Virus record (IMG/VR): IMGVR_UViG_3300004460_000219
Span: 1-35,275 of that record
Reading direction: 5' to 3' (one strand)
Source: a virus
Length of the DNA stretch: 35,275 bases
Below the pieces are notes generated by a model. That model had not been told where the DNA came from. It saw only the letters and a list, made by a program, of their open reading frames with translations, and searched no databases. Each line of letters starts with the position of its first letter. Positions within the stretch are counted from its first letter, which is position 1. The translations under genes were made by a program, and so were the position numbers. This document shows positions 1 through 35,275 of the stretch, piece by piece.

Positions 1-144
1 ACCTTCAGCGTGATGTACAACCAATGTGTAGATGTAAAGTACCACAACGGTCAGGACGACTTCAAAATAATTGGGTTTCATGGGGGGCAGACTCCTGTGC
101 CACACACAGACGTAACACTACAAACAATATTACTAAACAACTAA
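1..144 (+). CDS. C-terminal fragment of an unknown phage protein (truncated by window edge)
   Basis: Frame 1 is open from the first base to the TAA at 142-144 and encodes the last 47 residues of a protein whose start lies outside the window. The tail reads ...DDFKIIGFHGGQTPVPHTDVTLQTILLNN. The stop is embedded in the same A-rich junction (aactaaaattATG) found between the next genes, and the following start is only 5 bases downstream, which supports this frame over the competing 105-codon frame on the same strand. No function is recognisable. Confidence 0.6.
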   Translation, partial: TFSVMYNQCVDVKYHNGQDDFKIIGFHGGQTPVPHTDVTLQTILLNN

Positions 145-148
145 AATT

Positions 149-559
149 ATGGCAACAACTATCAAATTTAAGACAGACAAGGCAACAGATTGGTACGTCA
201 CCAAAGAGTTTGCAGACGACAAACACATGCGTAATTTTATTGCGTATGTGTGCAGAACAAAGAAGGGATACACCCTTGACGAAGTATTTATTAATCAAAC
301 AGAGTATAAAACTTGTGACAGGTGTTGTTATGATATCGTAGATAATGACGGCGACATCATGGAACACGTTTGCAGTGATGAAATAGAATTAAATTCAAGA
401 GAGGACATGAGAAATTATACATACAACATATTGACTAACGAGATTGTGATATTTGAGCAAGAAAAAGAAGATGAAAACACCTTTAACTGTGTTGGAGATA
501 TAGTTATTCAATTAAAAAAAGAAGGATACAAACAAGTAATTAACATATTAAAAAACTAA
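149..559 (+). CDS. Hypothetical small early phage protein, 136 aa
   Basis: I do not recognise this protein. It is acidic, with a short cysteine cluster (CDRCC, about residues 56-60) and another Cys near residue 75, which could bind a metal but does not match a known zinc finger. The start is the ATG after the A-rich junction taaaattATG, with no Shine-Dalgarno motif, as expected for Bacteroidota. It ends in ...VINILKN, similar to the ends of its neighbours (INQLKN, LINQNK, LINQSKNN). It sits in a run of co-directional small genes 4-5 bases apart, so it is probably cotranscribed with them. Confidence 0.75.
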   Translation: MATTIKFKTDKATDWYVTKEFADDKHMRNFIAYVCRTKKGYTLDEVFINQTEYKTCDRCCYDIVDNDGDIMEHVCSDEIELNSREDMRNYTYNILTNEIVIFEQEKEDENTFNCVGDIVIQLKKEGYKQVINILKN

Positions 560-563
560 AATT

Positions 564-893
564 ATGAAAGACAATAAACTAATAGCAGAATTTATGGGGC
601 ATGAATTTACTCTTATGCCTGACACAGATGGAAAGTGTTATACCGAAAAAGATAGTTGGGATATAATACACGAAGATGATTTCATAGTAGATGGAGGCTG
701 GTATGCTTACAACACATCATGGAACGGGCTTATGCCTGTGGTTGAGAAATGCTTAGAGATGCACAACAATCTCATTGATGGAAGAGACATAATAAATACG
801 TCATATACCTCAATAGCACAAGCATTGCAAGTTGTTTCTCTTAAAGAAACCTACAAAGCAGTAGTAGAATTTATTAATCAATTAAAAAACTAA
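564..893 (+). CDS. Hypothetical phage protein with a W..LMPVVEK motif, 109 aa
   Basis: This small acidic protein has the segment YNTSWNGLMPVVEKCLEM near residues 49-66. From memory, similar W..LMPVVEKI segments occur in small hypothetical proteins of Bacteroidota phages and prophages, sometimes annotated as phage ABA-sandwich-like. The function is unknown. The start follows the same aactaaaattATG junction as the adjacent genes, 4 bases after the previous stop. The C-terminus, FINQLKN, is encoded by a junction sequence shared with other genes of the block. I infer an early accessory gene. Confidence 0.75.
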   Translation: MKDNKLIAEFMGHEFTLMPDTDGKCYTEKDSWDIIHEDDFIVDGGWYAYNTSWNGLMPVVEKCLEMHNNLIDGRDIINTSYTSIAQALQVVSLKETYKAVVEFINQLKN

Positions 894-897
894 AATT

Positions 898-1980
898 ATG
901 AGCATCAAACACATCACACCGCTAGATTACAGCTACATGGAAAAAATTAGCTGGGAGAAAAAAGTATCATACGCAGAGGTAACCTTTACTGTGACTACAG
1001 GGGCTATTCAGCAAACCATTAAAGCCAATGTAGACACCAACGGGAAAGGGCTTTACGAGGCGCTAGTAGACCAAAGAATAATTGCTGAGTCAGACCATGT
1101 AAGAGAGGAGATTAACGGCATGGTTAAGCGCAATGTTGACAAGTACTGCGAAAGAAAGATAAGGGTATACAAAAGCGGAGTAAGGATACACAACGAGCTT
1201 TTAGACCTTGTAGTAAAGGATAAAAGAACAACTGTCTGGGAGCCTGAGAAAAACAACGGGGCTGTGAAACCTGAAGAGTTCGTTGTAACAGACCGCGTTA
1301 GTAACCTAAGCAATGAGGAATTTTCTGGTAGATTATCTGATGACTCTTACCCAGCATACATTACTGCTTGGGCACACCCATCAATTACCAAAGAGCCCTG
1401 TAAGTGTTCAATAAAATTCTGGATGAAAGATAGAGACGATGTTACAGACATGCCTTACAGCCTACCTGAGTTTACGTTAGGACTTAAGTCTCTTGTTTCA
1501 AGAGAGGACAGCGAAGGTCTGCTACGCAGAAAAGAACATATAATTGACCTTATATACTCTGATGACAGGGGTATGTACCACTCTTACATGATACAGGATA
1601 CAGGCAGAAGAGTTAAACTTAACACCTTCATAGCCATGGTTAGACAGTACAACAGAGAAAAGGAGTATCTGATAAGCAAGAGCTTGGTAGAGAATATAAA
1701 CTACAGGGAGATGCTGGCTAAACTACAGGAGATGTACCCTGGGTTACCGATATCTAAGAAAGAGGTTTACCGTACCAGCTTTAACAGAAACTTTCATGAT
1801 AACTGGGGCAGAAGAAGATACCTAAAGTGTATTGTTGTTGAGTTTCCTGACAGTAGTAAGTTGTTTTACAACGAAGAGAAAGCATGCGAAAAGAAAGAGC
1901 TGTTAGTTTCAGGGATATTTGACGCCTCCGCTACGACACCTGAGCAAGCGGTAGAAAAATTAATTAATCAAAACAAATAG
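898..1980 (+). CDS. Hypothetical phage protein, 360 aa
   Basis: This is the largest gene of the left block and I cannot assign it to a family. The protein is soluble, mixed-charge and without membrane segments or a signal peptide. Residues about 65-105 are rich in charged helix (EEINGMVKRNVDKYCERKIRV). The C-terminal third carries basic patches such as NWGRRRYLK. The start is the ATG at the repeated A-rich junction, 4 bases after the preceding stop. The end, KLINQNK, uses the same ttaattaatcaa sequence seen at the 2583 junction. Frame continuity over 1 kb and tight spacing make it a confident gene of unknown role. Confidence 0.8.
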   Translation: MSIKHITPLDYSYMEKISWEKKVSYAEVTFTVTTGAIQQTIKANVDTNGKGLYEALVDQRIIAESDHVREEINGMVKRNVDKYCERKIRVYKSGVRIHNELLDLVVKDKRTTVWEPEKNNGAVKPEEFVVTDRVSNLSNEEFSGRLSDDSYPAYITAWAHPSITKEPCKCSIKFWMKDRDDVTDMPYSLPEFTLGLKSLVSREDSEGLLRRKEHIIDLIYSDDRGMYHSYMIQDTGRRVKLNTFIAMVRQYNREKEYLISKSLVENINYREMLAKLQEMYPGLPISKKEVYRTSFNRNFHDNWGRRRYLKCIVVEFPDSSKLFYNEEKACEKKELLVSGIFDASATTPEQAVEKLINQNK

Positions 1981-1984
1981 AGAT

Positions 1985-2419
1985 ATGAAACACGAGGTAA
2001 TATGTTATGCAACAGGAGACGTTCTTTTTAAAGACGTCTCCAGGAGAGAGTGCGGTAATTGGATAGACGAGAACGACCTAGGATTAGGAGACGTATACAT
2101 AAAAGAAAAGCCCTTCACCTTTAAAGACCTGGTCTTTAAGAGCCACAAGGTATTTCCTAAAGCATGGGCATCCAGGATGGAGTTTGAAAACGGGACTTTC
2201 ATTTCAGTGGTAGGCGGTCATGAATTTTTGTACGGCAACGGGTACTCAAGCTTTGAGGTTATGAGTACTGTGACAGACAGAAGGGGAGGGTTTGGCGGAG
2301 TAGATAGCTGGATGTCTGTAGAACAGGTAACAAGAAGGATGAGATACCTTCAGTCGCTACCTAAAACTATTGACACCAGAAAAAACGAAGGGGGATATCA
2401 TATAATAACTAACAAATAA
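1985..2419 (+). CDS. Hypothetical phage protein, 144 aa
   Basis: I do not recognise this protein. It begins MKHEVICYATGDVLFKDVSRREC, has a glycine-rich middle (VVGGHEFLYGNGYSSF; RRGGFGGVDSW) and a basic C-terminal region. No membrane or signal segment is visible. It starts 4 bases after the preceding stop and is followed 4 bases later by another start, so it belongs to the same polycistronic block. Position suggests an early accessory function. Confidence 0.75.
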   Translation: MKHEVICYATGDVLFKDVSRRECGNWIDENDLGLGDVYIKEKPFTFKDLVFKSHKVFPKAWASRMEFENGTFISVVGGHEFLYGNGYSSFEVMSTVTDRRGGFGGVDSWMSVEQVTRRMRYLQSLPKTIDTRKNEGGYHIITNK

Positions 2420-2423
2420 AATC

Positions 2424-2585
2424 ATGACAAATCATAAATTTAATTACCAAAGAATACAGGCTATGGAAGAAAGAATAAAAGAACTAGAAGTCAAGGCATC
2501 TATACTTGAGGTCAACAACAAACACCTCAAGGACAGGATAGCAGAGCTTAACAAGAAATTAATTAATCAATCTAAAAACAACTAA
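2424..2585 (+). CDS. Short coiled-coil protein, 53 aa
   Basis: This gene is shorter than 60 codons. It reads MTNHKFNYQRIQAMEERI and continues as a charged heptad-like helix through about residue 46, with hydrophobic residues at regular a/d spacing (L21, I27, L28, L35, I39, L42). It probably forms a dimeric coiled coil. The ATG is 4 bases after the previous stop (aaataaaatcATG), and the stop lies inside the conserved aactaaaattATG junction of the next gene, so it fills the gap between neighbours exactly. The end, KLINQSKNN, matches the repeated 3' end of the block. Function unknown. Confidence 0.65.
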   Translation: MTNHKFNYQRIQAMEERIKELEVKASILEVNNKHLKDRIAELNKKLINQSKNN

Positions 2586-2589
2586 AATT

Positions 2590-2931
2590 ATGTTACACAC
2601 CAGAAAATTAAACAAAAACGTGTACACCATCCAGAGCGAAGGGTACAGCAACAGCAGGTCTTGGGGACACATCTCTAAGCTTTACATGAACGACATGTAC
2701 ATGGGACAAAGAAAAGTAAGATACATCAACAGGACGTGGGAGTCTTACAGGTTTCGCTCATGCATGCAGTTACTTATTGAAGGCATGCTTGAGGACAGGA
2801 TAGACATGCACCTTGCAGACTACAAGGAGCAGAACGGCATCAAGAGACTCACTAAAAAACGCAGAGAGGATGCGATGCAATTTGCAGACGACAGGATAAA
2901 AGAACTACAAGAACTTTATAAAACAATTTAA
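2590..2931 (+). CDS. Hypothetical basic phage protein, 113 aa
   Basis: The protein is basic and aromatic-rich in its N-terminal half (GHISKLYMNDMYMGQRKVRYINRTWESYRF) and helical and charged in its C-terminal half (RLTKKRREDAMQFADDRIKELQELYKTI). This could suit nucleic-acid binding, but no known fold is recognised. Its start follows the exact aactaaaattATG junction shared by four genes here. It sits in the early plus-strand block with 4-10 base gaps on both sides. Confidence 0.75.
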   Translation: MLHTRKLNKNVYTIQSEGYSNSRSWGHISKLYMNDMYMGQRKVRYINRTWESYRFRSCMQLLIEGMLEDRIDMHLADYKEQNGIKRLTKKRREDAMQFADDRIKELQELYKTI

Positions 2932-2941
2932 ACTATTTATT

Positions 2942-3232
2942 ATGAGAGAAAGAGAACAAGAAATTAGAGCAAGCCTAGAGGCTGACGTTATATTAAGAAG
3001 AGCACTAGATATCAAGGATGCCAAAGCCCTACTAAAAAAAGAGGGCTACTGTGTAGAAAACTTATGGCACATAGATGACATAAAACAAAACTACAAATGC
3101 TCAGACGAGGATGCGATGGATATACTAGAGGATGTGTGCTCAGAAGATTATGTATCAGAGACAGTCTTTACAATGATAGACGAGGCTATAGACCATATTA
3201 ACGATGGACAATTTAAACCACTAAACAACTAG
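2942..3232 (+). CDS. Hypothetical acidic helical protein, 96 aa
   Basis: The product is acidic and predominantly helical, with a charged N-terminus (MREREQEIRASLEADVILRRALDIKDAKALL) and an acidic segment SDEDAMDILEDVCSEDYV. No known domain is seen. The start follows tttattATG, 10 bases after the previous stop, and the stop is 5 bases before the next start. It is probably cotranscribed with the other small genes of the block. An antirepressor or host-takeover role would be speculation only. Confidence 0.72.
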   Translation: MREREQEIRASLEADVILRRALDIKDAKALLKKEGYCVENLWHIDDIKQNYKCSDEDAMDILEDVCSEDYVSETVFTMIDEAIDHINDGQFKPLNN

Positions 3233-3237
3233 AGATT

Positions 3238-3546
3238 ATGAAAGTAAAAATCCAACACAGACAAGTGTACCATAAGTACGCAGAGATAGAAGTAGAAGTA
3301 GACAAGGTTGACTATGAGTCTTACTTAAAAATAAATAAACATGGAGACCTTCAGGACTACCTCATAACAAACCAGGGCAACTATATAGCAGAGATTGATG
3401 ACAAGCTACAGGCATCACGTTTTCACTACGGCTTTGGCACAGACTATGATGCCAATCTACACTATGGCTCGGCCATGTGCGACAATCACCTAGAGGAAGA
3501 GTGGAGATATGAGTGCGAAGACCTACAGGAGGGGGGACACCTATGA
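3238..3546 (+). CDS. Hypothetical acidic phage protein, 102 aa
   Basis: I do not recognise this protein. It begins MKVKIQHRQVYHKYAEIEVEVDKVDYESYL, a beta-strand-like alternating pattern, and ends in the acidic tail EEEWRYECEDLQEGGHL. The start follows agagattATG, 5 bases after the preceding stop. Its TGA overlaps the ATG of the next gene (ATGA), so the two are probably translationally coupled. Confidence 0.72.
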   Translation: MKVKIQHRQVYHKYAEIEVEVDKVDYESYLKINKHGDLQDYLITNQGNYIAEIDDKLQASRFHYGFGTDYDANLHYGSAMCDNHLEEEWRYECEDLQEGGHL

Positions 3547-3683
3547 AAATAAAACATCACAAGGTGTTGCCCTCAGGGTTGCACGCAATCACAGACCAGG
3601 AGAACAGGATACACATATACACAGAGGAAGAGTTTAAGCACATCCACTGGTGGACAAGAGCCAAGATATACTTGGAGTTATGA
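3543..3683 (+). CDS. Very small hypothetical protein, 46 aa
   Basis: This ORF (MKIKHHKVLPSGLHAITDQENRIHIYTEEEFKHIHWWTRAKIYLEL) begins at an ATG that overlaps the TGA of the previous gene in a 4-base ATGA coupling, the usual arrangement in this genome. It ends just before the non-coding gap that holds a promoter candidate, so it would be the last gene of the first early unit. It is His- and aromatic-rich and of unknown function. Coupling and composition support it, but its small size lowers confidence. Confidence 0.55.
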   Translation: MKIKHHKVLPSGLHAITDQENRIHIYTEEEFKHIHWWTRAKIYLEL

Positions 3684-3697
3684 TAAATTAATATCAA

Positions 3698-3732
3698 TTT
3701 GTTGTACGATTGATAAACATTTTGTACATTTA
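3698..3732 (+). promoter_or_regulatory. Candidate Bacteroidota-type promoter with direct repeats
   Basis: The 73-base gap after 3683 contains TTTG/TTG at 3698-3704 and TACATTTA at 3725-3732, 20 bases after the TTG. This matches the Bacteroidota -33 (TTTG) and -7 (TAnnTTTG) arrangement except for the last base of the -7 box. TTGTAC occurs at 3702-3707 and again at 3722-3727, so the two copies lie on the same helix face, 20 bp apart, and could also be an operator. A transcript would start about 18 bases before the ATG at 3757. No experimental support; pattern match only. Confidence 0.45.
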
Positions 3733-3756
3733 CAATTCATTAAACACTAATAAATT

Positions 3757-3984
3757 ATGGGAAAAACTAAACAACTTCTCGCAGACATGCGACAGGAAGA
3801 AGTGGACAGGATGGATGCCGACTCAAGCTACGAGGCTTGGTTATCTAATGTTACTTCACATCAAAAATCTTTAACAGAAATAGCACAAACTCTTGAGAAA
3901 TTTCTTGAGAGTTTACCTATGGGCATAGAGCATGCTCAAGCACAAATCAAAAATCAAAAATCAAATGCACTACTCAATTTTTAA
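3757..3984 (+). CDS. Hypothetical acidic helical protein, 75 aa
   Basis: This is the first gene after the promoter candidate. The protein is helical (MGKTKQLLADMRQEEVDRMDADSSYEAWLSNV, then QKSLTEIAQTLEKFLESLPMGIEHAQAQI) with no known domain. Its last 20 bases overlap the downstream DnaA-like gene. The overlap is preceded by a tandem AAATCAA repeat (3944-3964). Loss of one 7-base unit would join it in frame to the DnaA-like protein, so it might be the detached N-terminal part of that protein. Confidence 0.65.
   Translation: MGKTKQLLADMRQEEVDRMDADSSYEAWLSNVTSHQKSLTEIAQTLEKFLESLPMGIEHAQAQIKNQKSNALLNF
3944..3964 (+). repeat. Three tandem AAATCAA heptamers just before an ATG
   Basis: AAATCAA occurs three times end to end from 3944 to 3964 and runs directly into the ATG at 3965. 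The A-rich tract may serve as the translation enhancer of the DnaA-like gene, since no Shine-Dalgarno motif is present. Because 7 is not a multiple of 3, a change in copy number shifts the reading frame of the upstream gene. Confidence 0.8.
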
Positions 3985-4267
3985 ATCATACGTGTCTCAA
4001 GTTTGTGAGCTGTATGATATTAATCAATCAGAACTATTTACAAAGAGCAAGCGAAGAGATATTGTAGACGCTAGGCAGATGCTTTATTATCTATGCTCCG
4101 AAAGACCTATGCGTGTACGTTATATAAAACAGTACATGCAGGAAAGTGGATACTCTGTAGGTCACTCTACAATTATTCATGGGATAAAATTAGTCAAGGA
4201 GAGAGTCTTTAATGACGATGACATGGAGACAATAATAAACACTATACAATCATGCGCAATAATTTAG
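3965..4267 (+). CDS. DnaA domain IV-like DNA-binding protein, 100 aa
   Basis: Residues about 30-80 resemble the C-terminal DNA-binding domain of the bacterial initiator DnaA: RRDIVDARQMLYYLC, the usual helix leading into the domain, then SGYSVGHSTIIHGIKLVKE, which matches the DnaA signature around H-S-T-[IV]-[IV]-H. In DnaA this helix-turn-helix reads DnaA boxes. The AAA+ ATPase domain is absent, so this cannot be a self-sufficient initiator. It could mark the phage origin, compete with host DnaA or act as a regulator. I chose the ATG at 3965, directly after the AAATCAA repeats. An in-frame ATG at 3932 would add 11 unlikely residues. A second protein of this type is encoded at 11402. Confidence 0.72.
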   Translation: MHYSIFKSYVSQVCELYDINQSELFTKSKRRDIVDARQMLYYLCSERPMRVRYIKQYMQESGYSVGHSTIIHGIKLVKERVFNDDDMETIINTIQSCAII

Positions 4268-4656
4268 AAAATGTTTTTCAAGAGGCGAGAGTAGACGACA
4301 TGGCTGTTAGTTTAGATGGGCATGGGTACGACTCAACGCTGTACCTAGGTTGCAAGATAACTAAAGACAAAGAGCTGGGCGATATCGTTATTCAAAACGT
4401 AGCGCTTGGGGGAGACTATTACAAATACATTTCTTATGACGAGGAGATGGTGTTTATTAATAAAGGTTGGAGGCTTGGCGTATATAATCTATGTATAAAT
4501 ACTTACTTAAAAAAACTAAATGATATTGAATACAAGATTAAGTACGAGATGAACAACAAACAAAACCCTAAGAAAATAAAACATTTAAAAAATCATAGGG
4601 AAAGATTACTAAAAAAATATAACAAGATTAATTTAAAACTAAACAATCATGAGTAA
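4252..4656 (+). CDS. Hypothetical protein with basic coiled C-terminus, 134 aa
   Basis: I do not recognise this protein. The N-terminal half (residues 1-80) looks like a small mixed fold (VSLDGHGYDSTLYLGCKITKDKELGDIVIQNVALGGDYYKY). The C-terminal half is strongly basic and helical (NNKQNPKKIKHLKNHRERLLKKYNKINLKLNNHE), suggesting nucleic-acid contact. It overlaps the DnaA-like gene by 16 bases upstream and the annealing-protein gene by 8 bases downstream. This implies translational coupling within the replication/recombination operon. Confidence 0.7.
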   Translation: MRNNLENVFQEARVDDMAVSLDGHGYDSTLYLGCKITKDKELGDIVIQNVALGGDYYKYISYDEEMVFINKGWRLGVYNLCINTYLKKLNDIEYKIKYEMNNKQNPKKIKHLKNHRERLLKKYNKINLKLNNHE

Positions 4657-5278
4657 ATTAAAATCAGTTTTTGAAACATTGAACTCTATCAATGTAAACG
4701 ACAAAGTAGAAAAGAAGAACAACCTAACATACCTATCATGGGCATGGGCGTGGGCAGAGGTAAAGAAGAACTACCCTACCGCAACGTATACAATCTATGA
4801 GAATGTAGACGGGATGTTCTACCACACAGACAACAGGTCTGCATGGGTTAAGACAGGTGTAACCATCGAGGGTATAGAGCACATCGAATACCTACCTGTG
4901 ATGGACTTCAGAAACAATTCTATCCTTCTGGATAAGCTATCGTCTGTTGATGTAAACAAAACCATACAGCGTAGCTTAACAAAGGCTATCGCAAGGCATG
5001 GGCTTGGTCTTTATGTGTATGCTGGAGAAGACTTACCTAACGGTGAGGCAAAGCAAACAACAGGCAGACCAGTAGCTAAGAAGCCAGCGAAAACTATGCC
5101 TTCTTTACAAACGATGGAAACGCATCTAAACCTAGAGATAGGAGATGATAATTGGGATAGAGTTATGAAGTATGTAATCGACAACAAGGACAAAGGCCTT
5201 AAGTTTATTGGAGAACAGCTGACTAAAAAATATAAAATGTCAACGATAGTTAAAAAAGAAATAGCAAAAGCAATATAG
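4649..5278 (+). CDS. Single-strand annealing protein, Sak3/DUF1071-like
   Basis: The protein carries the hallmarks of the DUF1071 (Sak3-type) annealing family: LTYLSWAWAWAEVKKNYP at residues 26-43, EYLPVMDFRN at 80-89 and DVNKTIQRSLTKAIARHGLGLYVYAGEDLP at 101-130. Family members anneal complementary single strands and work with a 5'-3' exonuclease in phage recombination, as RecT and Red-beta do. A Lys/Pro-rich linker (about 135-150) joins a helical C-terminal domain that may contact SSB or other partners. The RecE-like exonuclease gene follows 2 bases downstream, the expected pairing. Length (209 aa) is plausible for the family. Confidence 0.85.
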   Translation: MSKLKSVFETLNSINVNDKVEKKNNLTYLSWAWAWAEVKKNYPTATYTIYENVDGMFYHTDNRSAWVKTGVTIEGIEHIEYLPVMDFRNNSILLDKLSSVDVNKTIQRSLTKAIARHGLGLYVYAGEDLPNGEAKQTTGRPVAKKPAKTMPSLQTMETHLNLEIGDDNWDRVMKYVIDNKDKGLKFIGEQLTKKYKMSTIVKKEIAKAI

Positions 5279-5280
5279 AT

Positions 5281-6012
5281 ATGAAAGACATCATCAAACA
5301 ATTACAAGACGACAAGGAGTACTACACAGGGGTTGGAAGGAATTATCTTTCCAACTCAGACATAGGAGACCTGATTAAAAATCCTAAGAACTTTAGGAAA
5401 CCAAGAGAGGACAACAAAAACTTTCTTGTAGGCAGATACTTCCATCAGTTAATACTTGAGCCAGAGAAGGCAGAGGCTACGCCTCATGTAGACCTAGCCT
5501 CCAGGAACAGCAAGGCTTACAAAGAATTCATTGCTGAAAACAATCTAGAGATAGGCCTGCTTACAAAGGAGAAGTTAATGATGGAAGACCTAGTTGAAAG
5601 CATGCTCAACGTGAAGGACATCAGAGCTTTGATACAGGAAGATGGCGTGCAGTATGAGGTGCCCATGATAAAAGAAATACATGGAGAAATGTGGAAGGGT
5701 AAAGCAGATATTGTAGGCTCAGAATATATTTTTGATATCAAAACAACAGGTGCTATAGATAAGTTTAAGTGGAGTGTTCGTGATTATAATTACGACAGCC
5801 AAGCTTATATATATCAACAGCTTTTTGGAAAGCCCCTTGTGTTTTTAGTTGTGGATAAGACAACTAAGATGATAGGCATGTACTCTGTGAGTGACGAGAG
5901 CTTAGAACGTGGTGAGCAGAAGGTTGCCAAGGCTGTTGCGCAGTACAGAAGGTTTTATGGTGACATGCCAGAGGAAGATATAAACCAATTCTATTTTTAT
6001 GATGAGGTTTAA
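5281..6012 (+). CDS. PD-(D/E)XK exonuclease, RecE/exonuclease VIII-like
   Basis: This 243-aa protein fits the putative exodeoxyribonuclease VIII (PDDEXK) family. Visible elements are YLSNSDIGDLIKNP (22-35), GRYFHQLILEPEK (51-63) with the conserved His55, the active-site Asp143 in GKADIV, the D152-I-K154 motif in FDIKTTG, and YDSQAYIYQQ (171-180), the conserved Gln/Tyr helix. It should resect double-stranded DNA ends to produce single strands for the adjacent Sak3-like annealing protein. The start is 2 bases after that gene's stop. The 3' end overlaps the following small gene by 11 bases. Confidence 0.85.
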   Translation: MKDIIKQLQDDKEYYTGVGRNYLSNSDIGDLIKNPKNFRKPREDNKNFLVGRYFHQLILEPEKAEATPHVDLASRNSKAYKEFIAENNLEIGLLTKEKLMMEDLVESMLNVKDIRALIQEDGVQYEVPMIKEIHGEMWKGKADIVGSEYIFDIKTTGAIDKFKWSVRDYNYDSQAYIYQQLFGKPLVFLVVDKTTKMIGMYSVSDESLERGEQKVAKAVAQYRRFYGDMPEEDINQFYFYDEV

Positions 6013-6169
6013 AGAGATGCTCCTTAAAAAGTACAAGGAGTTATACAGAAGTAAGGATGTGATATGGCTTGAAGTTCCGATGAGCTGTGTCACACGAAAG
6101 GCTAAGGATGATATTATCATAGCCACAATAGAAACATTGGAGCATAAAATAAATATTTTAAACCATTAA
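6002..6169 (+). CDS. Small hypothetical protein, 55 aa
   Basis: This ORF (MRFKEMLLKKYKELYRSKDVIWLEVPMSCVTRKAKDDIIIATIETLEHKINILNH) overlaps the end of the exonuclease gene and fills the space up to the SSB-like gene, whose ATG lies 2 bases after its stop in the typical A-rich junction (ccattaattATG). It is basic with a helical C-terminus. Its function is unknown, but its place between the exonuclease and the SSB-like protein hints at the recombination module. Confidence 0.55.
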   Translation: MRFKEMLLKKYKELYRSKDVIWLEVPMSCVTRKAKDDIIIATIETLEHKINILNH

Positions 6170-6171
6170 TT

Positions 6172-6444
6172 ATGGCAGTAAACACAGATGAAATTGTATT
6201 CGCAGACGGTTTCAAATTCAGAAAGAAACATCCTAATCAAAAAGATTTTGTACTAGGAAGTTTAAGTATCAAGGTTGATGACGCAATCACATTTTTAAAA
6301 GCCAACTCAAAAAACGGTTGGGTAAATGTAGGCATCAAGGAAAGTAAGGCAGGAAATCCTTACATGTTTGTTGACAACTTTGAACCAAAGCAAACAGAGG
6401 CGGTAACCAAAATTCATTTAGATGAGAGTGACGTACCCTTCTAA
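6172..6444 (+). CDS. Putative single-stranded DNA-binding protein with SSB-like acidic tail, 90 aa
   Basis: The 90-aa product has a compact core rich in strand-forming segments (FKFRKKHPNQKDFVLGSLSIKV; KNGWVNVGIKESKAGNPYMFVDNF) and basic and aromatic residues suited to single-stranded DNA. It ends in DESDVPF, which resembles the conserved bacterial SSB tip (D-D-D-I-P-F) used to recruit repair proteins. It does not show the usual SSB OB-fold sequence signature. It follows the annealing protein and exonuclease and precedes the primase-helicase, as expected for a phage SSB. Assignment is by tail motif and context, so it remains an inference. A terminator follows directly. Confidence 0.55.
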   Translation: MAVNTDEIVFADGFKFRKKHPNQKDFVLGSLSIKVDDAITFLKANSKNGWVNVGIKESKAGNPYMFVDNFEPKQTEAVTKIHLDESDVPF

Positions 6445-6451
6445 AAATAAT

Positions 6452-6480
6452 GGGGTGTGTAACAGCGCCCCAAAATTTTT
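6452..6480 (+). terminator. Rho-independent terminator
   Basis: GGGGTG (6452-6457) pairs with CGCCCC (6466-6471) to form a 6-bp GC-rich stem with one G-T wobble and an 8-base loop, followed by AAAA and a TTTTT run (6476-6480). It begins 7 bases after the stop of the SSB-like gene and would end the recombination transcript before the non-coding block. Confidence 0.7.
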
Positions 6481-6499
6481 GTGCTAATATATTTTACTA

Positions 6500-6545
6500 T
6501 ATAGGGTTTATTATTCAATGCTTTTATTTATTTTTATTCCCTATA
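6500..6545. repeat. Spaced inverted repeat TATAGGG/CCCTATA
   Basis: TATAGGG at 6500-6506 and its exact complement CCCTATA at 6539-6545 flank 32 bases of T-rich sequence. They could form a cruciform or mRNA hairpin or bind a dimeric protein. The enclosed AT-rich stretch would melt easily, which suits an unwinding element next to the iterons. Confidence 0.55.
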
Positions 6546-6557
6546 CGAGACCAGAAA

Positions 6558-6629
6558 GATAACATTATCGACACACACACTGATAATCAGTTACTTAAGT
6601 AACATAAACTCGACACAAACTCGACACAA
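6558..6629. other. Candidate replication origin: palindromes, iterons and a DnaA-box-like site
   Basis: Directly before the primase-helicase gene lie several elements. GATAA-CA-TTATC (6558-6569) and CTGAT-A-ATCAG (6580-6590) are inverted repeats. GTTACTTAAGTAAC (6590-6603) is a perfect 14-bp palindrome. ACTCGACACAA is repeated twice in tandem (6608-6618, 6619-6629). The core TCGACACA occurs at 6568, 6610 and 6621, spaced 42 and 11 bases, close to whole helical turns. TTATCGACA (6565-6573) differs from the DnaA box TTATCCACA at one base. With two DnaA domain IV-like proteins in the phage, an origin is a sensible reading. An operator for the primase operon is the main alternative. Confidence 0.5.
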
Positions 6630-6645
6630 TTAAATCAAACACAGC

Positions 6646-9063
6646 ATGACAGCAAAAGAAATCACAATTTTTCAGAACATTAAAGAGACCTCAACCCCTT
6701 TCTTTAGGAGCTTGGAGTTTATTATTGACAGAATAAAAAGCGGAGCATCAAAGGACTTGGTTAAAAGAATTCGCACAGAGAAAGACAAGTCACAGAGAAA
6801 CGAGCTAAAGAAAAATCTACCAGCAATATGTTTCTCAGGTACATTCAATAAGCGTAACGACTCATCAATCATCCAGCACTCAGGTTTTATATGCCTAGAT
6901 TTTGATGGGTACGAGAACAACAAAGAACTCCTAACAGATAAGGAGAAACTAACTAAGAGTAATTTTATATACTCTGTGTTTATATCTCCTTCAGGCAAGG
7001 GATTAAAAGCTCTAGTTAAAATACCTCAGGACATTGACAATCATGTAAACTATTTTAATAGCCTTGAGATACACTTCAATAACCCACACTTTGATACTAC
7101 ATGTAAAAATATTTCAAGGGTTTGTTACGAGTCTTACGACCCGTTGATATACGTAAACAAAAACTCTAGTGTATGGGAAGAGATTAAAGAAAAGGAATAC
7201 ACTGAGGTAAACAGCAGGTTAGACATGCCGACAATACCAATCACAGATGAGAACAAGATTGTAGAGATACTTGTGAAGTGGTGGGTAAAGAAGTACCCAA
7301 TGGTTGAGGGGCAGAGAAACAATAACTGTTTTATTTTAGCCTCAGCATTTAATGACTTCGGTATTAATAAATCTTTAGCTGGATATGTACTGCAGAACTA
7401 TAGAACTTCAGACTTTACAGAGACAGAAATAAATCAGACGATAAGTTCGGCCTATGCTCAGACACAAAACCATGGTACAAAATACTATGAGGATGAGGAG
7501 AGGGTCAACAACATAAGAGTAAAGCTTAGACGTGGGGAGTCTAAAAAGAAAATAAAATCACAGCTAGAGGACAGCCACATAGAGCCAAGGGTAATAGAGG
7601 CTGTACTTAACAGGGTTGAGGAGGAGAATGAACAGAAACAATTCTGGACTAAATCAGACAAGGGAGTAATAAAGATAGTGCATATACTATTCAAGCAGTT
7701 CCTTGAGGACAATGGCTTTTATAAGTACAGCCCAGAAGGTAGTAAGAACTATGTGTTTGTTAAGGTAACCAACAATCTGGTTGACCATACAGATGAGAAG
7801 TATATAAAAGACTTTGTATTGAACAGCGTTATAGAGCTGGACGATGCGTCAATATACAATCACTTTGCAGACCAGGTAAGGTACTTTAGAGAGGATTTCC
7901 TGACACTTCTATCAACGATTGACATCTACTTTGTTGAGGACAATAAGAACACCTCATACCTTTACTATAATAACTGTGCTATCAAGGTAACAAAAGATGA
8001 TGTAGAGGTGATAGATTACATAGACCTCAATGGTTTTGTTTGGAAAGACCACGTCATTGATAGGGTATTTAATAAGTGTGAGGTAGGTGACTGCGACTAC
8101 AAAAAGTTTATAAAAAATATATGTGCTTCTGATGATGGTAGAATTAAATCAATGGAGTCTACTATTGGTTTTCTTCTGCATGGGTACAAGAATTTATCAT
8201 ACTGCCCAGCAATAATTTTAAACGATGAGGTTATAAGTGACAACCCAGAGGGAGGAACAGGTAAGGGATTGTTTATGAATGCCTTACAGAAGATGAAGAA
8301 GGTGGTAACGATAGACGGAAAGTCTTTTACTTTTGAAAGAGCATTTGCCTACCAACTCGTGTCAGCTGACACACAGATACTTGTGTTCGATGATGTAAAA
8401 AAGGGGTTTGATTTTGAGAGATTGTTTTCTGTGGTAACAGAAGGACTTACGCTTGAAAAGAAAAACAAGGACGCAATAAAAATTCCGTTTAGTAAGTCAC
8501 CTAAGATTGCAATCACAACTAACTACGCCATCAAGGGAGCAGGTAATTCTTTTGCTCGTAGAAAGTGGGAGCTTGAACTACACCAGCACTACAATAAAAA
8601 CTATACACCAATCGATGAGTTCGGTAAGCTAATGTTTGGAGACTGGAACGATGAGGACTGGTGCAAGTTTGATAACTACATGGTGGGATGTATGATGGGA
8701 TACCTAGAGACAGGATTAGTCAAGAGTAAGTTTGTTAACCTTAAGATACGACAGCTATCTGCGGAGTCTTCACATGATTTTATAGAGTGGCTAGGGTTAA
8801 TAGCTGGGAGTGAGATGAGCGCCAACATATATGTTGACTCAAGGATACACACCAACACTCTGTACCAGGATTTTATATCAGAGTACCCAGACTACGGACC
8901 AAAGTCTAGACTATCTATATCACAGGTAAGATTTAATAAGTGGCTTACAGCCTATGCTGTCTACAAAACGGGAGCTCAACCTGAAAAGGGTAGAGATGCT
9001 ACAGGTAGATGGATGAGATTAAAAAGAGCAGACGAAGTTAACATTCAAACCTCATTATTATGA
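6646..9063 (+). CDS. Primase-helicase: BT4734/VirE_N-type primase domain plus SF3-like helicase
   Basis: The 805-aa protein is modular. Residues about 1-180 match the BT4734-like/VirE N-terminal domain, which I believe has been linked to archaeo-eukaryotic-type primases: CLDFDGYE (83-90) supplies acidic metal ligands, followed by SPSGKGLKALVKI (114-126). A helical PriCT-like segment (about 215-275; NNCFILASAFNDFG...ETEINQTISSAY) follows. The C-terminal ATPase has Walker A EGGTGKG (535-541), Walker B VFDDVKK (DD at 582-583) and a sensor motif ITTN (623-626) with ARRKW beyond, as in SF3/D5-type phage helicases. It should prime and unwind DNA at the fork. The gene follows the candidate origin and its TGA overlaps the next ATG. 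Confidence 0.82.
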   Translation: MTAKEITIFQNIKETSTPFFRSLEFIIDRIKSGASKDLVKRIRTEKDKSQRNELKKNLPAICFSGTFNKRNDSSIIQHSGFICLDFDGYENNKELLTDKEKLTKSNFIYSVFISPSGKGLKALVKIPQDIDNHVNYFNSLEIHFNNPHFDTTCKNISRVCYESYDPLIYVNKNSSVWEEIKEKEYTEVNSRLDMPTIPITDENKIVEILVKWWVKKYPMVEGQRNNNCFILASAFNDFGINKSLAGYVLQNYRTSDFTETEINQTISSAYAQTQNHGTKYYEDEERVNNIRVKLRRGESKKKIKSQLEDSHIEPRVIEAVLNRVEEENEQKQFWTKSDKGVIKIVHILFKQFLEDNGFYKYSPEGSKNYVFVKVTNNLVDHTDEKYIKDFVLNSVIELDDASIYNHFADQVRYFREDFLTLLSTIDIYFVEDNKNTSYLYYNNCAIKVTKDDVEVIDYIDLNGFVWKDHVIDRVFNKCEVGDCDYKKFIKNICASDDGRIKSMESTIGFLLHGYKNLSYCPAIILNDEVISDNPEGGTGKGLFMNALQKMKKVVTIDGKSFTFERAFAYQLVSADTQILVFDDVKKGFDFERLFSVVTEGLTLEKKNKDAIKIPFSKSPKIAITTNYAIKGAGNSFARRKWELELHQHYNKNYTPIDEFGKLMFGDWNDEDWCKFDNYMVGCMMGYLETGLVKSKFVNLKIRQLSAESSHDFIEWLGLIAGSEMSANIYVDSRIHTNTLYQDFISEYPDYGPKSRLSISQVRFNKWLTAYAVYKTGAQPEKGRDATGRWMRLKRADEVNIQTSLL

Positions 9064-10298
9064 TACAGTTTAGAGACTACCAGCAAAAGATTATTGATGA
9101 TGGCGTTAAGATAATATCTGAAAAAGGATTTCTTTATCTAGCCATGGAGGTTAGGACAGGTAAGACCCTGACTAGCCTGGGTATAGCAGAGAAGATGGGG
9201 TACGAAAATGTTTTGTTCCTTACAAAAAAGAAGGCTATCAGTTCTATAACACACGACAACGACATGATGTGCCCCACATCTTTTATTTTGTTTGTTATAA
9301 ACTATGAGAGTATGCACAAACTACCCAACATAAAGTGGGACTTGATTATTCTGGACGAAGCCCATGGTATGGGTGCGTTTCCCAAGCCCAACAAGAGAGC
9401 TAAAGATGTTAGAACTATTATAAGCAAGACAGGTTGTGATGTCTGTTTGTTGTCAGGAACACCAACACCTGAGTCGTACAGTCAGATGTACCACCAGGTG
9501 TATGGTATTCCAAAGAATCCTTTCAGACAATACCCTAGTTTCTATAAGTTCTCTCATGATTACGTGGATGTTAAAGAGAAAAAGATAAACAGCATGTACA
9601 TAAGGGACTACACCAGAGGTCATGATTCTATAATTCAGAAGATGAAACCATACACTATATCTTATACACAGAAGGAGGCAGGGTTTGAGAATGATATTAT
9701 AGAGGAGGTGCTGGAGGTGGATATGAGTGAGTCAACGTATAACATAACCTCAAAGCTTCAAAAGAATTTAGTTGTTGAGGGTAAGGATGAGGTTATACTT
9801 GCGGACACACCAGTGAAACTTATGATGAAGCTTCATCAGATATATAGTGGGACTGTAAAGTTTGAAAGTGGAAACTCTATGATACTAGACTTAAGCAAGG
9901 CTCAGTTTATATACGATAACTTTTGCTTAATGAAGGTAGGAATATTCTATAAGTTTAAGCAGGAACTAAACGCTTTGAAGGAAGTGTATGGCGACCAGCT
10001 CTGCACAGAGGTAGACGAGTTTGATTCCACAGACAAGACCATAGCACTACAGATAGTAAGCGGAAGGGAGGGAATTAGTTTGCGTAACGCAGAGTATCTG
10101 GTGTACTATAACATAGACTTCAGTGCGACAAGCTACTGGCAAAGCCGAGACAGGATGACCACCAAGGACAGTAAGCTTAGTAAAATATTCTGGGTGTTCG
10201 CTAAGGGAGGTATAGAAAAACAAATATACAAAGCGGTGACAAAGAAAAAGGACTACACCTTGCGTCACTTTAAAAAAGATTTATTAACTTTAAATTAA
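9060..10298 (+). CDS. SF2 DNA helicase, DEAH/SNF2-like
   Basis: The 412-aa protein shows superfamily 2 helicase motifs in order: FRDYQQKII (Q-like motif, 4-12), Walker A EVRTGKT (30-36), DEAH (99-102), SGT (132-134, motif III) and, in the second RecA-like domain, GREGISL and QSRDR (361-365, motif VI). Short phage SNF2-like helicases have this compact layout and act in replication, recombination or fork remodelling. Its start overlaps the stop of the primase-helicase gene (ATGA), so expression of the two is probably coupled. I see no extra nuclease or DNA-binding domain. Confidence 0.85.
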   Translation: MIQFRDYQQKIIDDGVKIISEKGFLYLAMEVRTGKTLTSLGIAEKMGYENVLFLTKKKAISSITHDNDMMCPTSFILFVINYESMHKLPNIKWDLIILDEAHGMGAFPKPNKRAKDVRTIISKTGCDVCLLSGTPTPESYSQMYHQVYGIPKNPFRQYPSFYKFSHDYVDVKEKKINSMYIRDYTRGHDSIIQKMKPYTISYTQKEAGFENDIIEEVLEVDMSESTYNITSKLQKNLVVEGKDEVILADTPVKLMMKLHQIYSGTVKFESGNSMILDLSKAQFIYDNFCLMKVGIFYKFKQELNALKEVYGDQLCTEVDEFDSTDKTIALQIVSGREGISLRNAEYLVYYNIDFSATSYWQSRDRMTTKDSKLSKIFWVFAKGGIEKQIYKAVTKKKDYTLRHFKKDLLTLN

Positions 10299-10303
10299 AT
10301 ACA

Positions 10304-10519
10304 ATGATAGAAGCAATTGGTTGGCTAACTATAGCCTGGATAGTAATGGTAGTAGGAAAAGCAATAGGTAGAAGGCTATGGCCTGAAGATTGGGAGCCTG
10401 GTGTTTTAAAAGATAGGGGAAAAAAAGAATGGCCTTCAGAAGAAAGCCAGGAAGATATGACAAGAAGGCTGTGGCCTGAGCATCACCCCGAACACAAAGA
10501 GAAAGATGAACTTCAATAA
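10304..10519 (+). CDS. Small single-pass membrane protein with duplicated RRLWPE motif, 71 aa
   Basis: Residues 3-20 (EAIGWLTIAWIVMVVGKAI) form one hydrophobic segment that could span the inner membrane. The rest is a highly charged cytoplasmic-type tail. RRLWPE appears twice (about 23-28 and 54-59), so the tail seems to contain an internal duplication. The gene starts 5 bases after the helicase stop and overlaps the next nuclease gene by 14 bases. The function is unknown. A membrane anchor for replication proteins, or a host-inhibition or exclusion factor, are possible guesses. Confidence 0.65.
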   Translation: MIEAIGWLTIAWIVMVVGKAIGRRLWPEDWEPGVLKDRGKKEWPSEESQEDMTRRLWPEHHPEHKEKDELQ

Positions 10520-10883
10520 TGATTTTAGATACGACCTTGAGATAGGAAAGGAAGGAGAAAGAATTGTTGATTCATTATTCAAAGATAAATTAGTTGAGGT
10601 TAAAAGAGATAGCTGGGTTGGAAGGTCGGGCAATATAGCTATAGAGTACGAGAGCAGAGGCAAGCCATCTGGTATAGCAACAACTCAGGCAGACTACTGG
10701 ATAATAATATTCTCAAAAGAATATCAGGACAAAGTCATGTATGTATTTGAAACTCAGTTACTTAAGAGTGTGTCTAGAGATTACTTTAAGCAAGGCAAAG
10801 TAAAGGCAATGGGAGACAACAACACATCAATGGCTGTGCTTATTCCTATAAAAGAAATTAGTAACTTTATAAAACATAAATGA
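10506..10883 (+). CDS. Putative PD-(D/E)XK nuclease, 125 aa
   Basis: The arrangement GKEGERIVDSL (14-24), VEVKRD (30-35, the E-x-K pair) and GNIAIEYESRGKPSGIATTQADYWIII (42-68) fits a small PD-(D/E)XK nuclease of a type common in phages. Glu18, Glu31 and Lys33 are the likely active-site residues. It might cleave branched DNA (Holliday junction resolvase-like) or trim ends. It overlaps the membrane-protein gene upstream and has a 4-base ATGA overlap with the VRR-NUC gene downstream. The exact family and substrate are inferred. Confidence 0.65.
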   Translation: MNFNNDFRYDLEIGKEGERIVDSLFKDKLVEVKRDSWVGRSGNIAIEYESRGKPSGIATTQADYWIIIFSKEYQDKVMYVFETQLLKSVSRDYFKQGKVKAMGDNNTSMAVLIPIKEISNFIKHK

Positions 10884-11119
10884 CAGAACAGCAGATACAA
10901 GCGAAGAGAATTAAACAGCTTGAGGCTGAGGGTTATTATGTGATTAAGCTTATTAAAACAAATAAGAATGGGATACCTGACCTTGTTGCTATACCACCTA
11001 ACTGCGGTGTAATATTTAGCGAAGTTAAAACAACTAAGGGAAAAGTGTCTGCGCTACAGGAGTATAGACTTAAAGAATTAAAGAAGCATGGAGTACAGGT
11101 TGAGGTTTATAGAGGGTGA
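10880..11119 (+). CDS. VRR-NUC domain nuclease, 79 aa
   Basis: The whole protein corresponds to a stand-alone VRR-NUC domain: GIPDLVAIPP (31-40) with the active-site Asp34, FSEVKTTKGKVSALQEYRLKEL (47-68) with Glu48-x-Lys50 and the conserved Gln60, and a final strand VQVEVYRG. Phage VRR-NUC proteins are small PD-(D/E)XK endonucleases thought to act on branched DNA such as Holliday junctions. It is coupled to the preceding nuclease by an ATGA overlap and overlaps the next gene by 32 bases. Confidence 0.85.
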   Translation: MTEQQIQAKRIKQLEAEGYYVIKLIKTNKNGIPDLVAIPPNCGVIFSEVKTTKGKVSALQEYRLKELKKHGVQVEVYRG

Positions 11120-11414
11120 ATACGAATACGAGGTAGACGAAAACTTTATTGAAATACTACGAGAGATGCCTGAAGAGTTGGCTATGGACATAGCATCTCA
11201 GATAGAATTTAATTCAGACTTACTTCCTGCTACTGGATTTAGTACAAGTATATTTGCTGGTGTAACAAAAGACCTAGACACACCAATTTTTTTTTGTGTT
11301 GAGTACGCAAAAGAAGAAGGAGGAAATACTATATACATAGACATAGAGCAGGTAGACTCTGATACATATTTAGATTTATATTTAATTAAACAAACACTAC
11401 AATGGCAAACTTAA
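11088..11414 (+). CDS. Hypothetical acidic protein, 108 aa
   Basis: I do not recognise this acidic protein (MEYRLRFIEGEYEYEVDENFIEILREMPEELAMDIASQIEFNSD...). Its start lies inside the end of the VRR-NUC gene (32-base overlap) in another frame, and its end overlaps the second DnaA-like gene by 13 bases. The frame stays open and acidic beyond the overlap, which supports it. A later start at the Met near residue 27 would avoid the long overlap and cannot be ruled out. It might mimic DNA charge, but that is speculation. Confidence 0.62.
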   Translation: MEYRLRFIEGEYEYEVDENFIEILREMPEELAMDIASQIEFNSDLLPATGFSTSIFAGVTKDLDTPIFFCVEYAKEEGGNTIYIDIEQVDSDTYLDLYLIKQTLQWQT

Positions 11415-11929
11415 CAAGAGAAAATAGACTTAAGAAAATAGTAAACACAGTTTTTGATGTAGACATTATGGAGAAAACGAGAAAACGAGAAGTGGTAGAG
11501 GCCAGGATGGTGTACTGCCGAATACTTATGGACGAGGGATATAAAACCCTATCAAGAACAGCCAAGAGCCTGGACAAGCATCACGCCACAGTTATACATT
11601 ATAATAATTCATTTAAGTATGTTATAAAAGCAGACGATAGATTGTATGAATTGTATGAGCGATGTGTTAAAATGTTTACAGAGCCACAGCGAATACAAAA
11701 TAAAGAATTAACACTGGTTGAATGTAAAAATTTAATATTTACTTTGGAAAACAAAATAAAAAACTTAACTTTGAATTTATCTAGTCTAAATTTAGAGCAT
11801 GAAATATTTATAAAAAGACAAAAGGTTTACCATGATATTTATAAAACGATACATGAGAGAGTAAACAAAAAGAACATCAAACAAGTTACACGCAAACTTA
11901 ACACATACCTAAATGGAATACACAGTTAA
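11402..11929 (+). CDS. Second DnaA domain IV-like protein with helical C-terminal extension, 175 aa
   Basis: Residues about 28-78 resemble DnaA domain IV: KREVVEARMVYCRILMDEGYKTLSRTAKSLDKHHATVIHYNNSF, with the H-[AS]-T-[VI]-[VI]-H signature at 61-66. There is no AAA+ ATPase. Residues about 100-175 form a charged, Lys/Leu-rich helix with coiled-coil character (LENKIKNLTLNLSSLNLEHEIFIKRQ), suggesting oligomerisation. It overlaps both neighbours, so it is part of the coupled replication operon. The phage therefore makes two different DnaA-like DNA-binding proteins; this one might bridge sites at the iteron block at 6558-6629. Confidence 0.7.
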   Translation: MANLTRENRLKKIVNTVFDVDIMEKTRKREVVEARMVYCRILMDEGYKTLSRTAKSLDKHHATVIHYNNSFKYVIKADDRLYELYERCVKMFTEPQRIQNKELTLVECKNLIFTLENKIKNLTLNLSSLNLEHEIFIKRQKVYHDIYKTIHERVNKKNIKQVTRKLNTYLNGIHS

Positions 11930-12149
11930 CGACATAGAAAAGATTATAAGCTTTACATCATGGAACACAAGAAAAAAAATTGATGAGCTTTTAAGGATAG
12001 ATTGTTATATGTATACAAACCTAGGGATTGACTCTAGTTCTAAGGAAAGAACTACCGCTAGTAAAAATTCTAGGAAAATATATAGGGCAATAAAAAATTT
12101 AGATTATAAAATCGGTAATGATTTTTTAATTGCAATGGACAGAAGCTAA
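11913..12149 (+). CDS. Hypothetical basic helical protein, 78 aa
   Basis: I do not recognise this protein. It begins MEYTVNDIEKIISFTSWNTRKKIDELLRIDCYMYTN and ends in a basic helical segment (SKNSRKIYRAIKNLDYKIGNDFLIAMDRS). It could be a small DNA-binding protein. It overlaps the second DnaA-like gene by 17 bases, and its stop shares one base with the next ATG (TAATG), so translation is probably coupled. Confidence 0.62.
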   Translation: MEYTVNDIEKIISFTSWNTRKKIDELLRIDCYMYTNLGIDSSSKERTTASKNSRKIYRAIKNLDYKIGNDFLIAMDRS

Positions 12150-12340
12150 TGAACCCGAACACCTCGCTGGAGAAAAGAAGAATAGAACACGTTAACAACC
12201 TAACGAACAGTCTTCACGACTCATGCGATGAAATCTACGAGTCTTTAATAGACCATGATTACAACCATTGTAAAAAAATTTCTAAAGAATTAATCTTAAA
12301 GCTAAAAGATATGATTGATTCAATGGAAGATGATTTATAA
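12149..12340 (+). CDS. Hypothetical acidic helical protein, 63 aa
   Basis: This small acidic helical protein (MNPNTSLEKRRIEHVNNLTNSLHDSCDEIYESLIDHDYNHCKKISKELILKLKDMIDSMEDDL) is of unknown function. It starts on the last base of the previous stop (TAATG) and ends 10 bases before the ATG of the metallophosphoesterase gene. It is all helix by appearance and could be a protein-protein adaptor. Confidence 0.62.
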   Translation: MNPNTSLEKRRIEHVNNLTNSLHDSCDEIYESLIDHDYNHCKKISKELILKLKDMIDSMEDDL

Positions 12341-12350
12341 AACAGCAGTC

Positions 12351-13385
12351 ATGAAAAAAAAATTAAAGACCAATAGGCTTAGGCTAAAGGACGATGAGTT
12401 AAATATAATAGAAGAGTATCGAGGGCTAAAGAAAGCGGCTGAGGCAAGCGGCATTGACGTAGACACAGTGAAGCACGCCTGGTTAAAGAGTGACAAGGCA
12501 AGCCTGTTCGTTAAGAACCCTAACTTCCAGGTACAGAAAGAAAAAGATTTTGTTGAGAAGCTAATCAAAGAACTTGACAAGCACTCTCCTCAGTACAAAA
12601 AAATTAGGAGAAAAAAATCTAAGTCAGGCCACCTTATGGTGCTTGACCCAGCAGATATACACATAGGTAAGCTTTGCTCAAGGCTTGAGACAGGACAGAA
12701 ATATAATTCACAGATAGCAGTACAACGAGTACTAAATGGAGTTCAGGGTATATTAAAATCATCTAACGGGTTTGATATAGATATGATTAACTTCATAGGC
12801 GGCAACGACATACTGCATATTGATTCTCCTAAGAGACAAACAACAGGGGGCACACCTCAGGATACAGATGGGATGTGGTATGAGAATTTTTTAGTTGCTA
12901 AAAAACTTTACGTTGATGTTATTGAATTGTTGTTATCAATATCTGATATTCACTTCACCTTTAACCCAAGCAATCACGATTACATAAGCGGCTTCATGTT
13001 AGCTCAGACAATCGAAAGCCATTTCAGACACTGTAAAAATATTACGTTTGATAATACCATGGCTCACAGAAAATACTTTAGGTATCATAATAATTTAATT
13101 GGAACCACACATGGAGATGGTGCAAAGTCTGCAGACCTTCCAAGCCTTATGGCTCACGAGAGCAAGGACTGGACTGACTGTACTAAAAGATATTTCTATA
13201 CACACCACGTACACCACAAAACAAGTAAAGATTTTATTGGATGTACCGTTGAGAGTCTTAGGAGTCCAAGCACTGCAGACACCTGGCATCACAAGAAGGG
13301 ATATACTGGTGCGGTTGAGGGAGTTGAGGCATTTATACACCACAAAGTATATGGTCAGATAGCAAGGCTAACTCACATATTCTAA
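12351..13385 (+). CDS. Metallophosphoesterase (calcineurin/Mre11-like) with N-terminal HTH-like segment
   Basis: The 344-aa protein has the calcineurin-type motifs in order: D102-I-H104 (DPADIHIGK), GGND (150-153), NHD (208-210), THGDG (253-257) and THHVHH (284-289). These coordinate two metals in phosphodiesterases, including SbcD/Mre11-type nucleases. Residues about 19-48 (LNIIEEYRGLKKAAEASGIDVDTVKHAWLKS) look like a helix-turn-helix that could bind DNA. The likely role is nuclease or phosphatase action in replication or repair. The start is taken as the ATG at 12351, 10 bases after the preceding stop; an upstream in-frame TTG at 12315 lies inside that gene. Its stop shares one base with the next start. 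Confidence 0.78.
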   Translation: MKKKLKTNRLRLKDDELNIIEEYRGLKKAAEASGIDVDTVKHAWLKSDKASLFVKNPNFQVQKEKDFVEKLIKELDKHSPQYKKIRRKKSKSGHLMVLDPADIHIGKLCSRLETGQKYNSQIAVQRVLNGVQGILKSSNGFDIDMINFIGGNDILHIDSPKRQTTGGTPQDTDGMWYENFLVAKKLYVDVIELLLSISDIHFTFNPSNHDYISGFMLAQTIESHFRHCKNITFDNTMAHRKYFRYHNNLIGTTHGDGAKSADLPSLMAHESKDWTDCTKRYFYTHHVHHKTSKDFIGCTVESLRSPSTADTWHHKKGYTGAVEGVEAFIHHKVYGQIARLTHIF

Positions 13386-13759
13386 TGTCTGTAAAAGAAA
13401 AAGCAATACTTAAATTTACTGAAAGGTTTGAAGGCTCGCACAAAAGCCTAGGGCCTAGCGATGTAGACTATAGGGTGTATGATAAGCAGGGTAATTTAAT
13501 AGCATTCGCTTTAGTAATACCTACAGATAAAAAAATTAAATCCTGCTACCCCTTGCAGGTTAGTCTAAATAATCTATCAAAGCTATCCCTTAAAAGATTA
13601 AACCCTGTTATAATATGGGCGTGTCTTGATGGTATTATGTACGGTAAAATAAATTCTATATCAGGTACAGTGTCTTGGCAGGGCACATCAGAACTAAGCT
13701 CAGAGCTTGTTGTAATGTACCCAAAACAAAAGACATTTAATTATGCCAGACACTATTAG
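13385..13759 (+). CDS. Hypothetical protein at end of early operon, 124 aa
   Basis: The protein (MSVKEKAILKFTERFEGSHKSLGPSDVDYRVYDKQGNLIAFALVIP...) has a pattern of D-Y-x-V-Y-D-K-Q-G-N-L-I-A-F-A followed by hydrophobic strands (PVIIWACLDGIMYGKI) that loosely recalls a nuclease fold, but no catalytic lysine motif is convincing. The function is unknown. Translation is coupled to the metallophosphoesterase (TAATG). Its TAG (13757-13759) directly abuts the stop codon of the convergent giant virion gene, so it is the last plus-strand gene. Confidence 0.65.
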   Translation: MSVKEKAILKFTERFEGSHKSLGPSDVDYRVYDKQGNLIAFALVIPTDKKIKSCYPLQVSLNNLSKLSLKRLNPVIIWACLDGIMYGKINSISGTVSWQGTSELSSELVVMYPKQKTFNYARHY

Positions 13760-16700
13760 TTAAAAGTCGTCATATATTTCTTTCTTCAAATCTCTTTTCA
13801 TCTTTCTAATCTCTGACTTTATTTCTTCCGCATCTTCATTTGTTCCTCCAGGACCATACTTATCCTTATACATTTCAGGAAACATCTGTTTCATTTTAGT
13901 CTTACTCATTGGCGTATATGTTTCTCCGCCTTCATTCTTCGGTCTGTAAGACGGAGAGATACCCGTAACATCATACGTAGCCTCTTCAAGCTTTTCCTCT
14001 TCACCACCAAATAAATTATACAGTCCAATGAAAGGGTCGAACTGTGCTCCTACCGTAATTTCTGTTAGCACCCTAAGTGCGGCCTCTACTTCTCCTACAT
14101 CTTTCTTAGTAAGCTTTTTGTACTTATAGAAGACACTGGCTATGGGGTTAACAACATCATCACTAAACCTAAGACCTTCTTCTTTGTACTCCTCTCCTTG
14201 TATACCAGATATTACTCTACCAGCAACATCAAATCCTTCGATAGCTGAGCCAACAAATGGGAGCTGGTATATAAGATTAAGCCCCATCGCAGCCTCTGCC
14301 ATTTTCTTGAGTGCCGCTTCTTTATCCTCGTCATCTCCCTTAACAAATTTAGCTATGTTAGATACACCAACAAACAGCACGTTAGCTACAGCCATGTTTA
14401 ATGCCAAACCTCTCGTGTCTTTTGAGCGCGGCATTTTTCCTTGAGATATACTTCTTGATATGTTGGTTGTGCTCTGCATAACCTTGTTAATTTGAAGAAA
14501 CAATGTGCTACCGAACATGGTAAAAGCTCTTTGAAAAACAGTACTGTTCATCTGTAAAGGAATCTTATCTGTTCCTCTTCTTGATTGCTGAGTAGGATTG
14601 TAATTGTTAAATGCTTTTAAAGCATCAGCCTTACTCATACCATTTTTTATGTTACGCTTATAGTTAATCATGTAACCCATAACACCAAGCACATCTCCAA
14701 TCACAGTAGGAGCAGCAGCCGCTGTTTTAAATCCTTGCTGTGCTCTTTTACGCTTGCTTCCTGTTAATGATTTCTTATTAAAGGTTTGACTTCCAGACTC
14801 TAGCCCGTAGATATCACCCTCTATACCCTGCTCTATCCTCTTCCTGAATGTAGGAGATATCTCCATAGCCTGTCGTACAGGGCCTTTCATTCCAACTAAA
14901 TCTTTAGCTAAAGATAGTACGTTAGCCGCGCCATCAATCATAAACATTGGATAGTCAACAGCCTTCCTAATTACACGAGGAACCTTAGAGTCTGAAGGAA
15001 AATAACTGTAGTCTTCAAAGGCGTTTACAAAAGAAGTAGCCTGCTTAAGTATTTGTATAGCCTTAAATGCTAAGGCAAATCCTGTGAACTTAGATTGTAA
15101 TTTACTTATTATTTTTACAGTTCCTGACGCATCCTTTCCAGAGTCTGGATTGATAGCAAAGTTTACAGCCTTCCTCATAGCACCCTCAACACCAGTCTCT
15201 TTAAGTAAAGCCTTAACAGATTCAATCTTAAATAAGTTGTTTAGCCTCTGCGTTCCTACAGCATAAGCCTTATACTTCTCCATGCTCTCAATATGATTAT
15301 TAAGAACAGATGTAAAATCACCTTTCTTTAGGTTAATATCAGAAGTCTTATTGCTTCTTTCTTTAAAAGCAGGAGAGGTCTCAGAATTAAACACACCGTT
15401 AAAGTCTCCACCCTTTATCATGTCTGCTGAAGTATCAGCTGATATGGTGGATGTTGGGAAGTAGTTATTTACATACCCTAGGTTTACATCATTGACGTAG
15501 GAGTAAACATTGTTAACGCTCTCATAGTATTCATTACTTAGAAAGTCAACAGATTTCTCAGCAAACTCCACCGCCTCTGGACCTATAATATTTTTAATAC
15601 TCTCTATAGTTTCAGGGGTTATGCCTTGAGCTTCAAGCTTCTGTCTTTGAACATCGTTCAAACTAAGCGCGTATATACGCATCATCTGGTCTGAATTAAA
15701 AATATCAGTGTACTCTGTTCCTGTATCCCCTCGCCTTAACACAAGCTCATGAGTACCAGTGTTTAGTTTTCGGTATATTTGTTTCATCCCTTTGGTAATA
15801 CCAGGGATTGTATTTGCAATGTCATCAAGCTTCTGTCTTGTTTGGTAAACTCCACCAATACTTATGTCATCCATTCTATTGAGAGCGTCATAAACATTCT
15901 TAGTAAAGAAGTCCCTTCCTTTGGTTACCCTATCAAGAGTATTGGATAGAGTACCAAGATGCTGAAGCATCAACTTAAAGTTTTTAATATAGCTACTAGC
16001 GCTAGAAAACCTCATGCTTTCAGCTAATGTAGAGAATCCTTTTCCTAGTTCAAAGTTTCTGAAGTGAGAAAGTATTTTATCTCTCCTAGCTAAACGCTGA
16101 TTCTCATTAAGAACATTACCATCCTCATCAAATAGCAAAGGATTTGTATCCTTAATCTGAGCATCAGCCTCCTCTTTCATTTTCTTGTTAGCCTCAGCTC
16201 TTGCTAGTCTTCTGGACTTAAACACAGCGATAGACTCAGCTTTAGTATCTTTTATTTGCTGCATTAAGGCTTGAGTTTCTTCAAGACTCAAATTAGAAAC
16301 GTCTCCAAAGGTATCAAACGCTAACGCCAAGTTTAATAGAGCCTGCTCTTTCTGGTCAAGTGTTAGTTTTTTTACTAAGTCTTTACCAGCTTCAGTCTTC
16401 TGGTCTGCTTTGGTTAGAGCCTTTAGGTCTAACTGTCTCTGTATAAGGTTACTTATCTCTACAGAATTTTCTTGTATCTTCTGTTGTATATCAAGCAGCG
16501 TATCAGCATCAGCCATAAGCACCTGCTTAACAGCGTTGAAATAACTCTGACCCTCTTTACTTAGTCCTTTAGCTCTACGCTTACGTGACTTGGTAAACGC
16601 TGTCATGGCTTTTGATTTAACAAGCTTGAGGATATCCTTAACTAAAGCCTTCTGCATATTAGCCTTCTGCTTATCTACAATATTCATAACATACTCAGTG

Positions 16701-19700
16701 TCTGCCTGGAATGTATCAACTGTAGATTTACCAACCCTAGATATAAGTTTATTTATTTGAGCCTGAGTATATGTTTTAGACTTTGGTAATTGGTTTCTTA
16801 TAAAGTTTTTAAGCTGAGTCTGTGAAGCCCTAAGATTCTTCTCGCTTATCTTACGCTGCTTTAGGCTATTCCTAATAGCTGATATTTCTTTCTGCACCGA
16901 AACATTAGCGCGGCTGTTTAAAGTCTTGTCAAAGTCCACCATAAGCTCCATCTGAACCTGCTCTTGCTGAGCCTGGTATATAGGATTAGCTTTCATCAGG
17001 TCCATGGCTTTCTGTCTTACCTCTGCCATTGTCTTACCTTTGGATGCAAAGTTAGATACCGCTTGTCTAACCTCACTATATAATTTCATGCCCTCACTGA
17101 CGCCACCTTCAACCCTGCCAAACGCTTCAGGTAATTGTGTGAACACATCTACCTTAACTTCCATAGCAGCAGCTATATCCGCGGCTGGAAACTTTCTTTC
17201 TTTAAGCACCGCTTTAATAGATGCGTCTGAGTATCCGTTTCTTCTCCCAGTTTCTATTATAGAAGCCATACTCTGGTCAGACTTAAGCATAGCCTCCTTA
17301 AGGTCTGTCGAGAAAGTTTTTAACTGAGCATCGGTTAGCTTAATAGGTTTACCGCTAAAGATATCTGCCATTGCAGTACCTAGGAACTCATCCATTGTTA
17401 GGTCCTGAATCTCCTTTGTTGTTAGGTCCTTAGACAGTTTAAATTCCTGTCTTACATAATCCCACACCGCAGTAATCCAATCCTTAACCTGCTGCTTTAA
17501 ACTTGCATCCACTACGCTCTCACCTCTGTTACCGATGAGTGTTGCCATTGCTTCTTCAGTAGCCTTGTTTACATCTCCATCAAAACGCTTGAGTAATTTC
17601 TTATACAGCTCAGTCTGTTGTACAATCTCTGCACCACGCTTATATATTTTCTTACCCTTAGGTGTTAATGATAGATGCTTTACCCACACATGACCCATCT
17701 CATGAATAGCTGTGTTGTACAGCTCAGACTTTGAGTCGTGAACTTCTTTATTAATAAAGATGTTACCATCCTTAGTCATACCATAGACAACTGAATCTCC
17801 TCTTAGGTATGCTGTTACGTCAGGGCTCTCTAACAACTGGTTCATAGTGGCCTGGTCGGTAGATATATTAACAAAAGGAAAACTTCGGTTCATAAAATCT
17901 AAAAGCCTACCCTCTTCAGTCACACCAACAATAGTTCCTTGGAACTCTCTGTTAGTCATACCCATTTGAACAGGGATTACCTCTGATAATCTTTTCTTAT
18001 CTGACCTTTTTCTATTTTTCCCTGCATTTTCATTAGCCTTACCAAGCACAGCATTATTATATGCAGACGGAAACAATTCAAGAACAGACTGAGGCTGTTC
18101 TATAACACCTATTATTTTTCCTCTGGGACCAACAGGATAGTTAGGGTGATTAGTTTTTTCAATACCAGGATTCAGAACATCAATACCTGTGATTGTAAAG
18201 ACTGAGCGCACAGGAGTGTTTTTAAGCTGAGGCTCTGTAAGAACATCGGTGATAGAACCAAGGTGTAGCTTAGCTTTGCTTTCTGCTGAAGGGTTTTCGC
18301 CAAGCAGTGCTTTAGCAACAGGGTTCGATGGGGTACCAGGCTTTACTGCTTTACCAGTAGGGCTGTTGGGTTTACCATATCCTAGATTACCTGTGATTAT
18401 ATTGACCGATGTTATAGCTTTTAGATTTTTTAAAGCTTTGGGCGTTAGTAAACCATCTATAGTTTTCGCCTTAACTTTTTTATCCATTTTCTGTACATCC
18501 TCAATAGATTTTATTTGCTCAGCGTACTGCTTAAGTGTACTAGGTTTTACCGCATTACCAGATAAACCCACTCCATCTTTTATAGCTTGCTGTAGCTTAG
18601 TTTTTTTTGTTTCTAATCTCTCTCTAAAAACATTCAAAGCCTCTACTCTCTGAGCCTTAGGAAACGAGGATATGTTGTCAGCCATTACACGAACAACAGC
18701 TTCATTGCTAAGTATAGAGTCTGTCTCCATCTTAACAATTGACATAGGAACTAATCCGTTATACTCAGGATTAGCTGCCCACCAATTCTTAAAAAGTTCT
18801 TTGTTGTTGTTGTATATCTTGGTCGCTGTAGAAATTTGACCCTTGACAGTATTGGTGTCGATGCTTGCCCACGCAAGATTCTCATGACCCTTCACACCGT
18901 TAAATCCTAGGCCACCCTTTAAATTTTTTATAACCTTTCCTGTGGATGGGTTGACTACGTTACCAGTTCTAAGCTGGTCTGATATACTGAACATGGTAGG
19001 TATACCATCAATGACATCTATTGAAACAATAGGCATTGGTCTTCCTCCGTCCTTCTTTAATCTTTCGTTTAGTTCTTGTACATCAATCTTAGGAGCATTG
19101 GGGTTTGTCTCAGTTATCTCGACAACCGCACCATCCGTATCTTCGGACATTGCCTCAACAATTTCATTCACATCTGTGAATCCTTCTTTACTCTGCTCCT
19201 CCTTTAACTTGAAGTCAACATTGGCATCGTTCTCAAACTCTGATTCTAAGTCTGCCTCTAGGTCTGCAACCTCTTGAGCTGCAGCTGTCTCGCTTGCTTT
19301 GAGCTCCTCAATCCCTGAATAGTATTCTTCGGTAGTAACACCCTCAAACTTAGAGTCGTTCTCTATCGCTTTGAGGAGCGTGCTATAAAGGTCTCCCCCA
19401 GTTTGTCTGTCTTGGGACCGTTTGCTCGCAGAGCTTCTAAGAATTTCTTTCCTTTTTCCCTGGTCGACATAGATGGAGTTGACTGGTCGGTAGCTTTGTT
19501 TATCATAAGTAATATTATTAGCTTCTAATTCTTCTACAAAGATACCAATTTTATCTTGTAGTTCTGGGTTGTCAAACTTAAATATGTTTATAAAGCTTAC
19601 CTCCCCTGTGTCTTCGTTGATACTGAAGTCTGTTATGCCTGCTTTTTTTAATGCATTTATAACACCCTGACTATCTGATACAGTAAGAACATACTCGTTA

Positions 19701-22700
19701 CCGTTGTGATTCTTAGAGCCTTCCTCTACATACTCTGCGGCTATACTACTCTCTTGTGTTTCAGGCGCTAAGGCCGCTGCTAATGCAGCATACTCCTGTG
19801 CTTGTTCTATTGTTGCATTCTTTAATACAACTCTATTAGATACCTCTACTATCTCTGTACCTGCGTCATTCTTGTATCCACCAATACCCTCTTCAACCTC
19901 AACCTCTAATCCTAGTTGCTGACCTATTCCAGTTAGGTTGTTCCTGTACTGCTGATACCCTTCACTATCTCTTAAGGTCTGTGCCTGTTCAGCACTCTCA
20001 ATTGTAGTGTCAAAGAATGGAGCAACAGCCACGATAGTCTCTGGCTTAGTTGTAGGTGCTACTTCCTGTATTGGACTGGCTACTTGTTCCGTTTCGGTGG
20101 TCTCAAGTTCTGTGTTTTCTTGGAAATCGAGACCACCGATGGATACTTCTGTTCCCACTCCTGTGCCAATTGTGGCTTGTTGGCGTGCATCCACGCTCTC
20201 TGTTTCTCTGATTTGAACGCCATCTAATTTTTCATTTAATATTTTAGTAACTTCTTTATCATTAGCAACCTTACCATTAAACTCGGTAAGCTGACGAGCA
20301 TTCATTCTACCAAGCTTCTTTAAAAACTCACTTCTACTATAGGTTTTTCCGTCTATCACATACTGAGATAGCGCGGCCCTTGTGTCAGTGGTCTCAACAC
20401 CTGGAGAAAATACAGCTTCTATTTTTGCTTTAATGTTTTCGGGAGCTAATTTTTTATTCTCTATTAAAAAAGCAATCTCTGCATTGATATCTTTAATCTT
20501 CTGACCGAATACTTCTCTACGGTTAGTGTCTGCAGAGTACTCCTCTTTAGCGGACAGCAACTGCATAAGCCTTGTCTTAACAAGTGTATTTTTTTCGCTG
20601 TTCTTATCTATGCCAAAGTCAAGCATATTGTCTGCATCCTTAGAAAGCCCTAGGTTTTTTTGTATTCTCTGTGCCTGGTCGGCATTAATTTGTCCAAGCT
20701 CAAGCATGTTGTTTGTCCACGCAGATACCCTTGTATCGCTTTCCTGTGACAATTCCTGAACTATAAAATCTATCTCGGTAAGCTTAGAGGCAAGCTCTAT
20801 CTTACTCATTTTTTTTATGTCCATCACCTTGTTGACTATCATGCTTGATGTGTTGTTTCCAAAACCACCAATACCTTCTGCAGCTATTTCTTTAAAATCT
20901 AATTCATCACCAACACTAATTTGAGCAAGTCCTTCTCCAGTCATTTCTGCAAGAGGGTCAACTACAAGACGCTCTGCTACCTGTGATACAACCTTCTTTG
21001 TTCTTGAAGCTGTTTTACCAACTTTAAACACACGACCAGCAGCACCAGCGGTTATAAAGTCTACAAGAGCAATTGGAACACCTCGTGCTATACCCCTTTC
21101 TTTTGCTGTTGCCCAAATCTCTGGGTCGTTTATAGCCTTCACAACATCCTGTGGGTTTAGAACATCTAATCCTTTGTCCTCCATAGCTGCAAAGAACTCA
21201 TTGGTATATTCCATAGCAAAAGATGTCATTGCCATACCTGTCTTCATCCCTTGTCTCATACCAAAAATAGCTCCAGGAACAGCTCCAACACCAACACCAC
21301 CTGCAGCTCCTACTCCTGCTCCAATACCACCACCTGCAACCGTACCAGCCGCCACAAGTTCTGCTCCGTAAGGAAGCATCATACCTATAGAGTTTATAGC
21401 CATAACAAAAGCTGTTTCAAATGGATTAGCGTTAAAGGCATCAAGACTTTCTCTAAATCCTGTAGCCCTATTCCACCTTGATAACTGTCTAGACTGTTTT
21501 CTGCCTTGATTTTTTCCTTTTAATGCAGATATCATTTCAGCCGCCTTCTTAACATCCTCTTCGTTGTTAATATCTAAATTCTGAAAATCAAAAGGCATCC
21601 CCGTACTTAGCTGAAGTATAACTTCAGATGCGTTTCCATCGTTTAGTCCAGCGCGTAGTTCTTTGTAAACCGCAGCCGCACCATCCTCCATGTCCTTGGT
21701 TATTGATTTGTCATACTTAGCACTGTAAAAAGTCTTAGCTGTTTCGTATAAATCAGCAGCGTGCTGCCTCTCTACATTTATAGATTTTGTCTGTATTCTA
21801 AGGTCGTCTATTAGCTTTGCTTGTATTTCATCTGCAGGCACAACATTGTTTAGGTCTTTTACAGGAACACCAAACTCTTTTAAAGATAAAACCTCTAGCT
21901 CATCCTGAGCAAACAGCAGTTGTCTGTTTTCTTTAGCTGCTTTCTGGGATAATGCTTCGTATTTTTCGTGTGTCTTAAGGTCAAACTCTTCTCTTAGCTT
22001 TATCTTTTCTTCGGTATTAACTTCAAGGTATAGTTTGTTTTCTATTTCTCGTTGTTCTTTTGCAACCTGAGCAGCATCGTCTCTGAGTACTCCGTTTACA
22101 TAATAACCACCGTACAATTCTTTTTCTTCTGGTGTCAGCTCGCTAATTAAATCTCTACCTAAATCATTTACCTGTTCATCTAAAAATATTCTAGTATCTC
22201 TAGCCTTAAGGTACTGCTGGTACTTATCATCCTCTGCTGCAAAGTTTAAGCCAGCTTCAGAATATAATTGTTTACCTATTACGTTTGTTGCGTGAGTATC
22301 TTTCCAAGAACCTTCAGCAAACTTAGCTGCTTGTTCTGCGGTTTCAAACTCAAAGACCTCACCTCTTTCTTCAGCTAATTTTTTAGCTTCTTCAAAATCA
22401 AGTTCAAGCCAGTCTTCAGGTCTACTTCCATAAAAGCTAGGGTCCTTGGGGAATAGTGTAGGGATAGCATAAAATCTACCGTTGGCCTCGTAGTCTGTCA
22501 TAAGAACTGTAGACTCAGTTCCGTCTTCATTTATTCTTGGAGCTATACGCAGGTTTTGTGCCTTGTCTGATTGAAAAGCAAGGTCCTCAAACTCATTTTC
22601 TTGATACTCTTGCTTAGCGTTATTGGTTATAAAATCTTTTAGTTTCTTAGACTCTAGTACTTCAGACGAAGACATAAATGGCTGGAGGTCTATAGTCTCT

Positions 22701-23434
22701 GTTGCTGTTCCGTCAAAGTTTGAAACAATAATAGCGTCACCCATTCCAGTCTTTTCAAATGAGAAACCGTATTTTAGAAATTTACCTCTTAGTAAAGCAA
22801 TTGCAGTCTCTTCATCCTGCTTTATAAGTTCAGTGTTAATAACTGAAAGGTCCTGCAGAAAAGGGTCGCTCTGTTGTTGAATCAACAGGTTGTTTTTCCG
22901 TTGCTCTTCTTCAAGATTTTTTCTCTCTTGTTCTTCGGCCAGGAAAATAGCCATGTCCTCAGGTCTCTGCTTCTGGTAAATCTCATTTTGTGCTTTTAGC
23001 ACGTCAAATTCTTCTCCTGCAGTAGTAATTTCTTGTTCCCGATAAGCGTCCACCTCAGCAATATTGTCAGGATACATTCCTGTAGGCTCCTGAACTTGTG
23101 TTTTGGGAGCTTTAAGAAGGTTTTCTAGCTCAGCTTCAGTTGGGTTTTGTATTGGTGAACCGTCAGTTTCTGACGAATCCAAAGAACCATCTTCCCCATT
23201 GGATTCCGTAACAACTTTTTTTTTTACTGTCTTTGGAGGCTTTGCTCCAATCAACTCTGCATAAGCATCCTTTGAATCACGATAGCCTGCCTCTACATAA
23301 AGACCGAACATATCGTTCAATGCCGCAGGGTTATTCTTCATTAGTTCTGAAAACTGGTCAAGATTTCCTTCGTAGCCCTCGGCCACAAACATTCTGTGTG
23401 ACTGCTCTAACTGCTCTTTATCTATATTTAACAT
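13760..23434 (-). CDS. Giant internal virion protein (3224 aa) with zinc metallopeptidase motif
   Basis: This appears to be a polyvalent virion or ejection protein. An N-terminal tandem motif (MFVAEGYEGNLDQFSELM; LYVEAGYRDSKDAYAELI; 1-55) is common at the start of large phage virion proteins. At about 295-390 is a domain seen in such proteins (STVLMTDYEANGRFYAIPTLFPK ... EFETAEQAAKFAEGSWKDT). At about 680-730 is a glycine-zipper hydrophobic stretch (AGTVAGGGIGAGVGAAGGVG). HEMGH at 1911-1915 (TAIHEMGHVWVKHL) with a later Glu in EEAMATLIG (about 1957-1965) forms a zinc-peptidase site. Long coiled coils lie near 2090-2450. Hydrophobic helices near 3000-3080 could enter the host membrane. It is the last gene of the structural unit, after two other internal proteins, matching T7-like ejection proteins in place. 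No RNA polymerase motifs are seen. Confidence 0.8.
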   Translation of the reverse strand: MLNIDKEQLEQSHRMFVAEGYEGNLDQFSELMKNNPAALNDMFGLYVEAGYRDSKDAYAELIGAKPPKTVKKKVVTESNGEDGSLDSSETDGSPIQNPTEAELENLLKAPKTQVQEPTGMYPDNIAEVDAYREQEITTAGEEFDVLKAQNEIYQKQRPEDMAIFLAEEQERKNLEEEQRKNNLLIQQQSDPFLQDLSVINTELIKQDEETAIALLRGKFLKYGFSFEKTGMGDAIIVSNFDGTATETIDLQPFMSSSEVLESKKLKDFITNNAKQEYQENEFEDLAFQSDKAQNLRIAPRINEDGTESTVLMTDYEANGRFYAIPTLFPKDPSFYGSRPEDWLELDFEEAKKLAEERGEVFEFETAEQAAKFAEGSWKDTHATNVIGKQLYSEAGLNFAAEDDKYQQYLKARDTRIFLDEQVNDLGRDLISELTPEEKELYGGYYVNGVLRDDAAQVAKEQREIENKLYLEVNTEEKIKLREEFDLKTHEKYEALSQKAAKENRQLLFAQDELEVLSLKEFGVPVKDLNNVVPADEIQAKLIDDLRIQTKSINVERQHAADLYETAKTFYSAKYDKSITKDMEDGAAAVYKELRAGLNDGNASEVILQLSTGMPFDFQNLDINNEEDVKKAAEMISALKGKNQGRKQSRQLSRWNRATGFRESLDAFNANPFETAFVMAINSIGMMLPYGAELVAAGTVAGGGIGAGVGAAGGVGVGAVPGAIFGMRQGMKTGMAMTSFAMEYTNEFFAAMEDKGLDVLNPQDVVKAINDPEIWATAKERGIARGVPIALVDFITAGAAGRVFKVGKTASRTKKVVSQVAERLVVDPLAEMTGEGLAQISVGDELDFKEIAAEGIGGFGNNTSSMIVNKVMDIKKMSKIELASKLTEIDFIVQELSQESDTRVSAWTNNMLELGQINADQAQRIQKNLGLSKDADNMLDFGIDKNSEKNTLVKTRLMQLLSAKEEYSADTNRREVFGQKIKDINAEIAFLIENKKLAPENIKAKIEAVFSPGVETTDTRAALSQYVIDGKTYSRSEFLKKLGRMNARQLTEFNGKVANDKEVTKILNEKLDGVQIRETESVDARQQATIGTGVGTEVSIGGLDFQENTELETTETEQVASPIQEVAPTTKPETIVAVAPFFDTTIESAEQAQTLRDSEGYQQYRNNLTGIGQQLGLEVEVEEGIGGYKNDAGTEIVEVSNRVVLKNATIEQAQEYAALAAALAPETQESSIAAEYVEEGSKNHNGNEYVLTVSDSQGVINALKKAGITDFSINEDTGEVSFINIFKFDNPELQDKIGIFVEELEANNITYDKQSYRPVNSIYVDQGKRKEILRSSASKRSQDRQTGGDLYSTLLKAIENDSKFEGVTTEEYYSGIEELKASETAAAQEVADLEADLESEFENDANVDFKLKEEQSKEGFTDVNEIVEAMSEDTDGAVVEITETNPNAPKIDVQELNERLKKDGGRPMPIVSIDVIDGIPTMFSISDQLRTGNVVNPSTGKVIKNLKGGLGFNGVKGHENLAWASIDTNTVKGQISTATKIYNNNKELFKNWWAANPEYNGLVPMSIVKMETDSILSNEAVVRVMADNISSFPKAQRVEALNVFRERLETKKTKLQQAIKDGVGLSGNAVKPSTLKQYAEQIKSIEDVQKMDKKVKAKTIDGLLTPKALKNLKAITSVNIITGNLGYGKPNSPTGKAVKPGTPSNPVAKALLGENPSAESKAKLHLGSITDVLTEPQLKNTPVRSVFTITGIDVLNPGIEKTNHPNYPVGPRGKIIGVIEQPQSVLELFPSAYNNAVLGKANENAGKNRKRSDKKRLSEVIPVQMGMTNREFQGTIVGVTEEGRLLDFMNRSFPFVNISTDQATMNQLLESPDVTAYLRGDSVVYGMTKDGNIFINKEVHDSKSELYNTAIHEMGHVWVKHLSLTPKGKKIYKRGAEIVQQTELYKKLLKRFDGDVNKATEEAMATLIGNRGESVVDASLKQQVKDWITAVWDYVRQEFKLSKDLTTKEIQDLTMDEFLGTAMADIFSGKPIKLTDAQLKTFSTDLKEAMLKSDQSMASIIETGRRNGYSDASIKAVLKERKFPAADIAAAMEVKVDVFTQLPEAFGRVEGGVSEGMKLYSEVRQAVSNFASKGKTMAEVRQKAMDLMKANPIYQAQQEQVQMELMVDFDKTLNSRANVSVQKEISAIRNSLKQRKISEKNLRASQTQLKNFIRNQLPKSKTYTQAQINKLISRVGKSTVDTFQADTEYVMNIVDKQKANMQKALVKDILKLVKSKAMTAFTKSRKRRAKGLSKEGQSYFNAVKQVLMADADTLLDIQQKIQENSVEISNLIQRQLDLKALTKADQKTEAGKDLVKKLTLDQKEQALLNLALAFDTFGDVSNLSLEETQALMQQIKDTKAESIAVFKSRRLARAEANKKMKEEADAQIKDTNPLLFDEDGNVLNENQRLARRDKILSHFRNFELGKGFSTLAESMRFSSASSYIKNFKLMLQHLGTLSNTLDRVTKGRDFFTKNVYDALNRMDDISIGGVYQTRQKLDDIANTIPGITKGMKQIYRKLNTGTHELVLRRGDTGTEYTDIFNSDQMMRIYALSLNDVQRQKLEAQGITPETIESIKNIIGPEAVEFAEKSVDFLSNEYYESVNNVYSYVNDVNLGYVNNYFPTSTISADTSADMIKGGDFNGVFNSETSPAFKERSNKTSDINLKKGDFTSVLNNHIESMEKYKAYAVGTQRLNNLFKIESVKALLKETGVEGAMRKAVNFAINPDSGKDASGTVKIISKLQSKFTGFALAFKAIQILKQATSFVNAFEDYSYFPSDSKVPRVIRKAVDYPMFMIDGAANVLSLAKDLVGMKGPVRQAMEISPTFRKRIEQGIEGDIYGLESGSQTFNKKSLTGSKRKRAQQGFKTAAAAPTVIGDVLGVMGYMINYKRNIKNGMSKADALKAFNNYNPTQQSRRGTDKIPLQMNSTVFQRAFTMFGSTLFLQINKVMQSTTNISRSISQGKMPRSKDTRGLALNMAVANVLFVGVSNIAKFVKGDDEDKEAALKKMAEAAMGLNLIYQLPFVGSAIEGFDVAGRVISGIQGEEYKEEGLRFSDDVVNPIASVFYKYKKLTKKDVGEVEAALRVLTEITVGAQFDPFIGLYNLFGGEEEKLEEATYDVTGISPSYRPKNEGGETYTPMSKTKMKQMFPEMYKDKYGPGGTNEDAEEIKSEIRKMKRDLKKEIYDDF

Positions 23435-23447
23435 GCTTTAATTGTAA

Positions 23448-25424
23448 TTAGTTATCAACTGGGTATGCTGCACCGACTCCTTTTCTATCTTTTCTAGTTT
23501 TATATGTAGGCGTACCTGAAAGTTTTCCTCCGTTATTCTTAATGTATAATGCCTGCTGTATCATAGCCGCCTCTGTTCCACTTTGCTTTGTAATGTAGTC
23601 TCTTATCTTTTTCATAGAACCAGCATCACTTATATTAATCCCTTCAGAGAATACTTTATTACCCTTAGGGTCTGTGTATGCAATCCTAACAAACTTACCA
23701 CTATTATCACCCATTTTGCTGAGTGCTTGAAGTTTAAATCCAGCTGGCATACTATCAGTATAGTTAGCCACAAAGTTATCGTTAGCATCGTCTCCTGCAG
23801 TAGTAACCATGGTTTGTATAGCAGCTTCTTGGGTATCATCAAACTTAGACTTTAGTATTCTTTTAAATGCAGCACCCTGGCTTTCTGTCGTTGACCCACC
23901 CTGTCTGTTAGCAAACACGTTATTAATATCGCTAGTTCCTAGTCTTCTAGCACCATCAGTACCACTTAGAGTACCTCCAGCACGTCTCATAACAGTCTCT
24001 ATATCATCTACGCCATGTATAAAGTTACCTAACCTAGCCCAATCTTCTAGCGTTATGTTATCTGGGTCATAAGGAATTACTTGGTTAAGAGTTGGGTCTT
24101 TATAACTCACCTCGATTTCACCATTTCTAGTTATGTCAATAGCTAGTATACTGTCTGAACCATCATTCTTTTTTCCTTCAGCTATCTTAGAGTTTAGTAG
24201 GTTAGTTATGGCAGTTTTCTTTTGTTGGTTAGTCCCGAAGTACAACGTGTTCCATGAGCTTACAATTTCTTCTTCAGCCTTTTCTACCTTTGATAGTTTC
24301 GATTTATCTAGTCTCTCCCTTGTTTCAGTGTAAGTAGTTTCTGATTCTGTGTAGTCTAGCTTATTTCTAAAGTTTGTTTGTGCAGCATCAAACGCAGCTT
24401 TGGTTTGGTCTTTAGTAAAATCAACCGTTATTGTTCCGCTTCCATCATCCTTTACTAGAACGTAGTTTTTACCATCCTTCACCTTACCTCTAAGATTTGG
24501 GTCAAGAGTTGGGTAGTAGGCATTACCATCCTTATCAAACTTTAAACTGTTTGTGAGTACCGACAACCTCTGGTATTCATTACCCAAATAGCTATTAATC
24601 ATATCCTTTTCGTACTTCTCAAAACTAGATATAGCGTCAGTTAAAGCACCAGATTCGTCCTTCCCTCTCTGCGTTGGGTCAAGAATAGTTCTTATGTTTC
24701 CAGAATAGTTTTCTCCACCAGCTGTTCTTATAGCTGTTACGAACTTAGCAGTACGCTCAGCCTCTGTGGCCATTGCTCCAGATAAATCAAACCTGTCATA
24801 CTTCTCCTTATACCTGTTTCTCATTTGATTAACAGTCATCCTTTCGCCTTCATTAGCTGAAAGCTTTTCAACTTTTATGTCATCATAATATTTGCCATCA
24901 GAATCTTTAAGCATGTCGTACTTACCTATACTTACCGCACCGCTTTCCATATTTATAAATGTTCCTGCCTCTCTAAGATTAGCAAGTCCCTCTATATTTT
25001 CCATAAGCATATTTTCAAGTACTTGGTTTTCGTTATTTTTAAACCTAACCATTTTCTCTTCGTACTCCTTCTGATATTCTTTAGTTAATCCAAACAGGCT
25101 TTTAGTGTCGTCTCTTAGTCTTTGACGTGCTGCAGTATACTGTCTGTCGGTCATCAAACCATTTTTAAAAAGTCTATCCTGAATAAGCCTAGCTCTTGAT
25201 GCGTCTGTTGCGTGATTGAGTGCAAATACATTAGCGGTTTTATAGTCACCAGATGGAGCTTCATCAAGCTCCTTCTGATAATCTAATGAGGCCTGTTGAA
25301 ACTCGTCTCTTCTATCTTGTCTGTCCTTACCAGCTTTTAAAAGACTATCACTAAGGTTCTTACCAATGGTCTGCCAGTCAAGGGCTTGACTGTTTTCTCT
25401 TTCTATATATCCGTAGTAGCTCAT
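23448..25424 (-). CDS. Putative internal virion (ejection/cargo) protein, 658 aa
   Basis: The 658-aa product is hydrophilic and helical, with charged coiled-coil stretches in its first third (GKDRQDRRDEFQQASLDYQKEL; KEYQKEYEEKMVRFKNNENQV) and near residues 345-385 (YTETRERLDKSKLSKVEKAEEEI). No enzyme motif is seen. Its place between a T7 gp14-like small internal protein and the giant virion protein matches the trio of ejected internal proteins in podoviruses. The ATG at 25424 is preceded by aaatagaatATG, 7 bases after the upstream stop, and the giant gene starts 13 bases after its end. Confidence 0.68.
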   Translation of the reverse strand: MSYYGYIERENSQALDWQTIGKNLSDSLLKAGKDRQDRRDEFQQASLDYQKELDEAPSGDYKTANVFALNHATDASRARLIQDRLFKNGLMTDRQYTAARQRLRDDTKSLFGLTKEYQKEYEEKMVRFKNNENQVLENMLMENIEGLANLREAGTFINMESGAVSIGKYDMLKDSDGKYYDDIKVEKLSANEGERMTVNQMRNRYKEKYDRFDLSGAMATEAERTAKFVTAIRTAGGENYSGNIRTILDPTQRGKDESGALTDAISSFEKYEKDMINSYLGNEYQRLSVLTNSLKFDKDGNAYYPTLDPNLRGKVKDGKNYVLVKDDGSGTITVDFTKDQTKAAFDAAQTNFRNKLDYTESETTYTETRERLDKSKLSKVEKAEEEIVSSWNTLYFGTNQQKKTAITNLLNSKIAEGKKNDGSDSILAIDITRNGEIEVSYKDPTLNQVIPYDPDNITLEDWARLGNFIHGVDDIETVMRRAGGTLSGTDGARRLGTSDINNVFANRQGGSTTESQGAAFKRILKSKFDDTQEAAIQTMVTTAGDDANDNFVANYTDSMPAGFKLQALSKMGDNSGKFVRIAYTDPKGNKVFSEGINISDAGSMKKIRDYITKQSGTEAAMIQQALYIKNNGGKLSGTPTYKTRKDRKGVGAAYPVDN

Positions 25425-25431
25425 ATTCTAT

Positions 25432-26313
25432 TTACTTGTTCATCTGGGCGTATATTGAAGCTTGTTGTTCAGGCGTAAGCTCCATCATAAAGTTTCTAAA
25501 CTCTAACTCTGTCATATCTTTAACATCACCCAGGCTTAATCTTTTTTCTTCTGAAATAGTTACAGTACCATCCTCATTTTGTGTGTTTATTAATCTGTTT
25601 GGAAGTGTTCCTCCTAGGGTTAATCCAGATATTTTATCTTGATACTCCTTCTGCATCCCTGGAAGTTTCTGTGTGTTAAAATCTTTTCTGCTTAAGTCAG
25701 AATCTCTTCGTTCCTGTCTGATAAATTTATTCTGTTTTCTTTGTGCTTTTTTAGCCTCGGCTGACTTACCGTAGGTACTTTGTGTAGCCATGTTTACACC
25801 CTGCATTGCTGCACTTGCAACACCCTGCAATCCTGCGCTAGTAGCTTGAGACGCAGAATCTGATAAAGCTGCAGCTGCTGTCTGAGCGCCTTGTATATTT
25901 CCAAGCTCCATCTGAATTCCTATGTCACTTTTTCTAGTTGCTTCATCAGCGGAAAGTTTTTCAAGGTCTCCCAAATCTTCTCCCATTGCTTTCCTCTGGG
26001 CACCTGCCGCTTCAAGAACTCCAGCTTGTATTCTGCCACTTCCAGCTAGTACTCCACGCTGGTCTCCCTCACGAACCATATCTATCTCAGTTTTAGCCTG
26101 TGTCTTTAACGCATCTGCCTCTCTTTCATAGGACTCTGTCTGAAGAGACAGGGCTTCCATTTCGTTTTTAGTTAAAGCTTTTTCAATTTTATCCATCGAA
26201 ATATCCGCTTGTAATTGCGCAGCTTCTGCTGCTCTTCTATCTTTACCTGCCTGAATAAAACTCATACCAGTTGTTATTGCTGTAATTGATAAACCTGCTA
26301 TTGCTCCTGACAT
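25432..26313 (-). CDS. Internal virion protein, T7 gp14-like, 293 aa
   Basis: The N-terminus (MSGAIAGLSITAITTGMSFIQAGKDRRAAEAAQLQADISMDK) is a hydrophobic helix followed by an Ala/Gln-rich coiled coil, the pattern of gp14-type internal proteins that insert in the host outer membrane during DNA ejection. A central Ala/Gly/Ser-rich segment (residues about 135-175; AAAALSDSASQATSAGLQGVASAAMQG) precedes a basic region (KKAQRKQNKFIRQERRD). It is followed by two larger internal proteins, the usual order in podoviruses. It overlaps the upstream cupin-like gene by 16 bases. The family call rests on composition and position, not on a strict motif. Confidence 0.68.
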   Translation of the reverse strand: MSGAIAGLSITAITTGMSFIQAGKDRRAAEAAQLQADISMDKIEKALTKNEMEALSLQTESYEREADALKTQAKTEIDMVREGDQRGVLAGSGRIQAGVLEAAGAQRKAMGEDLGDLEKLSADEATRKSDIGIQMELGNIQGAQTAAAALSDSASQATSAGLQGVASAAMQGVNMATQSTYGKSAEAKKAQRKQNKFIRQERRDSDLSRKDFNTQKLPGMQKEYQDKISGLTLGGTLPNRLINTQNEDGTVTISEEKRLSLGDVKDMTELEFRNFMMELTPEQQASIYAQMNK

Positions 26314-26819
26314 AATAATTTTTTATTTAATATAACGTGCTCAGGAAGTTCTTTATAATCTTCTGTATAAACTTCTTTCTCAGCCTCTTCTACTGTTGTT
26401 GCATCTGTTCTGTAAACACAAACCCAAGTTGTATCCTCATGGATATAAGCAACTCTTTGTGTTCCTATCTCAGTCATTACTTTCATGGGGGCTTTTATTT
26501 TTTTAACCTCCCCTGTGTCTAGTAAAACTGACATCTCTCCTTTTAAAAAAAAAGAAGGATGATTTTGCTTATGAATAAAGCTTACCACCAACGTGCCCTT
26601 AGGCATATATATTTCTCTGGTGTACAGCCCGTCTTTTAAATGATGACTCACTGGCATTAACTCATCCATTTCTGGGGTATGATGTACAACAGCCTCATCG
26701 TGAGACACAAGTCTCTCTTTAAATAACTTAATATTCTCCCAAAGAACACCCCTGTTTTCATGAACATATCCTAATATGTCCTCAGGTCTTTTTTTCTTAA
26801 AGATACTTAATATACCCAT
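26298..26819 (-). CDS. Small cupin-like tail-associated protein, 173 aa
   Basis: The central part (about 66-135; YTREIYMPKGTLVVSFIHKQNHPSFFLKGEMSVLLDTGEVKKIKAPMKVMTEIGTQRVAYIHEDTTWVCVYRT) has the strand-rich, His/Gly/Glu-containing pattern of a cupin barrel. From memory, similar small cupin-like proteins sit among tail genes of Bacteroidota phages. Whether it binds metal is unclear. The basic N-terminus (MGILSIFKKKRPED) is unlike a signal peptide. A perfect TATCTTTG promoter-like box lies just upstream (26828-26835). The 3' end overlaps the gp14-like gene. Confidence 0.62.
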   Translation of the reverse strand: MGILSIFKKKRPEDILGYVHENRGVLWENIKLFKERLVSHDEAVVHHTPEMDELMPVSHHLKDGLYTREIYMPKGTLVVSFIHKQNHPSFFLKGEMSVLLDTGEVKKIKAPMKVMTEIGTQRVAYIHEDTTWVCVYRTDATTVEEAEKEVYTEDYKELPEHVILNKKLLCQEQ

Positions 26820-26827
26820 AACTTTTA

Positions 26828-26835
26828 CAAAGATA
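26828..26835 (-). promoter_or_regulatory. Candidate -7 box TATCTTTG before the cupin-like gene
   Basis: On the minus strand TATCTTTG matches the Bacteroidota -7 consensus TAnnTTTG exactly. It lies between the stop of the 268-aa tail gene and the ATG at 26819. Transcription would begin only a few bases before the ATG, giving a nearly leaderless mRNA. No good -33 TTTG is seen about 20 bases upstream, so the call is tentative. Confidence 0.4.
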
Positions 26836-26841
26836 TGAATT

Positions 26842-27648
26842 TTATGGGAAACTTTTAAACGCTTGACTTTTTACAACAAACAATTCTGTAGCAGATGTGT
26901 TGTCGTTTGTTAATGTGAACTCACAAAAATGACCCATCACGCCCTGAGACTCTGCTATGGAATTTTTAATGTATAAAAAATATTCATTATCTGATGGTAT
27001 AGGTCCTGCTCCTGGAACAAAAGTATTAATTATAACCTTAGATGTTCCATCGTTTGACAGAACAACAGACGTAACTATACCTGCCAGGCTTGGCTGTATC
27101 ACCCCTAAAACTTGAACTCCAAAATAAAAAGCATCACCAATGGAAAGCATTGAGTCTACTATAGTTGGAGGAATAAATGTAATCTCTGTATCTACAAGTC
27201 CAACCTGTATACTATCACTTACACCAATACCTGTTAATGAACGCAAAGGATATTGGTCTGCATTAGCAGGAACACTTCCTTCGTTTCTAATGTAAGAGAA
27301 CCAGTCACCTTCCTTCTTCTCAAACTCAGAGTAGTTAATAAACCCTGTAGTCTGTTGGTCTGTTATAAAAGTTCCAGTCCAAGCATCATCTCCTTCCAGA
27401 GAAATTGTTTTAAATTTTTTATTTTCTGTAGGAACATCGTTAAATATACTTGTTAATTTAGAAATCCCTTGCTCTCCGTAAAAATTATTTCTTACCTCGT
27501 TTGTATTATGCTCGTAAAGGTTGCCTCCTTTAAAGCTGTACATAAACTGATTCATTCCTTTTATAATCTCAGGGTAGTAAGAATAAAAAGAAGGCCATCC
27601 CTTAGAGGATGCGCTGTATGTTAATGTGTATAAAAAGTTTTCTTCCAT
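26842..27648 (-). CDS. Tail protein resembling the C-terminal part of crAss-like muzzle proteins, 268 aa
   Basis: Residues 5-75 (LYTLTYSASSKGWPSFYSYYPEIIKGMNQFMYSFKGGNLYEHNTNEVRNNFYGEQGISKLTSIFN) recall the segment TYS-x-KGW-x-SF-x-SY...GMN...GG-LY-x-HN...FYG found near the end of muzzle/stabilisation-type tail proteins of crAss-like and related phages, as I remember it. The rest is strand-rich (SIQVGLVDTEITFIPPTIVDSMLSIGDAFYFG). Here it is a separate gene after the 1489-aa muzzle-like gene and a 158-aa protein. It probably forms part of the tail nozzle. It starts 9 bases after the upstream stop. Confidence 0.62.
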   Translation of the reverse strand: MEENFLYTLTYSASSKGWPSFYSYYPEIIKGMNQFMYSFKGGNLYEHNTNEVRNNFYGEQGISKLTSIFNDVPTENKKFKTISLEGDDAWTGTFITDQQTTGFINYSEFEKKEGDWFSYIRNEGSVPANADQYPLRSLTGIGVSDSIQVGLVDTEITFIPPTIVDSMLSIGDAFYFGVQVLGVIQPSLAGIVTSVVLSNDGTSKVIINTFVPGAGPIPSDNEYFLYIKNSIAESQGVMGHFCEFTLTNDNTSATELFVVKSQAFKSFP

Positions 27649-27657
27649 ATTTTTAAA

Positions 27658-28134
27658 TTAAACAACGTCACATGCCTGACCTACACCACACTCGTAAATA
27701 AATAAAACCGTCTGGCTCTCAATCTCTAACATTTTAAAAGTCGTTGAAGGGTTGCTTGTTGTTGTTTCAAACTCCGAAACAGCATAAAAACCATCTGGAA
27801 TCGAGGCACCAGCTATTACATCTCCAACAGTTATTTGGGTATAGCTATTACCAGATACAGTAGTAAATTCTACATCTATATCAAAAGAAGAACCAAACTG
27901 ACAAAAAGTATTACAGATACTCTGTGGGTTTAGAACTCTAAAGAAGCTAGGCTCAACACACTCCTCTGGACAGTTCTGAGCAGGCTGTAAAACACAGTTA
28001 ACCAGCTCACGAGCAATAGTCTCGTCAGAATAAAATCCATCTGGAGCACAGGTATCCATTCCAATATCTGTAAAGATAGCAGTTGATGACGCAAGGTCGG
28101 GTCCGTTTAGGTAATATGTTTCAAGTGGTGACAT
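27658..28134 (-). CDS. Cysteine-rich small tail-associated protein, 158 aa
   Basis: I do not recognise the family. The product is Cys-rich (CAPDGFYSDE; CVLQPAQNCPEECVEPSFFRVLNPQSICNTFCQFG; YECGVGQACDVV) and strand-rich, so it may be held by disulfides or bind metal in the virion. Its place between the muzzle-like protein and the muzzle C-terminal-like protein suggests a tail decoration or receptor-contact role. The ATG at 28134, 11 bases after the upstream stop within an A-rich tract, is preferred over an in-frame TTG at 28161 that lies inside the upstream gene. Confidence 0.62.
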   Translation of the reverse strand: MSPLETYYLNGPDLASSTAIFTDIGMDTCAPDGFYSDETIARELVNCVLQPAQNCPEECVEPSFFRVLNPQSICNTFCQFGSSFDIDVEFTTVSGNSYTQITVGDVIAGASIPDGFYAVSEFETTTSNPSTTFKMLEIESQTVLFIYECGVGQACDVV

Positions 28135-28145
28135 TATATTTTTTT

Positions 28146-31100
28146 TTAAGGTTCTTGACAATCACAGCAAGCGTTCTGAAGGCTTGATGTTGAATAGCAT
28201 AAGCTTGCAGGTGTTGACTGTCTGTAGTCATACACTAGATACAGGTTGCCACCGACATCAGGCATTGTAAATTCTCCTGAATAAATTAAAGGCGCTTGAC
28301 TAACATTCAAAGGAAGTGGAGCACCTGCCGCACTTAATAGGCTTGTTATCCCAGCAGTTGTTGGTGGGTAATTTGTACTTGTTCTCAATGAATAAAAAGA
28401 ATCTTGAGATGGGTCAAACACAAAACTATCCGTTGGTCTCTTGTTAGATATAATACTTACTTCGGCACCGTTAGCAGGAACAACACCTCCTCCTTGCGGA
28501 GCAAATATATCTGTGTACTGACTTATAATAAAAGTTCCTGTATCATCTAAAAATGTAACCTGCTCACTATGAAGCGGTGATACAAAATCACCGTCTGTCC
28601 ATCTGTACTCGTTATGAATATTGTTTCCAGAATCAGGAGCGTTTGTTAAACATATCTGATATACTCTAATACCTGTTGGGGCTGGACAAGCAAGCCTAAC
28701 TGTTAAAGAAGAATTCTTTTTCCCTTCAATAAACACAGTTGCTGTAGTTTGTGAAACACTATTCTTGTCAAAAATCCATCCAGTTGTTCCGTTAGAAAGC
28801 AATGTAGTAGGCACGACATCAACAGAGTTATATCTAACTCTAATAGAACTAAGGTCAGAACCTGATGGTGTTTGTGCAGTTACAGTTAAAGCTGTATCTC
28901 CAACTATTGTACCTAGGTCTAAGCAGTACTCAACAGATTTGTCGCTATTAAAAGCAAACTCTCTGTTAATACCACAAGCAATACATTCCTCTTCTGAAGG
29001 TAACTCAATTGGGTTCATACTAAGAACATACTCGTTCATGTACGGGTCAAAGCCTCCAATCTTTTGATAGTTTATACTTGATATAAATCTATCTCTAAAC
29101 CACGACCTCATTCCTGATTCGGACACAACCGTAAGCTGCTCGTTAGACCCTGAAGAACCTGTTAATTTTATAACAGCTCCTCTTTTGGCATCAGTAAAAT
29201 ACTTATCAAATCCCCACGAACAGAAGCTCTCAGGGTTTCTAGATATTCCGTACTCTTCAATCCTAGCTATCTGCGTTCCTAGTACCTCAGGTATAGAGGC
29301 AACTGTACCTCCTCCAATTGAATCACTAATCAGGTTTTTACCAGCTAATACATAGGATATCTTATCCTCTTGAAGTACAAGTATATCTGTTTCTCTACCA
29401 CTTAACTTTTCAATAGGACCGTAAACATCCTCAAGCGGTTTGAAGTTTAGTAAACCTAGGTTAAACTCATTAAGCTTATTTACATTACTCTCATCATTGT
29501 ATACGCCACTATATGTTAAGTCAGCAAAACGATGTGCCTGTCTAAACTCTACCTCAGATGTAGAAGTGGTTCTTTCACCTAAAGAAAATTCTTTACCCAC
29601 AACAGAGTCACGAATCCTATAGCTCTCAACCCCGTTACCAAAAGAAAAACAATTAAAGAAATCAGTTTTAATAATAGCTGGCTGAGTCGCTGTCTGATTC
29701 TGTATATTACCTTCGTGTGTTCCAGTGTTTTTATCAATACTATAAACATCAGCTGACTCATACCATAAATCAGGAGTAGCATCCTGAGGCTCTGTTTCAA
29801 AAACTAGCGTGGTCTCAGCCCTAAATACTTCAATTGTAGCGTCAATACATGCGCGTCTCTTCTGACTATTCGCAGCACCTGAACAGCTATTAGTACCTAC
29901 AAGACCTAAGTATAATGCGTTACCAGGGTCTCCTGCAGGACCTTCATTACCTTCTATAAACTGCCACTGATAAACACATCTATCCTCAGGCATCTGTCCT
30001 TCCGCTGGTGTTCGTAAAGCTGGGTTATAGTAATTAGCAAAGTAAGGAGGAGGACAATCCTGGTCTCCAGCCACCTCAACTCTACCGCCATCAAGTCTTG
30101 ACGCGATGTTGTCTCCGTCAAAAAACTCTTTAAAATTATCATAGTCCTGAGAGGCTACTAATTTAAGCTCTAAAATATACGTTCTTTTTTCACACTTCCC
30201 ATTAGTTCCATCTCTCTTAAACGTAACATTTATATTTACCCTAGACCCTTGAGGTATGTCGTACTGTAAATAGAACCCAGGATTATCTGGGTCTGGGATA
30301 CTTACAGGGTAATTCAGTCTTGGATGCTGACCTCCTCTTTGAGCACAATTGTTTTTGTGCCCTTCTAATATAAATGGAAGCTCAGCCTCTACTACCGTAA
30401 AGTCATTAGGAATAATTTTCATGTAAGTCCCTGCAGGTATTGGAATTTCTTGACCAGATTCAGAAGTAGGGGCAGGAACTATAAAATCCCTAGTCTCAGC
30501 AGTCTTAGTTAATACGGTAGCGTACTGACATCTAGATGTTACACCACTTGTATCCGCTTTTACCCTTAGCCTATCTCCTTCCTGAACTTTTCTTGCGTTC
30601 TCCCCTTCTAATAAAAAGAATACCGCAGACGTTGTGGTGTCAGCTATGAAAAGATTTGTAAATACTGTATTGTAGTCCTCGAAGTCAGGCTTCATAACAA
30701 ACTTATATCTATCAGCCCAAGAGGGCGCAAGCTGTGATTGTGGAATAGTTACCTGCACAGAGTTCTGTGTTGCAGATTTTGAGCATCCTACATGAACTGT
30801 ATTCTGTGGACTAACTAATGCTGTACTAGAACGATTAAACTCATCCATATACACAATACCTACCTCATAATCTCTATCACTATGAAGACTCTTTGGGTTT
30901 CCTGTGCTTAAAAAAGTACCGCTTGCTGAAGTTACTTGATAGTACTCATATACATTAAATGTTGGATTGTTTAGCGCGTCAACAAACCTCATAGCAACAG
31001 GAACAATACCTATCTCTGTGCTTGACGGAGAGCTTATTATTCTTATTGGTTGTCCTTCCCCACTAATCCCACTAGCAAATTTAGTTAACGCATCTAGGTT

Positions 31101-32615
31101 GTTAGGTATAAAACAATTAAAATTATCTGTTACGGTGTTACCGTCACAAGAGGTTTCACTCCCTGGTGTATTATCATACACAGGTTTTATGTTTAGCGCT
31201 GTTCCTATAAGATTAACAAACGATGGGTCAATAGATAGTTCATAAACACTGTTAAAATCAACGGGAAGATTAAAAGAAAAGTCTAGCTCTAAGTTACTTG
31301 ATGTCTGAGTTGGTGAAGGTGTGTCTCCACTGAAGCCTTGATGCCCATATCTAATCTCAAAAAACAAAGTTGCCCCTGCTTTTAGTTCAACATCAGCAAG
31401 GTTAAAAAATGCCGCTGCATTTGCTGTGCTTCTCTGAACATCAATAGAGTAAATATAAGGAGTGCTAAAGTCTGTAAATTCTCCTATCCCAATCTCTTCA
31501 GAAATAAGTTCTGTAAAATATTCTAGTCTTATGGGGTTTTCGTTTAAGTCCTCCAGGTCGTACCCGTCCACATAGTTTCCATATATCAAACGATTGCCCA
31601 TAACTGTTTGAGCCTGAGCCTTTAGCGGAACATTGTCAAACATTCTAACAAGCTGCGTTGCATTAAGAACTGTGTATATTTTACTATTGTTAAAGCTTAA
31701 AACATAATTGGTATTGTCTGCGTACCCTAGATTTTGTTTATTAAATAATTCAATTGACTTTATAACATTACTTGTCGTTTCTTTGAAGACAACCTCTACA
31801 GATTTTACCAACCTTCCCCCACTATTGAATGTAACATTGGCGCTATTAAAAGCGTTTATCATTCCTTCATTTAACCCTGAGTCTATAGTATACTCAAAGT
31901 TCTTAGGAGCAAATGCTGGCTCGCTGAACTGAGACAACGCAGAGTACTCTCCGTCCTCATATCTATATCTGTATGCAAATGTTATAAATCTTTCTTCTAA
32001 AAAATTCTCTTCACCACCAACATTAACCAGCTCGAAAGTTGGTGCTTGTGTAGGCGGTTTTTTAATAACCAACAATTGTTCAGCTAGGTCTGGAGCTACT
32101 GAATCATAATTTCTTTTTATGTTTATAACCCTAGGCTGGTTGTAGTTGTCTGTCCAGAACAACAGGTCTTCAACTCTGTTAACGCCTGTGATTAAGTATC
32201 TAGAATTAAAATTAAGAACTGATATATCGTCTGGAACTAAAGGGCTTGAAGTTGTTACCACATGATATGTAAGCAGTGTTTGTGTTACATTAAATGATAC
32301 AACAAGGTCTGCAATCACTTTAACGCCAGATGATAATTGAAATGTTGGGTCATGAACAAACCAGTATATAGTTTCTCTTTGTCCATCTTCAAACGCACCT
32401 ATACAGGTAGCGTTGTCGCTTAAAGGAATTGAGTCTATACTTAAGCTGGTCAATCTGGTGTTGCCCTTTGCGTTCTCAACAGAGCCCACCTCTGATTCTT
32501 CTGTAGAACCAAGCCTTACGTTTAAGGCATCAACGTACTCACCATTAGGCAATAAGCGTTCATCAACGCTTTTATTCATTCGCCCTGCAATAAAATTTCT
32601 AGTAACTTCTGCCAT
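28146..32615 (-). CDS. Tail muzzle/nozzle (stabilisation) protein, crAss-like type, 1489 aa
   Basis: The N-terminus (TRNFIAGRMNKSVDERLLPNGEYVDALNVRLGS, 4-36) and the later block ETDILVLQEDKISYVLAGKNLISDS...PEVLGTQIARIEEYGISRNPESFCSWGFDKYFTDAKRGAV followed by WFRDRF...KIGGFDPYMNEYVLSMN (about 1090-1210) are strongly reminiscent of the muzzle/stabilisation proteins of crAss-like phages, which cap the tail tube like T7 gp12 and P22 gp10. Strand-rich repeats in between suit a beta-propeller. The C-terminus carries a Cys cluster (NACCDCQEP). The ATG at 32615 is 2 bases after the stop of the ring-protein gene. Long extra beta domains may carry the receptor-binding function, because no separate fibre gene is visible. 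Confidence 0.78.
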   Translation of the reverse strand: MAEVTRNFIAGRMNKSVDERLLPNGEYVDALNVRLGSTEESEVGSVENAKGNTRLTSLSIDSIPLSDNATCIGAFEDGQRETIYWFVHDPTFQLSSGVKVIADLVVSFNVTQTLLTYHVVTTSSPLVPDDISVLNFNSRYLITGVNRVEDLLFWTDNYNQPRVINIKRNYDSVAPDLAEQLLVIKKPPTQAPTFELVNVGGEENFLEERFITFAYRYRYEDGEYSALSQFSEPAFAPKNFEYTIDSGLNEGMINAFNSANVTFNSGGRLVKSVEVVFKETTSNVIKSIELFNKQNLGYADNTNYVLSFNNSKIYTVLNATQLVRMFDNVPLKAQAQTVMGNRLIYGNYVDGYDLEDLNENPIRLEYFTELISEEIGIGEFTDFSTPYIYSIDVQRSTANAAAFFNLADVELKAGATLFFEIRYGHQGFSGDTPSPTQTSSNLELDFSFNLPVDFNSVYELSIDPSFVNLIGTALNIKPVYDNTPGSETSCDGNTVTDNFNCFIPNNLDALTKFASGISGEGQPIRIISSPSSTEIGIVPVAMRFVDALNNPTFNVYEYYQVTSASGTFLSTGNPKSLHSDRDYEVGIVYMDEFNRSSTALVSPQNTVHVGCSKSATQNSVQVTIPQSQLAPSWADRYKFVMKPDFEDYNTVFTNLFIADTTTSAVFFLLEGENARKVQEGDRLRVKADTSGVTSRCQYATVLTKTAETRDFIVPAPTSESGQEIPIPAGTYMKIIPNDFTVVEAELPFILEGHKNNCAQRGGQHPRLNYPVSIPDPDNPGFYLQYDIPQGSRVNINVTFKRDGTNGKCEKRTYILELKLVASQDYDNFKEFFDGDNIASRLDGGRVEVAGDQDCPPPYFANYYNPALRTPAEGQMPEDRCVYQWQFIEGNEGPAGDPGNALYLGLVGTNSCSGAANSQKRRACIDATIEVFRAETTLVFETEPQDATPDLWYESADVYSIDKNTGTHEGNIQNQTATQPAIIKTDFFNCFSFGNGVESYRIRDSVVGKEFSLGERTTSTSEVEFRQAHRFADLTYSGVYNDESNVNKLNEFNLGLLNFKPLEDVYGPIEKLSGRETDILVLQEDKISYVLAGKNLISDSIGGGTVASIPEVLGTQIARIEEYGISRNPESFCSWGFDKYFTDAKRGAVIKLTGSSGSNEQLTVVSESGMRSWFRDRFISSINYQKIGGFDPYMNEYVLSMNPIELPSEEECIACGINREFAFNSDKSVEYCLDLGTIVGDTALTVTAQTPSGSDLSSIRVRYNSVDVVPTTLLSNGTTGWIFDKNSVSQTTATVFIEGKKNSSLTVRLACPAPTGIRVYQICLTNAPDSGNNIHNEYRWTDGDFVSPLHSEQVTFLDDTGTFIISQYTDIFAPQGGGVVPANGAEVSIISNKRPTDSFVFDPSQDSFYSLRTSTNYPPTTAGITSLLSAAGAPLPLNVSQAPLIYSGEFTMPDVGGNLYLVYDYRQSTPASLCYSTSSLQNACCDCQEP

Positions 32616-32617
32616 GT

Positions 32618-33541
32618 TTATTTAATCCACTTATCCATACCTCTAATGTTCTGTAATAAACGACCAGGGTGTATGTTGCTAATTCGTAATTTAGCGTTAC
32701 GCAATAAAGCCGAGCTTCTTTTTCTTGCTCTACTTACAATATATTCTTGTACTCCAAACTTTCCGTTTAATATAGCAAACTGAATGTAAGCATAAACATA
32801 TTCTTCAAATAGTTTGTTAACACTTATCAAGGTATCGTCTCCGCCTTCCATTCCGTCTGAAACATATTCTAAAATACAAAGCTCTCCTGCCATATCAGAG
32901 CTAAAGTTTATAACCCCAGCTTTTTTATTTATTTTAAATGTTGGATTAGAGTTTGCTGTCTCTGTATTTAGACCAAATCTTCCACCAATACCATAATCAA
33001 AATACCAGGCACCGTCAATACAGTACCCCTCTCTGTTGTTGTAAGGGCTGCGCTGGTTTAAGTAAATACTTTTTTTAGTACCTTCTATCCTTTGAAGGTC
33101 TATCGTGGATGTAGATGGCTTTAAAATGTTTCCATCCTCATCGAATAATATTCTACAATCATTGTCCTGTAAGTAAGCGTTACTCCAGTTAGTCTGAATG
33201 TTTTCTGTTAAAGGCCTAAGAATACCATCTTTATATAAAGATATTCTTACCCAGTTCACATAGTCTGAAGGAAGAACGTATCTTAGTGTGTCACAAACGT
33301 CTAGCTCAAGAACTTTTAATTCTTTAAAAGCATCGTAGTTAAGTTCCTGTATTGCTCTCTTAGCATGAAACAACACTCTGTATCTTTCTTCATTGTTTAC
33401 TAGACTATGATTACCTGCATACATCAACATAAAATTGTTAACTATATCGTACAGGCTTACGTATTGGTATGACCCCCAGTTAGCATCTTCTGGTGAGTTT
33501 CCATTATTTTCATAGTACTGATATTCGCTTAGGTATGACAT
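32618..33541 (-). CDS. Connector/tail-tube ring protein, 307 aa
   Basis: The segment LYDIVNNFMLMYAGNHSLVNNEERYRVLFHAKRAIQELNYDAFKELKVLELDVCDTLRYVLPSDYVNWVRISLYKDGILRPLTEN (about residues 29-115) resembles a conserved structural protein next to the muzzle gene in crAss-like and related Bacteroidota phages, interpreted as a head-tail connector or tail-tube ring (T7 gp11-like position). The C-terminus is basic (SRARKRSSALLRNAKLRIS). Its start shares one base with the stop of the upstream ring protein (TAATG), and the muzzle gene follows 2 bases after its stop, the order expected for a short tail. Confidence 0.7.
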   Translation of the reverse strand: MSYLSEYQYYENNGNSPEDANWGSYQYVSLYDIVNNFMLMYAGNHSLVNNEERYRVLFHAKRAIQELNYDAFKELKVLELDVCDTLRYVLPSDYVNWVRISLYKDGILRPLTENIQTNWSNAYLQDNDCRILFDEDGNILKPSTSTIDLQRIEGTKKSIYLNQRSPYNNREGYCIDGAWYFDYGIGGRFGLNTETANSNPTFKINKKAGVINFSSDMAGELCILEYVSDGMEGGDDTLISVNKLFEEYVYAYIQFAILNGKFGVQEYIVSRARKRSSALLRNAKLRISNIHPGRLLQNIRGMDKWIK

Positions 33542-34572
33542 TATTTTTCGTTTTGATTATCTGTTGTATCTAGAACTTGTCCAAACTGAGCTACCTCGGT
33601 TTCTCTAATAGACATTCCTGCGTACTGTAATATCTTGTTTACTAAACTAGGCTCATCATCAAGGGGTAATTCAAAATCCTGATACAAAGGACTAGAAGGA
33701 TTAAAAGCAGGTGTGCCACCAACAAGAGATGCATACGTCCACTTAGGGTCTTTTGGGTATCTTATGTACTGACATAGAACTCTTCCTAAAGAAGTCTGAC
33801 CTTGATTAACACCAACCTGTATATCTTGTGGAAAAACTTGAATCACAGTAGAGCTATTTGAATATGCAGGAAAAAGCTCTGTTGGCTTAGTCAGGTTAGA
33901 CATATTCAATTGAGTTATCTTTTTATTGGTAACCTTCTCGCATTCGTTCACTCCCCTGGATAAACTTAGTATACAGTAGCTATCCCCTACAGCTGTAAAA
34001 ATATCTGCGTCTAAATACAAAAGGCTAGGGTCTGCTTGGTCTACGAATAATACGCTTGCAACTTTACTTGTAGTTTTATTAACCACAACATCTCCAGGCT
34101 TTACGCCAATGATTGAAAAATTTAAAGATGAATCTTTCATCGAGTTAACAGCAACTAAAGATACAGTGTTCGTGCTTTGAACAACAAGGTACTTAGTTAA
34201 AAGTAAAACCTTATTAATTAAATAATAATCAGAGCCTGTAGTGGCAGTAGTAGGAACACTATATGATGCAGATGCTGAGGGTAAAGCTAATGTTTGAGAC
34301 GCTCCATTCGCATACACAGGAACAAGAAAACTTTGTTCTGAAAAAATATCTATTGCTTCCTCGTAACCTTTCTTTAAATCAGCATAACCAACACCTGAAG
34401 CTCTTGCATTCTCCTTCATCAGCTGGTAATTGTACTGATAAAAATAATCTTCAAAAATATCTAGCTGTGCCTGTTTAGCGTATAAATTAAAATCACTAGG
34501 GGTAATATACCCATAGTTATTTTTATTAAGGACCGACAGTACTGTTTCTCGCACTGAATTTATTATACTCAT
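33541..34572 (-). CDS. Connector adaptor/ring protein, 343 aa
   Basis: The N-terminus (IINSVRETVLSVLNKNNYGYITPSDFNLYAKQAQLDIFEDYFYQYNYQLMKENA, 3-56) resembles the helical start of a ring/adaptor protein found beside the connector genes of Bacteroidota podoviruses. The middle is strand-rich (GVKPGDVVVNKTTSKVASVLFVDQADPSLLYLDADIFTAVGDSYCILSLSRG). The sequence CQYIRYPKDPKWTYASL near residues 265-281 suits a structural subunit. It is first in the tail module, just after a terminator and a promoter-like box, and its stop overlaps the next start by one base. The role is inferred from similarity recalled from memory and gene order. Confidence 0.68.
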   Translation of the reverse strand: MSIINSVRETVLSVLNKNNYGYITPSDFNLYAKQAQLDIFEDYFYQYNYQLMKENARASGVGYADLKKGYEEAIDIFSEQSFLVPVYANGASQTLALPSASASYSVPTTATTGSDYYLINKVLLLTKYLVVQSTNTVSLVAVNSMKDSSLNFSIIGVKPGDVVVNKTTSKVASVLFVDQADPSLLYLDADIFTAVGDSYCILSLSRGVNECEKVTNKKITQLNMSNLTKPTELFPAYSNSSTVIQVFPQDIQVGVNQGQTSLGRVLCQYIRYPKDPKWTYASLVGGTPAFNPSSPLYQDFELPLDDEPSLVNKILQYAGMSIRETEVAQFGQVLDTTDNQNEK

Positions 34573-34590
34573 TTGTCTATTTATTTACAA

Positions 34591-34598
34591 CAAAGATA
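34591..34598 (-). promoter_or_regulatory. Candidate -7 box TATCTTTG before the tail module
   Basis: On the minus strand TATCTTTG is an exact TAnnTTTG match. It lies 18 bases before the ATG of the adaptor gene and directly after the terminator at 34602-34635. The upstream -33 region would fall within the hairpin and contains no TTTG, so recognition may need a phage factor. A weaker box, TATCTTTA (34680-34687), with TTG at 34706-34708 lies before the terminator. Confidence 0.42.
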
Positions 34599-34601
34599 AG
34601 C

Positions 34602-34635
34602 AAAAAAAAAAGAGGCTACATTTCTGCGACCTCTT
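34602..34635 (-). terminator. Rho-independent terminator on the minus strand
   Basis: Read on the minus strand, AAGAGGT (34635-34629) pairs with GCCTCTT (34616-34610), one wobble, with a 12-base loop, followed by an unbroken T run (34611-34602). It lies about 57 bases after the stop of the truncated gene at the right edge and separates it from the tail module. Confidence 0.72.
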
Positions 34636-34691
34636 CTAATTCTAAGGAGTAATCAATTCCTATGCTAAAAAAACTTTTGTAAAGATATACA

Positions 34692-35275
34692 TTATTTTTT
34701 GTTTTCAAGATTTTTTTCAAGAAACTTTAATACCTCAATACCTTCGTCAGACTGAAGATAACCAGCTACTACGTAGAAAGGGTCTTCTCCAAAAGGAATG
34801 TTAACCATTCTTTTTTTATTCTTGTCTGTATTAAAATATACATCCTTCTTGTGATTTTTAAATATTAGTACTTTATGAGCAAAGAACTCTTTTACTTTAG
34901 CATTTAACTTTAAAGTAGGGTCCTTTACTGCTCGTAAAAAATCTGCTGGCGCTTGCTCAGCATATATTAATATATCTCTTTTTAATTCTGCTGATGTTGT
35001 TCTTGATACATCTGTATTAAAAAGAACTCTAGACAAAGCTTCCACTTGGTCTATATCTAATTGACGGGCTTCTATAAGTGCGTCAACTCTAGAATTTAAA
35101 ATAGCCATCTCTTCTTGAGCATCTTTCTCTACATCTACTTCTATGAATTTAGAACCATTCATAGGGTGGTAGTGTAGGAATTCTTGAAGTGATTGATTAG
35201 TTCTTGGAACAGATAAAAATCCATCCTCAAACACAATCGGCTCTACTATAGCGTTTCCATCTTGCTCGTCCTCAA
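34692..35275 (-). CDS. Conserved unknown phage protein, 5' end beyond window
   Basis: The frame is open from the right edge to the stop at 34692; a GTG at 35234 is a possible start, but the residues before it (EDEQDGNAIVEPIVFEDGFLSVP) read as coding, so the gene is probably truncated. The remaining 194 residues are mostly helical and acidic: NQSLQEFLHYHPMNGSKFIEVDVEKDAQEEMAIL, VSRTTSAELKRDILIYAEQAPADFL, then VNIPFGEDPFYVVAGYLQSDEGIEVLKFLEKNL. I recall similar proteins in Bacteroidota and marine phages, usually without function, near connector genes. It is followed by a terminator. Confidence 0.68.
   Translation of the reverse strand, partial: EDEQDGNAIVEPIVFEDGFLSVPRTNQSLQEFLHYHPMNGSKFIEVDVEKDAQEEMAILNSRVDALIEARQLDIDQVEALSRVLFNTDVSRTTSAELKRDILIYAEQAPADFLRAVKDPTLKLNAKVKEFFAHKVLIFKNHKKDVYFNTDKNKKRMVNIPFGEDPFYVVAGYLQSDEGIEVLKFLEKNLENKK

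Follow-up and report, generated by a model that had tools for sequence, protein, structure and literature searches.

The noncoding gap at positions 6445–6645 is probably one of two replication origins of this phage, with iterons that would be bound by the phage's own primase-helicase through a predicted winged helix at its C-terminus. Computed directly are the conserved anatomy of the gap, the concerted change of the iterons among related genomes, the covariation between residues of the primase-helicase and bases of the iterons, and the presence of another complete array elsewhere in the genomes of relatives; that the protein binds and that the DNA bends, unwinds and serves as an origin is what we infer.

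The window, i.e. the whole stretch of DNA analyzed here, is a full virus record of 35,275 bp and represents a fragment of a larger genome; close relatives reach 55–65 kb, and the complete circular relative MW202828.1 (MW202828 below) has 60,850 bp. The left part of the window carries rightward genes for a Sak annealing protein (4649–5278), an exonuclease (5281–6012), a putative SSB-like protein (6172–6444), the primase-helicase (6646–9063), a helicase (9060–10298) and a VRR-NUC nuclease (10880–11119). The SSB-like assignment comes from the small size, the position and the acidic ...DVPF tail of the product; a family search with this protein matched no family. The right half of the window holds leftward virion genes, and MW202828 encodes a terminase, a portal and structural proteins. 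On the minus strand, positions 13760–23434 are occupied by a single ORF of 3,224 aa, the MW202828 counterpart of which lies in the same place, is longer still and is annotated as a rhoptry-like protein. A DNA search with the gap against named phages returned nothing relevant, and a search of bacterial genomes for relatives yielded only three MAG contigs, one of 3.5 kb. Since the relatives in bacterial assemblies are MAG contigs only, with Bacteroidota bin names for two of the three, this host group is assigned as probable, and the virus is probably a podovirus of roughly 60 kb. The sequence TTTGTTGTACGATTGATAAACATTTTGTACATTTAC (3698–3733), ahead of an early gene at 3757, resembles the Bacteroidota promoter (TTTG at -33, TAnnTTTG at -7).

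The features of the gap, and the proteins that bear on its interpretation, are the following:

3932–4267, plus strand: D1, a stand-alone DnaA domain IV-like protein of 111 aa (Bac_DnaA_C, E = 1.7e-10)
6451–6472, plus strand: terminator hairpin after the SSB-like gene, a stem of 8 pairs with a T run after it, in the same place in many relatives
6474–6543, no strand: AT-rich stretch (81% A+T), a candidate unwinding element, located between divergent iteron sets in relatives
6481–6487, minus strand: degenerate iteron TTAGCAC (GTGCTAA on the reverse strand), apparent remnant of an inverted upstream set
6557–6574, plus strand: left iteron pair, 9 bp apart, cores ATAACA (6559–6564) and TCGACA (6568–6573); motif score 19.3, the best in the window, for the EM motif of the relatives
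6585–6597, plus strand: IHF-like site AATCAGttacTTA (WATCARnnnnTTR), flanked by iterons on both sides and conserved in relatives
6596–6628, plus strand: right iteron array, 11 bp apart, cores GTAACA (6599–6604), TCGACA (6610–6615) and TCGACA (6621–6626); motif scores 29.1 and 19.1
6646–9063, plus strand: primase-helicase of 805 aa, with a BT4734-like primase domain, PriCT-1, a DUF5906 helicase and a C-terminal winged helix
8842–9021, plus strand: predicted winged helix, codons 733–792, the proposed iteron reader from covariation and an AlphaFold model; the Arg788 codon is at 9007–9009
11402–11929, plus strand: D2, a second DnaA domain IV-like protein, of 175 aa (Bac_DnaA_C, E = 2.9e-5, which falls short of the curated cut-off)

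The first-pass annotation had reported a terminator, an inverted repeat, a palindrome, an 11-bp repeat and cores spaced by 42 and 11 bases, in a gap directly upstream of the primase-helicase gene, and all of these are present where it placed them; it overlooked the degenerate iterons ATAACA, GTAACA and reverse-strand GTGCTAA that complete the conserved array. The gap was also described as the only large noncoding one in the left half of the window; there is a second, at 3547–3756, although it contains a 46-codon ORF. The iteron sequence TCGACACA occurs at 6568, 6610 and 6621, all within 61 bp, with no other copies on either strand of the 35,275 bp. The AT-rich stretch ranks 176 among the 35,205 70-mers of the window, and the TATAGGG/CCCTATA arms are contained in an imperfect inverted repeat (6500–6519/6526–6545). 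The upstream inverted iteron set is reduced in the window to its one degenerate copy, the position of which matches that of GTGTTGA, GTGTCAA and GTGTTAA in L004–L007.

Relatives were collected via the primase-helicase, which yielded 252 distinct ones. When the leaders are read side by side, the layout is found to be kept in the array-bearing loci of more than 140 of them, in the common order of a terminator, reverse-strand iterons, AT-rich DNA, two direct iterons at a spacing of 9 bp, an IHF-like element, a direct array with an 11-bp step and the ATG; the relatives share descent, so that such counts reflect conservation rather than independent origins. The consensus of the iteron motif derived by EM from the relatives is AATCGACATTATCGACAT and AAATCGACACAAAATCGACACA. 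In most genomes, the left pair lies 38, 48–50 or 59–62 bp from the right array, i.e. the distance changes in steps of 11 bp, with 134 of 144 distances falling into two adjacent residue classes modulo 11; the 50 bp of the window lie among the fixed steps of 38, 49–50 and 60–61. For the upstream inverted set, at least one reverse copy of the genome's own 5-mer is found in 107 of 166 genomes, and a forward copy in 28 of 166. A central WATCARnnnnTTR element, which is the published IHF consensus (A/T)ATCAAnnnnTT(A/G) (PMC5742627) relaxed at one base, is present in 103 of 167 relatives, compared with 0.9 in shuffled sequences, nearly always in either of two positions separated by 11 bp. Within each genome, the iterons vary together; L067–L069, for example, have TCGTCA left and right and on either strand, and L031 has TCAACA. 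The first pass had named free variation of the iterons among relatives as evidence against an origin, and such variation is not observed. The perfect 14-mer palindrome (6590–6603) and the exact TATAGGG/CCCTATA pair, both named in the first pass, exist in the window but are broken in several close relatives and were rejected as conserved elements. In the L070 genome, which has no array before the primase, the array search found none.

A second array, 8–13 kb upstream of the primase array, is present in about 20 of the large relatives, including the sister of the window. In a pattern search of 48 records, second sites were detected in many; of the 20 that were read, 19 have the left pair and most have the complete layout, including the IHF-like site and spacing in the steps described above. 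These counts are lower bounds given that records may be fragments, and distances across record ends assume circular or circularly permuted genomes. In MW202828, the second full array is at 42.62–42.81 kb, 11 kb from the first, among leftward genes; it adjoins groEL, is overlapped in part by a small leftward ORF of the annotation and has no co-oriented gene ahead of it. In the sister, the primase-helicase of which is 97% identical to that of the window, the twin (L441:5620–5800) is 10 kb upstream of the primase array, adjoins a leftward ORF of 533 aa and likewise precedes no co-oriented gene; the equivalent place would fall outside the window. For L065, only the distant copy was found. The region of MW202828 next to its second array (40.7–42.6 kb) encodes GroEL and a GroES-like chaperonin, and a hypothetical gene annotated in the same genome at 53503–53628 (UOF82549.1) overlaps the iterons and is unlikely to be a real gene.

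The most likely reader of the iterons is the primase-helicase itself, via its predicted C-terminal winged helix, as suggested by covariation. All 804 columns of the primase-helicase alignment were scored against the iteron type in 113 TCGACA and 37 TCAACA genomes, with mixed genomes left out. The best columns, by balanced accuracy, are 736 (0.96), 788 (0.92), 735 (0.90), 186 and 761 (0.89 each) and 764 (0.83). Residue 788 is Arg in all 113 TCGACA genomes; among the 37 TCAACA genomes, it is Lys in 26, Arg in 6, Ile in 4 and Asn in 1. In 12 phylogenetically independent sister pairs, column 736 agrees 8-0 and column 788 agrees 7-0. When the iteron label was simulated 300 times on a tree of residues 1–690, no simulation matched the observed values, the maxima being 0.929 for the best column (0.96 observed) and 0.904 for the second best (0.92 observed). 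The winged helix evolves fast, and in 24 of the 300 simulations, 5 or 6 of the top 6 columns fell within it, so that the share of top columns in this region is not significant by itself. In the control genes, the best columns reach 0.79 for D1, 0.86 for D2, 0.80 for SSB, 0.86 for SAK, 0.84 for EXO and 0.87 for HEL.

Two genomes with Lys788 that had been scored as array-less were found on reading to carry A-type iterons, L065 at its distant twin site, and L233. There are also exceptions. Arg788 is kept in the 6 TCAACA genomes noted above and in many mixed ones, and the twin array of the window's sister is of the TCAACA type and coexists with Arg788; Arg788 thus appears to tolerate both bases. 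In the TCGTCA group, Lys788 is paired with G (then T).

Pfam identifies DUF5906, PriCT-1 and BT4734-like_N in the primase-helicase, and Foldseek matches it to the SaPI5 primase-helicase (7OLA), poxvirus D5 and AsfvPrimPol; when the PDB was searched by sequence with the primase alignment, only chance hits were returned. Residues 255–342 (window 7408–7671), between the primase and helicase domains, are weakly RecX-like (E = 0.0013). The AlphaFold model of the C-terminal region consists of a strand (733–735), a helix (736–746), a recognition helix (760–775) and a wing (780–792), and the covarying residues 735, 736, 761, 764 and 788 map to the start of the first helix, the N-terminus of the recognition helix and the wing.

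Under the origin interpretation, the winged helices of the primase-helicase would bind the TCGACA iterons, and a host DNA-bending protein would probably bend the IHF-like site, a bend that would bring the left pair together with the right array in one complex adjoining the AT-rich stretch. The AT-rich DNA would then melt, the D5-type helicase ring would load itself, and the fused primase domain would initiate synthesis. The recognition step rests on the covariation, and we infer every step after it. The array being located in the leader of the primase-helicase gene, binding would probably regulate this gene as well. More tentatively, and with the odds somewhat against it, a large phage family might replicate from two duplicated SaPI-like origins 8–13 kb apart, which a self-loading primase-helicase would read through a natural base code in its winged helix; the second array might then provide another start site or stall forks and so induce a switch to concatemers. 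GC skew, proposed in the first pass as a check, was computed but follows gene direction in the window, MW202828 and the sister genome G001, with no mark at the array, and hence cannot place the origin; the skew at four-fold sites to the left and to the right of the array showed no consistent difference across 164 genomes (97/164).

The iterons could instead be an operator only, that is, autoregulatory sites for the replication operon, bound by the primase-helicase or another regulator, with replication starting elsewhere. The location of the array between the terminator and the ATG of the primase-helicase, some 20–90 nt from the start, is what an operator would have, but the internal geometry of the array is fixed whereas its distance to the ATG varies between relatives, and the gap shows no enrichment of the Bacteroidota promoter consensus TAnnTTTG (19 of 164 compared with 25 in shuffles). 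An origin is favored over a plain operator primarily because the complete second array, with its own AT-rich and IHF-like sites, precedes no co-oriented gene in MW202828 and the sister, the two genomes checked; an operator function alone therefore appears unlikely.

Still less probable is an origin of the DnaA type, in which the iterons would be modified DnaA boxes to which D1 and D2 bind and thereby bring in the primase-helicase. The first pass was correct that the phage encodes two DnaA-like proteins, and both contain the DnaA HTH; furthermore, of the 152 arrays called, 141 have D1 beside them, and D1 is lacking in a clade that has no arrays. However, D1 and D2 were rejected as iteron readers because neither tracks the iteron type (0.79 and 0.86, compared with 0.96 for the primase-helicase); in L054 and L062, the recognition helix of D1 has LPS where others have HSS, and the iterons remain mainly TCGACA. 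The central element tracks neither protein, its covariation with D1, D2, primase, SSB and SAK being no greater than the null. The near-perfect DnaA box of the first pass, TTATCGACA at 6565, is indeed one base off TTATCCACA, but 12 sites on both strands of the window are within one mismatch of the latter, with one perfect match (5850, minus strand), so that the box carries little weight alone; it is no more than the second of the two iterons on the left. A search for a cluster of TTATnCACA boxes found no perfect box in the gap. No full-length AAA+ DnaA is encoded in the 35-kb window, where D1 matches only DnaA domain IV and D2 only the DnaA HTH. The initiation module suggested in the first pass fits well with the conserved geometry, the concerted iterons and the second array as an iteron origin run by phage proteins, but not with DnaA-like readers. 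Given that D1 accompanies most of the arrays and is missing from the array-less clade, it may be an accessory factor. As side observations, no D1 was seen in the stretches covered of the array-less relatives L070–L074, L078–L080 and L290–L317, and Arg399 of DnaA corresponds, by eye, to Lys in D1. That the arrays are partition, packaging or recombination sites that use the same protein by chance would account for two copies per genome and the strict geometry but is highly improbable, with the primase-helicase as the inferred reader, no partition gene named in the annotation of MW202828, and the terminase (29.3–31.5 kb) far from both arrays.

If the primase-helicase is the initiator, a rep-ori layout thought to be peculiar to phage-inducible islands occurs in uncultured phages of a widespread family, which have their own virion genes and, in many genomes, two copies of the layout. 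The natural changes at one arginine and its neighbors match a one-base change in the iteron, so that origin recognition by D5-type proteins becomes directly testable with natural variants. The scheme predicts the replication start sites in these phages and suggests origin recognition without the host DnaA.

Bacterial oriC shares with the array 9-mer direct repeats, an IHF site and an AT-rich element, and phage proteins with DnaA domain IV exist; in contrast to oriC, the iterons are not DnaA boxes, the window has no AAA+ DnaA, and no covariation links the DnaA-like proteins to the iterons. The alpha protein of phage P4 combines primase, helicase and a winged-helix origin-binding domain in one chain, and P4 ori1 and crr, two cis sites, consist of iterons around AT-rich DNA; the P4 iteron differs from that of the window. 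Here, the winged-helix fold is predicted, its structural comparison with the P4 origin-binding domain (1KA8) is not significant (E = 0.97), and the phage, unlike P4, is not a satellite. The alpha protein has been described as a primase-helicase fusion (PMC7145576). Phage SPP1 has two origins, oriL and oriR, 12 kb apart and bound by one phage initiator, where a fork block at the second origin is believed to set off sigma replication, and encodes a recombinase, an exonuclease, an SSB and a resolvase (PMC3485210). This resembles the two arrays of the relatives and the Sak annealing protein, exonuclease, SSB-like protein and VRR-NUC nuclease found here, but G38P of SPP1 is a separate origin-binding protein that acts with a helicase loader and a replicative helicase, whereas here the proposed initiator is the helicase.

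In SaPIs and other PICIs (SaPI5, SaPIbov1), Rep is a helicase of the D5 type or one like it, in some cases joined to an AEP primase, and its C-terminal domain recognizes short iterons beside its own gene, and two iteron sets flank an AT-rich region (PMC6092414, PMC7581432). The phage protein is likewise a D5/SF3-like helicase with a fused primase that Foldseek matches to SaPI5, the covariation of winged-helix residues with the iteron type points to a possible counterpart of that C-terminal recognition, and iteron sets flank the AT-rich DNA in most relatives, the upstream set of the window being a single degenerate copy. The differences are that the array is located 5' of the gene rather than 3' as in PICIs, that it includes an IHF-like site and is duplicated, with the twin 8–13 kb upstream, and that the carrier is a phage with its own virion genes, not a helper-dependent satellite. 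The SaPI/P4-like rep-ori and the SPP1-like duplication are known; the 5' placement together with the duplication, in a phage carrying virion genes of its own, is new.
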